Source of the DNA: Hyphococcus sp.
Lineage (GTDB): Bacteria > Pseudomonadota > Alphaproteobacteria > Caulobacterales > Parvularculaceae
Assembly: GCA_028281665.1 (NCBI GenBank)
Contig: JANQJK010000028.1
Span: 1 to 64,000 of the forward strand
Length of the DNA: 64,000 nucleotides
Direction: 5' to 3'
Shown here: positions 1 to 64,000 of the stretch, piece after piece
How positions within the stretch are numbered: position 1 is the first letter of the stretch
Layout of the letters: each line of letters begins with the position of its first letter
Position numbers and translations under genes: made by a program
The notes under the pieces: model-generated
Databases searched by the model: none
What the model saw: only the letters and a program-made list of their open reading frames with translations
What the model was told of the DNA's origin: nothing

Positions 1-903
1 TTCGATGCCGCGCCAGTCCATGAAAATGAGCGCCAGGCCGCCTTCCATAAGGTGCTCGCTCGACGCGTTTATGAATGCGCGCAGAAACGCTTCAAACTCA
101 GCCTCGGTCATTTCGCCGGAGGCCATCATGAATTCGGCGTGCGTCTTCGCGCCGAGACCCGATACATTTCCCTTAATTCGAACGTTGAAAGGCGGATCGC
201 TTAAGAACAGGCGCGCGGGTTCGGTCACCAACTCTGCAAGGAGTGCTTTGTCCCGCGCGTCACCGCAGGCGATGAGATGATCACCAAGACGCCAATAATC
301 ACCCGGCTGCGACACTGGGCATTCAGGCGGCGATGGCGGCGTGTCGAGACTCGAACCTTGATCCGGCTCTTCGGCGACTTCATCGAGCAATATGATATCG
401 ACTTCTTGCGGTTCAAACCCGGCGATTTCGACATCGATCTCGAACTCAACCAGCTCGGCGAGCTCAAGGCGCAGTTCCTCAAGGTCCCATTCGCCTTTTT
501 CGCCCAGACGATTGAGCGCAAGCCGAAGAAGTTTCAGCTCTTCTGGCTTCAAGTGCGAGACTACAACGCAAGGGACTTGCTTGAGTCCGAGCTCGCACGC
601 GGCCTCCAGCTGCGCCAGGCCGTCAACGACGACACCATCCGCCCCGACGATCATCGGCTTACAGAAGCCGAGAGTCGCTATCGCGTCTCGCACCTCGGCG
701 ACGTGCGCCCGCGAAGCGCGACGCACGCGCCTGGCGGGACGTTTCAATTCGTCAATGGACCACAGCTCAAGCTTCAGCTTAGGTAGTAGATCGTTGCGCC
801 GGCACGGATGCCGGTTGGCATGGGTCCTATCGTGCAGTTCGCTTCGACGTTTTTTCGACTTCTGGCCAAGGGCCGTTTTGAATTCTGTCGATGTTTTACG
901 CAT
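1..903 (-). CDS. ParB-like nuclease domain / DNA methyltransferase, partial
   Basis: A reading frame on the minus strand runs without a stop from an ATG at 903 to the window edge, so the C-terminus is missing. GGAGG lies 5 bases before the ATG. An N-terminal ParB-like half (about residues 50-150, with FCKPMIVGADGVVVDGLAQL) is followed by the start of an adenine/cytosine-N4 methylase domain whose motif IV is DPPF. The VSGLGAKTHAEFMMASGEMT stretch closely parallels the gene at 40260-41585, so the two are paralogues. Such enzymes methylate DNA and are frequent in alphaproteobacterial prophages next to terminase genes. The AdoMet-binding motif would lie outside the window. Transcription points out of the window, so a DUF5681/terminase pair could follow to the left; that is inference. 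Confidence 0.85.
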   Translation of the reverse strand, partial: MRKTSTEFKTALGQKSKKRRSELHDRTHANRHPCRRNDLLPKLKLELWSIDELKRPARRVRRASRAHVAEVRDAIATLGFCKPMIVGADGVVVDGLAQLEAACELGLKQVPCVVVSHLKPEELKLLRLALNRLGEKGEWDLEELRLELAELVEFEIDVEIAGFEPQEVDIILLDEVAEEPDQGSSLDTPPSPPECPVSQPGDYWRLGDHLIACGDARDKALLAELVTEPARLFLSDPPFNVRIKGNVSGLGAKTHAEFMMASGEMTEAEFEAFLRAFINASSEHLMEGGLALIFMDWRGIE

Positions 904-1057
904 ACCAACCTCCAAGACTCGCCGATCAGAAGGTTGCTGAAGCAAAACGCTCAAGAAGGAGCGCTGTGCCAGCATTCCTCCTTGAGCGGCAAAAATAGTA
1001 AGACAGATTTTCTACAAGACTAAAGACTCAACTGTTGAAAATTTGCAACACATTTTT

Positions 1058-1075
1058 TTGTGCAATTAATTGCAC
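1058..1075. repeat. Palindromic repeat, copy 1
   Basis: TTGTGCAATTAATTGCAC. The palindrome extends to 18 bp (1059-1076) in this copy. The same 18 bases recur at 1348-1365. It lies about 155 bp upstream of the methyltransferase start and could be an operator. Confidence 0.75.
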
Positions 1076-1144
1076 AGCAATTCGAACTTCGAATCGAATA
1101 GAAAAAGAAAAGCAATCTGCTTTGGGTACAGATCAATCACTCAG

Positions 1145-1760
1145 TTCCCAAATTTCCCTGCAATTCCCTGCGCCGATGAGTAGGGAATTTCCGAAATTTG
1201 CGGGCCTCAATCGCTGAGTTTCCGGGAGGAATCTGCCGTCGCATCACCGTCCAAATCGCGATTTTTGAAAATTTCGCTGCGAAATACGCTCCAAGCAGGG
1301 AAATCTAGCGAGAGACGCCGTTCGATCGCGCGCGCTTGCCGGACTCCTTGTGCAATTAATTGCACGGTCTCTCGGGGGAACACGGAACTGGAATTTGACC
1401 ACCAGAGACAGAAGGGAATTCAGCCTTTAATTCACTGGTCTCTGAGTCTCCGGAATTCGCGATTTGCGGCGAACTATCGCCCTAACTCTTTGAATGTTGG
1501 CGGATCATTTAGGAGTCGCCCCGGAACCGGCGGTTCGAAAAGAATTGCTGGCGGTGGAAGCAATCGCGATCGAACGAGTCTCGCGCGGATTTCCCTGATA
1601 ACCGGGAATTTACAGGGAATTTTCGCGATCATGGGCCTTCTTCGACGGATTAAGCGCCCGATAGCCGCAAGAATTCAGAGCGTTAAGCACGAATTCCCTA
1701 CGCAAGTTAACAGGGAACTTTCGCGGCGTAACAGGGAAACCAGAATCGACAACAGGGAAT
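1145..1760. repeat. Interspersed AGGGAA/TTCCCT array
   Basis: Exact AGGGAA or TTCCCT words occur near 1154, 1164, 1182, 1297, 1413, 1590, 1614, 1694, 1711, 1733 and 1753. Near-matches lie at 1145 and 1603. Many copies extend to ACAGGGAAT or TTCCCTG. Roughly 0.3 copies of a given 6-mer (both strands) are expected in 615 bp. Spacing is irregular and both orientations occur, so this is not a CRISPR array or a simple tandem repeat. Confidence 0.7.
1348..1365. repeat. Palindromic repeat, copy 2
   Basis: Second copy of TTGTGCAATTAATTGCAC, 290 bp from the first. The symmetric core here is 16 bp (1350-1365). Confidence 0.75.
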
Positions 1761-1987
1761 AATTTTGTCAGTTCCGGTTTTCGGCAAGAATAACAATGTG
1801 GTACTGTTTTTCACCCGCTCCGGCGCGCCAATACATCGGAGCTTTATTGAGAAGCATTATATGACTTGATTTGTTGCGAAAACGCATAATTTTAGGCAGC
1901 ATACTTCGCATAGCTATCCAAGGATATTTCTACTGTTGAGAAACGGTCCCTTCCCCAACAAAAAAATTGGACGTTTGCTTCTAATAA

Positions 1988-3841
1988 TCAACGTGAGGCG
2001 TTTCGATCAGCAAAATCCAAATTAATGGCGAACCGTTCGCGCGACATTTTTTCCAACGCTTCGTAGTAAGGAATCGGCCCTCCACCATAGGGCGAATTCA
2101 GCACAAATTCCCTGGATGGTTTGCCTTCATTATTCAGATAGCTCGGCGTGCAGTTTTCCAGAAATTTTATTCGCGGCTCCGATAATTTCAGGCATAGATT
2201 AACCCACTCTTCGACCGCGCCCTCTGTCGGCTCCACACTTCCGAATTTCTTCTCCGTACAATAAGAAATGAGATCGGCGATATACGCCGACTGGGCGTCC
2301 GCAGTGTGCAGGTAGTTGAAAGAGACCCCGGACTGAACGAGCGTAAGCAAAAAGAAATTTGGAAATCCGTGAGTCTGCACGCCAAACAACGTTTTGGCGC
2401 CATCTTTCCAGTGCTCTTCCAACAATGCGCCGTCGCGCCCACGAATCGAAAGACCAGATTCGCGCGTATAGTTGGTCATAAAGTCAAAACCGGTCGCATA
2501 AATAATGCAATCAAGCTTATATTCCCTACCATCGACAACGAGACCGGTCGCCGTAACTTTTTCAACGCCCTTCCCGCCTGTATCGACGAGCGTCACATTC
2601 GGTCGGTTAAAGACTTGCAGGTAGTCGTCGCTGAAGCCCGGCCGCTTGCAGAAATAGTGGAAATAGGGTTTCAGCGCCTCTGCGGTTTCTTTGTCCTCGA
2701 CGATTGAGTCTATGCGCTGACGCACTTTCTCCATCCGAGCGATTTCCGCTTTTTCATGCTCTCCCGAGTCAAGGCTCCCGAAACGTCCGCGCGTGTCGCC
2801 AGTGCTTTCGCGGAAGAGGTTGGTCATGCTGTCATTCACCATGTCCTCTTCTTGCGCCGTGCCTGACGTCAACGCCGTAAAATTCATCATGCGTTTGCGT
2901 TGCCATCCCGGCGGTTGAGAGGCGAACCAATCCACATCAGTGGGGCGATTACCGCGAACGTCAATTGAGGCCGGCGTCCGTTGAAAGAGAAAGAGCTGTT
3001 CTGCAAACTCCGCGACAAGCGGAACGCACTGGATGCCGGTGGAGCCAGTGCCGATAACACCAATCTTCTTCCCCGTGAGCCCGGTTAAATTGCCGTCAGC
3101 ATCGCCGCCCGTGAATGCATAGTCCCAACGGCTTGTATGAAAACTCGGGCCTTCGAAGTTTTCGATCCCGGGAATACCAGGCAATTTTGGATTACTATAG
3201 TTGCCTGTGGCCGAAACAACGAAGCGGGCGTTGATTTTGTCGCCTCGGTTCGTGGTGACAGCCCAGCGCTGCACTTCTTCTCGCCAAACGAGTCGTTCAA
3301 CCAATGTTTGAAATAGCGTGTCGTCATATAACGCGAACTTTTTAGCGATTAGACGACACTGTTCATATATTTCCGCGCCTTTTGCGTATTTTTCGCTCGG
3401 GATATACCCGGTATCTTCCAGCAAAGGCATATAGATGTACGATTCAACATCGCAGCGGATTCCCGGATAACGATTCCAATACCAGGTGCCGCCAAAGTCA
3501 GCACCCTTTTCGATAGTGACGATATCGTTCACGCCTCGGCTGCGTAAGTGTACTGCGGTCAGGAGGCCGCCGTAACCACCGCCGATAACCACCACGTCTT
3601 TGTCCCATTCGACAGGAGTGCGATCGAAACTCGGCGTCGCATTGGGGTCCTGATCAAAGGAAGCGAATTCTTCATTCAACGAATGATACTGCGCGTTTCC
3701 GTCGCCGCGTCGGCGCTTCTCGCGTTCGTCCGCATACTTTCGCGCCAGGGCGTCGAAGTCGAGACTTGGCTCTTGGTCGTCTTGTGAAGTCAATGTCCCA
3801 TCCTTCGAGAAACCTATACTAGCGAACCGCCTGCGCCGCAT
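1988..3841 (-). CDS. Baeyer-Villiger-type flavin monooxygenase
   Basis: Predicted cytosolic FAD/NADPH enzyme that inserts oxygen next to a ketone to give an ester or lactone. About 617 residues. An FAD-binding GGGYGG motif lies near residue 88, the Baeyer-Villiger fingerprint FEGPSFHTSRWD near 219-230, and an NADPH-binding GTGSTG near 264. This is the long-N-terminus subtype (cyclopentadecanone or phenylacetone type). No good ribosome site precedes the ATG at 3841. A GTG at 3847 and a TTG at 3793 (with AAGGA upstream) are alternative starts. It lies 94 bp downstream of a TonB receptor on the same strand and is probably the last gene of that unit. Substrate unknown. Confidence 0.9.
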   Translation of the reverse strand: MRRRRFASIGFSKDGTLTSQDDQEPSLDFDALARKYADEREKRRRGDGNAQYHSLNEEFASFDQDPNATPSFDRTPVEWDKDVVVIGGGYGGLLTAVHLRSRGVNDIVTIEKGADFGGTWYWNRYPGIRCDVESYIYMPLLEDTGYIPSEKYAKGAEIYEQCRLIAKKFALYDDTLFQTLVERLVWREEVQRWAVTTNRGDKINARFVVSATGNYSNPKLPGIPGIENFEGPSFHTSRWDYAFTGGDADGNLTGLTGKKIGVIGTGSTGIQCVPLVAEFAEQLFLFQRTPASIDVRGNRPTDVDWFASQPPGWQRKRMMNFTALTSGTAQEEDMVNDSMTNLFRESTGDTRGRFGSLDSGEHEKAEIARMEKVRQRIDSIVEDKETAEALKPYFHYFCKRPGFSDDYLQVFNRPNVTLVDTGGKGVEKVTATGLVVDGREYKLDCIIYATGFDFMTNYTRESGLSIRGRDGALLEEHWKDGAKTLFGVQTHGFPNFFLLTLVQSGVSFNYLHTADAQSAYIADLISYCTEKKFGSVEPTEGAVEEWVNLCLKLSEPRIKFLENCTPSYLNNEGKPSREFVLNSPYGGGPIPYYEALEKMSRERFAINLDFADRNASR

Positions 3842-3935
3842 GGACACAATGCTTAAGAGGAAGGAACCGCCCGCAGCAGCAGTCCCCTCTCCCGCTATCG
3901 ACAGCGAACGATCCGCCGTTGAATAGGTTTATCAC

Positions 3936-6221
3936 TCAGAAACGGAAGGTGCCGTTCAGCGACAACGAACGATATTCGTCCATCCAGTTCAACGTACGTG
4001 TTGTATCGGTAATTGAGCCCGGGAAACGGATTGCCGCTCCGCGCGTATGCTCGTCAGTCAAGTTACGTCCGACAAGCGCAATGTTCCAGCGGTCGTCGCT
4101 GGCGCCCAGTTGCACCCGAGCGTCAACCTTTGCCCAGCCGTCCTGTATCCCCCAAATGGGACTATAGCCGTCAGCGATGTAGTAGTCGGATCGGAATTGC
4201 GTGTTGGCGCTCGTGACAAGTTTGAGCGCGCCCAAATCGGCCTCATGACGAAAGCCGATATTGCCGCTCCATTTGGGCGCAAACATCAATGGCAGCCCAG
4301 CGATATTGTGGGCGGCTAAGCTGGCGGGGTCGGAAGAGTCGCATTCGGCCACCGTCTCGAAAGCCAAGCACGGCGCGCCCGGATAATCGATAAACCTGGC
4401 GTCGAGATAGGCGACATTCGCGTTTATCGACAGGCCGTCGGTCGGTATCAACTGGACTTCAAGTTCTACGCCTTCAGAGCGCGCTTCGGCGGCGTTACGC
4501 GTAAAGAAAGTGCGCCGGTCCGGGTCATAGGCCGATTGCTGAAGATCTTCGAAATCCATTCTGAAGATGGCCAGATTTACCGTCGCGAGACCGTCGCCAA
4601 ATGTTGACTTGAGACCAAACTCGTAATTTGTCGATCGTTCGGGTGCAAATTGGAAACCGTCTTCAGCCACATTGTAAGTGTTCGACACGAAGCCGCCGGA
4701 TTTCGATCCGCGGGCGATCGTACCATACATCATGATATCAGGAGTGACATCGAACTGTACGGTGCCGGATGGATCGACATAGTCCTCAGACAGGCTGCCG
4801 GCGCGGTCCGGACCAATCGGATTAAGCCCATCCCCCGAAACGGTATATTGAGTAAAGGTCGCATCCTTTTTCGTCTTGGAATAACGCATCCCAGCGATCA
4901 GGCGCAGCTCGTCTGTGAAATTTAACGTTCCCTGCCCAAACACCGACCAGGCGTCGCTATCTTGGAAAAAATCCGTTGACTGATGGCCGGTTAACGTAAA
5001 GACATCGCGGTAGTAGGTGTCCTGGTGCAGGTGGTAGTCGGATGTGTCGTAGTAAAAGCCGACAACATACTCCAGGTTCTGGCCCAGCGGAGACGCAAGG
5101 CGCGCTTCGACTGAGAACTGGTCAAAATCCTCAGGAAATCCGTTGCCAAACCGCGCGTTGCCGCCGTTTGGCGGGATCGTCCCATCCGGTGCGATCTCAT
5201 CATAGGCGGTGAATCTCGTCGTTTTGAAATGCGAATAGCCCGCGACCAACGTCAAGGTATGATCGCCAACGCCAAAATCAGCGTTTAGCGATGTATTCCA
5301 AGTCTCGATACCGCTGGCTTCATCAAGACCGGCGCCGGCGTAATTGGAGGAGATATACCGGACATCGCCGAAATCACCGTCATAAACATCTTCGGTGAGC
5401 GAACCGGAAACTGTGACGCCACCTTTGAGCAGATGATCGCCATACTCGTTTTTAAGTGTGATATCGATGTCGCCGGTGGGTTGCCACCGAAACGTCAATC
5501 GGGCCATTTCATCGCGCAACACGGGCTCGTCGCGGTCGTTAAACAGGTTTTTTATGTATCCATCTTCATGCGTGATTTTCCCGGCAAAGCGTACGCCAAA
5601 AGTATCTGAAAGCGGTGCGCTGACGACGCCCGTTACGTTAAAACCATCTCTTTCAAAATCATAACCGGCGGTCAGGTATCCCTCAAAATCATTGCCAGGC
5701 TTGGCCGAAACCAAACTAATGGCGCCGGCAGCCGTATTGCGGCCAAACAATGCGCCCTGCGGACCACGAAGCACTTCCATACGTTCGAGATCAAAAAACG
5801 GCGCACTAAACTGCGCGCCGCGGCCGCCGTAAATGCCATCCAGGTAAACTGAAACCTCTTGGTCAAAGGCGACATTGTTCGGGCCGGAACCAAATCCGCG
5901 AATGAAGACGACCGGATTTACGCCGGAATTCAAAATGGCCAAGTTCGGCACATAACTCTGAATGCTGCGCAAGTCGGTGATCCGCATCTCTTCAAGACGC
6001 TCACCCGTGACCGCTGTAATGGAAACCGGGACGTCCTGCAGTCTTTGCGCCCGTTTCTGCGCCGTCACGACGATTTCACTTATCGACTGCGTGCGACCGT
6101 AGGATGGTCCAGCTTGATTTGCGGTCGCCGCGTCCTGAGCCATTGTCGCTGGCGCGCCAAGCACAGCCGTCGCCACCGCCAGGCCGGAAACCCTGCTCTT
6201 AAGCTTTGTCGAAATTCGCAT
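3936..6221 (-). CDS. TonB-dependent outer-membrane receptor
   Basis: Outer-membrane beta-barrel importer energised by TonB, about 761 residues. The chosen ATG is preceded by AAGGGAAG and opens a signal peptide ending near ATMAQ (residue about 28). A TonB-box-like ISEIVVTAQKR, a plug domain (FIRGFGSG, VYLDGIYGG, LRGPQGALFGRNTAAG) and a C-terminal strand ending in Phe follow. It belongs to the type common in sphingomonads and other aquatic alphaproteobacteria for hydrophobic or polycyclic substrates. Two copies of the TTGCATGCAA operator lie upstream (6269 and 6364), so expression is probably induced with the catabolic genes. The ligand cannot be read from sequence. Confidence 0.93.
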   Translation of the reverse strand: MRISTKLKSRVSGLAVATAVLGAPATMAQDAATANQAGPSYGRTQSISEIVVTAQKRAQRLQDVPVSITAVTGERLEEMRITDLRSIQSYVPNLAILNSGVNPVVFIRGFGSGPNNVAFDQEVSVYLDGIYGGRGAQFSAPFFDLERMEVLRGPQGALFGRNTAAGAISLVSAKPGNDFEGYLTAGYDFERDGFNVTGVVSAPLSDTFGVRFAGKITHEDGYIKNLFNDRDEPVLRDEMARLTFRWQPTGDIDITLKNEYGDHLLKGGVTVSGSLTEDVYDGDFGDVRYISSNYAGAGLDEASGIETWNTSLNADFGVGDHTLTLVAGYSHFKTTRFTAYDEIAPDGTIPPNGGNARFGNGFPEDFDQFSVEARLASPLGQNLEYVVGFYYDTSDYHLHQDTYYRDVFTLTGHQSTDFFQDSDAWSVFGQGTLNFTDELRLIAGMRYSKTKKDATFTQYTVSGDGLNPIGPDRAGSLSEDYVDPSGTVQFDVTPDIMMYGTIARGSKSGGFVSNTYNVAEDGFQFAPERSTNYEFGLKSTFGDGLATVNLAIFRMDFEDLQQSAYDPDRRTFFTRNAAEARSEGVELEVQLIPTDGLSINANVAYLDARFIDYPGAPCLAFETVAECDSSDPASLAAHNIAGLPLMFAPKWSGNIGFRHEADLGALKLVTSANTQFRSDYYIADGYSPIWGIQDGWAKVDARVQLGASDDRWNIALVGRNLTDEHTRGAAIRFPGSITDTTRTLNWMDEYRSLSLNGTFRF

Positions 6222-6268
6222 CTTCCCTTCCCCTGTCACTTGGCCTCGATTGCGATGCCATTTTATAA

Positions 6269-6278
6269 TTGCATGCAA
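6269..6278. promoter_or_regulatory. Predicted GntR/FCD operator TTGCATGCAA
   Basis: Perfect 10-bp palindrome 48 bp upstream of the TonB receptor start. One of eight TTGYATRCAA sites in control regions of this island. Confidence 0.65.
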
Positions 6279-6363
6279 ATAATGCATCGCAACCGCATGT
6301 GCAAGCCAACAATTCCCGTTTCATGTCGGTTTTCTTGGCTGCATAGAGCGAGTTGCAAACCTT

Positions 6364-6373
6364 TTGCATGCAA
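6364..6373. promoter_or_regulatory. Predicted GntR/FCD operator TTGCATGCAA
   Basis: Second perfect copy upstream of the same receptor. The centre lies 95 bp from the first site, close to nine helical turns, which would allow looping or cooperative binding. Confidence 0.65.
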
Positions 6374-6459
6374 TCAGTCAGGATTGGATGGTTTTTGAGC
6401 GCGGTCCCGGCGGCGTTTATTGCCGGCGCCGCCGGACCTTAAGGGGATTGAGCGCGGCG

Positions 6460-7788
6460 CTAAGCAAACGCCGTCGCCGAATTGGACTCACCGTTCAGTG
6501 ACAGTGCGAGACGCCGGCCCGGCTTTAATCCAATAAGAATCAGGACCGCCGCCAAGACGCCCGCTAAAAATGTCATCAACGCCAAGGCTTTGCCAATGCC
6601 AAGCTCTCCGCCAAATACGTTTTCCGCTAGCAATGCGGTAATCGTCGGCGCAATGCCGAATCCGGCGAGGTTGACGCACGCCCCGTAAACTGCCGCCATG
6701 ATCCCCCGTAACCTATTCGGCGCAAGGGATTGCACCATCGAAATCTGGAGCCCGCCAATCACGCTGGCGACGGCCATTCCGATGCAAAAAAGCGTCGACG
6801 CAACCAGGACATCGCTTGCCAGATACGCCCCGATGAAAAGCGGCGTCTCAACAACAACCGTCGCCAATGAAACAAGGATGGGCGCATCAATGCGACCGCG
6901 CCTGACGAGATGGTCGGCAAACGCGCCGCCGGCCAGTAAGCCGATAGTGCCCCCAACGCCGTAGCCCAGACCAAGCAGCAACCCGACGTCGCTTGCCGCA
7001 AGTCCATGCAATCGCATGAAATGCACCGGGCCCCAAACCATGAATGAATATCCAATGACAGCAATGCAGGAGTAGCCCGCGAATAACGGCACAAAGCTGC
7101 GGGCGTTTTCGCCCATAAATCTCAACGCATCTCGGATTCCAGGGATTTCGGATTTTTCGCCCACTACCAATCGCCTGGGAGGTTCTTTTACGGATAAAGC
7201 TATAAGAAGCGCGACAAGAAGGCCCGGCAGGCCAATCGCGATGAACACGAATTGCCAAGGCGCTAAATCCGGCAGCAACGGCAGAGTGGGTCTATTCGCT
7301 TCAGCCCAGGCGATTAGCTGGCCGCCCAACATAATCGCAAGCCCGCCGCCGATTGTAGCACCGCAAGCGAAAATGGCTGTGGCGAGCCCTCTACGCGCCG
7401 GTTTGAAGTAATCTGCAATAATTGAATACCCAGCCGGGTTCAGACTTGCCTCTCCGACCCCAATTAGCGAACGAGCGATAAAAAGGCGCTGAAAATTCCC
7501 AGCCAGGCCGCACGCAGCCGTCGCCAGGCTCCACAATGAAATGCCAAGGACCAAAGCATTGCGCCGCCCATGCGTATCGACCCAGCGACCAAAAACAAAC
7601 GCAAACCCAACATAGAAAACGGTGAACGCAGCTCCCGCCAGTAAGCTGACTTGCGTATCCGTCAGAGAAAGATCTTCCTTCACCGGATCGATCAACATGC
7701 TGAGCGCGAGCCGGTCGAGGAACGAAAAAGCGCTGGCCAACATCAGGCAGAAGACGACGTAATAAGGATAAACTTCGCGTAACTTCAC
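6460..7788 (-). CDS. MFS transporter
   Basis: Inner-membrane major facilitator protein of about 442 residues with twelve predicted membrane segments. The first cytoplasmic loop carries the RWVDTHGRR variant of the family signature, and SFLDRLALSMLIDPV resembles spinster-like carriers often linked to TonB receptors in catabolic islands. The GTG at 7788 is preferred because GAGG precedes it; a TTG at 7800 overlaps the stop of the upstream gene. It probably moves the substrate or an intermediate across the inner membrane. It sits between the AhpD-like gene and the receptor on the same strand. Specificity unknown. Confidence 0.88.
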   Translation of the reverse strand: MKLREVYPYYVVFCLMLASAFSFLDRLALSMLIDPVKEDLSLTDTQVSLLAGAAFTVFYVGFAFVFGRWVDTHGRRNALVLGISLWSLATAACGLAGNFQRLFIARSLIGVGEASLNPAGYSIIADYFKPARRGLATAIFACGATIGGGLAIMLGGQLIAWAEANRPTLPLLPDLAPWQFVFIAIGLPGLLVALLIALSVKEPPRRLVVGEKSEIPGIRDALRFMGENARSFVPLFAGYSCIAVIGYSFMVWGPVHFMRLHGLAASDVGLLLGLGYGVGGTIGLLAGGAFADHLVRRGRIDAPILVSLATVVVETPLFIGAYLASDVLVASTLFCIGMAVASVIGGLQISMVQSLAPNRLRGIMAAVYGACVNLAGFGIAPTITALLAENVFGGELGIGKALALMTFLAGVLAAVLILIGLKPGRRLALSLNGESNSATAFA

Positions 7789-7796
7789 AATAAACC

Positions 7797-8447
7797 TCAA
7801 TCGCGCCGCGGAAGCGGCGCCGGTTCAGAATTCACGAACCGGTATTCCGCTGGCGACGGCATTTCGCGCACCCGTTCCTTGTAATCATCGTGCTCCAGGC
7901 GAAGCGCCCGAATCATTCCCGCATGCATCGCAAACATGGAGGCGATGTAAGTGAGCTCGACAATTTGCTCTTCGCTAAAGTGTTTCAATAACCCGTCAAA
8001 CAACAGATCGGGCGTTCGTCCGTGATCAAACACAATGCAATCAGCGTAGGCCAACAAGATGCGTTCGGTCTCGGTAAATTGACTACTCGTTTGCCAGCTT
8101 TGAATTTCAATCAACGCATCTTCCGAATAACCCAGTCCACGCAAAATTTTGACATGTTCAGAGTACATCCACCGGCAAGAGCAACTCCAGCCGACACGTG
8201 TAATCGCAAGCTCCATATAGGTAAGCGGCAGCTTCCGCTGTTTGGACTGTTTGAGAAAAAACCCTCTCAATGCATGCTCAAGAACATCAGGCGAATGCGC
8301 GAAAACCGCTTCATAATTTCCCGGGGCGCCGGACGCCGTTTGCCCCTTTTCTGAAGCTGGGTCGCGTCCCGGAAATTTCTTGTCATAAATATACTCAACG
8401 AGCGGGTCATTAATGTCGGCGCGACTGACCATACTGAGCCTTGGCAT
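7797..8447 (-). CDS. Carboxymuconolactone decarboxylase / AhpD-like protein
   Basis: A 216-residue all-helical protein of the CMD/AhpD superfamily. The core RVGWSCSCRWMYSEH (about residues 84-98) carries two Cys separated by one residue, followed by Trp and a Glu-His pair. AhpD itself has CxxC, so peroxidase-type chemistry is less certain. Family members act as lactone decarboxylases, peroxidase partners or uncharacterised catabolic enzymes. It lies between a CoA-transferase and an MFS transporter, the next gene starting at about its stop. The start has GGGAG about 9 bases upstream. The exact reaction is unknown. Confidence 0.8.
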   Translation of the reverse strand: MPRLSMVSRADINDPLVEYIYDKKFPGRDPASEKGQTASGAPGNYEAVFAHSPDVLEHALRGFFLKQSKQRKLPLTYMELAITRVGWSCSCRWMYSEHVKILRGLGYSEDALIEIQSWQTSSQFTETERILLAYADCIVFDHGRTPDLLFDGLLKHFSEEQIVELTYIASMFAMHAGMIRALRLEHDDYKERVREMPSPAEYRFVNSEPAPLPRRD

Positions 8448-8540
8448 ATTATTCGCTCCCTAACATCGATATTCTTGTCGCGCTGTTTGCATCTGCTAAT
8501 CGGCGCTGCGCGACAAAATCGAATTCGCCCCCGATAGAAT

Positions 8541-9758
8541 TTATTCGCTCACGCCGACTATGTTCCGATCAACAAGGGCGGCAAACGCACCGTGGCTCAG
8601 GCCGGCTACCTCTGTCAGGACGTGCTCGCTATCGGCGCCGAGAACAGGCGCTGGCCGAACCGGCTTTCGAGCAAACGCCGGCAATGTCGCCATTGATCCA
8701 GGGGCCGGATAAGCCGCACCGCTCGGCTGTTTAACAGTCTCGAATAACGGATTGTCACGAACCATCGCGCGATCACGTACGGCTTCATCCATCTGTTTGT
8801 AAGGTCCCCAGCAACAGCCCTTGCGATCCAGCGCCGCCGCCAGCTCTTTGCTGTCGCGCGTTGCAACCACCCGTTCAACCAATGGATACAGGAGATCGCG
8901 ATGGATAAACCGTTGGCCTTCATCATGCGCGAATGAAACGTTTCGCGCCCTTTCGATCTCCTTCACGTCCTCTTCAATATTCAATACCTCGACGAGTCCC
9001 CTCCATTGGCGCGGCGTAATCGCCATCAGCATAAACCTTTCGCCGTCAGCGGTTTTGAAATCCCTGCCAAACGCGCCGAACACATCGTTTCCGCATCTTT
9101 TGCGGTTGCCGGAATGCAGTGTCTCGGCGATCTGCCCTAAGTTGCCGATCGTTGCGATCCCGACATCGGCCAACGGAATTCGCACTTCCTGTCCTTGGCC
9201 TGTCTCATCGCGATGACGAATCGCGGCCAACGTTGCGAAAGCGGCGTAAGCGCCGGTCAGCAGATCCCAGGCCGGAAGCACAGCGTTTACCGGTTCATCA
9301 TCAAGCGATTGAGGCCCGGTCATGAAGGGAATCCCGAGCGCGGAGGCAACGGTGTAATCCAACGCCGGACCGCCGTCGGCCCGGCCTATAATGCGCGTCA
9401 GTATGATATCATTGCGCTTTGCCGATAAATTTTCCCAGGACAAAAACCCATCTACCGGAAAATTTGTCAGAAAAACACCGCATTTTTTTCCGGGCGCGGC
9501 GGCGATTTGCACGAGGAGTTCGCGCCCCTCTCCTGTCGACAGGTCCAGAGCTACCGATAACTTACCCTTGTTGAGCCCCTCCCAGTAGAAACTATCGCCA
9601 TTCTCTGCTTGCGGCCAACGACGATAGTCCGGTCCACCATTGATTTGATCGACACGAATAATCTCGGCGCCCATTTGCGAAAGGTAAAGCGTCGCCGTTG
9701 GACACGCGACGAAAGATGACGCTTCCACAATACGCAGGCCATCGAGCAGCGAATACAT
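8541..9758 (-). CDS. CaiB/BaiF class III CoA-transferase
   Basis: Predicted CoA-transferase that moves CoA from a donor thioester to a carboxylic acid, about 405 residues. It has the N-terminal LDGLRIVEASSFVACP and MGAEIIRVD segments, with a plausible catalytic Asp in PAWDLLTGAYAAFA. An ATG at 9758 with AGGAG eight bases upstream is preferred over an upstream start at 9785. It lies in the minus-strand run from the hydratase at 13449 to the monooxygenase at 1988. Acid substrate unknown. Confidence 0.87.
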   Translation of the reverse strand: MYSLLDGLRIVEASSFVACPTATLYLSQMGAEIIRVDQINGGPDYRRWPQAENGDSFYWEGLNKGKLSVALDLSTGEGRELLVQIAAAPGKKCGVFLTNFPVDGFLSWENLSAKRNDIILTRIIGRADGGPALDYTVASALGIPFMTGPQSLDDEPVNAVLPAWDLLTGAYAAFATLAAIRHRDETGQGQEVRIPLADVGIATIGNLGQIAETLHSGNRKRCGNDVFGAFGRDFKTADGERFMLMAITPRQWRGLVEVLNIEEDVKEIERARNVSFAHDEGQRFIHRDLLYPLVERVVATRDSKELAAALDRKGCCWGPYKQMDEAVRDRAMVRDNPLFETVKQPSGAAYPAPGSMATLPAFARKPVRPAPVLGADSEHVLTEVAGLSHGAFAALVDRNIVGVSE

Positions 9759-9839
9759 CTTCTTCACTCCTGAATAATTTATCAAAAACGCCGGAATTCA
9801 TTTCATCACGACGCGTGCCGTCATCATTTGAATAAGCAC

Positions 9840-11039
9840 CTAAAGCCCAACTATCGTAATGGCGGAAACATTCTGAATAGGCGCGCCGCCAAGATTGTGA
9901 CTAAGCGCCAGTCGCGGCGCATCCGCCCGCTGTCGCTCGCCAGCGCGACCTTGCAGTTGCAAATAATTTTCATAGATCATGCGCAGCCCGGACGCGCCAA
10001 TAGGATGGCCGAAGCATTTAAGCCCGCCGTCAATCTGACATGGCACTTGCCCATCGGAGTCGTAAAACCCGTCCAGAATATCTTTCCAGGCTTGTCCTTC
10101 CTTCGAAATGAAGAGATCTTCCATTGTCACCAATTCAGTTATCGAAAAGCAGTCATGGACCTCGATAAGATCGACCTCGCTCCGTGGATCAGATACGCCT
10201 GCTTCGGCATAGGCTTTTGTCGCGGCAATCCGAGTTGTGTGAAAATACGCGCCGTCCCAACCGCCGCCATGCTGCAACTCCCATCCGTTGGACGTGGAAA
10301 GCTGTATTGACTTGACCAATACAGGGCTTGTTTTTCCCAGCTCACAGGCGATTTCAGGGGTCGTCACGATCGCGCAGGCTGCGCCGTCCGATACGCCGCA
10401 ACAATCATATAACCCCAACGGTTCAGCAACGATCGGGGCGTCCAGCACGGTGTCAATGTCAATCTCCCGACGCAAATGCGCTTTCGGGTTTTTGGCGCCG
10501 TTTGCATGACTCTTTACGGAAACATGCGCCATCGCACGTTTCAGATCGCCATGCGATACGCCATGCTTTGCCCGATAGGGCGCTGCAATTTGCGCAAAGT
10601 TTCCAGGCGCCGAACCGGTCACGCCGAGCATATCGAAATTCAGCCCGCGACTGCGCACGGGCAAGCCGCCGTAACCAGTGTCCTTCAGTTTCTCGACGCC
10701 CATTGCAAGCGCTATATCGGCTGCGCCGGCGGCGACAGCGTAGACCGCCCCGCGGAAGCTGTCGGTGCCTGTCGCACAATAGTTTTCAACCTTGCTGACG
10801 CCAACATTTGGCAAGCGAAGCGCCGTCGCCAGGGGAATGCCGGAGGGACCAGTGTTCTGGGTATCGAATCCGACGCCCAGCCACGCTGCATCGATCTGCG
10901 TTACGTCAACTTCAGCATCTGCGACGGCTTCATCAAAAGCTTCAACCATCAGGCTTTCGGCATCGTCTTCCCACCGTTCGCCGAAACGGGTACAGCCCAT
11001 TCCGACAATCGCCACCTTGTCCTTTACGCCGCGAACCAT
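9840..11039 (-). CDS. SCP-x-type thiolase / acetyl-CoA acetyltransferase-like
   Basis: Predicted thiolase of about 399 residues cleaving a beta-ketoacyl-CoA. The nucleophilic Cys lies in NYCATGTDS (about Cys88), HDCFSITEL is the SCP2-thiolase form of the NEAF motif, and GGLKCFGHPIGASG carries the second Cys and His. All catalytic motifs are present. The ATG overlaps the stop of the upstream HMG-CoA-synthase-like gene as TGATG, so the two are translationally coupled and probably form a complex, as thiolases do with DUF35 partners. Likely terminal cleavage step of a beta-oxidation module. Confidence 0.9.
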   Translation of the reverse strand: MVRGVKDKVAIVGMGCTRFGERWEDDAESLMVEAFDEAVADAEVDVTQIDAAWLGVGFDTQNTGPSGIPLATALRLPNVGVSKVENYCATGTDSFRGAVYAVAAGAADIALAMGVEKLKDTGYGGLPVRSRGLNFDMLGVTGSAPGNFAQIAAPYRAKHGVSHGDLKRAMAHVSVKSHANGAKNPKAHLRREIDIDTVLDAPIVAEPLGLYDCCGVSDGAACAIVTTPEIACELGKTSPVLVKSIQLSTSNGWELQHGGGWDGAYFHTTRIAATKAYAEAGVSDPRSEVDLIEVHDCFSITELVTMEDLFISKEGQAWKDILDGFYDSDGQVPCQIDGGLKCFGHPIGASGLRMIYENYLQLQGRAGERQRADAPRLALSHNLGGAPIQNVSAITIVGL

Positions 11040-12490
11040 CAGACTCTTCCCCCGTTTTCTGGAACAGCTTTCCAAAAGTACTTGATGAAATGCCGTTGTT
11101 CGTCCTCGGCCTTAATCCGAAAGACAAATCGCATTGGGCGACCGACTTCAACGTCATCGGCCGTCACATCCGCAAATTCGGTTGCGAGTCGGCCGCCGCC
11201 ATCAATATCTAACGTTCCGTAAAAGGTCGGTGGATCGGGTGAATAGCTAAGAGCGTCGGCAGTGAATGAAACAATTCGGGCAGTGCGATCGGCCAGCGGA
11301 TAGTCTTCCTGCGTTCCGATTGCACGAGAATTGGGATCGACAGAGATCTCGCTTTTAGGAAATTGCACCGTTCCCGTTTTCGAGCACCGGGAGCCCATCA
11401 ACCCTAAAACGGCTGATCGTTTTCTGAATAGTGTTGTGCCCGGCTGCTTTTGATCGAGTTCGGCTCGGACACCGCGGTCTAACTTGACTAGCCCCCTATG
11501 CGATAGAAAGCGCATATAGTTCTCGTCCGCCACGCGGTTTTCGATCTGAGCGTCAAGGGAGAGATGCGGCTTGTAGTCAATGATTGCATCGGTCACTTCA
11601 AACAACAACACATCAGCCCCCTGCCCAAACCCCGCCAGGAGAATCCTTTCGCCCGGTTTTGCGCGTTCCAACGCATGAGTCAGCATAAGCAGCGGATGGC
11701 CAACGCCGATATCGCCAATTTGCGCGCCAAAATGATCGACGACATTTTCCTTTCGGATACCGATTTTTTTTGCAATCGCTTTTGCGACGCCGCCGGCGGC
11801 GACCGGAAAAACGACGTGTTCGATCTGGTCCGGCGCTGCTTCCGCCTTTTTCAGGAGAACACCGATAGCGTCAGCGAGGATATTCATGTGCCCCTGGTCG
11901 CGGACCCAACGGCTTTCCCAGCGATAGTCGAATTGCTCACCGGTCGCGCGAAAGTGGTCGACGAAATCGACAGTCACGGAATAAGAATCGACTAATTTCG
12001 CAATAGGCGCTCCCTCACCGACCAATATCGACGCCGCACCATCGCCTTGCAGTAATTCGCTTTCGGACGCAGGTCGTGACTTGCGCAAGTCAGCGCCAAT
12101 ACACAGACACCGTTGAGACCCCTCAAGAGCAATTCGCAGCGCTGTTGTGCCGGCCCGCATGCCGCCGCCAGCATCGCCTGCTGTTACGTCATCGCGAAGA
12201 TTTAGAGCCTCTTTGACGACGCCGGCGTTTAAGCGATCTACGAATGGCAACGTTACGCTGGCAAGCGTGACGGCGTCGATATTTGCCCGGTCAAGATCGC
12301 CGAGACATGCGCGCGATGCTTCCACCGCCATCGTGATCGCATCCTCGTCCCAGTTTGCGACCGACCTTTCGCCCTTCGCCAGAGAGCGCAAACCAGGCGC
12401 AAACCACCGATTAGCGGCGAAGACGGATTGGCGCTGAAGCCGGCGACGCGGTAGATAAGCGCCATAGGAGAGAATTCCGGATTCGCTCAT
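11039..12490 (-). CDS. HMG-CoA synthase-like / DUF35 fusion lacking the active-site Cys
   Basis: A 483-residue protein with a thiolase-fold HMG-CoA-synthase-like region (about 1-340) and a C-terminal DUF35 OB-fold region (about 350-483). In the synthase family the nucleophilic Cys precedes the AGT motif (form ACKAGT). Here the same place reads GGMRAGTTAL, with Met111 instead. The zinc ribbon expected at the start of DUF35 is also reduced: SRCSKTG keeps one Cys. It is therefore probably a non-catalytic or scaffolding partner that delivers acyl-CoA to the coupled thiolase downstream. That role follows from known thiolase/synthase/DUF35 complexes and is inference here. Start ATG with GAGG about 10 bases upstream. 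Confidence 0.82.
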   Translation of the reverse strand: MSESGILSYGAYLPRRRLQRQSVFAANRWFAPGLRSLAKGERSVANWDEDAITMAVEASRACLGDLDRANIDAVTLASVTLPFVDRLNAGVVKEALNLRDDVTAGDAGGGMRAGTTALRIALEGSQRCLCIGADLRKSRPASESELLQGDGAASILVGEGAPIAKLVDSYSVTVDFVDHFRATGEQFDYRWESRWVRDQGHMNILADAIGVLLKKAEAAPDQIEHVVFPVAAGGVAKAIAKKIGIRKENVVDHFGAQIGDIGVGHPLLMLTHALERAKPGERILLAGFGQGADVLLFEVTDAIIDYKPHLSLDAQIENRVADENYMRFLSHRGLVKLDRGVRAELDQKQPGTTLFRKRSAVLGLMGSRCSKTGTVQFPKSEISVDPNSRAIGTQEDYPLADRTARIVSFTADALSYSPDPPTFYGTLDIDGGGRLATEFADVTADDVEVGRPMRFVFRIKAEDEQRHFIKYFWKAVPENGGRV

Positions 12491-12648
12491 TTAAAACGCG
12501 CCTCGTGGATTCTCCGAGTACGATTCGGTTCTCTGGGAGCGCGCGTGGATTCGAGGTACAATAACTCCGCGGCAGCCAGTTCTGCATTCTGCGTCCGCCG
12601 CCCCGACGGCGCAGCCGCTCTTTTTTCTCATCAATGTACTCCGCACAA

Positions 12649-13449
12649 TTACGCGCCTGTGAAATTCGGCTGTCGCCGTTCAAGGAATGCACTCACGGCT
12701 TCTTCGTGATCTTTTGTCTCGTGCAATGCAGCCTGCAGCGCGGCCGACAGGTTCAGCACCGTCGGCAATGCAGCGTCTTGCGCTTCGCGCAGGAGACGTT
12801 TGGTCATCCGCACGGCGCGGGGGGGATTCTCAGCGATTTCTTCAGCCACAGAACGGGCGACGGGAAGCAATTCTTCCGGTCGGACAACTTGCGTAACCAA
12901 TCCGTATTCTAATGCTGCGTCTGCGTCGATCGTCCGCCCGGTTAGCGCCAACTCCGTCGCACGCGGCCATCCAATCACGCGAGGCAACAACCATGCGCCG
13001 CCATCTCCTGGAACGAGGCCAAGGCGCACGAAACTTTCCGCGAATTTGGCACCCGACGCGGCAATTCGTATATCGCACATGCACGCCAAATCGCAGCCAG
13101 CGCCAATCGCCGGCCCATTAATCGCAGCAATAACCGGAACCTCAAGGTTCTGAAACGTTAGCGGTAAGCGCTGGATACCATCACGGTAATTTCGCACTGT
13201 GCCTGCTGGATGATGAGCGCGCAGCCCCTTACCGGGCGCCATTTTTGAAAGGTCGCCGCCAGAAGAAAACGCCTTGCCCGTACCTGTTAAAATTACTGCG
13301 TGTACAGAGTGGTCACGATCGGCGTCCTCAATAGCGCCGACCAAGGCGTCAACCATTTCGCCGTCGGAGATAGGATTGCGGCGTTCGGGCAAGTTAAGCG
13401 TGATCGTTAAAATCGCGCCGTCGCGCTGAATCAGCAATGGGGCGGACAT
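12649..13449 (-). CDS. Enoyl-CoA hydratase/isomerase family protein
   Basis: Crotonase-fold enzyme of 266 residues. Oxyanion-hole segments FSSGGDLSKM and AINGPAIGAGCDLA are present. The Glu/Gly pattern around VRLGLVPGDGGAWLLPR retains an acidic residue, Asp, near the catalytic place. The start at 13449 has GAAGGG six bases upstream; a GTG at 13470 is less likely. It is the first gene of the long leftward run and is divergent from the hydratase at 13681, with operator sites between. A 158-bp gap to the next gene shows no clear feature. Substrate unknown. Confidence 0.88.
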   Translation of the reverse strand: MSAPLLIQRDGAILTITLNLPERRNPISDGEMVDALVGAIEDADRDHSVHAVILTGTGKAFSSGGDLSKMAPGKGLRAHHPAGTVRNYRDGIQRLPLTFQNLEVPVIAAINGPAIGAGCDLACMCDIRIAASGAKFAESFVRLGLVPGDGGAWLLPRVIGWPRATELALTGRTIDADAALEYGLVTQVVRPEELLPVARSVAEEIAENPPRAVRMTKRLLREAQDAALPTVLNLSAALQAALHETKDHEEAVSAFLERRQPNFTGA

Positions 13450-13507
13450 GCAGTTCCCTTCGACGTTCACTTAAGATCGATAAAGCTGTCTCTGGTTAGA
13501 CTATTAT

Positions 13508-13517
13508 TGCATGCAAA
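13508..13517. promoter_or_regulatory. Predicted GntR/FCD operator TTGCATGCAA
   Basis: Perfect palindrome in the divergent interval between the two hydratase genes, 59 bp upstream of the leftward start. Confidence 0.65.
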
Positions 13518-13669
13518 TTGATAAGACAAGGCTGTTTGCATCCAGATCCAATCAGGGAAGACTGACGTAGGTCCGACACAATGTCACAAGCATTTAGCGC
13601 AGTTTTGATAACCTAATTCACATCCGGGCGACTAGCGACTGGACAGAACAATCAGGCTTCTTCATAATT

Positions 13670-13679
13670 TTGTATGCAA
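13670..13679. promoter_or_regulatory. Predicted operator variant TTGTATGCAA
   Basis: One-base variant of the palindrome, ending two bases before the ATG at 13681. A bound repressor would block initiation directly. There is no Shine-Dalgarno site between it and the ATG, so the message may be leaderless. Confidence 0.55.
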
Positions 13680-13680
13680 T

Positions 13681-14559
13681 ATGGAGCGAGATTTGTTTGA
13701 AACGATCAATTACGACGCACAAGACGGCATCGCCGTAATCCAGCTCAACCGGCCCGAAAATCACAACGCCTACAACACTCGGATGATGAACGAGTTCGTG
13801 GCGGCTTTCGATCGGGCTGACGGTGACGACGCCATAGGCGCGACAATTCTGACCGGCGCAGGAGATGTGTTTTGCGCCGGAGCCGATCTTTCGGGGCGCG
13901 CGCGCGCATTTGCTGACCTGTCGCTTGATCCCGAACGGGCGCAATTGCGCCATGGCGAACTGTGGCGTGACGGCGGCGGTATTGCGTCGTTGCGTATTTT
14001 TGAAAGTCGCAAGCCGGTTATCGCCGCGATAAACGGGCCGGCTGTCGGTGTTGGCGCGACGATGTTGCTCCCGTGCGATGTCCGGATCGCAGCGAAGACA
14101 GCGCGTTTCAGCTTTGTCTTTACAAAGAGAGGTCTGACGCCTGAGGCTGCATCGTCTTGGTTTTTGCCCCGCATTGTCGGCATTTCCCGCGCGCTGGAAT
14201 GGACCATGGGCGCACGCACCATATCCGCCGACGAAGCGGTTGAGGCCGGTCTGGTACGCGAAACGTGCGCAGACGAAGCGCTAATGACGCGCGCAAAAGA
14301 ACTGGCTGCAAGATTTATGGAAGGATCGCGCGTCGCAACGTCGCTGACGAGGCTGATGATGTGGCGCATGCTGGGCGCTTCACACCCGATGGAAGCTCAT
14401 CGCGTCGATAGTCGCGCCATCGCAGCGCTGTGCAGCGCGCCAGACACGCTTGAAGCCGTCGCAGCCTTTTTGGAGAAACGCGACGCGAAATTCACGGGCA
14501 CATTAGGAGACGGCGTTCCGGATATATGGCCGGACGGACGAAAGCCGAAGTTTTACTAA
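13681..14559 (+). CDS. Enoyl-CoA hydratase/isomerase family protein
   Basis: Crotonase-fold protein of 292 residues. It begins with the typical YDAQDGIAVIQLNRPENHNA strand and carries oxyanion-hole segments FCAGADLSGRA and AINGPAVGVGATM. TKRGLTPEAASSWFLPR includes a Glu in the usual catalytic region. The ATG has no ribosome site and an operator variant ends just before it. It is the first gene of a short rightward unit with the acyl-CoA dehydrogenase at 14586. Probable hydration of an unsaturated acyl-CoA; the substrate is not known. Confidence 0.88.
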   Translation: MERDLFETINYDAQDGIAVIQLNRPENHNAYNTRMMNEFVAAFDRADGDDAIGATILTGAGDVFCAGADLSGRARAFADLSLDPERAQLRHGELWRDGGGIASLRIFESRKPVIAAINGPAVGVGATMLLPCDVRIAAKTARFSFVFTKRGLTPEAASSWFLPRIVGISRALEWTMGARTISADEAVEAGLVRETCADEALMTRAKELAARFMEGSRVATSLTRLMMWRMLGASHPMEAHRVDSRAIAALCSAPDTLEAVAAFLEKRDAKFTGTLGDGVPDIWPDGRKPKFY

Positions 14560-14585
14560 GCCGCCCCGAACAGCGAGACAACACG

Positions 14586-15833
14586 ATGGATTTTAACTAC
14601 TCTGCATCACAACAAAAATGGATTGACCGCTTGTCGCGGTTTTTCGATGCAAGCGTGACACCGGCAAAAGGCCACTTTGACGATCGGCAGGACGCAGACG
14701 CGCCGTGGCCATGGGCCAGCCCGCCAATTCTCGCCGAGCTGCAAGACAAAGCGAAAGCAGAGGGACTTTGGAACCTTTTCCTCCCGCCTGCAGCACTCGC
14801 CCATGCTGCGAACAACTTCGCATTTGACACGCCCCGCTTGACGAATCTCGAATATGCGCCGCTGGCTGAGTTAATGGGAAGGTATGAATTTTCCTCTCGC
14901 ATTTTCAATTGCTCGCCCCCCGATACGGGTAATATGGAGCTCTTGTTGCGCTATGGCTCTCCCGAACAGCAGGAACGATGGCTTACGCCCTTGATGAATG
15001 GCGCGATCCGCTCGGCATTTCTGATGACGGAGCCGGGCGTTGCCAGCTCCGACGCTACCAATATTGAAACAAGCATTGAGCGCGACGGCGATTACTATGT
15101 GATCAATGGTCGGAAATGGTGGTCGACCGGCGTTGGCGACGCCAATTGCGAAGTGTTGATCGTGATGGGCAAAACCGACCCTGATGCGCCAACGCACAGG
15201 CAACAAAGTCAAATCCTGGTTCCTATCGACACGCCTGGCGTCAAGATCGAACGAATGCTCGATGTGTTCGGATTCGAAGATCAACCGGCGGGGCATGGCG
15301 AAGTCATCCTGCGGAATGTGCGAGTGCCTGCCGAGAATCTAATTTTGGGCGAGGGGCGCGGATTTGAAATTGCCCAAGGCAGGCTGGGCCCTGGCCGCAT
15401 ACACCATTGCATGCGTACAATCGGCGCCGCTGAACAGGCATTGGAGTTAATGTCACGGCGACTTAGCAGTCGCAAAGCATTCGGAAAAATGCTCGCCGAA
15501 CGATCCATTTGGCAAGAACGATTAGCGTGGGCGCGCACCGAAATAGACATGGCGCGACTCATCACGCTACGCACCGCGCAACTTCTGGATGAAAATGACG
15601 CAAAAGACGTTCGCGCCGACATTTCAAAAATAAAACTGGCCGCGCCGCGCGCCGCACTGAATGTAATTGATAACGCAATTCAAGCGTTCGGCGGCGCTGG
15701 CGTGTGCAACGACCACGGACTTGCCCGCCTCTATGCGAAAACGCGCACAATGCGGCTAGTCGACGGTCCGGACGAAGTGCACGCGCGGGTTATCGCACGC
15801 GCAGAGCTAAAGGCGTATCGCCAAGCGAACTGA
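14586..15833 (+). CDS. Acyl-CoA dehydrogenase
   Basis: FAD-dependent dehydrogenase of about 415 residues that introduces a C=C bond into an acyl-CoA and passes electrons to ETF. It has the FLMTEPGVASSDATN flavin-contact region, GRKWWSTG, and a C-terminal AFGGAGVCNDHGLARLYAKTRTMR helix region with the R-x-x-x-(x)-DGPDEVH end typical of ACAD10/11-like members. The ATG at 14586 is preferred over an upstream in-frame start that overlaps the hydratase. It forms one unit with that hydratase, matching consecutive beta-oxidation steps. Confidence 0.9.
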   Translation: MDFNYSASQQKWIDRLSRFFDASVTPAKGHFDDRQDADAPWPWASPPILAELQDKAKAEGLWNLFLPPAALAHAANNFAFDTPRLTNLEYAPLAELMGRYEFSSRIFNCSPPDTGNMELLLRYGSPEQQERWLTPLMNGAIRSAFLMTEPGVASSDATNIETSIERDGDYYVINGRKWWSTGVGDANCEVLIVMGKTDPDAPTHRQQSQILVPIDTPGVKIERMLDVFGFEDQPAGHGEVILRNVRVPAENLILGEGRGFEIAQGRLGPGRIHHCMRTIGAAEQALELMSRRLSSRKAFGKMLAERSIWQERLAWARTEIDMARLITLRTAQLLDENDAKDVRADISKIKLAAPRAALNVIDNAIQAFGGAGVCNDHGLARLYAKTRTMRLVDGPDEVHARVIARAELKAYRQAN

Positions 15834-15997
15834 CCCGCCCGAAGATCGCAGCGAAACACCTCTTCAACACAAGCCAACGGGTTGGGCGATTCTCGCTCGC
15901 ATCTCAGCCAAGCATAACAACGGCGCCAGCAAACAAGGGCGACCGAACACGCAAGCGCTAACCGTCAATACACCCAAAACCCGTGAGAAAAGCGGAA

Positions 15998-16007
15998 TTG
16001 CATGCTT
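15998..16007. promoter_or_regulatory. Degenerate operator TTGCATGCTT
   Basis: Matches eight of ten palindrome bases. A further half site ATGCAAT follows at 16014-16020. Weaker candidate than the 16139 site. Confidence 0.35.
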
Positions 16008-16138
16008 TCATGGATGCAATCTTCCGCGGGCCCAGGCTCATTTTTGGTTGAGGGTTTAAATTTCTTATTGTTTTTATTGTATTTTTTTTATTTCTGGCAC
16101 TCTAGGTTATGGAGATTCATCTTTCTCTAACCAATAAC

Positions 16139-16148
16139 TTGCATGCAA
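16139..16148. promoter_or_regulatory. Predicted GntR/FCD operator TTGCATGCAA
   Basis: Perfect palindrome 200 bp upstream of the rightward five-gene unit that ends with the GntR gene, so the regulator is probably autoregulated. Confidence 0.65.
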
Positions 16149-16347
16149 TTTATGAATTGGCTAGGCTGTGCCCACGAGAATCGGGCGCCCGCAGCAATGA
16201 CCCGCACATAAGGGACCAGTTGATTATGCTTTTCTGTGGCGACCACACTGCATGCGCCGCTTGTGTCGCTGCCCAAGCTTCCAAAGCATCGGGAAAAGCC
16301 GATCCCGCCTTCGACTGGCCGCGTTTTTCGTTTCAGCGCCGGGCAGG

Positions 16348-17196
16348 ATGATGCAGCGTTACGAAAACAAAGTAGCGGTTGTTACCGGCGCCGGAAGAAC
16401 AGGCGGCATTGGCGAGGCGATCGCCCGTCGCATTGCTTCAGAAGGCGGTCGGGTCGCGGTACTGGATCTCTGCCGCGAAAAGCCAGAGGTTCCGAGAGAA
16501 CAGTTTGGCAGCCTTGAATCTCTACAAAAGGTGGCTGCGTCGCTGAGCGAGGTTGGCGCCGCCGGAATTCCCGTACGATGCGACGTTACCGACGAGACCG
16601 AAGTTACATCTGCTATACGTTACGTTTGTGAAGAATTCGGCGGTATCGACGTTCTTTTCGCAAACGCTGGCGGCGGCGCCGGCGCCGGTCCGGTCGATCA
16701 AACGCCGGTTACAGATTTAAGTCGCGCGGACTGGGATTATACAGTCAACACCAGTTTAACTTCTGTGTATCTTTGCGCAAAGCACGCCATTCCCGAGATG
16801 CGCAAGCGCGGCGGCGGCGCAATCGTGTGCACGACTTCGATCAGCGCTTATCACGGCGTCGCCGGACTTTCTGCTTATTCAGCAGCGAAGTACGGCGTAA
16901 GCGCCCTCACCCGAAATCTCGCACTTGAAGTCGCAAACGATAACATCCGTGTCAACGCTTTTGCGCCGGGAATCACGCTTACACCGTATGTGCGCCAGCG
17001 TTTTGAAGCCGTCGCAAAACAGAATCCGGGCGCGTCCGAAACAGATCTCATGGCGCAATTCGTCTCCGCCAGGATTCCCCTCGGGCGCGCCGCAATGCCG
17101 GAAGAGATGGCGTCCGTTGCTGCATTTTTAGGCAGCTCCGACGCCAGTTTCATGACCGGCCAAACCTTATTCGTGGATGGGGGAATGCGAGTGTGA
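16348..17196 (+). CDS. Short-chain dehydrogenase/reductase
   Basis: NAD(P)-dependent Rossmann oxidoreductase of 282 residues. It has cofactor motif TGAGRTGGIGEA near residue 13, NAGGGAG, catalytic Ser in TTSISAYHG, YSAAK as the Tyr/Lys pair, and a C-terminal TGQTLFVDGG. Two adjacent ATGs (16348 and 16351) follow a CAGG element; either could start it. It heads the unit with the TonB receptor, an MFS transporter, a second SDR and the regulator. It probably interconverts an alcohol and ketone in the pathway, possibly supplying a ketone to a monooxygenase; that link is inference. Confidence 0.9.
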   Translation: MMQRYENKVAVVTGAGRTGGIGEAIARRIASEGGRVAVLDLCREKPEVPREQFGSLESLQKVAASLSEVGAAGIPVRCDVTDETEVTSAIRYVCEEFGGIDVLFANAGGGAGAGPVDQTPVTDLSRADWDYTVNTSLTSVYLCAKHAIPEMRKRGGGAIVCTTSISAYHGVAGLSAYSAAKYGVSALTRNLALEVANDNIRVNAFAPGITLTPYVRQRFEAVAKQNPGASETDLMAQFVSARIPLGRAAMPEEMASVAAFLGSSDASFMTGQTLFVDGGMRV

Positions 17197-17357
17197 CACA
17201 GCGAGTGTCCCATAATCATGCCGTCGAACCGCCAAGAAAATCAGCTTGGAAGATCATTAGATCAAACCAATCGAAACACCCTGCACTCCGCACTTGGCGG
17301 AGAGTTTATTGAGTTGAAGTTAAACGGCGCCGTAACGCCGAAAACCGGGAGGATGAA

Positions 17358-19760
17358 ATGATCAATACGAGAATCCGCGCAACCTTACTTATTGGCGCGA
17401 GTCTGCTAGTCATATCAGGTGCTGCGCACGCACAATCGACAGACGACGCTGTCACCGAAGGGGCGAACGACCGCGAAGTCATAATCGTCACGGCGCAACG
17501 TCGCGAAGAACGGTTGCAGGATGTCCCGATTGCCATCTCCGTTATCGATGACGTCGCGTTTGAGGCGTCAAACTATACGACTATCGCTGATATTCAGTTT
17601 CTTTCGCCAGGCGTAAATTACAATTCAAATTTCGGCGGCGGCTTTAACGTTCGCGGCGTGGGCACCCAATCGCTTCTCATCACCGCGGAACAATCAGTCG
17701 CGCTCATCATCGACGGCGTCGTTATGGGCTTGCCGGAGGTTTCGTTCGCCGGGCCAAGCTACCAATCATTGTCCGACATCGAACGCATCGAGGTTCTCAA
17801 AGGCCCCCAAGGAACGCTATTTGGCAAGAACAGTTCAGCCGGCGTTATTCATATCGTCACCAAGAATCCGGAGCTTGGCGAAACGACAATAGACGCGTCG
17901 ATGTCTTACGGTACAGACAACGAACTCCAGACAAACGCGACCGTTAATTTGCCCTTGGGCGAATGGGCCGCGTTACGTGTTAACGGGGGATTCCAGCGAC
18001 GAGATGGTTTCGTCGAAAACAGGTTCACCGACGAGGATATCTGGGCGTATGAACGGTACAATTTCCGCGCCAAATTGCTCGCAGAACCAACCGAAAATCT
18101 TTCGCTCCTCTTAACGGGCGAATACAGAAGGCTTGAAGACGACGCAAACGGGCAATGGACGCTCCGAAATTGCGGCAGCGGTTTTCAAAGCTTTGTGCCG
18201 TGCGATGTGCTGGCGGAATATGGCGTTGTCGCGGGACCGGAGAATCTTGCCGGCGCGTGGGAAGGACAAAACTTCACTCGCCAGACCGCCAAACTCGTTT
18301 CGCTTGAGGCAACGCTTGACACCGATATAGGCACGTTCACATCGATTACTGCGCATCGCCATCTGCGACAGCCGATTGCAGTCGATACCGACAATACGCC
18401 CACCGCTGTTTACAGCTTCAACCACAACACTTCGGGCGGCACGCAATTTACGCAGGAGCTCCGCCTAAATGGCAGCCAAGGCATTCTGGATTATACCGCA
18501 GGTGGTTTCTACTATAATTCGAAACCGTTCCAAATCGGTACGAATGCCGGTACGCTAACGTTCTTACCGGACGACAGTCCGACGCTCCTCTCGACCACGG
18601 CGATCGGGCCAAACGCAGGAACGGGCTACGCCGTTGATGCACGAGCGAACATCAAGAGCTGGGCGCTATTCGGGCAACTAGAAGCGGAAGTCATGCCCGG
18701 GTTAACGCTGCTCGCCGGCGCTCGGTACACAAACGATAACGTTGAACAAACGATTAGCTATTTCGATGTGCCGTTTATTTGCGCCGCTGCATTTGCTTTC
18801 GGCGGGCCATGCCATCCGACACCGACGCCGCCGGCTCCCGATACGGCGGAGACAAGCGCGGATGACCTTACCTACAAGTTTACGGCTCAGTATTATTTGA
18901 CGCCGGACATCAACGCCTATGTCACATACGCCCGCGGATATAAGGGACCAATGATTTCGTATCCGCGCGACCAACCTCAAGAACTCGTCTTGCCGGAAAC
19001 ATCCAAATCCTGGGAAATTGGCATTAAGTCCGTTCTGTTTGACGACACCCTCAACCTCAACCTCGCACTATTCAAGGCCGATTATGACGATTTCCAGGGT
19101 CAGCAACGCGTCGGTCAGGCGCCTGTATTCTACTACACAACGACTAACGCTGGCGGTCTGCAAACCAAGGGTGTAGAATTTGACGCCTCCTGGCGCCCAA
19201 TTCCCGACCTCGAACTTGCGACGACCGTGGCTTATATCCCCACGGAATTTACAGAATTCGCGGTACAGTGCTTTGATCTGTATACGAACCCGGCGACGAC
19301 GGTCGGTGAATGTAACTACATTCAACCAGGTTTGCCCGCCGACGCGCCGCCGGTTTTCAATGCGTCTGGCTTTCCGCTGATTTATTCGCCGGAGTGGACC
19401 TATACCTTCCGCGGCGATTACTCCGTCCCGGTCGGCGGCGGTAATACGCTTGATTTCCATGCCGACTGGAACTACCGGTCAAGCACATACGGCGTGGTCG
19501 CAGATCCGAATTCTATCAATGACGGATACGGATTGCTTAACGCCCAAGTGGCTTACGGCTCGGAAAACGGCGCCTGGAGCATCGCTGTCTTCACACGCAA
19601 CCTGTTGGACAAGCATTTTGTGGCGGGCATTTTCCGCACGCCGTTTGACGCCGGCGGTTACGGAACAGATCCTTTGTCCACGCTTGGTTTCGCTAATATT
19701 CCAGCGGTTGATTCCAGCCGCACCGTAGGTGTGAAACTGAATGTCTCCTTCGGAGGCTGA
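17358..19760 (+). CDS. TonB-dependent outer-membrane receptor
   Basis: An 800-residue outer-membrane receptor. It has a signal peptide (LLVISGAAHA, cleavage near residue 26), a TonB-box-like REVIIVTAQRREERLQ, plug elements FNVRGVGTQS and LKGPQGTLFGKNSSAGVI, and a long barrel ending VGVKLNVSFGG. The start has GGGAGG five bases upstream. It differs clearly from the receptor at 3936, so the island encodes two distinct uptake receptors, perhaps for different forms of the substrate. The next gene starts 20 bp before its stop, indicating coupled translation. Confidence 0.93.
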   Translation: MINTRIRATLLIGASLLVISGAAHAQSTDDAVTEGANDREVIIVTAQRREERLQDVPIAISVIDDVAFEASNYTTIADIQFLSPGVNYNSNFGGGFNVRGVGTQSLLITAEQSVALIIDGVVMGLPEVSFAGPSYQSLSDIERIEVLKGPQGTLFGKNSSAGVIHIVTKNPELGETTIDASMSYGTDNELQTNATVNLPLGEWAALRVNGGFQRRDGFVENRFTDEDIWAYERYNFRAKLLAEPTENLSLLLTGEYRRLEDDANGQWTLRNCGSGFQSFVPCDVLAEYGVVAGPENLAGAWEGQNFTRQTAKLVSLEATLDTDIGTFTSITAHRHLRQPIAVDTDNTPTAVYSFNHNTSGGTQFTQELRLNGSQGILDYTAGGFYYNSKPFQIGTNAGTLTFLPDDSPTLLSTTAIGPNAGTGYAVDARANIKSWALFGQLEAEVMPGLTLLAGARYTNDNVEQTISYFDVPFICAAAFAFGGPCHPTPTPPAPDTAETSADDLTYKFTAQYYLTPDINAYVTYARGYKGPMISYPRDQPQELVLPETSKSWEIGIKSVLFDDTLNLNLALFKADYDDFQGQQRVGQAPVFYYTTTNAGGLQTKGVEFDASWRPIPDLELATTVAYIPTEFTEFAVQCFDLYTNPATTVGECNYIQPGLPADAPPVFNASGFPLIYSPEWTYTFRGDYSVPVGGGNTLDFHADWNYRSSTYGVVADPNSINDGYGLLNAQVAYGSENGAWSIAVFTRNLLDKHFVAGIFRTPFDAGGYGTDPLSTLGFANIPAVDSSRTVGVKLNVSFGG

Positions 19761-21105
19761 CGCGTCACCGATCGCCGCCGGTCCCCCTGGATCGGCGGCG
19801 TCAACGTCGCCACGCGGCGCTGCATATCGCACATGGATGGTCGGGTTGATGGCGGCCGCATATGCGCTAAACCTCCTTGATCGTCAAATCATCAACATTG
19901 TCGCCGAGCCGATTAAGCGAGACCTCGGTCTCTCCGATACACAGCTCGGCGCAATAACCGGACTTTCATTCGCGCTTCTGTATTCGATTGCCGGGTTGCC
20001 GATCGCCCGCCTTGCCGATCGCGGCGACCGCGTGCGCATCGTTGGCGTTGCAATCCTTGTATGGAGCGCATTTACAGCAGCGTGCGGCGCTGCAACGAAC
20101 TTCTTGCAGTTGCTCGCGATGCGCATCGGCGTCGGGGTCGGCGAAGCTGGGTGCGCGCCGCCTGCCCAATCCCTTATCGCTGACGAATTTCCGCCAAACC
20201 GGCGCGCCGGCGCGCTGGCGATATTTGCGCTCGGCGCGCCGGTTGGCGCGGCGTTTGGACTGATTGCCGGCGGAATACTCGTTTCCAGTATCGGATGGCG
20301 CTGGACGATCGTGGCCGCGGGCACCCCCGGGATTATCATCGGGGCGCTTGTACTTAAAACACTACGCGACCCACGCATCACGGTAAAGGAACAACTATCT
20401 GCGCCGCCGCCGTTTAAGCTCGTGCTGCGACGCCTGCTGACGCGCCGTTCCCTTATTCTGGTAATGTTGGGTTGCGGCCTGCTCAGTTTTACCAACTATG
20501 CATCGATGGCCTTTGCCGCTTCGTTTTACCTGCGTATTCACGAAACACAGCTTGATGCATTCGGCGCCAGCCTAGGTCTTCAGCCGATTGCAATTATCGG
20601 CATTGGCCTCGGGCTGCTAGGCGGATCAGGCGGGGCGCTTGGCGCAATTGTCGGCGGCCATTTTGGCAACAGATATGGAGAACAGGACGCGCGCTGGCTG
20701 GTTTTCATTCCAGCCGCGGGTTCAGCGCTTTGCGCGACGTCGTATCTCGCAATGTTTTCTGTTCCCGACGCACTCGCGTCACTTTGCATATTTTTTGTCG
20801 TAAGCTTTTTTTCAACTTTGTGGTCCGGCCCGGGAACTCTGGTAATGCAGCGATTGGCTGAGGCGCCGACACGCGCAACGGCGCTGGCAATCAACCTTTT
20901 TGTCAACAGCGTGATCGGCCTCGGCTTGGGGCCGCTGTTCATCGGCATGCTGAGCGACCATTTCTCTGTTGTTTTGGGAGAAGCTGAAGGATTGCGCACG
21001 GCTTTGTTGGTAGCGCCGCTCGCCGGTCTACTTTCCGCCATATGCTATCTCGCCGCCAGCGTTGGATTGAAACGCCAAGTCAATGCTGCAGAAAATGGGG
21101 CGTGA
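19741..21105 (+). CDS. MFS transporter
   Basis: Inner-membrane carrier of 454 residues with twelve predicted helices. LNLLDRQIINIVAEPIKRDL in helix 1 and RLADRGDRVR in the first loop are typical of spinster-like MFS proteins. The ATG at 19741 lies inside the 3' end of the receptor gene, a 20-bp overlap. A Ser/Pro/Ala-rich N-terminal tail of about 30 residues precedes helix 1; a later ATG at 19834 is the alternative start. Likely moves the compound taken up by the neighbouring receptor into the cytoplasm. Substrate unknown. Confidence 0.88.
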   Translation: MSPSEADASPIAAGPPGSAASTSPRGAAYRTWMVGLMAAAYALNLLDRQIINIVAEPIKRDLGLSDTQLGAITGLSFALLYSIAGLPIARLADRGDRVRIVGVAILVWSAFTAACGAATNFLQLLAMRIGVGVGEAGCAPPAQSLIADEFPPNRRAGALAIFALGAPVGAAFGLIAGGILVSSIGWRWTIVAAGTPGIIIGALVLKTLRDPRITVKEQLSAPPPFKLVLRRLLTRRSLILVMLGCGLLSFTNYASMAFAASFYLRIHETQLDAFGASLGLQPIAIIGIGLGLLGGSGGALGAIVGGHFGNRYGEQDARWLVFIPAAGSALCATSYLAMFSVPDALASLCIFFVVSFFSTLWSGPGTLVMQRLAEAPTRATALAINLFVNSVIGLGLGPLFIGMLSDHFSVVLGEAEGLRTALLVAPLAGLLSAICYLAASVGLKRQVNAAENGA

Positions 21106-21107
21106 CG

Positions 21108-21866
21108 ATGAAGCTGGATGGCGCGGTCGCGGTGATTGCAGGGGGCGCGTCAGGCCTTGGCGAAGAAACGGCGCGATACCTTTCGCAATGCGGAATGAAG
21201 GTTGGCGTAGTTGATATCCAGTCGTGCGGTACGACACCGTCGGTAAAGGTCGACATTACCGATGAGGCGCAGATCATTGCGGCATTTAGAGAATTGGCGA
21301 ACCAACTCGGAACCCCGCGTTTGGTGCTGAACACAACAGGCGTCGGCGGCTCCGGCCTGACCGTCGGACCTAGCGCCAGCGTCGATGCGGCGACATTTCG
21401 CCGTGTTCTTGAGGTCAATACGCTGGGTGCCTTCAATTTGGTCAGGGCAGCCGCAATGCTCATGATTAATAGCGCCGCTGACGATCAGGGCGAACGCGGC
21501 GTCATTATCAACACCTCCTCCATCGTGGCGATGGAAGGTCAAATCGGCACAGCCGCTTACGCCGCCGCCAAAGGAGGCGTCAATGCAATGACTCTACCCT
21601 TGGCGAGAGAACTCGCGCGTTATGGCGTCCGCGTCATGACCGTCGCGCCCGGCATTTTCGAGACGCCTATGTTCTCCAATGCGCGCGGCCCAATGGTGGA
21701 TTGGCTGCGCGATCAGGTCGTTTATCCCGACCGTCCGGGCAATGCGGTTGAGTTTGCCGAGATGATAGAGCATATCGGATGCAATCGCATGCTGAACGGG
21801 AGTGTGATTCGTTTGGACGGCGCCTACCGGGTGCCGCCAGGAAAGCATGAATGGTGGGAAAACTGA
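21108..21866 (+). CDS. SDR, 3-hydroxyacyl-CoA dehydrogenase type II-like
   Basis: Rossmann-fold dehydrogenase of 252 residues. Cofactor motif IAGGASGLGEETA near residue 10, VVDI as NAD-selecting Asp, INTSSIVAMEGQ with the catalytic Ser, and YAAAK. The start of the chain and the NTTGVGGSG loop resemble HSD10-type enzymes that oxidise 3-hydroxyacyl-CoA or hydroxysteroids. The start codon follows the MFS stop by two bases. It may be the third beta-oxidation step that the hydratases and dehydrogenases here require, since no FadB-type enzyme is seen in the window. Confidence 0.86.
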   Translation: MKLDGAVAVIAGGASGLGEETARYLSQCGMKVGVVDIQSCGTTPSVKVDITDEAQIIAAFRELANQLGTPRLVLNTTGVGGSGLTVGPSASVDAATFRRVLEVNTLGAFNLVRAAAMLMINSAADDQGERGVIINTSSIVAMEGQIGTAAYAAAKGGVNAMTLPLARELARYGVRVMTVAPGIFETPMFSNARGPMVDWLRDQVVYPDRPGNAVEFAEMIEHIGCNRMLNGSVIRLDGAYRVPPGKHEWWEN

Positions 21867-21920
21867 CTTCTATGGATCACCGCGAAAGCGCGGACGCAAA
21901 AATAAAGGCTGAGAATCTTG

Positions 21921-22616
21921 GTGAAAGCGGTCGATATTGCGTATGAAACGATAAGGGATGGCATTCGCAGCGGGAAATATCCCCCGGGCACCCATCTGAC
22001 GGCGCAAGCCCTGGCGGAAGCATCAGGCTTCAGTCGCACCCCGGTCCGGGAAGCTATGCGGCGCCTTCACGCAGAAGCGCTTATCCAGTTCATTCCGAAT
22101 CGCGGCGCGTTTGTCGCGACATGGAGCAAGCGCGAGATCGAGCAGATTTACGATTTGCGTATTTTGCTTGAGAGTTTCGCTGCTCGCGAGGCCGCCAGCC
22201 ATATTTCGGAACAACAACTTTCAGACTTGCGGAAGATCGCCGACGAAATGATCTCGGTCACGCAGGCAACGAACCCAAATCTTGAACAAGTCACGACCCT
22301 GAATGATGAGTTTCACAAACTTGTCTTGATGGCTAGCGGAAACAGTCGCCTACGGAGCTTGTTAGGCAGCATCGTTGAAGTGCCGCTCGTTCTTAACACC
22401 TTCAGGTCTTATTCTATTGAACAACTGCGCAGGTCAGCGGCGCAGCACGTGGAACTCGTTAACGCTTTTGAAGCAGGAGAGCCCGATTGGGCTAGTGCAA
22501 TCATGACGTCGCATATCCTATCGGCGCGCCACACGCTGATGTCGACGGCGGAAAACGCAAGGTTTAACCCAGACCTGAACAATATCGATTTAGATGGTGA
22601 CGCGCCAGCCGACTAG
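21921..22616 (+). CDS. GntR family (FCD domain) transcriptional regulator
   Basis: A 231-residue regulator. The N-terminal winged helix (about 1-70) has LAEASGFSRTPVREAMRRL, and the C-terminal FCD ligand domain has DLRILLESFAAREAA and the His-bearing LNDEFHKLVL and AAQHVELV segments. Family members usually repress catabolic operons until an acid or acyl-CoA ligand binds, and recognise palindromes of the TTGTATACAA type. The eight TTGYATRCAA sites in this island are the natural candidates. A GTG start is preferred; a TTG lies one codon upstream. It is the last gene of the unit starting at 16348 and converges on the SnoaL-like gene with a 7-bp gap. Confidence 0.9.
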   Translation: MKAVDIAYETIRDGIRSGKYPPGTHLTAQALAEASGFSRTPVREAMRRLHAEALIQFIPNRGAFVATWSKREIEQIYDLRILLESFAAREAASHISEQQLSDLRKIADEMISVTQATNPNLEQVTTLNDEFHKLVLMASGNSRLRSLLGSIVEVPLVLNTFRSYSIEQLRRSAAQHVELVNAFEAGEPDWASAIMTSHILSARHTLMSTAENARFNPDLNNIDLDGDAPAD

Positions 22617-22623
22617 CTAGTGC

Positions 22624-23052
22624 TTAACTTGTTGACCAGTCGATTTTCTCAGCGTTGTGAGCCATGCTGCCAGTTGCAGCGGAATCGTGATAGGCATTCA
22701 TTCGCGTTATGCGACCGTCTTCAACGATGCAGATACAACAACAAATATCGCGGATTAGTCGCCCGTCTGATGTTCTCACGATCAACGTGTGCTCCTGCAC
22801 AAAACCATCGTTTGTGGGCCGGCGCTTGATATCGCTGTAGTGAAACTCTTGTGCGCTGCTTCGTATAATTTCCAGATTTCGGATTGTGGTCGGAATATCC
22901 GTCAGCAACTCATCCGTATTATGCCATACCATCGCGCCGGGCGCGAATATCTCATGCAATTCATCAAGGTCACCGTTTTCGACGGTATCGAAAAGCCGGC
23001 GACCCGCCTCTATCGCCGAGTCGTTTTCAAACACTTCCCTGTCACCTCCCAT
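22624..23052 (-). CDS. SnoaL-like (NTF2 fold) protein
   Basis: About 142 residues with the SnoaL/NTF2 alpha-beta cone pattern (GRRLFDTVENGDLDELHEIF, WHNTDE, RITRMNAYHDS). Members include ketosteroid-isomerase-like and polyketide cyclase-like enzymes and many of unknown role. A GTG at 23034 preceded by GGAGGT may be the true start rather than the ATG at 23052. It is downstream of the acyl-CoA ligase on the same strand. Possibly an isomerase or hydratase for a pathway intermediate; the function is not established. A second, unrelated SnoaL-like gene is at 34388. Confidence 0.75.
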   Translation of the reverse strand: MGGDREVFENDSAIEAGRRLFDTVENGDLDELHEIFAPGAMVWHNTDELLTDIPTTIRNLEIIRSSAQEFHYSDIKRRPTNDGFVQEHTLIVRTSDGRLIRDICCCICIVEDGRITRMNAYHDSAATGSMAHNAEKIDWSTS

Positions 23053-23136
23053 GGCTTTTTTCGTTTGCGATCGTAAATGGTGCATGATGCGCGTTGTTGA
23101 CTCATTGGCGGCGGCGCGTGTTTTGCCTGAAGACGA

Positions 23137-24840
23137 TCAAGAAAAATTGGCGAGCAAATCATCACGCAGTTTTCCTTTTACAACCTTACCAGCGGCATTA
23201 CGCGGCAATGCGTCTTGTCCAATCCATAGCGCCTCTGGAATTTTAAACGCGGGCAATTCGGCCGCCAGTCGGTTTTTGACATCAAGCGCCGTTAACGCCC
23301 CTTCTGTGCGCACAACCACCGCGCCCGCAACAATCTCTCCCATGACCCGGTCCGGCATTCCGAACACCGCACATTCAATGACGCCGGGAATGCGGCCTAT
23401 GGCGTCTTCAATTTCAGCGCAATAAATGTTCTCACCGCCGCGGATGACCATATCTTTCTTACGGTCTTTAACGTAGATAAATCCCTCTTCGTCGACCGTC
23501 ACAATATCGCCGGTCCGATACCAACCAGCGCGTTTCACTGCCCGCGTCGCCTCATCCCGACGCCAGTACGTCTGAAAAACTTGCGGGCCGCGCACCCACA
23601 ACTCACCTGCTTCACCGGGCACAACATCGTTGTCGTTTTCATCAACAACCCTGATATCGCAACACGGAACCGCAACGCCCACACTATCGGGCCGTGCGAT
23701 CAATTCTTCGTGACTGTTCGATGCAACGAGCGATGTGGTTTCTGTTGCGCCATAGCCTTGCGCCGGCACCGCGCCTGGAAATCGTGATTGCACTTTTTCG
23801 GCGAGGTCCGCCGACGCGGGCGACCCGCCATATGTAACGGTGTGCACGCTTCTAAGCGCCGGACATCCCCCTTCAGGTATGCGTTCCAGAAGGGGGACGA
23901 CAAGGGCCGGCACAAGTACAAGAATGTTGACCCGTTCCTTTTCAATCAACGACAGCGCGGTTTCCAGTTCCCACCGATACATCAAGACCAATCGCATGCC
24001 CCGCGCCAGTGAGGGGACAAGCCCGGAAAGTAATCCCGTTGCATGAAATAGAGGCAGCGGCATCAACATGACCTGGGCTGTGTCAGCCGGCGGCGGTGGC
24101 CAAGATTCGCCCCGGCGAATTGCGGCGCGCGCGACGCGATACTGTGTGTTGACGAGATTCGTCATTATCGCGCGATGGGTGCACAGCGCGCCTTTGGGCG
24201 CACCCGTTGTGCCCGATGTAAACATGATCATCGCAGGATCGTCAGGCGCGAGATTGCAGTCCGGACCAGATTGTTCAGGAAGATTTGACCATTCGCTCGC
24301 AGGCGCAACGAGATGTTCGAAACTGTTCGGGCCACCATCATCACGCACGCTAACTAACGCCGAGCCATGTCCCTGGCCGCCCAAACGCTCGCGACGCTCG
24401 CTGTCAACGACGGTCACGACAGCCTCGCAATCGATTATCATACGCGCAAGCGTTTCACTGGTTTCCCAGGCGTTGAGCGGTACGACAATTGCGCCGATCG
24501 CCCATGCGCCAAATGCGCAAACCGACCATTCAGGGAAATTTCTCATTGCGAGCGCAACGCGATCGCCTTTTTTTACGCTATATTTGTCGGTCAAAACCCG
24601 ACCGAAGACATTCGCAGCCCGCCAGTGATCCTCGAAAGTGATGCGTTCTTCTTCATAAACAAGGAATATCTGGTCTGCGAAAGAACGGCTTTCATCCAAT
24701 AAAGTGCGCAAGCCGGGTTTTGCGTGGACGTATGTGCGAAAAGTCTCCTCTCGAATACGCTCTTCACGCATTTCAAAAGGCGCGCCCCGCGCCGTCAAAA
24801 CGGCGCGCGCTTGGGCCACGCTCATTACCGGCCAATTCAC
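23137..24840 (-). CDS. AMP-dependent acyl-CoA synthetase/ligase
   Basis: Adenylate-forming enzyme of about 567 residues that activates a carboxylic acid as its CoA thioester with ATP. The P-loop FTSGTTGAPKG, the aromatic-binding YGATETT, the hinge YRTGDI and KDRKKDMVIRGGENI, and the C-terminal catalytic Lys in NAAGKVVK are all intact. The GTG start overlaps the stop of the phosphotransferase-like gene as GTGA; an ATG at 24825 is an alternative. This is the only complete acid-activating ligase in the island and probably primes the first acid intermediate. Substrate unknown. Confidence 0.92.
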   Translation of the reverse strand: MNWPVMSVAQARAVLTARGAPFEMREERIREETFRTYVHAKPGLRTLLDESRSFADQIFLVYEEERITFEDHWRAANVFGRVLTDKYSVKKGDRVALAMRNFPEWSVCAFGAWAIGAIVVPLNAWETSETLARMIIDCEAVVTVVDSERRERLGGQGHGSALVSVRDDGGPNSFEHLVAPASEWSNLPEQSGPDCNLAPDDPAMIMFTSGTTGAPKGALCTHRAIMTNLVNTQYRVARAAIRRGESWPPPPADTAQVMLMPLPLFHATGLLSGLVPSLARGMRLVLMYRWELETALSLIEKERVNILVLVPALVVPLLERIPEGGCPALRSVHTVTYGGSPASADLAEKVQSRFPGAVPAQGYGATETTSLVASNSHEELIARPDSVGVAVPCCDIRVVDENDNDVVPGEAGELWVRGPQVFQTYWRRDEATRAVKRAGWYRTGDIVTVDEEGFIYVKDRKKDMVIRGGENIYCAEIEDAIGRIPGVIECAVFGMPDRVMGEIVAGAVVVRTEGALTALDVKNRLAAELPAFKIPEALWIGQDALPRNAAGKVVKGKLRDDLLANFS

Positions 24841-25910
24841 GCCGGCGCGCCCGCCTCACGCGCGTTATCCCAAGCGGCAAGAGCCAATGGACTGACCCGT
24901 TCTTGCGCCATCAATGCGCGTTCATTGTTTGCTTGTCCTTTCGCGGCGCGGCCGGCGACACCCTGAAGAATCGCCGCGAGCCGGAACAGATTGAATGCGA
25001 TGTACCAGTATATCGGCCTTTCAAGCACGCGGCCCGAGCGGGAAAGGTATCTATCCAGAGCATCATCCATTGTCGGAATTCCGGACGTGTCGAAATCGAC
25101 TGCGTGCAGCGAAATCCGCTCGCCAGCGGGCGCGCGCCACATCATTAGAAAATACGTCAAATCCGCAATTGGATCGCCAAGCGTCGATAACTCCCAGTCC
25201 AGAACCGCAACGACTTCCGGCGCATCTTTTTTCAGAACCATATTATCAATACGAAAATCGCCGTGAACAATGCATGGTTTGGTTTCCGGCGGAACCGTAT
25301 CGGCCAACCAGACCATGAGCTTTTCCATTTTTTCGTCAGCAGGGGGATTCGACGCACGATATTGTTTCGACCAGCGAGCGATCTGGCGTGCGAAGTAGTT
25401 TCCGGGTCGGCCGAACTCGGATAAGCCGGCGCTAACTGGATCAATCCTATGGAGTGCGGCGAGAGTATCGATTTGCGCGTCATATATAGCGCGTCGCTCT
25501 GACGGCGTCATTTCAGGAAAAGTAGGATCCCACAAAATACGACCTTCAACCAATTCCATTAAAAAGAATGGCGAGCCGATAACGGATGTATCTTCGCAAA
25601 TGCCGAATGTTTTCGGAACGGGAAATCCAAGCGGTCCGAGCGCGGCCATCACCTGGTATTCCCTTTCGATGGCGTGCGCGGAGCGCAACAATTTCCCAGG
25701 TGGTTTGCGTCGTAACACATAGTTCCGTCGCGGCGTTTCCAACCGAAACGTGGGATTGGATTGTCCGCCGGGAAAGCGATCAACCCATACCGGCCCGGCG
25801 TGATCAGGTATCTCTCGCATCATCCACCGCTCCAACTGACGGGCGGACCCAAGGTCAATATCGCCCCCTCTCCTTGGAGACGCGTTCTCGGCGGGTGTTG
25901 GCTCGGACAT
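24837..25910 (-). CDS. APH-family phosphotransferase (ACAD10-type kinase domain)
   Basis: A 357-residue protein with the aminoglycoside-phosphotransferase/choline-kinase fold. VHGDFRIDNM supplies the catalytic Asp and metal-binding Asn, and LDWELSTLGDPIADLTYF the second metal site. FPGGQSNPTFRL is the nucleotide loop, and YVLRRKPPGKLL carries the ATP-anchoring basic residues. This subfamily resembles the kinase domain of ACAD10/11, which phosphorylates hydroxyacyl-CoA so that the acyl-CoA dehydrogenase partner can eliminate it. AGGAGG lies nine bases before the ATG. It is divergent from the aldehyde dehydrogenase and coupled to the ligase. A role on hydroxyacyl intermediates rather than antibiotics is inferred. 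Confidence 0.87.
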   Translation of the reverse strand: MSEPTPAENASPRRGGDIDLGSARQLERWMMREIPDHAGPVWVDRFPGGQSNPTFRLETPRRNYVLRRKPPGKLLRSAHAIEREYQVMAALGPLGFPVPKTFGICEDTSVIGSPFFLMELVEGRILWDPTFPEMTPSERRAIYDAQIDTLAALHRIDPVSAGLSEFGRPGNYFARQIARWSKQYRASNPPADEKMEKLMVWLADTVPPETKPCIVHGDFRIDNMVLKKDAPEVVAVLDWELSTLGDPIADLTYFLMMWRAPAGERISLHAVDFDTSGIPTMDDALDRYLSRSGRVLERPIYWYIAFNLFRLAAILQGVAGRAAKGQANNERALMAQERVSPLALAAWDNAREAGAPA

Positions 25911-25981
25911 ACGCTCCGGCCTCCTTTTTTTGGCCTCAAAGCCGGCTTTTTGATCAACCGCAGGAACATATTTCTTGCAAT

Positions 25982-25991
25982 TTGTATGCAA
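25982..25991. promoter_or_regulatory. Predicted operator variant TTGTATGCAA
   Basis: Lies in the divergent interval between the phosphotransferase-like gene and the aldehyde dehydrogenase. A half site TTGCAA at 25975-25980 adjoins it. Confidence 0.55.
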
Positions 25992-26073
25992 TTTAGTCAA
26001 CATTAGGGAAAGCGCAAAGAAGCTCTTAGGGCAAAATCTTCTTATCGCCCGGGCCGCAACGGGAGGGGGCAGC

Positions 26074-27510
26074 ATGACAATAACCGCTGATAATTCCCCA
26101 TCTATCTACGTTTCCGGCCGCTGGATCACGGCAGAGCAACGCGAGAGTGAAGCGGTGATCGACCCCGCGAGCGGCGGGGAGATTTCGAAGGTTCCGCACG
26201 CAACTGCATCCGATCTGGATCATGCCCTTGAATCCGCCGATATTGGCTTCAAGGAGTGGCGCAGCACGCCCGGCGACCAACGCGGCGCTGTTTTGCATCG
26301 CGCGGCGGCGCTTATTCGTGAACGGGCGGATAGTCTTGCCGCCATCGCTACGCGCGAGCAGGGAAAACCGCTCGCGGAGGCTAAGGGCGAAATCATCGGC
26401 GCTGCGATGATATTGGAATTCCATGCCGGCGAGGCCATGCGAATTTATGGCCGCGTACTTCCCAGGCCGGCTGGCTCCCGCAGCCTTGTGCTTAAGCAAC
26501 CTGTCGGACCTGTCGCCGCATTTTGCGCGTGGAACTTTCCGATCATCAATGTCGTGCGGAAAATATCTCCCGCAATCGCCGCCGGTTGTTCAATAATTCT
26601 AAAACCGAGCGAAGAGACGCCAGCTAGCGCCGTTGCGGTGATGCACTGCTTCGTTGACGCAGGTCTGCCGCCTAACGTCGCACAACTTGTATTCGGCGTC
26701 CCCGACGATATCTCGCGTCATCTCCTTAGCGCGCCTCAAACCCGCAAGTTAAGCTTTACCGGCTCAGTACCCGTTGGCAAACATCTCTTTTCGCTAGCAG
26801 CAAAAACAGTCATGAAAATGACGCTGGAGCTCGGCGGACATGCGCCCGTGATCATATTCGACGATTGCGACCTCGACGCGACAATCGACACGCTCGTTGG
26901 ACACAAATTCAGGAATGCCGGACAAGTTTGTATCTCGCCGACGCGCTTTTACGTTCAAGAAGGAATATACGACGAATTCGCCAAGCGCTTTGCAGCACAG
27001 ACCAAAGCGCTGAAAGTTGGGCCCGGGGTGGATCCGGAAACCAAGATGGGGCCGATGGCGAATTCTCGACGGCCTGACGCCATTGAGGCGATGGTGGAAA
27101 ACGCGACCGACAAGGGCGCGCGGCTGCTCGCCGGCGGGCGCAGACTGGCCGGCGACGGATTTTTCTTTCAACCAACCGTTATCGCTGATGCACCGCTGGA
27201 CTCACTGGCGATGAACGAGGAACCGTTTGGACCGCTGGCGCTATTGCGCCCCTTCGGAAAGATTGAAGAAGCAATTGAACACGCAAATCGCCTTCCCTAC
27301 GGCCTTGCGGCGTACTGTTTTACGCAAGACGCGCGCCGGCAGGCGGTTTTGGGCGAGCAGATCGAAACCGGAATGGTTTGTATCAACAATGTGCGAACCT
27401 CATGGCCTGATGCGCCGTTCGGAGGGATCAAGGAATCTGGTTTTGGGTCGGAAGACGGACCGGAAGGAATTGATGCGCATCTGATCACAAAGGCAGTACA
27501 TTCAAATTGA
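26074..27510 (+). CDS. NAD(P)-dependent aldehyde dehydrogenase
   Basis: A 478-residue aldehyde dehydrogenase oxidising an aldehyde to an acid. FCAWNFPI for cofactor binding, FTGSVPVGK, the general-base Glu in LELGGHAP and the catalytic Cys in RNAGQVCISPTR are all present. It resembles succinate-semialdehyde or alpha-ketoglutarate-semialdehyde types. The ATG at 26074 has a GGGAGGGGG element upstream; the frame opens earlier but the longer start is unlikely. It is followed by a CoA-transferase whose TTG overlaps its stop, so an aldehyde-to-acid-to-CoA sequence is suggested. Confidence 0.92.
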   Translation: MTITADNSPSIYVSGRWITAEQRESEAVIDPASGGEISKVPHATASDLDHALESADIGFKEWRSTPGDQRGAVLHRAAALIRERADSLAAIATREQGKPLAEAKGEIIGAAMILEFHAGEAMRIYGRVLPRPAGSRSLVLKQPVGPVAAFCAWNFPIINVVRKISPAIAAGCSIILKPSEETPASAVAVMHCFVDAGLPPNVAQLVFGVPDDISRHLLSAPQTRKLSFTGSVPVGKHLFSLAAKTVMKMTLELGGHAPVIIFDDCDLDATIDTLVGHKFRNAGQVCISPTRFYVQEGIYDEFAKRFAAQTKALKVGPGVDPETKMGPMANSRRPDAIEAMVENATDKGARLLAGGRRLAGDGFFFQPTVIADAPLDSLAMNEEPFGPLALLRPFGKIEEAIEHANRLPYGLAAYCFTQDARRQAVLGEQIETGMVCINNVRTSWPDAPFGGIKESGFGSEDGPEGIDAHLITKAVHSN

Positions 27511-28667
27511 CAGAATCTACTGAAAAGAAAGGTGCGCTTTCCGGCTTGCGGGTCATTGAACTTGGCCAGCTAATCGCGGGCCCGTTTTGTGGGCAATTGC
27601 TTGGCGATATGGGCGCCGAAGTTGTTAAAGTTGAACCGCCTGGCGCCGGCGACCCGATGCGTGTCTGGGGTCAGGGCGACAAACCGACCTGGTGGCAGGT
27701 TATTGCGCGCAATAAGTACTCTGTCGCTGCAGATCTAAAAACGCCGGACGGGCAGGATTTTGTACGTAAGCTGATTTCCAGGGCTGACATTCTGATCGAG
27801 AATTTCCGCCCGGGTACGCTTGAACGTTGGTCTTTGGCCCCAAGCGACCTCCTAAAAATTAACGACCGACTTATTATCGTAAGAGTGTCCGGATATGGGC
27901 AGACAGGACCATACGCCTCGCGCGCCGGCTTCGGCGGGATAGCCGAAGCAATGGGCGGCTTACGGAAAATCGTTGGCGAACCGGATCGGCCACCTGCTCG
28001 AGTGGGAATATCAATCGGCGATTCGCTCGCGGCTACTTACGGTTGTATGGGTGCGCTGGCTGCGTTGCACGATCGGAAAACCAGCGGCAAAGGCCAGATT
28101 GTTGACGTAGCGCTTTATGAGTCAGTGCTTCAGGTCATGGAAGGGCTCATCCCGGAGTGGTCAGTCACCGGGCACAAGCGGACGCGCACCGGTTCGAAAC
28201 TACCGGGCATTGCACCGTCAAATGTCTATCGCTGCAGTGATGGGGAATATCTGATCGGCGCGAACCAGGACGGTGTTTTTGCACGCTTATGCAAGGCGAT
28301 GGCTCGCCCAGAGCTATCCAGGGACCCCCGATTCTCCAACCATATCGCACGCGGGCGCAATCAGGATGAACTCGATGAAATGATCAATGCCTGGACCGAA
28401 AGACTCACTGTCGATGAGCTCGAAGCAATAACAATTGAGCATAATGTGCCCGCCGGGCGTATATTCGACGCCGAAGATATGCTTTCCGACCCGCATTTCA
28501 AAGCACGCGACGCCATTGTAACGCTAAACGATCCTGAACTTGGACCGGTTCCAATGCAGGGCGCCTTCCCAAAATTATCGCGAACGCCATCAAACGTTCG
28601 CCGGAATGCGCCGCTGCGCGTCGGGCAGGACACTGATGAAATCAAAATGCGCTGGCTCGGTGAATAG
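27507..28667 (+). CDS. CaiB/BaiF class III CoA-transferase
   Basis: A 386-residue class III CoA-transferase. It has the usual LSGLRVIELGQLIAGPFCGQ and MGAEVVKVEPPGAGD at the N-terminus, and the catalytic Asp in GISIGDSLAATYG (about Asp174), equivalent to the Asp of formyl-CoA transferase. The TTG start overlaps the aldehyde dehydrogenase stop (TTGA), with AAAGG upstream. It probably transfers CoA to the acid made by that enzyme. Distinct from the more divergent CoA-transferase at 8541. Confidence 0.9.
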   Translation: MTESTEKKGALSGLRVIELGQLIAGPFCGQLLGDMGAEVVKVEPPGAGDPMRVWGQGDKPTWWQVIARNKYSVAADLKTPDGQDFVRKLISRADILIENFRPGTLERWSLAPSDLLKINDRLIIVRVSGYGQTGPYASRAGFGGIAEAMGGLRKIVGEPDRPPARVGISIGDSLAATYGCMGALAALHDRKTSGKGQIVDVALYESVLQVMEGLIPEWSVTGHKRTRTGSKLPGIAPSNVYRCSDGEYLIGANQDGVFARLCKAMARPELSRDPRFSNHIARGRNQDELDEMINAWTERLTVDELEAITIEHNVPAGRIFDAEDMLSDPHFKARDAIVTLNDPELGPVPMQGAFPKLSRTPSNVRRNAPLRVGQDTDEIKMRWLGE

Positions 28668-28705
28668 TATTCCACCGGTCCCTGATACTTCATTAGATTA
28701 TGCCA

Positions 28706-29608
28706 TTACGAGTTGCGCAGCGATTTTGAGTTATTATCTGCCGGCGAGCATGCCCGCAACGTGGCACTGATATGCGTTCGCGAAAGTTTTTCATTTAACC
28801 AGTGCGCAGTCTTGATAACTTCGTTAAGGTCTAAAGCAAGCTCCCCATCTAAAGCATAGACAAGATCTTCAGTTGCGAGGTTGCCGGCCGCGCCCGGAGC
28901 AAACGGACAGCCGCCTGTTCCGCCGATCGCCGCATCCAAGGCGTCGGCGCCGCCGCGTAACGCCGCCATTGCATTGGCGACACCCATGCCGCGAGTGTCG
29001 TGAAGATGCACGCGGACCGGTATCGGCGCCACCGCCTTCCGCACGCGTTGCGTAAGCGCTTCGACTTCTCCGGGTTTTGCTACCCCAATTGTATCAGCAA
29101 GGCCAATCTCGATACTTCCATATTCGGCGAGCGCGTCAGCCATCGCCACGACCCGGTCCGGCGGGGTCGGTCCTTCGAACGGGCAGCCCCATGCAACCGC
29201 AATCATGGCGTGGGTGTCGCGCCCCTCGCCCTTTGTGATACGCATCACGTCACGCGCCTCAGCCAACGACTGATCACTTGTCTGACCTTGATTGCGAAGC
29301 CCAAAAACGTCGCTGGCGATGCAAACAAAACCGATTTGATCGACCTGCGTTTCCAACGCGCGAAATGCGCCACGTTTGTTGAGAACTAGGCCGATATAAG
29401 TTGCCGCGCCCGGCGCCAGTTTTGCGACGACCTCTTCAGCGCCCGCCATTTGCGGAACTGCATCGGGCCTGACAAAACTGGCCACTTCCAGTCGTCGCGC
29501 TCCCGCAGCGATCGCGCGCTCTATCAACGCTACTTTTGTATCAACTGAAAGGCTTATCTGTTCGTTTTGCAGACCATCCCGTGGGGAAACTTCAACAAAT
29601 CCAACCAT
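28706..29608 (-). CDS. Hydroxymethylglutaryl-CoA lyase-like protein
   Basis: A 300-residue TIM-barrel lyase of the HMG-CoA lyase/DRE-TIM family. VEVSPRDGLQNE provides the catalytic Arg and metal Asp, VHLHDTRGMG the metal His pair, and GGTGGCPFAPGAAGN the signature with the active-site Cys. The classical reaction cleaves HMG-CoA to acetyl-CoA and acetoacetate; a related 3-hydroxy-acid substrate is equally possible in this context. It is the last gene of the nine-gene leftward run that begins at 36334, and it converges with the CoA-transferase across 38 bp. Confidence 0.9.
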   Translation of the reverse strand: MVGFVEVSPRDGLQNEQISLSVDTKVALIERAIAAGARRLEVASFVRPDAVPQMAGAEEVVAKLAPGAATYIGLVLNKRGAFRALETQVDQIGFVCIASDVFGLRNQGQTSDQSLAEARDVMRITKGEGRDTHAMIAVAWGCPFEGPTPPDRVVAMADALAEYGSIEIGLADTIGVAKPGEVEALTQRVRKAVAPIPVRVHLHDTRGMGVANAMAALRGGADALDAAIGGTGGCPFAPGAAGNLATEDLVYALDGELALDLNEVIKTAHWLNEKLSRTHISATLRACSPADNNSKSLRNS

Positions 29609-29624
29609 CGAGTTTCTTCCCTAT

Positions 29625-30779
29625 TCAACGTAGACCAATCTGACGCGCGATAATCCCGCGCAATATTTCGCGCGTGCCCCCGCGTAAGGAAAAAGCCGGC
29701 GCCGCCATCATGGTGTAGGCCAGGACAGCGGCAAAATCGTTTTTCGCATGGATGTCGGGCGCTTCATCAACCAGGCCGCGCGCAATTTCCGGTAACTCCT
29801 GTTCGAAGCTAGCCCCTAAGTCTTTAACAATCGCAGCATGCGTCGCCGGATTTTCGCCGGCCTCCAACAAGGCGGCGACGCCGCGCGACATATGGCGCAG
29901 TGTTACGAGGTGAGCAAACAGCCGACCAATTGCCGTCTGCGCAGCAGTACATTCACGACTTTGCAGAACGCCAACAAGTTCAATCAATAATTGAATGGAA
30001 GACAAAAATCGTTCCGGTCCGGAGCGTTCATAAGCAAGCTCGCCCATGACTTGCTTCCAGCCCTGTCCCTCTTCACCCAGGAGCGCGCTATCAGGAAGCT
30101 TGACGTCTTCGAAATGAACCTCATTGAAATGGTGCTGATCCATCAAATCGAAAATAGGACGTATACTGATACCGGACACTTTCTTCAGATCTATCAGTAA
30201 TTGGCTTACGCCGTTGTGACGATCAGATGTGTCGCCCGACGTACGACAGAGCAAAATCATATAATCAGCTTCATGGGCGTAGGTAGTCCACAACTTCGTC
30301 CCATTAAGCACCCACGATCCGTCGCCTTGGCGTTCGGCGCGCGTGCGGATGGACGCGAGGTCTGAACCCGCATCGGGTTCGCTCATGCCGATACAGAATA
30401 CGCACTCGCCCGCTGCGATACGCGGCAGTATTTCTCGCTTCTGCGACTCGGAGCCATAGCGTAGAAGCGTCGGACCGCTTTGTCGGTCGGCTATCCAGTG
30501 GGCGGCGACCGGCGCGCCCGCCGCCAGCGTTTCCTCGACAACTACGTAACGTTCAAATGCGCTGCGCTCATGCCCGCCATACTCTTTAGGCCATGTCATG
30601 CCCAACCAACCGCGCCGGCCCAATGCGCGGCTGAATTTGCGATCGAAACCGTTCCAGCTTTCGGCGCGCACCAGCGGCGCTCTATCGGCAATTGCGGCGA
30701 CCAAAAAAGCACGCACTTCCGCGCGCAACTTTTCGGCCACTTCGCTCTCCACCGGCGCCGGGAAGGTAATCCGCGTCAT
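29625..30779 (-). CDS. Acyl-CoA dehydrogenase (large partner)
   Basis: A 384-residue dehydrogenase with GMSEPDAGSDLASI for flavin and substrate contacts, GTKLWTTYAHEADYM, and a C-terminal SLRGGTREILRGIIARQIGL end. Its ATG overlaps the stop of the preceding, much shorter dehydrogenase gene as ATGA, pointing to equimolar synthesis. Such adjacent pairs form alpha2beta2 enzymes in steroid and terpenoid degradation. A longer start at 30800 (TTG) is less likely. The substrate is unknown, but paired dehydrogenases usually act on acyl-CoAs carrying bulky or ring groups. Confidence 0.92.
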   Translation of the reverse strand: MTRITFPAPVESEVAEKLRAEVRAFLVAAIADRAPLVRAESWNGFDRKFSRALGRRGWLGMTWPKEYGGHERSAFERYVVVEETLAAGAPVAAHWIADRQSGPTLLRYGSESQKREILPRIAAGECVFCIGMSEPDAGSDLASIRTRAERQGDGSWVLNGTKLWTTYAHEADYMILLCRTSGDTSDRHNGVSQLLIDLKKVSGISIRPIFDLMDQHHFNEVHFEDVKLPDSALLGEEGQGWKQVMGELAYERSGPERFLSSIQLLIELVGVLQSRECTAAQTAIGRLFAHLVTLRHMSRGVAALLEAGENPATHAAIVKDLGASFEQELPEIARGLVDEAPDIHAKNDFAAVLAYTMMAAPAFSLRGGTREILRGIIARQIGLR

Positions 30780-31570
30780 GCGGCAGTCACCATCGGCCAA
30801 AGACTATCGCGCCCTTTCGCCAGAACCATGCGCCCAATCAATCTCGTCCATGACGCCTGCGATCCAAACTCGTCGCGCCATTTCCACAACGCAGTCGTAT
30901 AGAGTTGAAGGCGGTGTTCGCGCGCATACCCAATAGCGCCATGCATCTGGTGAGCGGTAGACGCCGCCATCGAGCATGCCTCGCCAATGCGGGTGCGAGC
31001 AATGGCGGTTGCCATAAGCGACGCATCGCCGCCTTCGGCGAGTTTACTCACCGCGTGATCTCCCGCCGCCGCCGCGGCGGCGACTTCGCCTGCTAAGCGC
31101 GCAAGCGAATGCTGGATGACTTGAAACTTCGCCAGCGGGCGACCGAACTGGCAACGGTCTTGGACATGCTCGACTGTCATGGAGAGAATCGTTTCGAGCG
31201 CACCCGTCATTTGCACCGCCCGCCCAAGCGCCGCAAATTCCCTCTGCCTTTCCGATAGGTCGCGCAGTTCACTTACAGCGTCGCAATTGGGTTTCGTTCC
31301 GGCGTCAGCCGCGAACCGATTAGAAAGCATGGTCTCCACAATCGGAAAGGGAGTGACATGCCGACCGCATACTCGGATAAGTTCAAAGGCGTCACGGGGT
31401 TCAAGACCAATGCCCCCGCGTTCGGTATCGACGAGCGCAAGCGGCAAACCCATTTCCTCAATTTTCCGCCAGTTCAACAAATATTGTGTCTCGTCGGGAG
31501 CACTTTCCGCTGAAAGATCAATCAAAAGGCGCTCGGCGGCGTCAAACAGCAATGAGGATATATCGTCCAT
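30776..31570 (-). CDS. Acyl-CoA dehydrogenase, short partner subunit
   Basis: A 264-residue protein recognisable as an acyl-CoA dehydrogenase by its C-terminal helical domain: ETILSMTVEHVQDRCQFGRP, KFQVIQHSLARLAGEVAAA and AHQMHGAIGYAREHRLQLY. It is over 100 residues shorter than usual. The N-terminal helical domain runs almost directly into the C-terminal one, so most of the middle beta-barrel domain that shields the flavin is missing. It overlaps the full-length dehydrogenase by ATGA. The pair probably form a heteromer in which only one subunit contributes a complete flavin site. Confidence 0.87.
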   Translation of the reverse strand: MDDISSLLFDAAERLLIDLSAESAPDETQYLLNWRKIEEMGLPLALVDTERGGIGLEPRDAFELIRVCGRHVTPFPIVETMLSNRFAADAGTKPNCDAVSELRDLSERQREFAALGRAVQMTGALETILSMTVEHVQDRCQFGRPLAKFQVIQHSLARLAGEVAAAAAAGDHAVSKLAEGGDASLMATAIARTRIGEACSMAASTAHQMHGAIGYAREHRLQLYTTALWKWRDEFGSQASWTRLIGRMVLAKGRDSLWPMVTAA

Positions 31571-31587
31571 TCGGCGGGCGGAGTTCT

Positions 31588-32010
31588 TTAACCCGCGAGC
31601 GCAGCCAGAGCTGCTTTAGCGACAGCCATATCCTGCTCGTAATGGCCGCCGCTTACGCCAATGCCGCCGATGACTTGGTCGTTCTCGCTCACCGGATACC
31701 CACCGCCAAAAACAACCAGCCTCGGCGTATGGACAATTCCGTGAAGCAGCGGCGGGTCTTCCTTTATGAAGTCAAACCAACCATGGGTCGGAATGCCAAA
31801 ACTGACGGCAGTATAAGCTTTGTTGGTTGCAATATCGACCGATAGCAACGCTGCGCCGTCCATCCGGCGAAACGCTTTTAGAGTCCCGGATTCGTCGACG
31901 ACCGAAATCGCCATCGGCACGCCGATCTCAACCGCCTTTGCGGTTGCTGCGTCGATCAATTGATCGCTCGCGGATTGCGTAATGGAAAGACGGCTAACTG
32001 TGTTTGCCAT
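31588..32010 (-). CDS. GlcG/HbpS family protein (DUF336)
   Basis: A 140-residue single-domain protein of the GlcG/HbpS family, with AVEIGVPMAISVVDESGTLK, FRRMDGA, and the C-terminal GGGYPVSENDQVIGGIGVSGG. AAAGGAG precedes the ATG at 32010. Family members bind haem or small ligands or are accessory proteins in glycolate and diol metabolism, and they often accompany catabolic operons without a defined role. It lies between the E1 beta gene and the paired dehydrogenases on the same strand. Confidence 0.85.
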   Translation of the reverse strand: MANTVSRLSITQSASDQLIDAATAKAVEIGVPMAISVVDESGTLKAFRRMDGAALLSVDIATNKAYTAVSFGIPTHGWFDFIKEDPPLLHGIVHTPRLVVFGGGYPVSENDQVIGGIGVSGGHYEQDMAVAKAALAALAG

Positions 32011-32119
32011 ATTCGTATGCTCCTTTATTTTTATTCCGTGATAATTGCGGTGCATCCCGCTCAATTGCCCAGCGGATCGTCAGTAATGAATTCAACGTCG
32101 CGCACCTCCGCAATTTAGG

Positions 32120-33094
32120 TCAAACGATTTTATAAACAGCGTTCAGGATTCGCTCCTTGCTTGCAAAAAGCTTCTTCTCCAATGCAGCGCTGTAAGGAAC
32201 GTGGACCTGCGGCGCGCATACGCGCTGGATCGGTTTACACAGACTTTCAAACGCTTCTTCGCTTACGACCGCGGCGATCTCGGATGCGACGCTGCCGACT
32301 TTGTGCGAATTGTCGGCAATGACCAGGGACCCCGTTTTAGCGACGGAAGAAATGATGGTTTCCTTGTCCATGGGCACAATCGTACGCAAGTCTATGACTT
32401 CGGCATTGATCCCGTCTTTCTCAAGCGCAACAGCGGCTGATTTTGCATGGGGCAAGCATCCGGCAATGGAGACAATCGTTACATCGGACCCTTCGCGTAC
32501 AATCGACGCCTTCCCGATCGGAATGAGGCCGTCGTCGCCAACAGGGACTTCCTCTTTCTTGCCCCACAGATTGATATCCTCAAAGAAAATCACAGGATCG
32601 TCATCGCGGACCGCCGATTTGAGCAAACCTTTTGCATCTGTTGCGTTGGCCGGCGCGAGCACCTTGAGACCCGGCGTGTTCATGAAAAGCGGATAGGGCC
32701 GGTCCGCATGTTGAGCCGCGGTACGGTTATTATAAAAGGTGCTTGTTCGCACGACGAGCGGCACCTTTAGTTGTGCGCCGGTCATAAAACGCAGCTTGGC
32801 CGCCTGATTGATAATCTGATCGGACGCAAGATAACAGAAACTGGCAATGGTGAGGTCGACAATCGGTCGTAACCCCGTCAGCGCCGCGCCGACGCCAACG
32901 CCGACAAAACTGTTTTCCGAAATCGGCGTATTACGCAAACGAGTTTCGTCAAACTCATCAAATAGAGATTGCGCGCCGTAAACAGCGATGTCCTCACCCA
33001 TAAGGATCACACGCTCATCGCGGCGCATCTCCTCACGCTGTGCTTCAACAATCGCCTGCAAGTAGGAGAGCTTTTGAGTTGAATTGCGGATCAT
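32120..33094 (-). CDS. 2-oxoacid/acetoin dehydrogenase E1 component, beta subunit
   Basis: A 324-residue transketolase-like beta subunit. LSYLQAIVEAQREEMRRDERV, LMGEDIAVYGA and the C-terminal LVIADNSHKVGSVASEIAAV are typical of the pyruvate, branched-chain and acetoin E1 beta group. It starts within the stop of the alpha gene (ATGA). With alpha it would bind ThDP and decarboxylate a 2-oxoacid or cleave an acyloin, transferring the acyl group to the lipoyl protein at 34076. No E2 acyltransferase or E3 gene is in the window. Confidence 0.92.
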   Translation of the reverse strand: MIRNSTQKLSYLQAIVEAQREEMRRDERVILMGEDIAVYGAQSLFDEFDETRLRNTPISENSFVGVGVGAALTGLRPIVDLTIASFCYLASDQIINQAAKLRFMTGAQLKVPLVVRTSTFYNNRTAAQHADRPYPLFMNTPGLKVLAPANATDAKGLLKSAVRDDDPVIFFEDINLWGKKEEVPVGDDGLIPIGKASIVREGSDVTIVSIAGCLPHAKSAAVALEKDGINAEVIDLRTIVPMDKETIISSVAKTGSLVIADNSHKVGSVASEIAAVVSEEAFESLCKPIQRVCAPQVHVPYSAALEKKLFASKERILNAVYKIV

Positions 33095-34074
33095 TCCGGT
33101 AACCCTTTGTCGCCCGCCGGCGCAATTGGATTACTGAACAGACAGTCCCACAGATCCGACATTTCCGGCTCCGGGCTTTGTTTGGCAAACTCGACAGCCT
33201 CATCTACCGCATTGTTTACTTGCTCTTCGATTCGCTCGACGTCGACGCGAAGATCACGCGACAGAAGAACGTTGCGATAAAGCGTAATGGGATCGCGTTC
33301 GTTACGATAATGCTCGACTTCCTCTTTGCTCCTGTACTCGATCGGGATTGCAAGCCGGTTAGAGTGTTCGTCAAACCGATAGGTTTTCGCCTCGATCAAT
33401 GTCGGCCCCTCTCCGGAGCGAGCGCGGTTAACGGCCTCCAGGGTCACGGCATGCACGGCTTCCGCGTCCTGACCGTCAACGACAACGCCCGGGATGCCGT
33501 ATCCGTCAGCGCGTCGATAAATATCCGGTTGGCCATGAGATTTCTCGACCGACGTGGTCACAGCATAACCGTTGTTTTCACAAAAATAGATCACGGGCAG
33601 CTTCCAAATCGCCGCCATGTTGACGCTTTCGCCGAAGGTGCCCTGATTAGTCGCCCCGTCGCCGAAGAAGCACAGGCTGACCTGATCGGCGCCCCGCACT
33701 TGAATACTCAGTCCGGCGCCGGTCGCAAGCGGCAGCCCGCCGCCAACAATCGCGGACTCCCCGATGAGCCCCATGCTCGTATCCGTCAGGTGCATGGATC
33801 CGCCGAGACCCTTGCAGATACCCGTTCGCTTTCCGAATATTTCTGCCATCAACGGATTGATGTCGGCGCCCTTCCCGATCGGGTGCCCGTGTGAACGGTG
33901 CGTTCCGGTTACAAAGTCATCATCCCGCAAGGCCATACACGCCCCGGCTATGGTGCCTTCCTGGCCAATGCTAAGATGACCCACCGGGTTGTGGGCAATC
34001 AGGGCTTCCTCGAATTTGCGGATTCGCAGCATTCGAGTGAAAAGTTTCAGTTGCTGGTCTCGGTCTAGCTGCAT
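33091..34074 (-). CDS. 2-oxoacid/acetoin dehydrogenase E1 component, alpha subunit
   Basis: A 327-residue ThDP-binding alpha subunit. HLSIGQEGTIAGACMAL and GTHRSHGHPIGKG come first, then the ThDP/Mg motif GDGATNQGTFGESVNMAAIW ending at VIYFCENNGYA. The chain resembles acetoin dehydrogenase AcoA more than pyruvate dehydrogenase E1, judged by length and the SHGHPIGKG region. It is one base beyond the lipoyl-protein stop and overlaps the beta gene. The substrate could be a 2-oxoacid or acyloin produced in the island's pathway. Confidence 0.92.
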   Translation of the reverse strand: MQLDRDQQLKLFTRMLRIRKFEEALIAHNPVGHLSIGQEGTIAGACMALRDDDFVTGTHRSHGHPIGKGADINPLMAEIFGKRTGICKGLGGSMHLTDTSMGLIGESAIVGGGLPLATGAGLSIQVRGADQVSLCFFGDGATNQGTFGESVNMAAIWKLPVIYFCENNGYAVTTSVEKSHGQPDIYRRADGYGIPGVVVDGQDAEAVHAVTLEAVNRARSGEGPTLIEAKTYRFDEHSNRLAIPIEYRSKEEVEHYRNERDPITLYRNVLLSRDLRVDVERIEEQVNNAVDEAVEFAKQSPEPEMSDLWDCLFSNPIAPAGDKGLPE

Positions 34075-34075
34075 T

Positions 34076-34315
34076 TTAACTCAGATCGATGACGGCGATT
34101 TCCGCGCCGACTTCAACCTCTTCGTCTACGTCCGCTGTAATTTGCGCAAGCGTTCCGGAAGCCGGAGATTCGATTTCTATTGTCGACTTCGCGGTTTCGA
34201 TCTCGACGATCATTTCGCCCGCCTCAACACTGTCGCCGACATTCTTCAACCATTTTACAATCGTCGCCTCCGTCACGCCCATACTGACTTCCGGAAGTTT
34301 AACGCGTACCGCCAT
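34076..34315 (-). CDS. Stand-alone lipoyl-domain protein
   Basis: A 79-residue protein consisting only of a biotinyl/lipoyl domain. VKLPEVSMGVTEATIVKWLK starts the fold and the lipoylation Lys lies in IVEIETAKSTIEIES (about Lys43). Complete E2 proteins carry this domain fused to a peripheral-subunit-binding region and an acyltransferase, both absent here. It is directly upstream of E1 alpha on the same strand and would carry the acyl or hydroxyethyl group made by E1. The acceptor enzyme is not encoded nearby. Confidence 0.9.
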   Translation of the reverse strand: MAVRVKLPEVSMGVTEATIVKWLKNVGDSVEAGEMIVEIETAKSTIEIESPASGTLAQITADVDEEVEVGAEIAVIDLS

Positions 34316-34387
34316 TCAATTCGTCTCCACTCAAAACTCGCTAGCGCGCCACGCTCTCATGGACGCGCGATCGCCAGTCGATCACGA

Positions 34388-34783
34388 TCAGGACCGATAG
34401 AAAAAGTCCTCTGGATTAAAATACATCCAGTACCGCTGGATCAGCCCCTCATCGTTAAATTCGAACTGGGAGCACCCCGGCGCGCAAACCTTCCGCTCGT
34501 CAAATGTGCCATGGATTGTCCAGCCAATACTTGCGAGCGGCGGGTCGATGATCGTCTTTTCTATTACTCGATTGTAGTCGGTCAATGTGCCAAAAGCCTT
34601 GCGCTCGACAGCCCGCTCCGTTTCTCGGTCCGGTACATGTACGCCGTTTCGCCAACCTTCAACATCAGACGCCATTAATTCATCTATCGCGGCGCTGATT
34701 TTCTCAACCGTCGTATTGGGACGTTCATTTTCAGCTTTGTTTAAAGATTGCAGCGCGTTTGCAATCTGGGCGCGATCAACCAT
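34388..34783 (-). CDS. SnoaL-like (NTF2 fold) protein
   Basis: A 131-residue protein with the SnoaL-like pattern: a helical start (KISAAIDELMASDVEGWRNG), FGTLTDYNRVIEKTIIDPPL, and closing strands SQFEFNDEGLIQRYWMYFNP. AAGGAGAAGAGC precedes the ATG. Neighbours are the monooxygenase upstream (24 bp) and the lipoyl protein downstream. The fold is used by isomerases, cyclases and dehydratases, but no catalytic set can be assigned. It is not closely similar to the gene at 22624. Confidence 0.75.
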   Translation of the reverse strand: MVDRAQIANALQSLNKAENERPNTTVEKISAAIDELMASDVEGWRNGVHVPDRETERAVERKAFGTLTDYNRVIEKTIIDPPLASIGWTIHGTFDERKVCAPGCSQFEFNDEGLIQRYWMYFNPEDFFYRS

Positions 34784-34807
34784 GCTCTTCTCCTTAACGG
34801 CAAAAAA

Positions 34808-36334
34808 TCATATGACCGCGGCTTCTGTCGCAGACGATGAAAGCGTCTTCTTTTCAAAATCCTGCATTCGTGGCGCCTTGGTCTCTTCGACGAAACGGTC
34901 AAACGTGAATGTCCAGGATGCAGGCACGCCCTGCTTGTCGAGATACCAGCTATTGCACCCTGTAACCCAGACTGTTTTCTTGGCGGCCTCACATCGCTCT
35001 TTTTCAAATTCGCGCATTGCTTCTTCGGTGGCACTCACTTCGGTGTAGTCGCCTTGGCGAATTCCTTCGATCAACTGCAGGATGTATTCGATCTGATGCT
35101 GAGCAACTTCAACCAAAGAGAAATTGCCGACTGGGCTGTTGGGCCCATTGAGGAAAAAGAAATTGGGGAAGTTGGGGACGCTCATAGAAAGATAGGCTTG
35201 CGGACCATCCGCCCAGACATCATCAAGATCAACACCGTCGCGCCCAATCACTTTTGTTGGCCGTATGAAACGATCCACCAAGAAACCGGTCGCAAGGACC
35301 AGCACATCCAGTTCATGCAAAACGCCGTCAGCAGTACGCACGCCGTCGGGCTCCACATTTTTGATCGGCGACGTCACGAGCACTGCATTCGGGTGTTGGA
35401 TCGCCTCGTAGAAATCAGGTGAGATTACAAGCCTCTTGCAGGCGACGCGATAATCAGGCGTTAACCGGCGGCGCAAATCCGGATCACGGACCGTCGCGAG
35501 GTTTTCATGACATAGCTTCTCGATTTCCTTGTATTCCGGCGAGCCAACTTGAATAACGGCGTTGGCAAAGCCATTAATCGTCTTGTCCCTTAGCTGCTCA
35601 ACCAGTTCTTCCAGCGCTGCTGGGTCTTCTCTGAATTTTGCTTTTTCTTCCTCTGTATACGGCACATTTTCGCGAGACAAAACCCACTGCGCAGTTCGCT
35701 GGAAGAGATGGAAACGCTCCGATTTAGCGACAAGCGCAGATGTCAACTGAGCAGCGGTCGAGCCTGTCCCGATGACGCCAATTCGTTTGCCATCCAGCTC
35801 AACATCGTGATCCCAACGCACAGAGTGAAACGCCGCGCCTTTGAAGTTTTTAATTCCGGGAAAATCGGGGATGTTCGGATGGTGCAGCACGCCAGTCGCT
35901 GCAATCACGAAATCGAACCAGTCCGCATGCCCGCTCGCCGTTCGCAAATCCCAACCGCCATTTTCGTAAGTAAGATTGACGACCTCGTCGTTGAACCGAA
36001 TGAGCGGCCCCACCCCGAAGTCGCGCGCGACGCGTTCAAAATAGTCCCGGATGTCCTCACCCTTCGCCATCAGGGAATTCCAATCAGGATTGCGAGCGAA
36101 CGCATAAGTATACCAATGCGCAGCAACATCGCAGGCGAGACCGGGATAGGTGTTTTCTCGCCAGGTGCCGCCTACGCTGTCGCGCTTTTCATAAACCTGG
36201 CAGGCAATGTTCCGCTCACGCAGCTTTATCGCAGCGAGAATGCCGGCCATGCCAGCACCGATAACCGCGACGCGGATTGGCCTGCCCGGCCGTCGGCGTT
36301 CCTCGCTCGTTTCGATATCGGCGACCTTAATCAT
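34808..36334 (-). CDS. Baeyer-Villiger-type flavin monooxygenase
   Basis: Second Baeyer-Villiger enzyme of the island, 508 residues, of the shorter type. GAGMAGILAAIKL is the FAD-binding motif (about residue 27), FKGAAFHSVRWDHD the fingerprint, and GTGSTAAQL the NADPH motif. GGGAG lies upstream of the ATG. It is the first gene of the leftward nine-gene run and faces the ThDP enzyme across a control region with two operator copies. The two monooxygenases share only motifs, so they probably act at different steps or on different ketones. Confidence 0.92.
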   Translation of the reverse strand: MIKVADIETSEERRRPGRPIRVAVIGAGMAGILAAIKLRERNIACQVYEKRDSVGGTWRENTYPGLACDVAAHWYTYAFARNPDWNSLMAKGEDIRDYFERVARDFGVGPLIRFNDEVVNLTYENGGWDLRTASGHADWFDFVIAATGVLHHPNIPDFPGIKNFKGAAFHSVRWDHDVELDGKRIGVIGTGSTAAQLTSALVAKSERFHLFQRTAQWVLSRENVPYTEEEKAKFREDPAALEELVEQLRDKTINGFANAVIQVGSPEYKEIEKLCHENLATVRDPDLRRRLTPDYRVACKRLVISPDFYEAIQHPNAVLVTSPIKNVEPDGVRTADGVLHELDVLVLATGFLVDRFIRPTKVIGRDGVDLDDVWADGPQAYLSMSVPNFPNFFFLNGPNSPVGNFSLVEVAQHQIEYILQLIEGIRQGDYTEVSATEEAMREFEKERCEAAKKTVWVTGCNSWYLDKQGVPASWTFTFDRFVEETKAPRMQDFEKKTLSSSATEAAVI

Positions 36335-36400
36335 TTGTTCTCCCGAGATTATTTTTGTCGGCGACGCTCAGTAGAAGCCGCAATAATCGTCCGGATCATA

Positions 36401-36410
36401 TTGCATGCAA
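36401..36410. promoter_or_regulatory. Predicted GntR/FCD operator TTGCATGCAA
   Basis: Perfect palindrome 67 bp upstream of the leftward monooxygenase start, in the divergent interval with the ThDP enzyme. Confidence 0.65.
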
Positions 36411-36506
36411 TTATTCTCGTTTCAAGCTCTTTTATCCACCTGGCGTCACAGCGAAGTGCAGAAAAATGATGCAAACGACAGGGGCGCCCTCTCCAAAGCA
36501 GATAAA

Positions 36507-36516
36507 TTGCATACAA
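36507..36516. promoter_or_regulatory. Predicted operator variant TTGCATACAA
   Basis: One-base variant 64 bp upstream of the rightward ThDP-enzyme start. A further half site TTGCAC follows at 36521. Confidence 0.55.
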
Positions 36517-36580
36517 ATTTCTTGCACTTATGAAGCCGGTCCCGTAGGCACGATGTGCGGTAAAAATTCTGGAGGAATTC

Positions 36581-38308
36581 ATGGCGAAAAAGCGCGCTGC
36601 AGGGGAGTTGGCGGCCGCGGCATTGGCCGGGCTCGACGTGACAGAAATATTCTCGCTGCATGGGAGCCATCTCGATCCCCTTTTTATGGCGTGCGCCGAA
36701 TTCGGGATTCGATTGACAGACACTAGGCATGAGGCGTCAGCCGGACACGCCGCTGACGCCTATGCCCGCTCAAGCAACGGTAAATTAGGCGTATGTGCGG
36801 TGACTGCCGGCCCTGGATTTACCAACGCGCTTACCGCGATTGCCAATGCTTATCTGGACCGTATCCCGACATTGTTTATCGCCGGCGCCGCCCCCTCCCG
36901 CGACGCAGAAGCCAACACGCTTCAGGGCGGTTTTGATGCAGTCGCCATGGCGCAGCCGGTTACGAAATGGGCCCAGCGGGTTACCGAGCCCGATCGGATA
37001 GTCGAATTTGTGCGGCGCGCTGGTGAAATCGCTCTTAGCGGCGCGCCGGGACCTGTATTTCTCGAAATTCCCATCGACGTGATGTTCTGGCCTACCGATG
37101 CGCCGCCGCCCGAAACAGAAAAATGGGAACGCCCGGGCCGTCCGGCTCCCCGGGCCGACGAAATCGCCACCGTTATTGATAGACTTCGCAATGCAGAACG
37201 CCCGGTTATCATCGCTGGCGGCGGCGTTATGCTCACCAATTCCGGCGCCCAGCTTGGCGAACTGGCAAAACAACTGGGAGCACCGGTTATTGCAAGTCAG
37301 AAAGCGCTGGGCGTGCTTCCCGACGATCACCCTTATTACGGCGGCGCCGCGGCGGCGCTTGCCGCAGCAGCGGCGTCTGGGTCGCCAGTGGACTTTGTGC
37401 TGCTTCTCGGCGCAAGAATGGGCATGTTTTTGGGCGGCGCCATGGGCGCAATCATTCCGGCGGATGCCTATGTCGCGCAAGTCGAGGTCAACGCGGAGGA
37501 AATCGGGCGCGTGCACATGGCTGACTTGCCGATCCTCGCCGATGCAGGCGTCACCATCGAAACCATGCTCGACGCGATTGAAGGTGAAGAATTTCCAGCG
37601 CGCAATGACTGGGCGGAAACATTGCGCGGCTCCAGATCGGTGGCGAGACTCGCCTTCGCCGATGAACCAAAGAATACGAAGCCGGGCATAGTCCATCCGG
37701 GTCATGCGGTGACTGCGGTGATGGACGCCCTGCCCGACGGAACGGCTGTTATCGCCGATGGGGGGGAAGCCGGAAACTGGGTCGGCGATCTCGTTCGGTC
37801 GCCGGGCGCCGGGCAGCATTTGCGTTGCGGCTATCTCGGATGTCTTGGAATCTCACCCGGCTTCGCCATTGGCGCCGCCCGCGCGAACCCGGATCGACCG
37901 GTCGTCTGCTTCGCCGGCGACGGCGGCGCGGGCTTTAACATTCAGGAATTTGACACAATGGCGCGCCACGGATTGCCGATCGTGACCGTTATTCTCAACA
38001 ACGCCGAATGGGGCATGTCGCGTAATGCGCAGAAACTACTCTACGGAGGAAATCGCGAAGCGATCGTAGCGTTGGAAGATACACGTTATGACATCGTCGC
38101 CAAAGGGTTTGGCGCTGAAGGCATACGCATCGATAACTACGAAGACATCGCAGGGGCCGTCAAAGAAGCGTTTGCATCGGGTAAACCTTGCTGCATCAAC
38201 ATCATTACGGACCCGGCGGTGATGCATCCGCGGACGAAAATGATGGTCGGCACCGGCGCTGATAAAGATGATGTACCAATACCTTACTACGCGAACATAA
38301 AGATATAG
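36581..38308 (+). CDS. ThDP-dependent enzyme, acetolactate synthase-like
   Basis: A 575-residue enzyme with the three domains of the acetolactate synthase/oxalyl-CoA decarboxylase/acyl-CoA lyase family. The cofactor-activating Glu lies in DTRHEASAGHAADAYAR. A central domain follows with IIAGGGVMLTNSGA, and the C-terminal ThDP/Mg motif starts GDGGAGFNIQEF and ends VTVILNN. GGAGG lies five bases before the ATG. It is divergent from the monooxygenase operon and flanked by operator copies. It could cleave a 2-hydroxyacyl-CoA or 2-oxoacid or make an acyloin; the sequence alone does not decide. Confidence 0.88.
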   Translation: MAKKRAAGELAAAALAGLDVTEIFSLHGSHLDPLFMACAEFGIRLTDTRHEASAGHAADAYARSSNGKLGVCAVTAGPGFTNALTAIANAYLDRIPTLFIAGAAPSRDAEANTLQGGFDAVAMAQPVTKWAQRVTEPDRIVEFVRRAGEIALSGAPGPVFLEIPIDVMFWPTDAPPPETEKWERPGRPAPRADEIATVIDRLRNAERPVIIAGGGVMLTNSGAQLGELAKQLGAPVIASQKALGVLPDDHPYYGGAAAALAAAAASGSPVDFVLLLGARMGMFLGGAMGAIIPADAYVAQVEVNAEEIGRVHMADLPILADAGVTIETMLDAIEGEEFPARNDWAETLRGSRSVARLAFADEPKNTKPGIVHPGHAVTAVMDALPDGTAVIADGGEAGNWVGDLVRSPGAGQHLRCGYLGCLGISPGFAIGAARANPDRPVVCFAGDGGAGFNIQEFDTMARHGLPIVTVILNNAEWGMSRNAQKLLYGGNREAIVALEDTRYDIVAKGFGAEGIRIDNYEDIAGAVKEAFASGKPCCINIITDPAVMHPRTKMMVGTGADKDDVPIPYYANIKI

Positions 38309-38488
38309 TGCATGTAAATTTTTGAGCTTTGACCTTAAAACTCGCGACGGGCAGATCGCTCAAGCGCAATAAAATAATGGCTTGGAAATCGCCGAAGCAG
38401 TGAAATCAAATACGAATCGGCATGCCACTAGCTTGAGCATTTTGCGTTTAGTCACCACCGCCTCCCGGATTTTTGCAACCAGTTTTGG

Positions 38489-38734
38489 ATGTGGGTGGCC
38501 GCCCCTTACCGGTTGGCATCTCCGCCGAGAGATGGCTTAGCCCCTATTCGCGCCAGACAACTTGGTTTTACGCGTCACCCATGGTTGGTCAGATTGCTCG
38601 AACGCAAACCAACGAAAGTCGCCGTCATCGCATTGGCTAATAAAATCGCTCGCATGATCTGGGCGTTGATGATGAAGAATGAACGCTTCGATCCGAACAA
38701 GCTGATGCCAGCGGAATCTGAAAACGCCGCTTGA
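38489..38734 (+). pseudogene. IS110-family transposase, C-terminal remnant
   Basis: The frame encodes HPWLVRLLERKPTKVAVIAL followed by ANKIARMIWALM, which matches the conserved C-terminus of IS110-type transposases (the LANK-AR-WAL region). Only about 50 residues are recognisable, and neither the DEDD catalytic domain nor the serine-bearing helix is present. It is therefore a broken copy at the right edge of the catabolic island. No IS ends could be identified. Confidence 0.7.
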
Positions 38735-38848
38735 ACAGGCCGCACAGATGCCCGCTAACGGCCAAACTGCATTGACCAAAAAAATCTCTTGCCAAAGGCG
38801 CGCCGTCCACAGAGGCGCGCGAAGTCGAAATCGCAATGAACCTGCTTA

Positions 38849-39088
38849 TCAACCGCGGCTCGTTATCGAATTAACAATATTCGCAGAATCGGCACCGATT
38901 GCTTCGCAAATTTCTATGAATTCGATGACATCAAGGCGGCGTTCGCCACCCTCAATTTTTGCGATATAGGATTGCGGTTTGCCAATTCGGTCGGCGATAC
39001 CTTGCTGTGTATAACCAGCATCGATGCGGGCTTCGATAAGTAGCTCGCATAATCTCTCATGACGGCGTGAATATATCGATTTCGCCAT
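38849..39088 (-). CDS. XRE-type helix-turn-helix regulator
   Basis: A 79-residue protein that is almost entirely a Cro/CI helix-turn-helix domain. ARIDAGYTQQGIADRIGKPQ is followed by SYIAKIEGGERRLDVIEFIE. It has no ligand or peptidase domain. Probable small repressor of a mobile element or of the divergent gene at 39231. An inverted repeat TATCC-N7-GGATA (39144-39160) in the shared upstream region is a candidate operator. Confidence 0.88.
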   Translation of the reverse strand: MAKSIYSRRHERLCELLIEARIDAGYTQQGIADRIGKPQSYIAKIEGGERRLDVIEFIEICEAIGADSANIVNSITSRG

Positions 39089-39137
39089 TTTCCGCGCATC
39101 GGTCTGATTTCCGTGGCGAAAGGCGGTAATCCCATTA

Positions 39138-39164
39138 TTGAATTATCCCATATTAGGATATAAT
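39138..39164 (+). promoter_or_regulatory. Putative promoter with inverted-repeat operator
   Basis: TATAAT at 39159-39164 and TTGAAT at 39138-39143 (15-bp spacer) could form a promoter toward 39231. TATCC-N7-GGATA at 39144-39160 fills the spacer and overlaps the -10, where a repressor would block transcription. Confidence 0.45.
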
Positions 39165-39230
39165 TAGAACTTCCATGGCGTGATGACAGCGCGTCCAATC
39201 TTCCCGGACCCGCTTTATCGGGAGTTTGCC

Positions 39231-39797
39231 ATGAGTAGCAAAAATTTAACTACCCTGGCGACCGTGGTGATCGCCGCCGCTGGGCTGACCGCTGCTTTCT
39301 TTTTGATAAGCCCTAATGCCGACCACAGTCAGTTAGCCCCCGAGAACCCGATGAAATTGGGACTTTCCGCAAATCATGAGATTCGCAATTCTTATGGCGA
39401 AGGAATTGCCCTCGCCTGCCAACATGGCCGCCCGACAGTGGTGCTTATCTTTGACAGTCGATTGCGCACCAGAAACGGAGAATACATCTTTGTCGATATC
39501 GATGATCGGCGTCGGGATAATGAACGGTCAAAAAACAAAGACTTGAAGGTCTATGTGCCGGTTATTTCAAATGGCGAAGACGGAAATGGCGTGATCCTGA
39601 GAGCCGAACATCAAGGTGCTGCCAAGCTAGTCAAATTCGTGTCGGAAAGCGCTAAATTGCATTTTAGTATCGATGAGAAATACGGTTTCCTTGTGAATTC
39701 CGAATTTCAACTGACCCGTGATGATCAGCTGGGCGCGGAAAAAGTCCTGCAGTCTTGCCCGGTGAAAATGCCAAAGCCGGGAATACTGACGCAGTGA
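39231..39797 (+). CDS. Hypothetical exported or membrane-anchored protein
   Basis: A 188-residue protein of no recognised family. Residues 5-26 (LTTLATVVIAAAGLTAAFFL) form a signal anchor or signal peptide. The rest is hydrophilic and probably periplasmic, with paired strands (PTVVLIFDSRLRTRNGEYIF, VILRAEHQGAAKLVKFV) and a single later Cys pair at widely separated positions. GGGAG precedes the ATG at 39231; a longer frame from 39180 is less likely. It is divergent from the XRE regulator and may be under its control. Confidence 0.65.
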   Translation: MSSKNLTTLATVVIAAAGLTAAFFLISPNADHSQLAPENPMKLGLSANHEIRNSYGEGIALACQHGRPTVVLIFDSRLRTRNGEYIFVDIDDRRRDNERSKNKDLKVYVPVISNGEDGNGVILRAEHQGAAKLVKFVSESAKLHFSIDEKYGFLVNSEFQLTRDDQLGAEKVLQSCPVKMPKPGILTQ

Positions 39798-40259
39798 AAC
39801 TCGCGTATGCCAAGTGAAACCGACGTTTAAAAAATGCCGAATTTTCCGCTGTAAATAAGAACTGATACTCAATTAATGAACTTGAATTTCGACCGAAATG
39901 AGCGCCCTTCACTCGGAGGCGGAATTTTTTTCATACGGCATGGGCATATATGGGCATGTGAAGACCGAATGTGCCGGGTAACAACAATACTCCCTACAAA
40001 GAGCATTAACGCGCCATATCTTTTCATAACATATTGAAGTCGCTGTTATTTTTTCGGCAGCGCTGGAAATTATCGCGCATCGCATGGAATTTCTTTGCAA
40101 AAAACTACGTCGTCTAGGCGCTTGATATTCCGATTAATTTTCTTTCGCTCAACAAATTCACACATCAAACCATTCGACTTTAGAGGCAATGGCATTGACA
40201 GCTGTGACCAAACCCACCGACTTTTTTTAAGGCCTTGCACAAATCAAAAACGTTTTTTG
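39798..40259. other. AT-rich intergenic region
   Basis: About 460 bp without a supported gene. It contains a short tandem-like TGGGCAT pair (39939-39957) and, at its right end, a near-perfect inverted repeat ATCAAAAA-CG-TTTTTTGAT (40243-40261) just before the methyltransferase start. Nothing else is recognised. Confidence 0.5.
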
Positions 40260-41585
40260 ATGGAGGAAACCGTGCACAGCCGACAACTAGAGTTCATACC
40301 AGTTTCGAAAATAAAACCCCATCCGAATAACGCGAAGAAACACCCTAAGAAACAGATTCGAAAACTCAAAAAAAGCATCGACAATTACGGCTTTACTCGA
40401 CCGATTCTTGTCGACGAGAGAAACGTCATCATCGCGGGGCATGGAGCATTTGAGGCCGCAACGGCAGCGGACCTCAAGGAGGTTCCTTGTCTGCGCTTAG
40501 TTGGTTTCAGTGAAGCAAAAAAACGCGCTTACAGGCTCGCCGACAACAAGTTGGCCGAAGATTCTTCATGGGATGAGGAAATTCTTTCACAGGAACTTCA
40601 GACCTTACTCGAAGTTGATCTTGATTTTGACATAACTGCAACAGGCTTTGAGCCCGCTGAAATCGACCTCATCATTGGTGACGCAAACCCGAAAAAAGAA
40701 CACGACGCCTCCGAAGAAAATTTGGAGACGCTGGGTGGGCCGCTCGTTACATCCCCTGGCGATCTCTGGATTCTGGGCGATCACAAAATCTTCTGCGGCG
40801 ACGCCCTAGATTCTGTTTCTTATGACGCCCTTCTTCCTACAGAACGCGCCTGTGCAGTATTTGCTGACCCACCCTACAACCTTCAGGTTGAAGGCCTCGT
40901 ATCAGGCAAAGGCGCCGTCAAACACAAAGAATTCGCCATGGCTTCTGGCGAAATGACACCATCCGCATTTCGACACTTTCTAGAGCGTGCTTGCTCACGA
41001 CTCGTTTCGTACACTACTGACGGCTCGATCCATTTTATTTGTATGGATTGGCGCCATTGCGGCGATTTGCAACAAGCGGCGCAAACCGCCTACGCCGAAC
41101 TTAAAAACATCTGCATATGGAACAAAAACAATTCCGGAATGGGTTCTCTTTACCGTTCCAAACACGAGTTCATTTTTGTATTTAAGAATGGTACTGCTCC
41201 ACACATCAACAATATTGCCCTCGGAAAATACGGGCGCAATCGATCGAATATTTGGAATTACGCTGGAGCAAATAGCTTCGGCGCTGATCGCCTAAGTGAT
41301 CTCGCCGCACATCCGACCGTAAAACCTGTTGCCATGATCGCCGACGCACTCCTCGATGTCACTTGTCGGCGCGACGTCATCCTTGATCCGTTTTCAGGAT
41401 ATGGGTCGACCCTGATCGCCGCAGAGCGAACGAAGCGAAAAGCACGACTTATCGAAATCGAGCCTATCTACGTCGATCGCACGATCAGGCGGTGGCAAAG
41501 ATTCGCAAAAGATGACGCCATTCACGCCGTGACCGGTGAGTCTTTTGACACCAAGGCTTTGCGGTTGCAGTCGGAGCCGGAATGA
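40260..41585 (+). CDS. ParB-like nuclease domain / DNA methyltransferase
   Basis: Phage-type enzyme of about 441 residues. An N-terminal ParB-like domain (FIPVSKIKPHPNNAKKHPKK, FTRPILVDERNVIIAGHGAF) is joined to an N4/N6 DNA methylase domain with motif IV DPPYNLQ and the AdoMet-binding DPFSGYGSTLIAAERTKRKA near the C-terminus. Motif order (IV before I) is that of the beta group. The GTG at 40272 with GGAGG five bases upstream may be the true start instead of the ATG at 40260. A DUF5681 gene and terminase follow on the same strand. It may protect the element's DNA or influence packaging; that is inference. Confidence 0.93.
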   Translation: MEETVHSRQLEFIPVSKIKPHPNNAKKHPKKQIRKLKKSIDNYGFTRPILVDERNVIIAGHGAFEAATAADLKEVPCLRLVGFSEAKKRAYRLADNKLAEDSSWDEEILSQELQTLLEVDLDFDITATGFEPAEIDLIIGDANPKKEHDASEENLETLGGPLVTSPGDLWILGDHKIFCGDALDSVSYDALLPTERACAVFADPPYNLQVEGLVSGKGAVKHKEFAMASGEMTPSAFRHFLERACSRLVSYTTDGSIHFICMDWRHCGDLQQAAQTAYAELKNICIWNKNNSGMGSLYRSKHEFIFVFKNGTAPHINNIALGKYGRNRSNIWNYAGANSFGADRLSDLAAHPTVKPVAMIADALLDVTCRRDVILDPFSGYGSTLIAAERTKRKARLIEIEPIYVDRTIRRWQRFAKDDAIHAVTGESFDTKALRLQSEPE

Positions 41586-41658
41586 GTTGCGCCGGCGTCA
41601 GGCCGCGCACCATCCAAAATATCTTGTTCAATGTGCTCACACCAAAGGAGAGTGTACT

Positions 41659-42054
41659 GTGAGTAATAAAAACGATGATGGATACGAAGTCGGTTACGGG
41701 CGTCCGCCGAAACACACTCGGTTCGCAAAAGGTAGGTCTGGAAACCCCAAAGGTCGACCGCGCGGATCGAACAACTTTGAGACGGATGTCCGCAATACGC
41801 TGAATATGCCGGTGCCTGTAACCGAAAACGGCCGACGACGAAAAATCTCGACTCAAAAAGCTAACCTTCTGCTCTTTCGCGAAAAAGCGTTGAAGGGTGA
41901 CGCAAAGGCAATGGCCGAATTACTGAATCTAGCAAAAATGTTCAACAGCGAAGATCTGTTGGAAGATATCGGCGCACCGCTCTCAGTTGAAGATCAAGCA
42001 ATCCTGGACGCATTCCTCAAGAAGAACAAAGTTAAACTAGATCCTTCAAATTAA
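41659..42054 (+). CDS. DUF5681 domain protein
   Basis: A 131-residue protein whose start, VGYGRPPKHTRFAKGRSGNP followed by KGRPRGS, is the DUF5681 signature. The basic N-terminus suggests nucleic-acid binding, and the C-terminal half is helical. DUF5681 genes typically lie directly before large terminase genes in alphaproteobacterial prophages, so a small-terminase-like role is possible but unproven. GTG start with AAAGGAG eight bases upstream, and an 11-bp gap to the terminase gene. Confidence 0.88.
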   Translation: MSNKNDDGYEVGYGRPPKHTRFAKGRSGNPKGRPRGSNNFETDVRNTLNMPVPVTENGRRRKISTQKANLLLFREKALKGDAKAMAELLNLAKMFNSEDLLEDIGAPLSVEDQAILDAFLKKNKVKLDPSN

Positions 42055-42065
42055 GGCGCCCAATA

Positions 42066-43487
42066 ATGAACCAAACACGTATTCTGCAAGCAATTCTTCG
42101 CGACGAGTTGGTATTTTTTATCGAGAAGTGTTTCGGAACAATCTCTAAAGGCGACCGCTTCATCAGAAACTGGCATATTGACGCCATTGCCCATGAATTG
42201 AGTTCATGTCGTCACGGCACACAGAACCGATTGCTTGTCACGCAACCACCGCGTTCGTTGAAGTCGATTAGTACGTCTGTTGCCTACGTCGCATGGATGC
42301 TCGGGCACAATCCTGCGTTGCGATTTATCTGCGTTAGCTACAGCCAGGATTTGGCCCTAGAACTTTCACGCCAATTTCGCTTGGTTGTCGACGCAGGCTG
42401 GTACAAAGACCTGTTTCCCAACATGCGCCTGAAACGCGATTCAGGTAACGAGTGCATCACGGCTGCCGGCGGCGGACGCCTTGCGACGTCAATCGGCGGT
42501 ACTCTGACCGGACGTGGGGCAGATTGCATTATCGTTGATGACCCGATGAAGGCTGAAGAATCACTGTCAGAATCTGCGCGAAAGCGGGTTATTGATTGGT
42601 ATACTGGCACGCTCGCCACCAGGCTTAATGACAAGAAGAAGGGGGTTATCATTGTCGTCATGCAACGCCTGCATGAAGAAGACCTTGCAGGCTATGTTCT
42701 TGAACGAGGTGGGTGGAAGCACCTAAACTTGCCGGCAATTGCCGAGGAGGACGAGCGGATTGAGGTCGGATCTCAAATTTTTCACGTGCGGAAAAAAGGA
42801 GACGTGCTTCAACCCGTGCGAGAACCGATGGAAGTCCTGAAGCAACAACGTAGTTCGCTCGGTTCGTTGGCGTTTTCTGCTCAGTATCAACAACGCCCAG
42901 TCCCGCAGGAAGGCAATATTGTCAAACGCGAATGGCTGATGACGTATGCATCCATACCGGATGAAAAACGCATCCGTTTTGTTCAAAGCTGGGATATAGC
43001 AACGAGCACAAAGGCTACAGCCGACTATTCAGCATGTGTTACCGCTGCGATCTGGAAAAACCAATATTATGTGGTCGACGTCTGGCGCGGGCGGCTCGAC
43101 TATCCGAGTATTAAAAAGAAGATCATAAGCCACGCACAACGGTATAAAGCAAACAGCGTTTTGATTGAGCGAGCTGGACCGGGTCTTCAGCTGATCCAAG
43201 AGTTCCGGCGACGGCATTATCAAGGATTGCCAACGCCCATCTCGATACGACCGCATGCAGATAAGGCGGTTCGGCTAGAAGCGACGTCCGCGGTGATTGA
43301 AAGCGGATCCGTGTTCTTGCCGGAAGACGCTCCATGGATAGGTAGTTTCTTGAACGAACTGCTCGCATTTCCCAATGGCCGAAATGACGACCAGGTGGAT
43401 GCCTTCTCACAACTCATCAATTGGCGAGAAAAACGCTCGTCAACGCCAAGAGTTTCACCGCCAATAATTGTAAGACGGTATGGTTAA
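42066..43487 (+). CDS. Phage terminase large subunit
   Basis: DNA-packaging motor protein of 473 residues. The ATPase half has a Walker-A-like PPRSLKS (61-67) and Walker B CIIVDDP (about 154-160). The nuclease half has acidic residues in SWDIATST and NGRNDDQVDAFSQLI, characteristic of RNase-H-like terminase nucleases. All expected motifs are present and the length is normal. No portal or capsid gene follows on this module; the nearest capsid, protease and portal genes are about 6.6 kb to the right in the tRNA-Ser element. Confidence 0.93.
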   Translation: MNQTRILQAILRDELVFFIEKCFGTISKGDRFIRNWHIDAIAHELSSCRHGTQNRLLVTQPPRSLKSISTSVAYVAWMLGHNPALRFICVSYSQDLALELSRQFRLVVDAGWYKDLFPNMRLKRDSGNECITAAGGGRLATSIGGTLTGRGADCIIVDDPMKAEESLSESARKRVIDWYTGTLATRLNDKKKGVIIVVMQRLHEEDLAGYVLERGGWKHLNLPAIAEEDERIEVGSQIFHVRKKGDVLQPVREPMEVLKQQRSSLGSLAFSAQYQQRPVPQEGNIVKREWLMTYASIPDEKRIRFVQSWDIATSTKATADYSACVTAAIWKNQYYVVDVWRGRLDYPSIKKKIISHAQRYKANSVLIERAGPGLQLIQEFRRRHYQGLPTPISIRPHADKAVRLEATSAVIESGSVFLPEDAPWIGSFLNELLAFPNGRNDDQVDAFSQLINWREKRSSTPRVSPPIIVRRYG

Positions 43488-43656
43488 TGGGGATTATTTA
43501 AAGTCCGCCCATCTAAAACATCCGCTTAGAGACAATTTTTGACTGGATTTCCGTGCGCATTCGAGCGGTAGTGCGCATCACAAAATAGAGCCTCCCGCCC
43601 GACCGCCCTTGGCGCCGGGCTTGTCGCAGTGCAACGTCACGATGAGGAGGCATGTA

Positions 43657-43854
43657 GTGAAGAAACACATTTCCCAACCAATTGTGGCAATGCCGTTGGC
43701 CGACGCCGGCTCAATGGAACGTTGGCGCCGAGCGTTTGGTGAACCACCTCCGATAATCGCGGAACCGCGGCTCTTGGCGACGATCATTGATGAGTATGCG
43801 CCTCGACCAACCTATGGACGGAAAAACGAAGAACCACGCCATGGATCTCGCTGA
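43657..43854 (+). CDS. Small hypothetical protein upstream of DUF2924
   Basis: A 65-residue protein (KKHISQPIVAMPLADAGSME followed by RWRRAF) with no recognised domain. The GTG start has GAGGAGG six bases upstream, a strong ribosome site. The gene overlaps the start region of the DUF2924 gene in another frame, which fits a compact recombination cassette. Small proteins of this kind often precede DUF2924 and a serine recombinase in alphaproteobacteria; their role is unknown. Confidence 0.65.
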   Translation: MKKHISQPIVAMPLADAGSMERWRRAFGEPPPIIAEPRLLATIIDEYAPRPTYGRKNEEPRHGSR

Positions 43855-44275
43855 CGAAATCGAAGCGCTCAATGCGGCGCCCGTGAATGAGCTCAAAGCA
43901 CGATGGCGGCGACGGCATTGGCGGGAGCCGCCCGCAGGCCTGCCTCCGAAGCTCATGCGTGAGGCCTTCATTTACGCATTACAGAAAGACCGCTTCGGCG
44001 GCCTATCGGGGAAGGCCCGCCGACGCCTTGATGTGCTGGCGGCTAAGATTGACACCGATCCGAAGACGCCTGTGTGCGGCGACGGCGCGTTGCGTCCCGG
44101 CGCGCGGCTGGTTCGAGAATGGCGAGGGCAGCGGTTTGAAGTCGAAGTGCTTGAAAGCGGCTTCGGCATGAATGGCGAAACCTATTCAAGCCTTTCCGAA
44201 ATTGCACTTGTAATCACCGGGACCAAGTGGTCGGGGCCCCGATTCTTCGGCCTTAATAAGCGTTCAGCTAAATGA
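43790..44275 (+). CDS. DUF2924 family protein
   Basis: A protein of up to 161 residues. LADEIEALNAAPVNELKARW and the later LRPGARLVREWRGQRFEVEV are typical of DUF2924, whose members are nearly always paired with a large serine recombinase. The stop overlaps the recombinase ATG (ATGA), so the two are co-translated. Several ATGs (43790, 43796, 43814, 43841) could start it and none has a clear ribosome site. Probably an accessory or directionality factor for the recombinase; that role is inferred from linkage. Confidence 0.87.
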   Translation: MSMRLDQPMDGKTKNHAMDLADEIEALNAAPVNELKARWRRRHWREPPAGLPPKLMREAFIYALQKDRFGGLSGKARRRLDVLAAKIDTDPKTPVCGDGALRPGARLVREWRGQRFEVEVLESGFGMNGETYSSLSEIALVITGTKWSGPRFFGLNKRSAK

Positions 44276-45768
44276 CTAAAAAAACCATCCGATGCGCCAT
44301 CTACACGCGGAAGTCTGCGGAAGAGGGATTGGAACAAGAATATAACTCTCTTGACGCCTGCCGCTCCTACATTGAAAGCCAGAAAGCTGAAGGCTGGGTG
44401 GTGTATCCCGGCGCTTTCGATGATGGCGGCATATCTGGCGGGACCATGGAACGACCAGCACTTAAGAAACTGCTGGCGTTGATCGAGGCGGGTAAGGTCC
44501 AGGTCATTGTTGTTTACAAGATTGATCGACTGACGCGGTCCCTGCCCGATTTCGCTCGCATTGTCGAAATCCTCGACAAGCAGAATGCATCCTTTGTGTC
44601 GGTCACTCAGCAGTTCAACACGACGACATCCATGGGCCGTTTGACGCTGAATGTACTTTTGTCCTTCGCCCAGTTCGAGCGCGAAGTGACGTCGGAGCGC
44701 ATTCGCGACAAGATTGCTGCCTCCAAGAAAAAAGGCATTTGGATGGGCGGCTATCCGCCCCTAGGCTACGACATCAACAATCGTAGGCTCGTTCCGAACA
44801 GGTCTGAAGCCCGCACCGTCAATCGCATCTTTGAAATCGCTCTTGAAACGTCTTCCCTGACCGATCTCGAACGAAGACTGGCTAAAGAAGGTATTCGCGC
44901 AAAAGCCTGGCGCAGCCAGAACGGGCGAAAGTGTGGCGGAGGACCGCTCACCCGGAGCGCTTTGGGACGCATACTGCGCAATCCGGTTTACATCGGAAAG
45001 ATCCGTCACGGTGAGAAAGAATACGACGGCGAACAATCCGCAATTATCGATAATGAGCTTTGGACCGGCGTCCAATCAGCGCTCGATGGACGCGCTCATG
45101 AACGAGAGGCAAAGGTCAACACGACTTTTGAGGCGCCTCTTCGCAATCTCGTCTTCGATGATCGCGGCAATCGCATGGTCGCTACCTATGTCAAAAAGAA
45201 GAACCGCATCTCCTATCGCTACTACGCCAGCGCCCCAGCCATTCGTGGGCAAAAGGCAGGAACAATATCCCGCATCAACGCAGCCTGGCTTGAGAACAAG
45301 ATTGAGAAAACCATTGAAGAACCGGATGCGATCGATCGCATCCGGCGGATCGAGCTCCGCCCCCGCGAAATTATTGTCGAGACGCGCAAGCCCAGCGGCG
45401 AGAGAGACCAAATCCGCATTCCGGCCACGCTCGAGACACCAAAACAGTCAAGAAAAGTCTTCGCCTCTGGCGGGCGCCGTCATCACAACGAAGGGCTGAT
45501 CAAGGCAGCAGCGCAAGCCTATGGCTGGCGCAAGGCGCTCGAGGCCGGCGCTTATGCGACGGTCAAAGACCTCGCTAAAGAAAAGCAGCTCTCCGAACGC
45601 TATGTCTGGAAGATCCTACGGCTTGCATACCTATCGCCCGCCATTGTCGAAGCGATCCTCGATGGGCGGCAACCGCCCGCCCTCAGTCTCAGGCAAATCA
45701 ACGAGACCCAATTGTCTCCCGATTGGCGTTTGCAATCCCACGCGCTCGGGTTCGATGTTGCACTCTAA
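44272..45768 (+). CDS. Large serine recombinase
   Basis: A 498-residue site-specific recombinase. The resolvase catalytic domain starts RCAIYTRKSAEEG with nucleophile Ser15, and continues with KIDRLTRSLPDF and LLSFAQFEREVTSERIRDKI. A recombinase domain (MGGYPPLGYD) and a zinc-beta-ribbon-like region follow, though its Cys residues are largely missing. An extended C-terminal tail contains a helix-turn-helix-like LAKEKQLSERYVWKILRLAY. It is coupled to DUF2924. It could have integrated the phage-derived module to its left. Its attachment sites were not found. Confidence 0.93.
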   Translation: MTKKTIRCAIYTRKSAEEGLEQEYNSLDACRSYIESQKAEGWVVYPGAFDDGGISGGTMERPALKKLLALIEAGKVQVIVVYKIDRLTRSLPDFARIVEILDKQNASFVSVTQQFNTTTSMGRLTLNVLLSFAQFEREVTSERIRDKIAASKKKGIWMGGYPPLGYDINNRRLVPNRSEARTVNRIFEIALETSSLTDLERRLAKEGIRAKAWRSQNGRKCGGGPLTRSALGRILRNPVYIGKIRHGEKEYDGEQSAIIDNELWTGVQSALDGRAHEREAKVNTTFEAPLRNLVFDDRGNRMVATYVKKKNRISYRYYASAPAIRGQKAGTISRINAAWLENKIEKTIEEPDAIDRIRRIELRPREIIVETRKPSGERDQIRIPATLETPKQSRKVFASGGRRHHNEGLIKAAAQAYGWRKALEAGAYATVKDLAKEKQLSERYVWKILRLAYLSPAIVEAILDGRQPPALSLRQINETQLSPDWRLQSHALGFDVAL

Positions 45769-45942
45769 ACCGTCTCTCAGCGCCTAACTGAACCACTCAA
45801 ATACATGCAGAGACTCTCGGTCAGGGCGACCGTCTGGGCGACACGGAGAGACTCGTTCATCCGCATCTGCCACCCGTAACGCATTGAAATTACCCGGCAC
45901 CTATGATCGCGCTTTGGAACACGTATATTTGGTCAGAGCGGC

Positions 45943-45961
45943 TGGCGGACAGGGTGGGATT
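45943..45961. repeat. attL: distal 19-bp copy of the tRNA-Ser 3' end
   Basis: TGGCGGACAGGGTGGGATT is identical to 55319-55337, the 3' end of the tRNA-Ser gene including its CCA. Bases on both sides differ from the tRNA copy, so this marks the far boundary of the integrated element. Confidence 0.9.
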
Positions 45962-46102
45962 GGGAAAGTATAGTTAATTCAGTCATATATTGAGACTAAC
46001 TCTTGAAATTCTGTTCACTGATTTCCAATAGATATTTTGTAGATTGACTAACAATTGGCAAGCAAAGAGCGTCCAGAAATTGAATCGCTATGAGTATTTG
46101 AG

Positions 46103-46591
46103 ATGATCGAGGACAAGGAAATTGCCAACGAAATTCGACGGATTAGAAAATTTCATACTGCGTTGTGGGAGCGCGCAGAACAGTTAGGTATTGACCTAGG
46201 GGAACTTTTTGGAAGCCCGGCTACTTATGACGCGCCTAACGCTATTCAGGAACATGTTCGCGCATTAATTCCTGATGCAGAGTTAGGGCACAAAGTACGA
46301 TCTTCAGAAAATACGACAAACGAACAACGCCGTGCTAACGCAGAACACAGGCGACACTTGATCGTGTCCACAACCGACAAGATCCTCAAAGACTTAGAGG
46401 CGAAAGCGGAAGCCAAAGGGCGGACCAAACACGGGTTAAAAAGTTTGGCGTTTCGTTTGGCAAGCTCGGCAATAAACAGGCAGAAAAGTGCGATGGGTCG
46501 ACCCGCGCACGAACAGGAATCACCGGACTCAGTAAAGAAGATATATTATCGTTCAAAACGCAACCATCAAAAGGAAATCAACCAGGAGTAA
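46103..46591 (+). CDS. Hypothetical element protein
   Basis: A 162-residue charged, mostly helical protein of no recognised family. KILKDLEAKAEAKGRTKHGL suggests a coiled or DNA-associated helix and the C-terminus is strongly basic. It is the first gene inside the left attachment site and is followed six bases later by another unknown gene, so both are likely part of an early unit with the primase-like gene. No ribosome site is obvious before the ATG. Confidence 0.6.
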   Translation: MIEDKEIANEIRRIRKFHTALWERAEQLGIDLGELFGSPATYDAPNAIQEHVRALIPDAELGHKVRSSENTTNEQRRANAEHRRHLIVSTTDKILKDLEAKAEAKGRTKHGLKSLAFRLASSAINRQKSAMGRPAHEQESPDSVKKIYYRSKRNHQKEINQE

Positions 46592-46596
46592 CAATT

Positions 46597-46971
46597 ATGG
46601 AACTATCTGACTACGCAGAAATTTCAGACGGCGAGTTTCGTTATCATGTACGTGATGACGTAGACCCAGAAAAATTTGCTGACTGGATCCAACTCACCGC
46701 CCATCGAGAGGTTAGCCGGATTAGCCGACTTCGAGCGCTCGCAGTTGAACTCGCCAAGAAGTCAAAGGAAACAGCATTGCGCATTGCCCGACTACATGAC
46801 CACAAAGGCTTATTAACAGTAATTTGGGCCGAAGAGCCCAGAGGCGATGACACATGGGAAGTTGAAAAGCTGTGGTCTGAATTGGGTGAGACCCACGAGA
46901 ATGTCGGACATTATGTTCCCAAATTCAACAAAGGCGAAGATTTCGGCAGTTGGGACGTCACGGGCAAATAG
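46597..46971 (+). CDS. Hypothetical element protein
   Basis: A 124-residue soluble protein with no recognised domain. AVELAKKSKETALRIARLHD is a likely amphipathic helix and the C-terminal half is acidic. AGGAG lies upstream of the ATG. Its TAG stop is the first part of the 20-bp box at 46969, so the box overlaps the end of this gene. Position suggests a role in replication or regulation of the element. Confidence 0.6.
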   Translation: MELSDYAEISDGEFRYHVRDDVDPEKFADWIQLTAHREVSRISRLRALAVELAKKSKETALRIARLHDHKGLLTVIWAEEPRGDDTWEVEKLWSELGETHENVGHYVPKFNKGEDFGSWDVTGK

Positions 46972-46988
46972 GACCGTACCCCCACCAA
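46969..46988 (+). repeat. 20-bp box, copy 1
   Basis: TAGGACCGTACCCCCACCAA, identical to 49977-49996. It lies 15 bases upstream of the primase-like ATG. The other copy precedes the capsid gene, so a shared regulatory or recombination signal is likely. Confidence 0.75.
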
Positions 46989-47003
46989 GTTTTCCTTTAA
47001 GCC

Positions 47004-48893
47004 ATGCAAATTCGGGCTTGCTGTTTTTGGAGCGGCCCGTTGCGTTTCACATTTTTTCAATCACCACTCGACCGATCCGCATCAACCCATACCACAACGT
47101 GGCCGGACTTATGCGCTTGGATCGAGAAACCGCCAGAGTTTCGATCTAAACCGGAATGTCCGATGATCAAGCTGGGGGTGTTTGGCAACACGCCCAGCGA
47201 CAAAGGAATGATGCGCCATGATGCAAATTTAATCGCAATTACTGGCATCGAAGCTGATTACGACGGCGAGATCGTGTCTGTCGACGAAGCCGCTGAGAAA
47301 CTCCGCACCGCTGGCGTTCGTTGCCTGATCTACACTAGCGCCTCGCATCATCCAGATAAGCCGCGGTGGCGCGTTTTTATGCCCCTGACTGTCGAGTATC
47401 TGCCGCAGTATCGTAAGGGTTTTCTGGACTATCTGAACGCGACGCTGGGTGGTGTGATCGCGCGTGAATCGTGGGCACTCAGTCAAGCGTATTTCTGCGG
47501 CCGCGTGGCCGGTGTTCAGTATGAAACACGCGTTCTGGAAGGAAAGTGCATCGACGAACTCGCCGAGCCTGTCGCGTCTCCCATCGTACCCAAGGACGTT
47601 GATGAATTACCCGAATGGCGACACGTCGATATCAATAACCTTCCTATCTCTGATGACACAAAGTCACTTATTCGCGATGGAGCCGACAAGGGCGAACGGT
47701 CTGAAGCACTAATGACGGCAGCGAATGCCCTTGCAGCCGCCCGTGTTAAACGAGACGACATACTCTGTGTCCTGTCCGACCCGTCATACGCTATCAGCGC
47801 CAAAGCTTTGGAAGGGCGTCAACAGACCGCAGCGATGCGGTGGTTGGCAAGGCACACAGTTCGCAAAGCCCTGGAACGTCATCCACCGCCAGACGTATTT
47901 TTCGCCGAACCTATTGCTCCGGGAGTGGCACAAACGTCTCGAAAACTGTTGGCATCCGCTGGCGAACTGATCGCGCGAAATGAACCAATCGAGTATCAGA
48001 TTGATGGCGTCCTTGAACGCGGCGTTCTCGGTATGGTTTTTGGCGACCCAGGCGGCGGTAAAAGCTACGCAATGATCGACTGGGCCTGTTCGATCGCAAC
48101 AGGCACGCCTTGGACCGACCGATCTGTTTCGAATGGGGCGGTTGTCTACGTCGCCGGGGAGGGATTCGGAGGTTTGAATCGCCGCCTACGTGCATGGTCA
48201 CAGCACCGAAACGTATCTCTCAATGAAGCCCCGCTTCACGTCACCCAAAGAGCGGTAAATTTTGGCGATGCTCAAGCACTCGGCGAGCTAGTCGGCGAGA
48301 TAACCACCCTACCCGATAAACCCAGCCTCATCGTGGTTGATACGTTGGCGCGAGCAACGCCCGGAATGGATGAAAATTCGGCTAAGGAAGTCAGCGCATT
48401 CATCGCCGCCTGTGATCGATTGCGAGAACTGTTCGACTGCACCGTTTTGATCGTACATCACAGTGGCCACGGCGATAAAGCACGCGCGAAGGGCTCAATA
48501 GCCCTGAAAGGTGCGGTTGATTTCGAAGCACGAGTAGCAATCGGAAAACAGTCCGGAACACTCGTGATCGAATGCACAAAGATGAAGGACGGCGATCCGT
48601 TCGAACCAATCTATCTAAAATTCGAAACCGTAGCGCTTATTCCGGTAGGCGATTTCGCCGTGGAACGGTCATCGGTACTGGTCAAGACTGACAAGCCGGT
48701 TCAAACACAAGCAGTTTCGAAGGCAGACTTGTTGTTATCGAAGATCGTTGGCAGTGGGATCGAGAATAAGGATGAAGTCCACAGACAATTTCTTGCGGAA
48801 TATGAAGGATCGGACGAAGCGAAACGGTCGGCCTGGAGGCGAGCAAGTAACAAGGCAGGTCACTGGTCGGTCTCGGTCGACGACCGGTCATGA
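47004..48893 (+). CDS. Primase/RepA-like replicative ATPase
   Basis: A 629-residue protein with an N-terminal primase-like region (about 10-200, with CLIYTSASHHPDKPRWRVFM) and a RecA-fold ATPase of the RepA/AAA_25 type. Walker A is GDPGGGKSYAMIDWA, Walker B SLIVVDTLARATPG, and the following motif is VLIVHHSGHGDKARAKGSIA. It would unwind and prime the element's origin. The ATG at 47004 is chosen because the primase-like region starts close to it; a start at 47163 would truncate that region. No separate origin was located, though the 20-bp box lies just upstream. Confidence 0.87.
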   Translation: MQIRACCFWSGPLRFTFFQSPLDRSASTHTTTWPDLCAWIEKPPEFRSKPECPMIKLGVFGNTPSDKGMMRHDANLIAITGIEADYDGEIVSVDEAAEKLRTAGVRCLIYTSASHHPDKPRWRVFMPLTVEYLPQYRKGFLDYLNATLGGVIARESWALSQAYFCGRVAGVQYETRVLEGKCIDELAEPVASPIVPKDVDELPEWRHVDINNLPISDDTKSLIRDGADKGERSEALMTAANALAAARVKRDDILCVLSDPSYAISAKALEGRQQTAAMRWLARHTVRKALERHPPPDVFFAEPIAPGVAQTSRKLLASAGELIARNEPIEYQIDGVLERGVLGMVFGDPGGGKSYAMIDWACSIATGTPWTDRSVSNGAVVYVAGEGFGGLNRRLRAWSQHRNVSLNEAPLHVTQRAVNFGDAQALGELVGEITTLPDKPSLIVVDTLARATPGMDENSAKEVSAFIAACDRLRELFDCTVLIVHHSGHGDKARAKGSIALKGAVDFEARVAIGKQSGTLVIECTKMKDGDPFEPIYLKFETVALIPVGDFAVERSSVLVKTDKPVQTQAVSKADLLLSKIVGSGIENKDEVHRQFLAEYEGSDEAKRSAWRRASNKAGHWSVSVDDRS

Positions 48894-48983
48894 CCACGAG
48901 CCAGTCAAAACGGTTTCTGGTCGGTCGTGGTCCCCTGCCTATAAAAGGCAGGGACCGACCGCCAACCGATGACCCCGTTATTC

Positions 48984-49832
48984 TTATTCGCGTGGTTTTA
49001 TTCCGTCAAAAAGCGCATTCATTTCGCGTCTGGCTGCAATGAGCATCATATCGGCGTATCCCAAGCAGATCATGATGCCGTGTTCTTCACGGTGGTCGTG
49101 AAGGCCCCGGCCCGAAACGCTTTGTTCCATATTATAAAATGAATATGGCAGCGTGTGGACGTGGTTTGACAAGATAATATTCATTCTTCGCCAGATGTTT
49201 TTTTCCATTCCTGTATCTTCGGCAATTTCCTCCAAGCTTTTAAGGTATGCTTCGCGGCCTTTAAGTAGGGACTTTTGACGCTTGCCTTTCAGACCTGAAA
49301 AGAAAGCATTTTCCCGAAGCCTTTTGCGAAGCTTATCAGCTTGGTCGTCAAACGGCTTAAGAATTTCTTCTTCGGATGTACGTTCGGCCGCAATGCGACG
49401 CCTGGTAACGCAGTCATGCAAATTGAAGATGTTCCAACGACTTCTCCACTCGCTTTCCTCACATTGTTCGACACAAAGATAATGCAGCGCTAACCGAGTC
49501 TCGACCAACGAACGAACGAGGATTGCAATAGAGCGATAGTCCCAGTGGTCAATTAATTGATCTGACCAAATGCTTTTCGGAAGAAGCATCGCAATCGACA
49601 TGCCGCGGGTGCACATAGTCGTGAAGAGCGCCGACGAGTAAAAGTGTTGGGTCGTTGGGCTCGGAATTCCGCTTAGCTCTTTCGATAAAGATACGGAATC
49701 AAACAGTGACGAGCCGTAAGCAGTAATCGCTTCGTGATAAGCTTCACTCGGCTTTGATATTGGTAAGCCGATCTTATCCGACAGTGACTTGCGCGACCGC
49801 CTCTGCCGCAACTTCTTACTTACTTTACTCAT
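48984..49832 (-). CDS. Reverse-oriented hypothetical cargo protein
   Basis: A 282-residue helical protein transcribed against all other genes of the element. The region HWDYRSIAILVRSLVETRLA followed by LHYLCVE resembles DUF5677-type proteins, but the assignment is weak. The N-terminus is very basic (SKKLRQRRSRKSLSDK). It sits between the replication and capsid modules, inside the interval bounded by the two 20-bp boxes. A separately transcribed gene at such a place in phage satellites often encodes an accessory or anti-phage function. No function is shown here. Confidence 0.65.
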   Translation of the reverse strand: MSKVSKKLRQRRSRKSLSDKIGLPISKPSEAYHEAITAYGSSLFDSVSLSKELSGIPSPTTQHFYSSALFTTMCTRGMSIAMLLPKSIWSDQLIDHWDYRSIAILVRSLVETRLALHYLCVEQCEESEWRSRWNIFNLHDCVTRRRIAAERTSEEEILKPFDDQADKLRKRLRENAFFSGLKGKRQKSLLKGREAYLKSLEEIAEDTGMEKNIWRRMNIILSNHVHTLPYSFYNMEQSVSGRGLHDHREEHGIMICLGYADMMLIAARREMNALFDGIKPRE

Positions 49833-49976
49833 CAACTTTTGCCGATCATGAATGCGGGGTTTTTTGCTAACCTGAGTCGGCGAAACCGGCTGCCAAGCAA
49901 AATTTTTTCGCGCGCAGGTTGTAAGAACAAAAATAGAACATTATTTGTTTTCAATAGCTTAGATATTACCTGAAAC

Positions 49977-49996
49977 TAGGACCGTACCCCCACCAA
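49977..49996 (+). repeat. 20-bp box, copy 2
   Basis: Perfect second copy of TAGGACCGTACCCCCACCAA, ending 71 bases before the capsid ATG, in a region with no coding overlap. Confidence 0.75.
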
Positions 49997-50067
49997 ATCA
50001 ATCTCATTCTGACGTTTCCTTGGCCGCGACAGCCGCAATCCCGCGGCAAACACCAAGGAATACAACG

Positions 50068-51333
50068 ATGAAGATTCACGACTTACAGGAGCGGCGGACA
50101 AAGCTTGTCGCGGAATGCCGTTCACTTATCTCCGCCTCTCATGACGCGGGCAAGATCGATCTGGACGACGAAGCCCGCAAAAAATTCGACGCCAACGAAG
50201 CGGAAATTCGAAAACTGGACGAACAAATCGCCCGCGAATCCCGCCTCGCTGAAATGGAACGACAATCCGAAGCAGCCGAAACTCTGAACGGTGGGACGCC
50301 TGACTTCGATCGCGAATGTCGTGCCCCCGGATTGTTCCTGGACGCTATCGCCGCATCCGCCGGCATTGCCGGCCGTGACACAGGCCGCGTTCTGGAAGTC
50401 TCCGCAGAACTACAGAAACGGACAGGACGAACCGCTCAAGGCGTGATGATCCCTGAATCGATTTTCCGTCAGCAGGAACAACGTGTCGTGCTTTCGTCGA
50501 CTACCGGTGCCGGCGCAATCGGAACAGAACACAAGGCGGATCAATTGATCGATCCGCTTCGGGCCGCTTCCGTCGTCAACGCTCTTGGCGCAACCACCCT
50601 GTCCGGTCTTGTTGGCAATTGTTCAATCCCCGCGATCGACACGGGCTTCACCGCGGCGTGGATCGCGGAAAACGGGGCATTGTCCGCTGACGACTGGGAC
50701 ATTAACGCACGAACCCTTAGCTCGAAGCATGTCGGTGCATTGACCGAGTTCAGCCGGAACATGGTCCTACAATCTGACCCGTCTGTGGATGCCATGGCGA
50801 CCCGTGACGGCGCTCGCGCCCTTGCTTCGGCTCTGGACGCCGCGGCGCTTGTCGGTGGCGGCTCGAACGAACCGTCCGGTATCTTGGACACCATCACGCC
50901 CGGAACGTTCGCGACGCCGACTTGGTCGGAAGGTCTCGAACTGATTTCATCCATCGCAACCGCGAACGCCCTGACTGGACGTCTCGGCTGGGCCGGCCAT
51001 CCGCAGGTGACAAAGAAACTTCGTTCAACCGTCCGCGTTGGTTCGACGGACTCGCGTTTCATCATGGAAGATCCGAACTCGCTTTATGGTTTTCCTTATT
51101 TCGACACAACGGCTCTCGTCGGCGGCGGTTCACCCGCGGACCGTGCGATCGTCTTCGGCGACTTTTCATCGCTCGTGATTGGAACTTGGTCCGGCGTCGA
51201 TATCCTCGCCAACCCTTACGAAAGCACCGCGTATTCCAAAGGGAATATTCAGGTCCGTGCACTGATGAGCGCCGACATTGTCATCCGCCACAACGAATCC
51301 TTCGCCGGCGCAAACGACATGAACACCGCCTGA
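50068..51333 (+). CDS. HK97-type major capsid protein
   Basis: A 421-residue capsid subunit. Residues 1-75 form a charged coiled-coil delta/scaffold region (LQERRTKLVAECRSLI, KLDEQIARESRLAEMERQ) normally removed by the prohead protease. The HK97 fold follows: AELQKRTGRTAQGVMIPESI, STTGAGAIGTEHKADQLIDP, GWAGHPQVTKKLRSTV and the C-terminal IVIRHNESFAG. AAGGA lies eight bases before the ATG; the frame extends upstream to a TTG at 50020, which is unlikely. Order capsid-protease-portal is the reverse of the common portal-protease-capsid order. Confidence 0.92.
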   Translation: MKIHDLQERRTKLVAECRSLISASHDAGKIDLDDEARKKFDANEAEIRKLDEQIARESRLAEMERQSEAAETLNGGTPDFDRECRAPGLFLDAIAASAGIAGRDTGRVLEVSAELQKRTGRTAQGVMIPESIFRQQEQRVVLSSTTGAGAIGTEHKADQLIDPLRAASVVNALGATTLSGLVGNCSIPAIDTGFTAAWIAENGALSADDWDINARTLSSKHVGALTEFSRNMVLQSDPSVDAMATRDGARALASALDAAALVGGGSNEPSGILDTITPGTFATPTWSEGLELISSIATANALTGRLGWAGHPQVTKKLRSTVRVGSTDSRFIMEDPNSLYGFPYFDTTALVGGGSPADRAIVFGDFSSLVIGTWSGVDILANPYESTAYSKGNIQVRALMSADIVIRHNESFAGANDMNTA

Positions 51334-51341
51334 TAATCAAT

Positions 51342-51365
51342 CGCCGGGGTTTTTCCTACCCGGCG
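51342..51365 (+). terminator. Hairpin after the capsid gene
   Basis: CGCCGGG (51342-51348) pairs with CCCGGCG (51359-51365) across a T-rich loop, starting 8 bases after the capsid stop. It lacks a following T tract, so it may be an attenuator or RNA-stability hairpin rather than a full terminator. Confidence 0.45.
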
Positions 51366-51391
51366 TAGCGCGCGCCCCTTGGTCGCGAGCC

Positions 51392-51457
51392 GGGCGGCGA
51401 TGTTGTGGGTGTTTTCGCTTTCTCCACCTGCGTTACGGACGTCGCCGCCCGCTTTTT
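51392..51457 (+). terminator. Possible rho-independent terminator/attenuator
   Basis: GGGCGGCGA (51392-51400) pairs with TCGCCGCCC (51442-51450), and seven T residues follow. The loop of 41 nt is long. It would lower protease and portal expression relative to capsid. Confidence 0.4.
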
Positions 51458-51471
51458 TTGAGGATGATTAA

Positions 51472-51999
51472 ATGAGAGACATAGAACGACGTTCAGCGGA
51501 ATTAGAAATCCGCGCCAGCGGGAGACGGCTGGAAGGTTATGCAGCAATTTTTGGCGTTCGCGCAAAGATCGCTGATTTTGAAGAAGAGATACGAAGCGGC
51601 GCATTCGCCGCGTCATTGGCGGACGGTGACAAGCTTGCCCTTGTAGATCACGACCCGACAAAAGTTCTGGGTCGAACCCGAAACAGTTCGCTTCGGCTTT
51701 CGGAAGACAGTCGCGGCTTACACTTCGCCGTCGATCTCCCAAAGACTTCCCTTGCGAATGACATCCTGGCCCTTGCCGAATCTGACAGTCTTGGCGGCGC
51801 ATCGTTCGGATTTATCGCAAAACGCGACACCTGGACGGGTACGCTGCGGACGCTTCATGAAATTGATCTGCGTGAAGTCAGCATCGTATCCGCATGGCCC
51901 GCATACCCGGAAACGACGGTCAGCGCCCGATCGCTGCAAGCGGTCGATCGATCGATTTATCAACGACGCCTGTCACTTATTGAATTGGGGGCGCTGTGA
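51472..51999 (+). CDS. HK97 family prohead protease
   Basis: A 175-residue maturation protease. GRRLEGYAAIFGVRAKI opens the fold. The probable catalytic His lies in ALVDHDPTKVLGRT and the Ser in SLGGASFGFIAKRD, and the chain closes with REVSIVSAWPAYPET. It would cleave the capsid N-terminal region during shell maturation. GAGG lies upstream of the ATG. Its stop overlaps the portal start as TGATG. Confidence 0.92.
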   Translation: MRDIERRSAELEIRASGRRLEGYAAIFGVRAKIADFEEEIRSGAFAASLADGDKLALVDHDPTKVLGRTRNSSLRLSEDSRGLHFAVDLPKTSLANDILALAESDSLGGASFGFIAKRDTWTGTLRTLHEIDLREVSIVSAWPAYPETTVSARSLQAVDRSIYQRRLSLIELGAL

Positions 52000-53210
52000 T
52001 GTTCGATCGTATTCTGTCAGCACTCGGCTACGAAAAGCGGGTCACCGACTACAGCCCGTTTTCGCCAGACGTTTGGGGACGCGCATTCCATCCTGGTATC
52101 GGTCACGTCAGCTCTACGAAGGTACTTAGCAACCTCGCGGTTGCGGTTCGCTGCGTATCGCTGCGGTCCGAATTGCTGTCTTCTGTCCCGCTAAAGGTTT
52201 TCCGACGTCTTGAAAATGGCGATCGCGAACGCGTCGACGGAACGCCTCTGACGGACGTCCTTAGCGATCTCGCCAATCCGCTGATGACGTCGTTCGAGCT
52301 TCGGGAATTTCTGATCCGTTCGCTTGATACGGCCGGGAACGCCTATGCCCGGATCGATCGAAACGGGCGCGGACAAGTCACAGCCCTGTGGCCACTGACG
52401 CCTGGGTCCGTCGCTGTGGAGCGGATGGAAAGCGGACGGCTTCGCTACCGAGTAACGCTTCCAGGTCAATCGCCGACCCGATTGCTTCAGGAAGAAGTCC
52501 TGCACATTCGCGCGTCGACGGAAGACGGACTGATCGGCCGTTCGCCCATCACCATCGCCCGCGGTTCTCTGGGTATGGCAATCGCTCAGAATGAAACGGC
52601 GGAAAACCTCGCGGCGAATGGACTACGACCGGCTGCGGCCTTCACACATCCCGGCAAACTAAGCTCGGAAGCAATCGAGAACATCCGCAGTGCATACATC
52701 GAAACGAACGGCGGTCCTCACAATGCGGGCAAACCCATAGTTCTTCAGGAAGGTATGACGCTGTCACATGCGTCGTTCAGCGCCGAAGACGCGGAGTTAT
52801 TGGAATCCCGCAAACTGTCCAACGAAGACGTCGCGCGGATCTTCGGCGTCCCACCTGCGTCCGTCGGTATCTCCACCAGCGTCAGTTACGGATCGGCTCA
52901 GCAGGCCGCCCAGGACCTTGTAAGCAACGCCCTCTCGCCCCTCGCCGCCCGTGTGGAGCAAGCCATGCAGCGTTGTCTCTTATCCACTGAAGGGCGTCGC
53001 ACGATGTTTATTGAACATGACCTATCGGGGCTTCTCCGCGGCGATGCGTCCACACGGTGGGCGACCTACCGGACAGGCCGTCAAATTGGCGCGCTGTCGA
53101 ACAACGAAATCCGGCGATTTGAAAACATGCCGGCATACGAAGGCGGCGATGACCGTACGCCGTTGTCCAATCAAACCCAATCAAACGATCCTGTAGCGTC
53201 AGAAAGGTAA
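51999..53210 (+). CDS. Phage portal protein (HK97 family)
   Basis: A 403-residue portal subunit forming the DNA entry vertex. It has the conserved start VRCVSLRSELLSSVPLKVF and FLIRSLDTAGNAYARIDRNG, then LHIRASTEDGLIGRSPITIA, DAELLESRKLSNEDVARIFG and VPPASVGIS typical of the family. The start overlaps the protease stop, with a GGGGG element upstream; a GTG one codon earlier is possible. Intact length suggests it is functional. The terminase that would dock on it is not in this element. Confidence 0.93.
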   Translation: MFDRILSALGYEKRVTDYSPFSPDVWGRAFHPGIGHVSSTKVLSNLAVAVRCVSLRSELLSSVPLKVFRRLENGDRERVDGTPLTDVLSDLANPLMTSFELREFLIRSLDTAGNAYARIDRNGRGQVTALWPLTPGSVAVERMESGRLRYRVTLPGQSPTRLLQEEVLHIRASTEDGLIGRSPITIARGSLGMAIAQNETAENLAANGLRPAAAFTHPGKLSSEAIENIRSAYIETNGGPHNAGKPIVLQEGMTLSHASFSAEDAELLESRKLSNEDVARIFGVPPASVGISTSVSYGSAQQAAQDLVSNALSPLAARVEQAMQRCLLSTEGRRTMFIEHDLSGLLRGDASTRWATYRTGRQIGALSNNEIRRFENMPAYEGGDDRTPLSNQTQSNDPVASER

Positions 53211-53214
53211 CACC

Positions 53215-53586
53215 ATGCATAGAGATTTCGGTGAGGACACCGCCATCAAAATCATGAATACGAAGCTCCAAGGCAAACCCCGCGACGCTGTGTACAAACT
53301 CACAGATGCGGAATTAGCGATCCTCAAAAACACATTCACGGCCTGGACCGTTTGTCTATCGCAGATCCTGGCGAACCGTATCGGCGCGGACCAAACGAAA
53401 CGGATGATCCAGCAAGTTGTGGTACTTCCGGAAAACCAACGCGTTGCGATGGCGCAATCGGCAGGTAAGGCGCTCGACAACGAAGAAGTTCCAGACGAAG
53501 CGGACTTTGCTGCGTACATCCTCTGCAATCACACCGACCAATTATTGATCGAATCGGAAATCCAGCGACGGGAGACTCTCAATTGA
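53215..53586 (+). CDS. Hypothetical element protein
   Basis: A 123-residue mostly helical, acidic protein of unknown family (KLTDAELAILKNTFTAWTVC, IQQVVVLPENQRVAMAQSAG). It begins 5 bases after the portal stop and ends at the next small coding region, so it belongs to the morphogenetic unit. A head-completion or size-determining role would fit its place but is not supported by a motif. Confidence 0.65.
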   Translation: MHRDFGEDTAIKIMNTKLQGKPRDAVYKLTDAELAILKNTFTAWTVCLSQILANRIGADQTKRMIQQVVVLPENQRVAMAQSAGKALDNEEVPDEADFAAYILCNHTDQLLIESEIQRRETLN

Positions 53587-53652
53587 ACGCCGAGTTTCGC
53601 AAAGCATACCGAACCGCCTGTCGTAATTTAAAGCAAGCAATTGAACGAGACG

Positions 53653-53988
53653 ATGATTGTCCTGGAGAAACCGAGATACGAAACGAGCGGCCAGACGGCA
53701 AACAGATTGGCGGTGACGATCCAACGTTTTTGGAAAGATCTCGGTCACAACGTGGACGTCAGAGTTAGGGAAACGACGGTGAATGGTAGGCCGGTGCATG
53801 TACTTGAATCAGATTTAGTGAATGGCTTGCCGCCTGGTTACGCTGGTTCGCTTCGTCATCTTCCGGTTATCCGCGAACGACCTGTACCACCCGACACGTC
53901 CGCCGTTCGTGATTGCATGACCTGCGGCAAGTCGTTCAAATCGGAGGGTATCGATAACCGGATGTGTGATTACTGTCGGTCCAAATGA
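53653..53988 (+). CDS. Small zinc-ribbon protein
   Basis: About 111 residues. The C-terminal end DCMTCGKSFKSEGIDNRMCD followed by YCRSK has two CxxC pairs and should bind zinc. The first half has no recognised motif. The start is uncertain: ATG at 53653 or TTG at 53641. The stop overlaps the AlpA-like start (ATGA). The zinc ribbon suggests DNA binding or control of late genes, as with small phage activators; that is inference. Confidence 0.7.
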   Translation: MIVLEKPRYETSGQTANRLAVTIQRFWKDLGHNVDVRVRETTVNGRPVHVLESDLVNGLPPGYAGSLRHLPVIRERPVPPDTSAVRDCMTCGKSFKSEGIDNRMCDYCRSK

Positions 53989-54218
53989 CTCGGTCATATC
54001 CGTTCGATTGCCCCCGCGGGATGAACCGTGTGGAAGCGGCGCGTTACATCGGCGTGTCGCCCTCAAAGTTCGACGAATTGGTGAAATCGGGTTCGATGCC
54101 TCAACCTAAACGGGTAGGCAAACGAAAGATATATGACCGGGCCGCCTTGGATACTGCTTTCGACTTGCTTGCTGGAGTCGACGATGGTGATGATGAAGGG
54201 AACGATTGGGATGCTTAA
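53985..54218 (+). CDS. AlpA-like / MerR-type small DNA-binding protein
   Basis: A 77-residue winged-helix protein. MNRVEAARYIGVSPSKFDEL and MPQPKRVGKRKIYDRAAL are typical of AlpA/excisionase proteins, which in phage islands act as excisionase or as activator of integrase and replication genes. It ends two bases before the integrase ATG and has an acidic tail (DDGDDEGNDWD). Together with integrase it likely forms the excision control unit. Confidence 0.87.
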   Translation: MTRSYPFDCPRGMNRVEAARYIGVSPSKFDELVKSGSMPQPKRVGKRKIYDRAALDTAFDLLAGVDDGDDEGNDWDA

Positions 54219-54220
54219 CC

Positions 54221-55276
54221 ATGGCCACGATCAAACTTCCTTACGTCCACACATACACAGACGTTCGCGGTAAGAGGCGGTGTTATTATCGTCGTAAGGG
54301 GCGTCGTTACCCCCTGCCCGGCTCGCCTGGAAGCACCGAATTTATGACGGCCTATGTGGACGCAGAGGCATGTTTCGGTGAGGGACCGATTGTCGAACGC
54401 AAACCCAGAGCCGGTACACTCGAAGCAGTAATTCAAAGCTATTACGCTTCGTCTGGTTATCTGTCGCTGCGTCCGGCGACGAAAAACACATATCGCGGAA
54501 TCATTGAACGAGTTCGCGCCGAGCATGGATCAAAACGCGTCGCCCACCTGGAACGCAGACATGTGGCCGATATTGTAGCGGCAAAGTTCAAAGATGGCGG
54601 ACCAAGTGCCGCAAACAACTTTCTCCGCGTCCTTCGGATGCTCTGTAATCATGCCATCGAAGTCGGCGAACTTGATCACAACCCGACATTTAACGTTCGA
54701 AAAATTCGGTCCGGCTCCGAAGGCTTCGTAACGTGGGATGAGGATGCAATCGCACGGTATGAAAAGCGTTGGCCGATCGGCACCCGTGAGCGTCTAGCAT
54801 TCGCATTATTGCTTTACACCGGGCAGCGCCGCGGCGACGTTGTCACGATGGGTCGGCAGCATGTAGCCGATGGCGTGCTTACGATTTCCCAAAGCAAGAC
54901 GGGCGCAACTGTCAGCATTCCATTGCACTCGGAATTGAAGAAAGCCATCGACCAGACGCCGAATGAACAACTCACGTTCATTGTAACGAAGCATGGAGCA
55001 CCGTACACGCCAAGCGGGTTCGGCAACGCGTTTAGGGATTGGTGTAATCAAGCTGGCATTACGAAGTTGACCGCTCACGGGTTACGAAAAGCGGCTGCAA
55101 GACGTCTCGCCGAAGCGGGCTGTTCAGTTCACCAGATCGCGGCGATTACCGGCCACCGCACCCTGAAAGAAGTTGAAAGGTACGCCGCGAAAGCCGATCA
55201 GATTCGGCTCGCCCGCGACGCCATGAAAACATTGAGCGAACGCGAAGTGGCTAACATGCCAAAAAAGAGTGGCTAA
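54221..55276 (+). CDS. Tyrosine recombinase/integrase
   Basis: A 351-residue phage-type integrase. An N-terminal AP2-like DNA-binding part (about 10-55, with RCYYRRKGRRYPLPG) is followed by a SAM-like core-binding domain (65-150) and the catalytic domain. Arg203/204 lies in TGQRRGD, His286 and Arg289 in TAHGLRK, His312 in TGHRTL, and nucleophile Tyr321 in VERYAAK. All catalytic residues are present. It ends 42 bp from the tRNA-Ser gene, whose 3' end it presumably uses as attachment site. Confidence 0.94.
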   Translation: MATIKLPYVHTYTDVRGKRRCYYRRKGRRYPLPGSPGSTEFMTAYVDAEACFGEGPIVERKPRAGTLEAVIQSYYASSGYLSLRPATKNTYRGIIERVRAEHGSKRVAHLERRHVADIVAAKFKDGGPSAANNFLRVLRMLCNHAIEVGELDHNPTFNVRKIRSGSEGFVTWDEDAIARYEKRWPIGTRERLAFALLLYTGQRRGDVVTMGRQHVADGVLTISQSKTGATVSIPLHSELKKAIDQTPNEQLTFIVTKHGAPYTPSGFGNAFRDWCNQAGITKLTAHGLRKAAARRLAEAGCSVHQIAAITGHRTLKEVERYAAKADQIRLARDAMKTLSEREVANMPKKSG

Positions 55277-55318
55277 CATCGTCGTATCGTATTGAAACAG
55301 AGGGCGTTTATTTTGGAG

Positions 55319-55337
55319 TGGCGGACAGGGTGGGATT
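55319..55337. repeat. attR: 19-bp repeat within the tRNA-Ser 3' end
   Basis: TGGCGGACAGGGTGGGATT, identical to 45943-45961. It begins at the encoded CCA end and reaches into the T arm, so integration restores the tRNA sequence. Confidence 0.9.
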
Positions 55338-55408
55338 CGAACCCACGAGACGGTTGCCCGCCTACACGCGTTCCAGGCGTGCGCCTTCGACCACTCGGCC
55401 ACCTGTCC
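55319..55408 (-). tRNA. tRNA-Ser (GGA)
   Basis: A 90-nt class II tRNA on the minus strand with encoded CCA. The acceptor stem GGACAGG pairs with CCTGTCC, the anticodon loop reads CTGGAAC (anticodon GGA at 55372-55374), there is a long variable arm, and the T loop is GTTCGAATC. It is the integration target of the element to its left. Confidence 0.96.
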
Positions 55409-55615
55409 GTTCGCGGGCGGGATGCGGCGTTAACCATCCCGCCTACGGCAAAAGAGCGCCGGTTATAGCCGCGCCGCCCAATGGCGCAAGACCCGAAAGC
55501 GGCGGCGCCGCCGGCGTTTGCAGGCGGTGCAGGCGCGGCGATTGCCGATACGGGCGCTGCGGGCTAAAGTGGCGCGGGGTACAGTTGCATTAACCATTGT
55601 TTTGAGGGGGCCAGA

Positions 55616-55888
55616 ATGGCGGCGTTTCGATTTATTGCCTGGGTGTTGGTTGCGCTTGCGGTGGCGCTTTTGGGCGCTGACGGCGTGTCGTCCCTCGAAA
55701 GCGGCGAACCGGTCATGCGATCAACCGCCGACATCCTCGCCATGTTTGGCCTTGACGGCGCAAACCTCGTCGAAAATTCGCCGGGCGGCGTCAGCCAGGC
55801 GCTGGGCGCTGTCCTCGGCCTGCCTCTTTGGGGCGTCCTCGGCGTCATCGGCGTCGTCCTGACGCTGATTTTCCGCCCCCTCGAATAG
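55616..55888 (+). CDS. Small two-helix membrane protein
   Basis: A 90-residue protein with a hydrophobic N-terminal helix (FIAWVLVALAVALLGADGV) and a second C-terminal helix (LWGVLGVIGVVLTLIF). Between them lies a short soluble part beginning STADILAMFGLDG. GAGGGGG precedes the ATG. No known function; similar small membrane proteins occur in alphaproteobacterial cores. It converges with the TerC gene, whose terminator lies just after its stop. Confidence 0.8.
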   Translation: MAAFRFIAWVLVALAVALLGADGVSSLESGEPVMRSTADILAMFGLDGANLVENSPGGVSQALGAVLGLPLWGVLGVIGVVLTLIFRPLE

Positions 55889-55904
55889 CCCCCCGGCGTA
55901 TTCC

Positions 55905-55942
55905 AAAAAAAAGCGGCGCCGTCAGCGAGGCCTGACCGCCGC
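55905..55942 (-). terminator. Terminator of the TerC gene
   Basis: Read on the minus strand, GCGGCGGTCAG pairs with CTGACGGCGCCGC (one bulge) around GCCTCG, followed by eight T residues. It lies six bases beyond the TerC stop. Confidence 0.75.
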
Positions 55943-55947
55943 GACGG

Positions 55948-56754
55948 TTAGTGCGCGGGCGCGGCCTCGCCATGTTCGGCCGCCCGCAAGGCTTCAAGCT
56001 TGTTGCGGTAGCGCGTCTGCACCGTCGACACGACGACCATAACAAAAATCACGAAGTAAAAGCTCGCCTTCGACATCGCTTCGACCTTGTAATTGAAAAG
56101 CTCCATATGGGCGAGATGCCCGCCTTTCGACACAAGCAGAATGCCGACGATGAACAGAATGAAGAGACCGATCACCTCGAACATCCGGTTCTTTTTCAGA
56201 AACACGGAGACCTGATCCGCGAGCGCAATCATCATCGCGCCGCTGATGATGATGGCCGCAGCGATAACCCAGACCACGTGGGTCAGCGCAATCGCGGACA
56301 AAAGCGAGTCGAAGGAAAAGATGAGGTTCATGAAGACGATCAATCCGATCGCGCTGCCGACGCTTTTCTTCCCGCGCGGCTCATTCAGTTTTTCAATGTG
56401 GTCAACCGCGAGGAGATGCATAATCTCCTTGGTCGCCGTCCACATGATGAAGCCGCCGCCGAGGATCGAGACCACCGCGTGAAAGGTGAAGGAGCCTTCA
56501 AAGACGCCGTTCCAGTTGATGGAAAACATGGGCTGCGCGAAGCGGGCGATCAGCCCGAGGACCAGGAACATCAACACGAGACGAAGGAGGGTCGCCAGCG
56601 CAATCCCCGCGCGGCGCACCAGTTGCTGCTTTGCGGGCGCAACGCGGCTCGACTCGATCGATATGTACAGAAGATTGTCAAAGCCCAAGACGACCCGCAG
56701 CATGATGAGCATCATCAGCGTGAACCAGTTGTCGAGCGCCAGCAGTCCGTCCAT
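55948..56754 (-). CDS. TerC family integral membrane protein
   Basis: A 268-residue inner-membrane protein with about seven helices. The two metal-site motifs of the TerC/Alx family appear as VVLGFDNLLYIS and FSFDSLLSAIALT, both with the conserved Asp. Family members transport or sense metal ions such as manganese and accompany membrane stress functions. The ATG at 56754 with GGAG upstream is preferred over a longer frame. A clear terminator follows. It stands alone and belongs to the core region. Confidence 0.9.
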   Translation of the reverse strand: MDGLLALDNWFTLMMLIMLRVVLGFDNLLYISIESSRVAPAKQQLVRRAGIALATLLRLVLMFLVLGLIARFAQPMFSINWNGVFEGSFTFHAVVSILGGGFIMWTATKEIMHLLAVDHIEKLNEPRGKKSVGSAIGLIVFMNLIFSFDSLLSAIALTHVVWVIAAAIIISGAMMIALADQVSVFLKKNRMFEVIGLFILFIVGILLVSKGGHLAHMELFNYKVEAMSKASFYFVIFVMVVVSTVQTRYRNKLEALRAAEHGEAAPAH

Positions 56755-56980
56755 TGCCGGTCTCCGTTTTTGATTCCGAAGCGCGCAACGGGCCATTGTT
56801 CGCACCGCAGGATCAACGCCCGGCGACAGGACGATTGCCGGGGGCGACGAAGCGAAACGTTAATTTTTGCGATGCGCCGAAACGCTTTTCCGATGCGATG
56901 AATCGCAGGCGCGCGGCCTTTTCCGGCGCAGGGGAAGGATCTATCTGACCCGCATCAGAACAATAAAAGGAGAGACCCCA

Positions 56981-57070
56981 ATGGCAAAAGCAATTTCACT
57001 GCTGACGATCGCCGCCGTCATCGGCGCCGCGCTCGCCCCGGCCGCTTACACGTACCTCGCCCTCGCTTAA
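56981..57070 (+). CDS. Small hydrophobic protein, 29 residues
   Basis: The short frame starts MAKAISLLTIAAVIGAALAP and ends AAYTYLALA. AAAAGGAGAG lies seven bases before the ATG, an unusually good ribosome site for a chance ORF. The chain is a single hydrophobic helix that could lie in the membrane or be a signal-like peptide. No family is recognised. It lies between the divergent TerC gene and the convergent VanZ-like gene. Confidence 0.55.
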   Translation: MAKAISLLTIAAVIGAALAPAAYTYLALA

Positions 57071-57123
57071 TGCGCAGGGGACGCAAACTCCGCCGGCGCG
57101 GCAATGGCGCCCGCTGCGCCGGT

Positions 57124-57546
57124 TCATCTTTTTGTTTGAAACGAAATGAGGGCGCCAAGCCCCGCGGCGACCGCGTACCCTGACGCGGCGCCGACGCCGT
57201 TGACTGCCGCATCCACAATGTCCGCCGTTCGCCCCGCAAGAAAATACTGAACGCCTTCGAGACCGGCGCCGTAAAGCGCCAGCAACGCCGGCGCCGCCCA
57301 GAACGGCCGGCGCGCAATCGCGGCGAAATACGCCGCCGCCCCCAAAGCAGAGTACGCCATGAAGTGACCGACCTTGTCGGCGTGCGCCGCATCGCCAAGC
57401 AGAAGCGTCGCGATCATGCGCGTCAGGGCGTTTCCGGGCGCGGCGCCCGACGGGAAGGACGCGAGCGAAAGCACTGTCACGACCCCGAGCAACAGGACAA
57501 AACCGACGCGCATGATCGCCCGTCCAGGCGTTTTCACTGCCGCCAT
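57124..57546 (-). CDS. VanZ-like family membrane protein
   Basis: A 140-residue membrane protein with four predicted helices. ADKVGHFMAYSALGAAAYFA and LEGVQYFLAGRTADIVDAAV are the VanZ-like signature, with conserved His, Tyr, Glu and Asp. Family members are linked to teicoplanin resistance in Gram-positives, but most are uncharacterised. The ATG overlaps the galE stop (TGATG), so the two form an operon. Confidence 0.85.
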   Translation of the reverse strand: MAAVKTPGRAIMRVGFVLLLGVVTVLSLASFPSGAAPGNALTRMIATLLLGDAAHADKVGHFMAYSALGAAAYFAAIARRPFWAAPALLALYGAGLEGVQYFLAGRTADIVDAAVNGVGAASGYAVAAGLGALISFQTKR

Positions 57547-58541
57547 CAACCGGGCTTGCTTTGGGAAAGCGCGCGCTCCCACTCAATTGCCGTTTCGACA
57601 ATAAAGTCGAGATCGTCAAACCGGGGACGCCAGTCGAGAACGGTGCGGACGGCTGCATTGTCGGCAATCAGCTGGGCGGGATCGCCCGCCCGCCGGGCCG
57701 CAATTTCGTGGGGCAGCGGCGCCCCCGTTACGCGGGCGAACGCTTCCATCACTTCGTAGACCGAGTAACCGCGTCCGTAGCCGACATTCAGCGTCGTCGA
57801 TGCGCCCCCGTCGCGAAGCCGCTTGAGCGCTTTCAAATGCGCCTGGGCGAGATCGGCCACATGTACGTAATCGCGGATCGCGGTTCCGTCCGGGGTCGGA
57901 TAATCGGCGCCGAACACCTGGAGTTTTTCTTTTCGTGCGCCGACGGCGATCTGCGCGGCGACCTTGACGAGGTGCGTCGGCTTGCCGACCTCGCCCGCCC
58001 GCCCTTCCGGGTCCGCGCCGGCCACATTGAAATAGCGCAGCGTCATATAGGAAAAGCCGTGAGCGGTCGCCGCGTCTTCCACAATGCGCTCGCTCATGGA
58101 CATGGAGGCGCCATAGGGCGTGATCGAGTTGACGGGCGCCTGTTCGGATATCGGCACGCGATCCGGCGTTCCGTAGACCGACGCGGTCGACGAGAAAATG
58201 AACCGCGGGATCTTCGCTTCAACGCATGCGCAGAGCAGCATCAGCGTATTCGCCGTGTTGTTGGTGTAATAGGCGAGCGGATGGCGGATCGATTCCGGCA
58301 CCAGGATCGATCCGGCAAAATGAATGACGTCCGTGATCTCATGCTCGTCAAAAATGCGGGCAAGAGCCTCGCCGTCTCCGACGTCAGCCTCGACGAAATC
58401 CGCCCCGTCCGGAACAAGGCTGCGCATGCCGGTCGAAAGATTGTCGAGCGCGACCGCCTTTTCGCCGGCGTCAAGAAGCGCCAGCAGCATATGCGAGCCG
58501 ATATAGCCCGCTCCGCCGGTAACGAGCACGCTCAAACCCAA
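57546..58541 (-). CDS. galE: UDP-glucose 4-epimerase (atypical active site)
   Basis: A 331-residue extended SDR that interconverts UDP-glucose and UDP-galactose. NAD motif TGGAGYIGSH, FAGSILVPESIRHPLAYY, the catalytic Ser in FSSTASVYG, and GTAIRDYVHVADLA typical of GalE are present. The YxxxK pair is altered: the sequence is TPYGASMSMSE, so Met replaces the usual catalytic Lys. The codon is ATG on the coding strand and no frameshift is evident. The start is a TTG with GGGAG upstream; a second TTG at 58535 has better spacing. Either the enzyme is altered or the Lys role is taken by another residue. Confidence 0.87.
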   Translation of the reverse strand: MGLSVLVTGGAGYIGSHMLLALLDAGEKAVALDNLSTGMRSLVPDGADFVEADVGDGEALARIFDEHEITDVIHFAGSILVPESIRHPLAYYTNNTANTLMLLCACVEAKIPRFIFSSTASVYGTPDRVPISEQAPVNSITPYGASMSMSERIVEDAATAHGFSYMTLRYFNVAGADPEGRAGEVGKPTHLVKVAAQIAVGARKEKLQVFGADYPTPDGTAIRDYVHVADLAQAHLKALKRLRDGGASTTLNVGYGRGYSVYEVMEAFARVTGAPLPHEIAARRAGDPAQLIADNAAVRTVLDWRPRFDDLDFIVETAIEWERALSQSKPG

Positions 58542-58669
58542 AACTCCCTATATTGCATGCCGGTCTTTCCGCGAATCGCCTGCGAGACTACCATAAAAAT
58601 TGTGACGCGCGCGTGATTCGCCGGCCCCGCACCGCATAATGAGGCGGCAAGCACAGACAGGAGCACATC

Positions 58670-59404
58670 TTGCGATTGTTCGGAAAACCGGGAAAAGGCG
58701 CGAAAACGCCGGACGGAGAGCGGATCTACGCCATTGGCGACATTCACGGCGCGGCGGACGCCCTTGATCGCCTGCTCGAAAAAATCGATGGAGACGCCGG
58801 AGGATTTGACGGCGCGCGGCTGGTTTTTCTCGGCGACTATGTGGACCGCGGGCCGGACTCCAAAGGGGTGATCGACCGGCTGATATCGCTCCGAAAAGAA
58901 TTGCCTGAGACGGTCTTCCTCAAGGGCAACCATGAAGCGGTGATGCTGGATTTCCTGTCGGATCCCGAACGGGCGCTCGAATGGCTCGAATGGGGCGGCG
59001 ACCAGACGCTTCGAAGCTATGGCATCGCCGGCGCCCTTACGAAATCGGGCGATGCGCTTTCCACCGCGCTCGCCGACGCCCTGCCGAACGCTCATCGCAA
59101 CTTTCTGAGCGATCTTTCTCTGATGCACAGGGCCGGCGATTATCTTTTCGTGCATGCGGGCTTGCGTCCGGGCATTGCCGTTGAGGATCAGGACGAGGAG
59201 GATCTTTTGTGGATCCGAAAGCCCTTTCACGAAACGCCGGCAAACAAACGGCCGGACGTTACCGTTGTCCACGGACATCATCCAACGAAAAAGCCGGTGG
59301 ATGCGGGATGGCGCATCGGCGTCGATACGGGCGCGTGCTGGTCAGGCGTCCTCACCGCCGTTTGCCTTACCGGCGACAAGCGGAAATTCGTGTCGTCCGC
59401 CTGA
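58670..59404 (+). CDS. Metallophosphatase (bacteriophage-lambda PP type)
   Basis: A 244-residue Ser/Thr protein phosphatase-like enzyme. Metal-binding motifs GDIHGAADALDRLLE, GDYVDRGPDSKGV and KGNHEAVML, then FVHAGLRPG and VVHGHHP, give the complete PPP family set. TTG start with AGGAG seven bases upstream. It is divergent from galE across about 130 bp. Substrates may be phosphoproteins or dinucleoside polyphosphates; not decided by sequence. Confidence 0.92.
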   Translation: MRLFGKPGKGAKTPDGERIYAIGDIHGAADALDRLLEKIDGDAGGFDGARLVFLGDYVDRGPDSKGVIDRLISLRKELPETVFLKGNHEAVMLDFLSDPERALEWLEWGGDQTLRSYGIAGALTKSGDALSTALADALPNAHRNFLSDLSLMHRAGDYLFVHAGLRPGIAVEDQDEEDLLWIRKPFHETPANKRPDVTVVHGHHPTKKPVDAGWRIGVDTGACWSGVLTAVCLTGDKRKFVSSA

Positions 59405-59418
59405 CTTCGAAACGGCAG

Positions 59419-60765
59419 CTATGCGGACTTTGCGTCCTTGTTTTCAGCGATAACCCGCAACCCCCCGGCCGCCGCCAGAATGGAGCGAAGCGTTTCCGTA
59501 CCGCCCGCGGTGTCGCCCGCGGCAATCGTCTTGCCGTATTCGCTGTTGTAGTTCGATGCGGTGACGATATGCGGCAGCGGCGTTGCAAACACCATTTTCG
59601 CGCCAAGAAGAATGGTCTCGCGCCAGCGCTCAAGCATCTCGCGTTTATATCGGGCCGGCGCGATGACGTAATCGGGTTCGGCGGCGCGCGAGTCCGTGTC
59701 TGAGATGATCGGCAGGCCGGTTTCGCCGAGGGTGTCGCGTTCGCGGGCGGCGTGAGTATCGACAACAGCAGTCACCGGCTTTGCGGCTGGCCCCATAAAC
59801 GCAAGCAACGCTTCGGTCTGTGCGTCGGCGCCAAGGATATGAACATTCTCGCCGCGCCCGGCGATCTTTCCGAAAAGAACCGACAGGGCGTGCCGGATCT
59901 CCACGGCGCGGCGTTCGAATGACTGGAACGGCTGCAGCGCGCGCATGGCAAGCGCGTTTTCTTCATCCCATAGTTTTGCAAGACGCTCGTTCCATGGGTC
60001 GAAGTCGAATTCCGCATTGTTCTCATGGGTGATGAACAGGCGTATCGATCCGCCCTCTTTCGGCGTGAGGGCGCCTTTGACGACCTTCATGCCGGCGGAG
60101 CGGATCATCCATTCAAGAACGGACAGGGAATAAACGGCCGAGACACCGGCCTGGAAAACGTCAATTGCGTTGCGGGACAGGATCGTCGGCGCATAAAGCG
60201 TTTCCAGGGCAAAAACCCCGTCATCGGTGAGCCGCGATTTAACGGCGTTCAGAAACGCTCGCGGCTCGTCAATATGTTCGAACACGGACGACGCGGAAAT
60301 GATGTCAAACTTTTTCTCGCCAAAGGCCTTGTCGAGTTCCGCGCTTGGGAATGACGCTCTCGCAGACCACGCCCATTTGCCGACCTCTTCCACATGCTCG
60401 GAAGGATCGACGCCGAAACGCTCGACCCATCGGGGGTAATAAGACAGGAGAGATCCGTCGTTGCACCCGACATCAAGCGCGGAGCAGTCGCGGCCCGACA
60501 GCAATTCGAGCGCCTCTGTCGCAAGCGCGCGCAGATTTTCACGGTTCGACGCATGGCGCGCCGAAGCGCCGGGCGCGTGTGAGGCGTCGGGAGTCGCGGC
60601 TTGCAACAACCCGCAGGCGCGCGCGTGGCGCGACGGATCGCACAGAACGTAACCTGTTTTCTGCGAGCGGCTGTTGAAGACGCCGGCAACCGGCGGCGCG
60701 TCCATTTCAAAAACGGGCGTTAAGGTTTGCGACCCACACGCCCGACACTGAGTAACCTTTTTCAC
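59419..60765 (-). CDS. Class I SAM-dependent C-methyltransferase-like protein
   Basis: About 448 residues with the three-part architecture of sugar C-methyltransferases: an N-terminal zinc-binding part (CRACGSQTLTPVFEMDAPPV), a Rossmann methyltransferase core with ALDVGCNDGSLLSYY and FDIISASSVFEHIDEP, and a C-terminal domain (VHILGADAQTEALLAF). The GTG at 60765 is preferred because it begins just before the CxxC; the frame extends to 60834. The substrate could be a nucleotide sugar or a small metabolite. It converges with the phosphatase gene. Confidence 0.85.
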   Translation of the reverse strand: MKKVTQCRACGSQTLTPVFEMDAPPVAGVFNSRSQKTGYVLCDPSRHARACGLLQAATPDASHAPGASARHASNRENLRALATEALELLSGRDCSALDVGCNDGSLLSYYPRWVERFGVDPSEHVEEVGKWAWSARASFPSAELDKAFGEKKFDIISASSVFEHIDEPRAFLNAVKSRLTDDGVFALETLYAPTILSRNAIDVFQAGVSAVYSLSVLEWMIRSAGMKVVKGALTPKEGGSIRLFITHENNAEFDFDPWNERLAKLWDEENALAMRALQPFQSFERRAVEIRHALSVLFGKIAGRGENVHILGADAQTEALLAFMGPAAKPVTAVVDTHAARERDTLGETGLPIISDTDSRAAEPDYVIAPARYKREMLERWRETILLGAKMVFATPLPHIVTASNYNSEYGKTIAAGDTAGGTETLRSILAAAGGLRVIAENKDAKSA

Positions 60766-60970
60766 GGTAACGACGCCCCGGTTGACACAACTGTTTTCAG
60801 AGCGGCAACCCTCGCAGACGCGAGTAAAGACCACGTAAAGAGCGGCGGAAGCGTTTTTGCAAACGATCCGTTTACGTACTTTACGGGAGTATTGGCAAGC
60901 GCGCGGTATTAAGGAATTGAAGCGTTATTGTTTATCGGCCGGTAAGAAAGATTACCGCAATGCGCTATGG

Positions 60971-62128
60971 TCACGCCGCCATACGGCCGATCAGCCGCCG
61001 GATGAAGTCCGTTCCAAGCCGGATTTGCTCAAGGGTGATGAACTCATTGGCCTGGTGCGCCTGATCGATCGAGCCGGGTCCGCAGATCACGGTCGAAAAT
61101 CCCGCCTCCTGAAACTGGCCGGCTTCCGCTGCGTAGGCCACAACATCGGTCGCATTGCGACCGGTGATCGACTTGGCGAGGTCGGCGGCGGCGTTGTCGT
61201 CGCGCGGCGCGAAGGCCGGCGCATTGGTCATCTGCTCGATTGCGATGCGACACGACGGCGCCCGGCGGCGCATTTCGGTTTCAACGCCTTTGGCGAAGTC
61301 CGCGAACTCCTCGGCGATATCGACGACGGAGTCTCCCGGCAGCGCGCGCAAGTCCCAGTCGAAGGTCGCCTCCCCGGCCATGATGTTGAGCTGCGTGCCG
61401 CCGCGCACGACGTTGACGGTCATGGTGGAGTAAGGGGGCTCGAACGGGCTTTCCGGGTCCGCGTCGCGGGCCCGCGCGGCGCGCATGTCGGCGATTTTCG
61501 CGATCAGCCTCGCCGCCGCTTCAACGGCCGACACGCCGCGGTCGGTCTGACTGGAATGGGTCGTGTAGCCGGTGACGTGCACGCGAAACGACGCGATGCC
61601 TTTGTGGCCATTGATCACATTCATGTTGGTCGGCTCGCCCACAATGACGGCCGACGGCGCCGGCGCCTTTTCGGCGATTTCCGCAATCATGCTCGGCGCC
61701 CCGAGGCAGCCGACCTCTTCGTCATAAGACAGTGCGAAAATCAACGGGCGTTTCAGGTCCGCCTTCAGCATTTCCGGCACGAGAGACAGCCCGATCGCGG
61801 AGAAGCTTTTCATGTCGCAGGTTCCGCGCCCGTAAAGCTTGCCGTCTTTCTCCGTTGCAACCCAGGGGTCGGTGTCCCAGTCCTGGCCTTCCACCGGCAC
61901 GACATCCGTATGTCCGGAGAGGATGACGCCGCCCGGCGCGCTGGGGCCGACGACGGCGTAAAGGTTGGACTTGGTTCCATCGTCATTCTGGACGCGAAAG
62001 GTCTCAACGCCCAACTCGCCGAGATAAGCCTCAACGTCTTCGATGAGATTGAGGTTCGAGCGCGACGACGTCGTATCGTGGGCGATCAGCCGCGCGATCC
62101 AGTCGAGTTGATGGGAAAGGTCTTTCAT
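60971..62128 (-). CDS. argE: Acetylornithine deacetylase-like M20 peptidase
   Basis: A 385-residue zinc hydrolase. Metal ligands lie in LSGHTDVVPVEG, GRGTCDMKS (Asp), SYDEEVGCLGA (Glu-Glu) and a final DQAHQANEF (His). The length and the start HQLDWIARLIAHDTTSSRSN fit ArgE, which removes acetyl from N-acetylornithine in arginine synthesis; succinyl-diaminopimelate desuccinylases are relatives. It is 62 bp downstream of the MetH-domain gene on the same strand. A long open frame on the opposite strand is an antisense shadow. Confidence 0.88.
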   Translation of the reverse strand: MKDLSHQLDWIARLIAHDTTSSRSNLNLIEDVEAYLGELGVETFRVQNDDGTKSNLYAVVGPSAPGGVILSGHTDVVPVEGQDWDTDPWVATEKDGKLYGRGTCDMKSFSAIGLSLVPEMLKADLKRPLIFALSYDEEVGCLGAPSMIAEIAEKAPAPSAVIVGEPTNMNVINGHKGIASFRVHVTGYTTHSSQTDRGVSAVEAAARLIAKIADMRAARARDADPESPFEPPYSTMTVNVVRGGTQLNIMAGEATFDWDLRALPGDSVVDIAEEFADFAKGVETEMRRRAPSCRIAIEQMTNAPAFAPRDDNAAADLAKSITGRNATDVVAYAAEAGQFQEAGFSTVICGPGSIDQAHQANEFITLEQIRLGTDFIRRLIGRMAA

Positions 62129-62190
62129 ATTGTCGACTGTGTGCGCGAATTGCCCCCGACGCAACCGGGGGCGATGCAACCGGGCGGCGC

Positions 62191-63258
62191 TTACGCCGCA
62201 AAAGCCTCCAAGCCGGAAAGACGCATTTTCGCGTCCCGGTTCGGAATGCTCCGCGGGCTTACGCCATCGACGGCGTCGGCAAACGCCTCGATATGAGCCG
62301 GCGTTGTGCCGCAACACCCGCCGACAAGATTAAGCAGACCCGACCGGGCCCATTCGCTCAAATGCTCGGTCATGGATTCCGGCGTTTCGTCGTAGCCGCC
62401 GAAGGCGTTGGGCAGACCGGCGTTCGGGTATGCGGAAACATAGCAATCCGCCACCGTTGCAAGTTCTTCCACATAAGGGCGCATCAGGTCCGGCCCGAGG
62501 GCGCAGTTGACGCCGACCGTGAGCGGCTTTGCATGACGCACCGCGTTCCAGAAGGCTTCCGGCGTCTGCCCCGACAGGGTGCGGCCCGATTGGTCCGTGA
62601 TCGTCACCGACAGCATGACCGGCACGTCAAACCCGAGATCGTCGAACAGGTTTTGCACCGCGTATACCGCCGCCTTGGCGTTCAGCGTGTCGAAGATGGT
62701 TTCAATCAGCAATGTGTCGGCGCCGCCTTCGATCAGACCGCGCGCCGCATCGCCATAGGCGCGCGCAAGCTCATCGAAATCGGTGTTGCGCTTGCCCGGG
62801 TCATTAACGTCCGGCGATATCGACGCGGTGCGGTTTGTCGGCCCGATGGCGCCGGCGACAAAGCGCGGTCGGTCCGGCGTCGCCGCCCCGTCCGCCTCGG
62901 CCCGCGCCAGCCGCGCCCCTTCAACATTCAACTCGTAAGCGAGATCCTCCATGGCGTAATCGGCCTGGGCGATTGTGGTCGCCGAGAATGTGTTGGTCTC
63001 AATGATGTCGGCGCCGGCCGCGAGATAGGCCCGATGCATGTCGGCGACGATGTCTGGCCGCGACAGGATGAGAATGTCGTTATTGCCTTTGATGTCCTGG
63101 GCCCAGTCGGCGAAACGCGTCGCGCGATAACCCGCCTCGTCGAGTTCGTAGCCCTGGATAAAGGTGCCCGCGGCGCCGTCGAGCACGAGAATGCGCTGCG
63201 TCAGTGCTTCTTTAAGCGCCGCAATGCGCTGCGGCCGGCCGTCAAATGGATCGCTCAT
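62191..63258 (-). CDS. metH: Homocysteine S-methyltransferase domain of methionine synthase (split MetH)
   Basis: A 355-residue protein equal to the N-terminal homocysteine-binding module of cobalamin-dependent methionine synthase. [15 protein letters not shown] begins the barrel. The zinc Cys residues lie in [10 protein letters not shown] and [14 protein letters not shown]. Folate, cobalamin and activation domains are absent, as in alphaproteobacteria where MetH is encoded in two or more genes. AGAGGG lies five bases before the ATG. A 26-bp perfect palindrome sits 15 bases upstream, a likely repressor site. Confidence 0.9.
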
Positions 63259-63273
63259 AATGCCCTCTCGGGA

Positions 63274-63299
63274 ATCATATAAAGATATCTTTATATGAT
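63274..63299. promoter_or_regulatory. 26-bp perfect palindrome upstream of metH
   Basis: The half site ATCATATAAAGAT is followed by its exact reverse complement with no spacer. It starts 16 bases upstream of the metH ATG, so a bound protein would cover the leader or promoter. ArsR-type regulators of the methionine cycle (SahR) bind AT-rich sites of this general form in Proteobacteria; the assignment is inference. Confidence 0.7.
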
Positions 63300-63332
63300 G
63301 TGCAAGCCCTCGCGGCCCCGTCAAGGCGCAAA

Positions 63333-63368
63333 AAAAGCCCCGGCCGCATTCTGCTGGCCGGGGCTTTT
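63333..63368 (-). terminator. Rho-independent terminator
   Basis: A perfect 13-bp stem (AAAAGCCCCGGCC with GGCCGGGGCTTTT) has a 10-nt loop. On the minus strand it is followed by further T residues, so it ends transcription of the histone-like gene that stops at 63391. Confidence 0.88.
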
Positions 63369-63390
63369 GGATCGTTTTGCCTGGAACCGG

Positions 63391-63726
63391 TCAGGCCGCT
63401 TTGCGGCGAACCGTCCTGCGCTTTGCGGCCGGCCTTTTCTTTGCCGGGCGGCCCACAGTTTTTTTAGCGGCAGTCTTTTTCACCGCTTTTTTCGCCGCCG
63501 TTTTTTTGGCGGTCGTTTTTTTTGCCGTGGTCTTTTTCTTCACGGCTTTTTTCTTGGCAGCCGGGCGCGCAACTTTTTTCGCCGCCGGCTTACGCGTTAC
63601 TTTGAGTTTCTTTTTGGCGGCCTTGCGTTTGGCCGGCGCCTTGCGGACCGTCTTCTTTGCGGTCTTCTTTTTTGCAGCCGTTTTTTTCCCTGCCGGGCGG
63701 CCAACTTTTTTTGTCGCTTTTCTCAT
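63391..63726 (-). CDS. Histone H1-like Lys/Ala-rich protein
   Basis: A 111-residue protein made almost wholly of Lys, Ala, Arg, Thr, Pro and Val, with repeated KKTAAKK-type units and two GRP motifs (KKVGRPAGKK near the start, TVGRPAKKRP near the end) resembling AT-hooks. Such proteins compact or bend DNA in the nucleoid and are intrinsically disordered. The ATG at 63726 is chosen because the basic repeats begin there, with AGGGGA upstream. A strong terminator follows. Confidence 0.87.
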   Translation of the reverse strand: MRKATKKVGRPAGKKTAAKKKTAKKTVRKAPAKRKAAKKKLKVTRKPAAKKVARPAAKKKAVKKKTTAKKTTAKKTAAKKAVKKTAAKKTVGRPAKKRPAAKRRTVRRKAA

Positions 63727-63824
63727 CGTTGAAAAGTCCCCTATTGAACTGGCCCATCGCCAGCCATGGGCCGTTACGTCAAAATCAGTTAACAAGTCTT
63801 AAACGCGGAACACGCACGCAAACG

Positions 63825-63860
63825 AAAAGCGCCCCTGCGTTTCACCGCAAGAGCGCTTTT
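63825..63860 (-). terminator. Probable terminator of the FKBP gene
   Basis: AAAAGCGC pairs with GCGCTTTT, and an inner TGCG/CGCA stem extends the hairpin. It lies about 20 bases beyond the FKBP stop in its transcription direction. Confidence 0.65.
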
Positions 63861-63879
63861 GAACTTCGTATGGGATCTG

Positions 63880-64000
63880 TTACTCGGCAGCTCCCCCTTC
63901 GGATCGTTCGGTGACTTCGAGCAATTCCACTTCAAAGATCAGCGCTTCGTTCGGCCCGATGGAACCGCCGCCGCGCACGCCATAGCCAAGCTCCGGCGGA
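63880..64000 (-). CDS. FKBP-type peptidyl-prolyl isomerase, C-terminal part
   Basis: Only the last 39 residues are in the window. They read PPELGYGVRGGGSIGPNEAL then IFEVELLEVTERSEGGAAE and a TAA stop. The PPELGYG, IPPN-like IGPN and LIFEVELLEV segments are the C-terminal signature of FKBP isomerases, which speed cis-trans proline isomerisation during folding. The rest of the gene lies to the right of the window. Confidence 0.88.
   Translation of the reverse strand, partial: PPELGYGVRGGGSIGPNEALIFEVELLEVTERSEGGAAE

Follow-up and report, generated by a model that had tools for sequence, protein, structure and literature searches.

A tRNA-Ser element of Hyphococcus sp. with its own head genes and no recognised terminase: a candidate helper-packaged phage satellite

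Described satellites and the Hyphococcus element

Satellites that form their own capsids are known from the capsid-forming phage-inducible islands (cfPICIs), which, as far as the description in PMC10690885 goes, also encode connectors, TerL, TerS and HNH. For cos-type PICIs and SaPIs, such as EcCICFT073 and SaPIbov5, and for P4, the portions of the literature on which we draw describe a helper terminase acting on the satellite cos (PMC6739421, PMC6092414, PMC5052747, PMC10690885). In this study, a window of 64,000 nucleotides (the whole stretch of DNA analysed) from Hyphococcus sp. was investigated, in which an element of about 9.4 kb was observed. Like the cfPICIs, it is small and integrative, possesses an integrase, an AlpA-like gene, a replication gene and genes for a capsid, a protease and a portal of its own, and lacks tail genes. 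In contrast to the cfPICIs, taken here by their partial description, TerL, TerS and HNH were not recognised in it, and a cos-like block is present; presumably it needs helper tails, as the cfPICIs do. With the cos-type PICIs, SaPIs and P4, as those partial accounts present them, it would share packaging by a helper terminase at the satellite cos; those satellites, on the same accounts, use or resize helper capsids and have no head of their own, whereas the element encodes its own head genes. Set beside the PICI feature list used for comparison (PMC6092414, in the part relied on), wide-sense features are present, namely an attachment site, an integrase, an AlpA-type regulator, a replication gene, small size and an incomplete phage gene set.

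In the literature covered by a partial search, which is no proof of absence, we recognised no account of head-encoding satellites without a terminase. Within that scope, the element would be a variant of the capsid-forming satellites, set apart by lacking a recognised terminase. Gene transfer agents are clusters fixed in the chromosome that include terminase and tail genes but no integrase; the element differs from them in having an integrase and att repeats and in lacking the terminase.

Boundaries, gene content and intactness

A preliminary description had reported perfect 19-bp direct repeats at both ends, and these were confirmed as identical at 19/19 positions, with a start-to-start spacing of 9,376 bp and the right copy inside an intact tRNA-Ser; by simple arithmetic, the chance of a given 19-mer recurring on the same strand within 10 kb is about 4e-8. 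The tRNA-Ser(GGA) is the sole tRNA that ARAGORN detects in the window. An empty tRNA-Ser site, sought among relatives, was found in L112, which has the same left flank as the element, and satellite-free tRNA-Ser sites occur in G036 and G042. By its sequence, the element is integrated at the 3' end of the tRNA-Ser. The features are as follows.

45943..45961, no strand: attL copy, left attachment repeat, 19 bp, identical to 55319-55337; the alignment with L112 stops exactly at 45961
46103..46591, plus: orf1, 162 aa, 28% identity to a 135-aa protein in the same place in L057; AF2 pLDDT 65.7, low confidence
46597..46971, plus: orf2, 124 aa, no assigned family (ORF list, Pfam and PHROGs searches)
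46969..46988, plus: 20-nt repeat TAGGACCGTACCCCCACCAA, first copy, ahead of the replication gene (repeat search)
47040..48893, plus: replication protein, AAA_25 ATPase
48984..49835, minus: cargo gene, DUF5677 protein, 283 aa; the slot content differs among relatives
49885..49920, plus: cos-like block ACCGGCTGCC-N8-TTTTTT-CGCGCGCAGGTT, 183 bp ahead of the capsid ATG, noncoding, conserved
49977..49996, plus: 20-nt repeat TAGGACCGTACCCCCACCAA, second copy, ahead of the head genes (repeat search)
50068..51333, plus: HK97-fold major capsid protein (PF05065 2e-27, phrog_617); longest ORF from TTG 50020
51472..51999, plus: prohead protease (PF04586 5e-36, phrog_80)
51996..53210, plus: portal protein (PF04860 3e-93, phrog_12)
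53215..53586, plus: orf123, all-helical, directly 3' of the portal gene, kept in L057 and L058; AF2 pLDDT 89.5
53641..53988, plus: orf115, small, with a C-terminal CxxC...CxxC that looks zinc-ribbon-like by eye (phrog_13335), kept in L057 and L058
53985..54218, plus: AlpA-like excisionase/regulator (phrog_25900, phrog_66; weak phrog_57 TerS match)
54206..55276, plus: tyrosine integrase
55319..55337, no strand: right attachment repeat, the final 19 nt of the tRNA-Ser, identical to 45943-45961
55319..55408, minus: tRNA-Ser (GGA), intact, integration target (ARAGORN)

The integrase and AlpA-like genes noted earlier beside the intact tRNA were recovered by PF00589 (1e-23) and PHROGs, respectively, and the complete capsid, protease and portal trio by the three Pfam families listed. 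The ATPase, first called primase/RepA-like, agrees with AAA_25 (7e-41) and with primase/helicase-like PHROGs, with its start revised, as the relative L057 indicates that the gene probably begins at TTG 47040 and not at 47004, where the longest ORF begins. Among the ORFs of the element to which no phage role is assigned, the one for the DUF5677 protein (283 aa) is the largest; this protein had no PADLOC match.

The absence of a terminase between the att sites, also claimed beforehand, held: none of the 11 element proteins matched a large terminase in Pfam or PHROGs, and a TerL profile was likewise negative. An open TerL gene (phrog_38, 2e-109) is present at 42066-43487, immediately beyond attL and within another element; it was rejected as part of the satellite, since the recombinase and DUF2924 genes of that flank already stand at the satellite-free tRNA-Ser sites of G036 and G042, with only a TerL fragment in the flank of G042. 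No HNH match was obtained inside the 19-bp repeats, no connector, adaptor or tail gene was recognised in the element by Pfam or PHROGs, no Rpp-like protein was recognised in it, and no P27-type TerS was found in the window's own genome. In the proposed search of the unassigned genes for adaptor and small-terminase folds, orf123, which directly follows the portal gene, gave no family match in Pfam or PHROGs and no fold match in PDB or BFVD at E<=0.001, so that neither a connector nor a TerS role was assigned to it; for orf1 as TerS, the AF2 model was too poor (pLDDT 65.7). As the AlpA-like protein weakly matches the small-terminase family phrog_57 (E 0.0012, not its best match), a satellite-made TerS-like factor is possible.

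Disabling mutations were looked for and none was seen, as the replication, capsid, protease, portal, orf123 and orf115 genes keep their reading frames open in the window as well as in L057 and L058, and the integrase is open in the window. Against L057, dN/dS is 0.078 for the replication gene, 0.075 for the capsid, 0.029 for the protease and 0.069 for the portal, with dS near saturation; on these ratios, strong purifying selection acts on the head genes and the replication gene, and on the same sequence comparisons the element is not a decayed prophage. The central claim of the preliminary description, a compact satellite making its own head without a terminase, is thus supported by selection, by terminase-less relatives and by the empty site.

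The 20-nt repeat is read as a putative operator. An exact repeat of 16-20 nt in the pre-capsid stretch was observed in 4 of 14 elements (the window, L057, L134 and L084), where it is equalled or exceeded by 2-3 of 94-109 other stretches, presumably its partner copies; that of L058 has 13 nt (6 of 97 other stretches as good), and the remaining nine elements were unremarkable. Among 62 family genomes, a 13-mer of the repeat occurs only in two satellites, of G000 and G029. As a packaging or helper signal the repeat was discarded, its 15-mer matching 15 IMG/VR stretches, about the chance level by a rough estimate.

Relatives, gene order and the cargo slot

Portal matches at E<=1e-40 numbered 40, of which 26 loci were read and 14 left out. 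The TerL profile was negative in the window element and in L057, L058, L059, L134, L135, L136, L151, L152 and L004, the L135 and L004 contigs being truncated and L152 lacking defined ends; L148 carries TerL. In the portal tree, eight of the ten TerL-negative rows form one clade (support 98/96), which sits beside satellites carrying TerL ahead of the same capsid-protease-portal block. A remnant of a full prophage was looked for in relatives, and what was found instead is the same terminase-less core, in the same order, in other tRNA genes and with different integrases.

Ten terminase-bearing alphaproteobacterial satellites were compared (L060, L061, L084, L085, L137, L138, L139, L141, L142 and L150). 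They share with the element the capsid, protease and portal families, the order of these genes and an integrase, and differ by TerL where the element has cargo. TerL lies upstream of the capsid in all ten, HNH was recognised in nine (the exception being L138), and att-type repeats, spaced 8.9-11.0 kb, were seen at a tRNA gene in seven. The HNH-TerL position of these satellites corresponds to the variable cargo gene of the window element; in L151, which is terminase-less and outside the portal clade, the slot holds a restriction-modification pair. Since the capsid-protease-portal block is the same in the TerL-carrying neighbours, such an arrangement is the rule among these satellites; the order given in the preliminary description therefore stands, while its characterisation as unusual does not.

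The cos-like block, proposed packaging and alternatives

The block at 49885-49920 is read as a cos-like site and, as such a site is apparently carried, the element would not be devoid of all packaging function. In satellites, 183-234 bp separate the block from the capsid ATG downstream of it. A regular expression, designed on the block itself, matched without mismatch in the window, L057 and L058, with one mismatch in L134, and in none of the ten terminase-bearing elements; the block was not found in L059, L151 or L152, and L136 has a weak variant only. Of 398 genomes of the order, four contain the strict pattern (in three cases within a satellite and in one inside an ORF; 3 control matches); of 385 genomes of the class, only the one from which the window comes contains a looser pattern (2 control matches).

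When IMG/VR was scanned with four related block patterns, 15 contigs matched besides the satellite contig L004. In five of these, the block precedes a small-terminase gene of the same strand by 59-111 bp; TerS is of the Terminase_4 type in four, and in L174 a DUF1441-like gene (its match falling under the Pfam threshold), which is followed by a GpA-type TerL, is taken as the candidate TerS. In seven of the other ten (five distinct sequences), the block falls within genes for a protease, an adaptor, a baseplate protein or a tail fibre; one has it just ahead of an endolysin-like gene, and two in ORFs without identity. ORF cover was dropped as a mark of chance matches, because four of the five pre-TerS matches also overlap an ORF of at least 100 aa, and the genes were named instead. 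With an nhmmer profile built from five satellite blocks only, the pre-TerS site ranked top in all five contigs; with an ungapped matrix, the L176 site was not the top match. The block stands between co-directional HNH and TerS in L165, L166, L176 and the G019 prophage (the L172 contig begins too near the block, and L174 was left out). This prophage, from the same genus, reads HNH, T8-GCGCGCAAGTTTT, TerS, TerL, portal, protease, capsid and tail genes; its match covers the right half of the block only and scores 10.7 bits with the satellite-only profile against 9.3 at best elsewhere, a thin margin. HK97-like phages with HNH and P27-type TerS have head proteins homologous to those of the element and a cos-like block ahead of TerS; unlike in the element, their genes run TerL-portal-protease(-capsid), and tail genes are present in those read that far.

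In HK97 and D3, the physical ends likewise lie between HNH and TerS. The junctions of HK97, HK022 and D3 were not picked by the satellite profile, and their homology as cos was not established by profile or gapped comparison: windows scoring as high against the HK97 junction made up 22% for the window element, 40% for L057 and 69% for L134 (not significant), and 1.5% for L058, at most suggestive. A TTAGTT-containing arrangement occurs at the HNH-TerL junction of five of the ten terminase-bearing satellites (L060, L137, L139, L141 and L142); as a signal there it is suggestive only, the shuffled means being 0.23-0.63 matches per whole element, with occurrences elsewhere in L060, L084 and L057. 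A scan with GAAACCGGCTGCCAAGC returned eight contigs, near chance by estimate, and was discarded.

We propose, with a probability of roughly 0.6, that the element is a terminase-less, head-encoding integrative phage satellite whose procapsid is loaded by a helper terminase through the cos-like block. When a helper phage enters or is induced, the satellite would excise, replicate to concatemers and express its head operon; the HNH, TerS and TerL of the helper would recognise the block and cut the satellite DNA, and the helper terminase would dock on the satellite portal and load about 9.4 kb into a small procapsid made by the satellite, connector and tail coming from the helper. The most plausible helper would be a siphophage of the HK97-like kind that has HNH, a P27-type (Terminase_4) TerS and a matching site, for example the G019 prophage. 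The terminase genes may have been lost in the clade ancestor, their place becoming the cargo slot and the packaging site being kept or gained.

The block might instead be a late promoter or activator site common to the helper phages, timing the head genes while packaging uses another, unseen signal. It does lie upstream of the capsid in satellites and of the small-terminase gene, the first of the packaging and head block, in phages, and in the window that intergenic region also holds a second, element-specific repeat; against this, the block falls between HNH and TerS, where the HK97 and D3 ends lie, and is also found ahead of a GpA-type terminase, and we regard this explanation as unlikely. 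Head genes that poison or resize helper capsids, in the manner of Ccm of SaPIbov5, with satellite DNA in mixed or helper shells, have a precedent there, where a capsid homologue, cos packaging and helper-head resizing go together in the part of PMC5052747 used; a size-modifier would, however, have no need of a matching protease and portal under strong purifying selection, which makes this reading improbable. A terminase from a resident source would be at hand in the open TerL left of attL, or in a host cluster on contig 3 that by eye resembles a gene transfer agent and has its own TerL. Neither TerL was matched in the loci of 27 relatives, and the flank of the former has recombinase and DUF2924 genes that already stand at the satellite-free sites of G036 and G042, with only a TerL fragment in G042; such a source is very improbable. 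Least credible is a decayed prophage, or head genes domesticated without mobility: the missing terminase, connector and tail genes would fit it, and the intact ORFs, the dN/dS of 0.03-0.08, the core kept in different tRNA genes with different integrases and the exact empty site speak against it.

Portal and terminase normally act together as one motor. Returning to helper packaging, we lean somewhat towards the view that the satellite lineage has split head from motor, keeping its own procapsid, portal and phage-type DNA address while losing HNH and terminase, with a foreign motor docking on the satellite portal and the freed locus serving as cargo slot. If true, a clade whose members retain the portal but have given up the terminase would amount to a natural experiment on whether motors and portals of different origin are compatible, and to an intermediate between the thieves of whole shells (P4, SaPI) and those of tails only (cfPICI). 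The cos-like block would also offer a handle for finding helpers from sequence, which is usually hard, and a candidate for a small packaging signal.

The tRNA-Ser element and its insertion site

Repeat, tRNA, ORF and family searches bore out the direct repeats, the tRNA and the genes called in the preliminary description of the element, which lies on a 106-kb contig of a 3.35-Mb genome and has its nearest named relative in a Marinicaulis MAG. Its landmarks are as follows:

45943-45961: attL, 19-bp direct repeat
49885-49920: conserved noncoding cos-like block, 183 bp before the capsid ATG
55319-55337: attR copy of the repeat, within tRNA-Ser

From attL onward we observed orf1, orf2, a replication ATPase, a DUF5677 gene (on the strand opposite to the other protein genes), capsid, protease, portal, orf123, orf115, AlpA, integrase and tRNA-Ser, and judged from its sequence the element lacks a recognisable terminase. 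Compared with L057, a related satellite, dN/dS was 0.03-0.08 for the replication, capsid, protease and portal genes, 0.11 for orf123 and 0.28 for orf115, ratios that are rough because dS reached 1.1-1.7; no internal stops were found in any of these genes in this comparison.

Against G036, a genome of the same genus, the left flank (window 43920-45961) aligns as a single piece at 74%; in G036 it continues into an intact tRNA-Ser, which represents the site without satellite. The right flank follows this tRNA, the lengths differing by about 170 bp, and the junction of the flanks coincides with the 19-bp core. The window element is an inserted, maintained element. The satellite-free tRNA-Ser genes of G036 and G042 adjoin DUF2924 and serine-recombinase genes, and a TerL gene lies farther left of the window's attL, being reduced to a fragment in G042; these three genes belong to an older neighbour, separate from the element. 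This remnant (window 39180-45768) carries a ParB/N6-MTase gene, the intact-looking TerL (phrog_38), DUF2924 and the serine recombinase, and parts of it were found again beside the satellite-free tRNA-Ser in both genomes. The window's own genome also harbors a gene-transfer-agent-like cluster (L114, contig 3, 7950-19901), called by eye on the basis of its protein sequences and of how its genes are sized and ordered.

Related satellites with and without terminase

Portal searches covered 62 family, 385 class and 398 order genomes, and the loci then read comprised two kinds of satellites, without and with terminase.

Terminase-less satellites: integration gene; length, repeat start to repeat start; cargo between replication gene and capsid
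Window element; tRNA-Ser; repeat-bounded; DUF5677
L057; tRNA-Gly; 9,746 bp; 295-aa protein unrelated to DUF5677
L058; tRNA-Met; 9,574 bp; three genes, one weakly GNAT-like
L059; tRNA-Arg; 8,843 bp
L134; tRNA-Gly; 9,276 bp
L136; tRNA-Pro; 10,555 bp
L151; tRNA-Val; 9,362 bp; NotI-like restriction nuclease and C5 methylase (4674-6664)

In L152 neither a terminase nor the element ends were found in 19.1 kb, and the sequences of L135 and L004 stop just upstream of capsid, beyond which a terminase could lie. A TerL profile built from L060 and L061, whose TerL are recognised by Pfam, gave no match at E<=1 in any of these ten elements (the seven listed, L152, L135 and L004), and matched L084, L085, L137, L138, L139, L141, L142 and L150. 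The ten terminase-bearing satellites share the order (HNH-)TerL-(x)-capsid-(x)-protease-portal. In most of them the integrase stands behind portal; in L084 it is at the opposite end. Nine further loci (L140, L143-L149, L153), labelled ordinary prophages from gene maps alone, all possess TerL (L148 by profile), and portal follows it in the eight mapped ones. In a portal tree of 29 rows, the window and seven other terminase-less rows group with support of 98/96, L151 and L152 fall in a different clade, and the well-supported branches require at least two changes of terminase label; therefore, as far as portal sequences indicate, terminase was probably lost more than once among these satellites. 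The cargo genes run antiparallel to the head operon in the window, L057, L058, L134 and L151, and occupy the position of HNH-TerL in the terminase-bearing relatives.

Exact repeats, with one copy ahead of the head operon and another ahead of an early gene, were noticed in the window (46969-46988/49977-49996), L134 (12610/15287) and L084 (3034/7371); they are element-specific, differ among satellites, include one nearly palindromic sequence, and are probably operators for a satellite regulator. Five of the ten terminase-bearing satellites (L060, L137, L139, L141, L142) show an ACCG...TTAGTT arrangement at their HNH-TerL junction, which is perhaps their own cos.

The cos-like block before capsid

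The block consists of ACCGGC[TG]GCC, then a 7-8 spacer, a run of T and GCGC, and lies about 180-235 bp ahead of the capsid ATG. Among the terminase-less elements it is common to that of the window, L057, L004, L134 and L058; L136 displays only a weak variant, a pattern search of L059 did not find it, and L135 stays outside the comparison as its sequence stops just upstream of capsid. A strict pattern, outside which the L134 spacing falls, matched 4 of 398 order genomes, three being these satellites, against 3 matches for a reversed control; a looser one matched a single genome among 385 of the class, that of the window, against 2 matches for its control. Sequence comparison shows, for the window element, the integration site, intact genes under selection, the lack of a recognisable terminase, the recurring layout and the common block.

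Four related patterns matched 15 IMG/VR contigs besides the satellite contig, and in five the block lies 59-111 bp ahead of a same-strand small-terminase gene, which in one of them is a TerS candidate only. It precedes a Terminase_4 TerS in L165, L166, L172 and L176, with TerL also present, while in L174 the TerL is of GpA type and we take a DUF1441-like gene, under the Pfam cut-off, for its TerS. The remaining ten contigs carry it within a protease gene (L162 and L164, identical in sequence; L180), a head-tail adaptor gene (L173 and L179, identical), a baseplate gene (L175) or a tail-fibre gene (L178), just before an endolysin-like gene (L182), or in ORFs without assigned identity (L177, L181); naming the genes made this contrast firmer. 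An nhmmer profile from five satellite blocks alone placed its best match at the pre-TerS site in all five phage contigs, and since these were preselected by pattern, the independent part is the position beside TerS. L172 (1-60) begins 21 nt upstream of its block, as might be expected if virion DNA ends close to it. The physical genome ends of HK97 and D3 fall between HNH and TerS, and for HK97 it is established that cos is cleaved with TerS binding immediately downstream (PMC11331095); profile and gapped comparison did not establish letter similarity between the block and these ends.

Candidate helper and proposed packaging mode

Of the 62 family genomes, three (G019, G031, G058) carry a P27-type TerS; the same search did not find one in the window's own genome. 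The prophage of G019, of the same genus, is ordered HNH - GATTTTTTTTGCGCGCAAGTTTT - TerS - TerL - portal - protease - capsid - tail genes. The combined satellite-and-phage profile gave its site 16.8 bits, where the best score in 362,836 bases of other DNA (host, satellite and prophage) was 8.6. Under the satellite-only profile the corresponding values were 10.7 and 9.3, a thin margin that weakens the helper case. The site matches the block in the right half only. The block profile scan reached no comparable score in G031 or G058. The G019 prophage points to a type of helper, as a candidate rather than a proven partner.

We propose that the window element would excise and replicate, that a helper terminase would cut its DNA at the cos-like block and dock on the satellite's own portal, and that the helper would provide the tail. 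Its own capsid, protease and portal without terminase is a combination not met in the accessible parts of the satellite literature searched, the original cfPICI description lying outside it. Each half has precedent: some satellites make capsids and carry a terminase, and others are cos satellites that lack a complete own head. SaPIbov5 even combines cos packaging with a capsid homologue (PMC5052747). In cfPICIs as described in PMC10690885, an own terminase is a defining feature, whereas the window element has no recognisable one; it is cfPICI-like for the shell, and would be cos-PICI- or P4-like for packaging.
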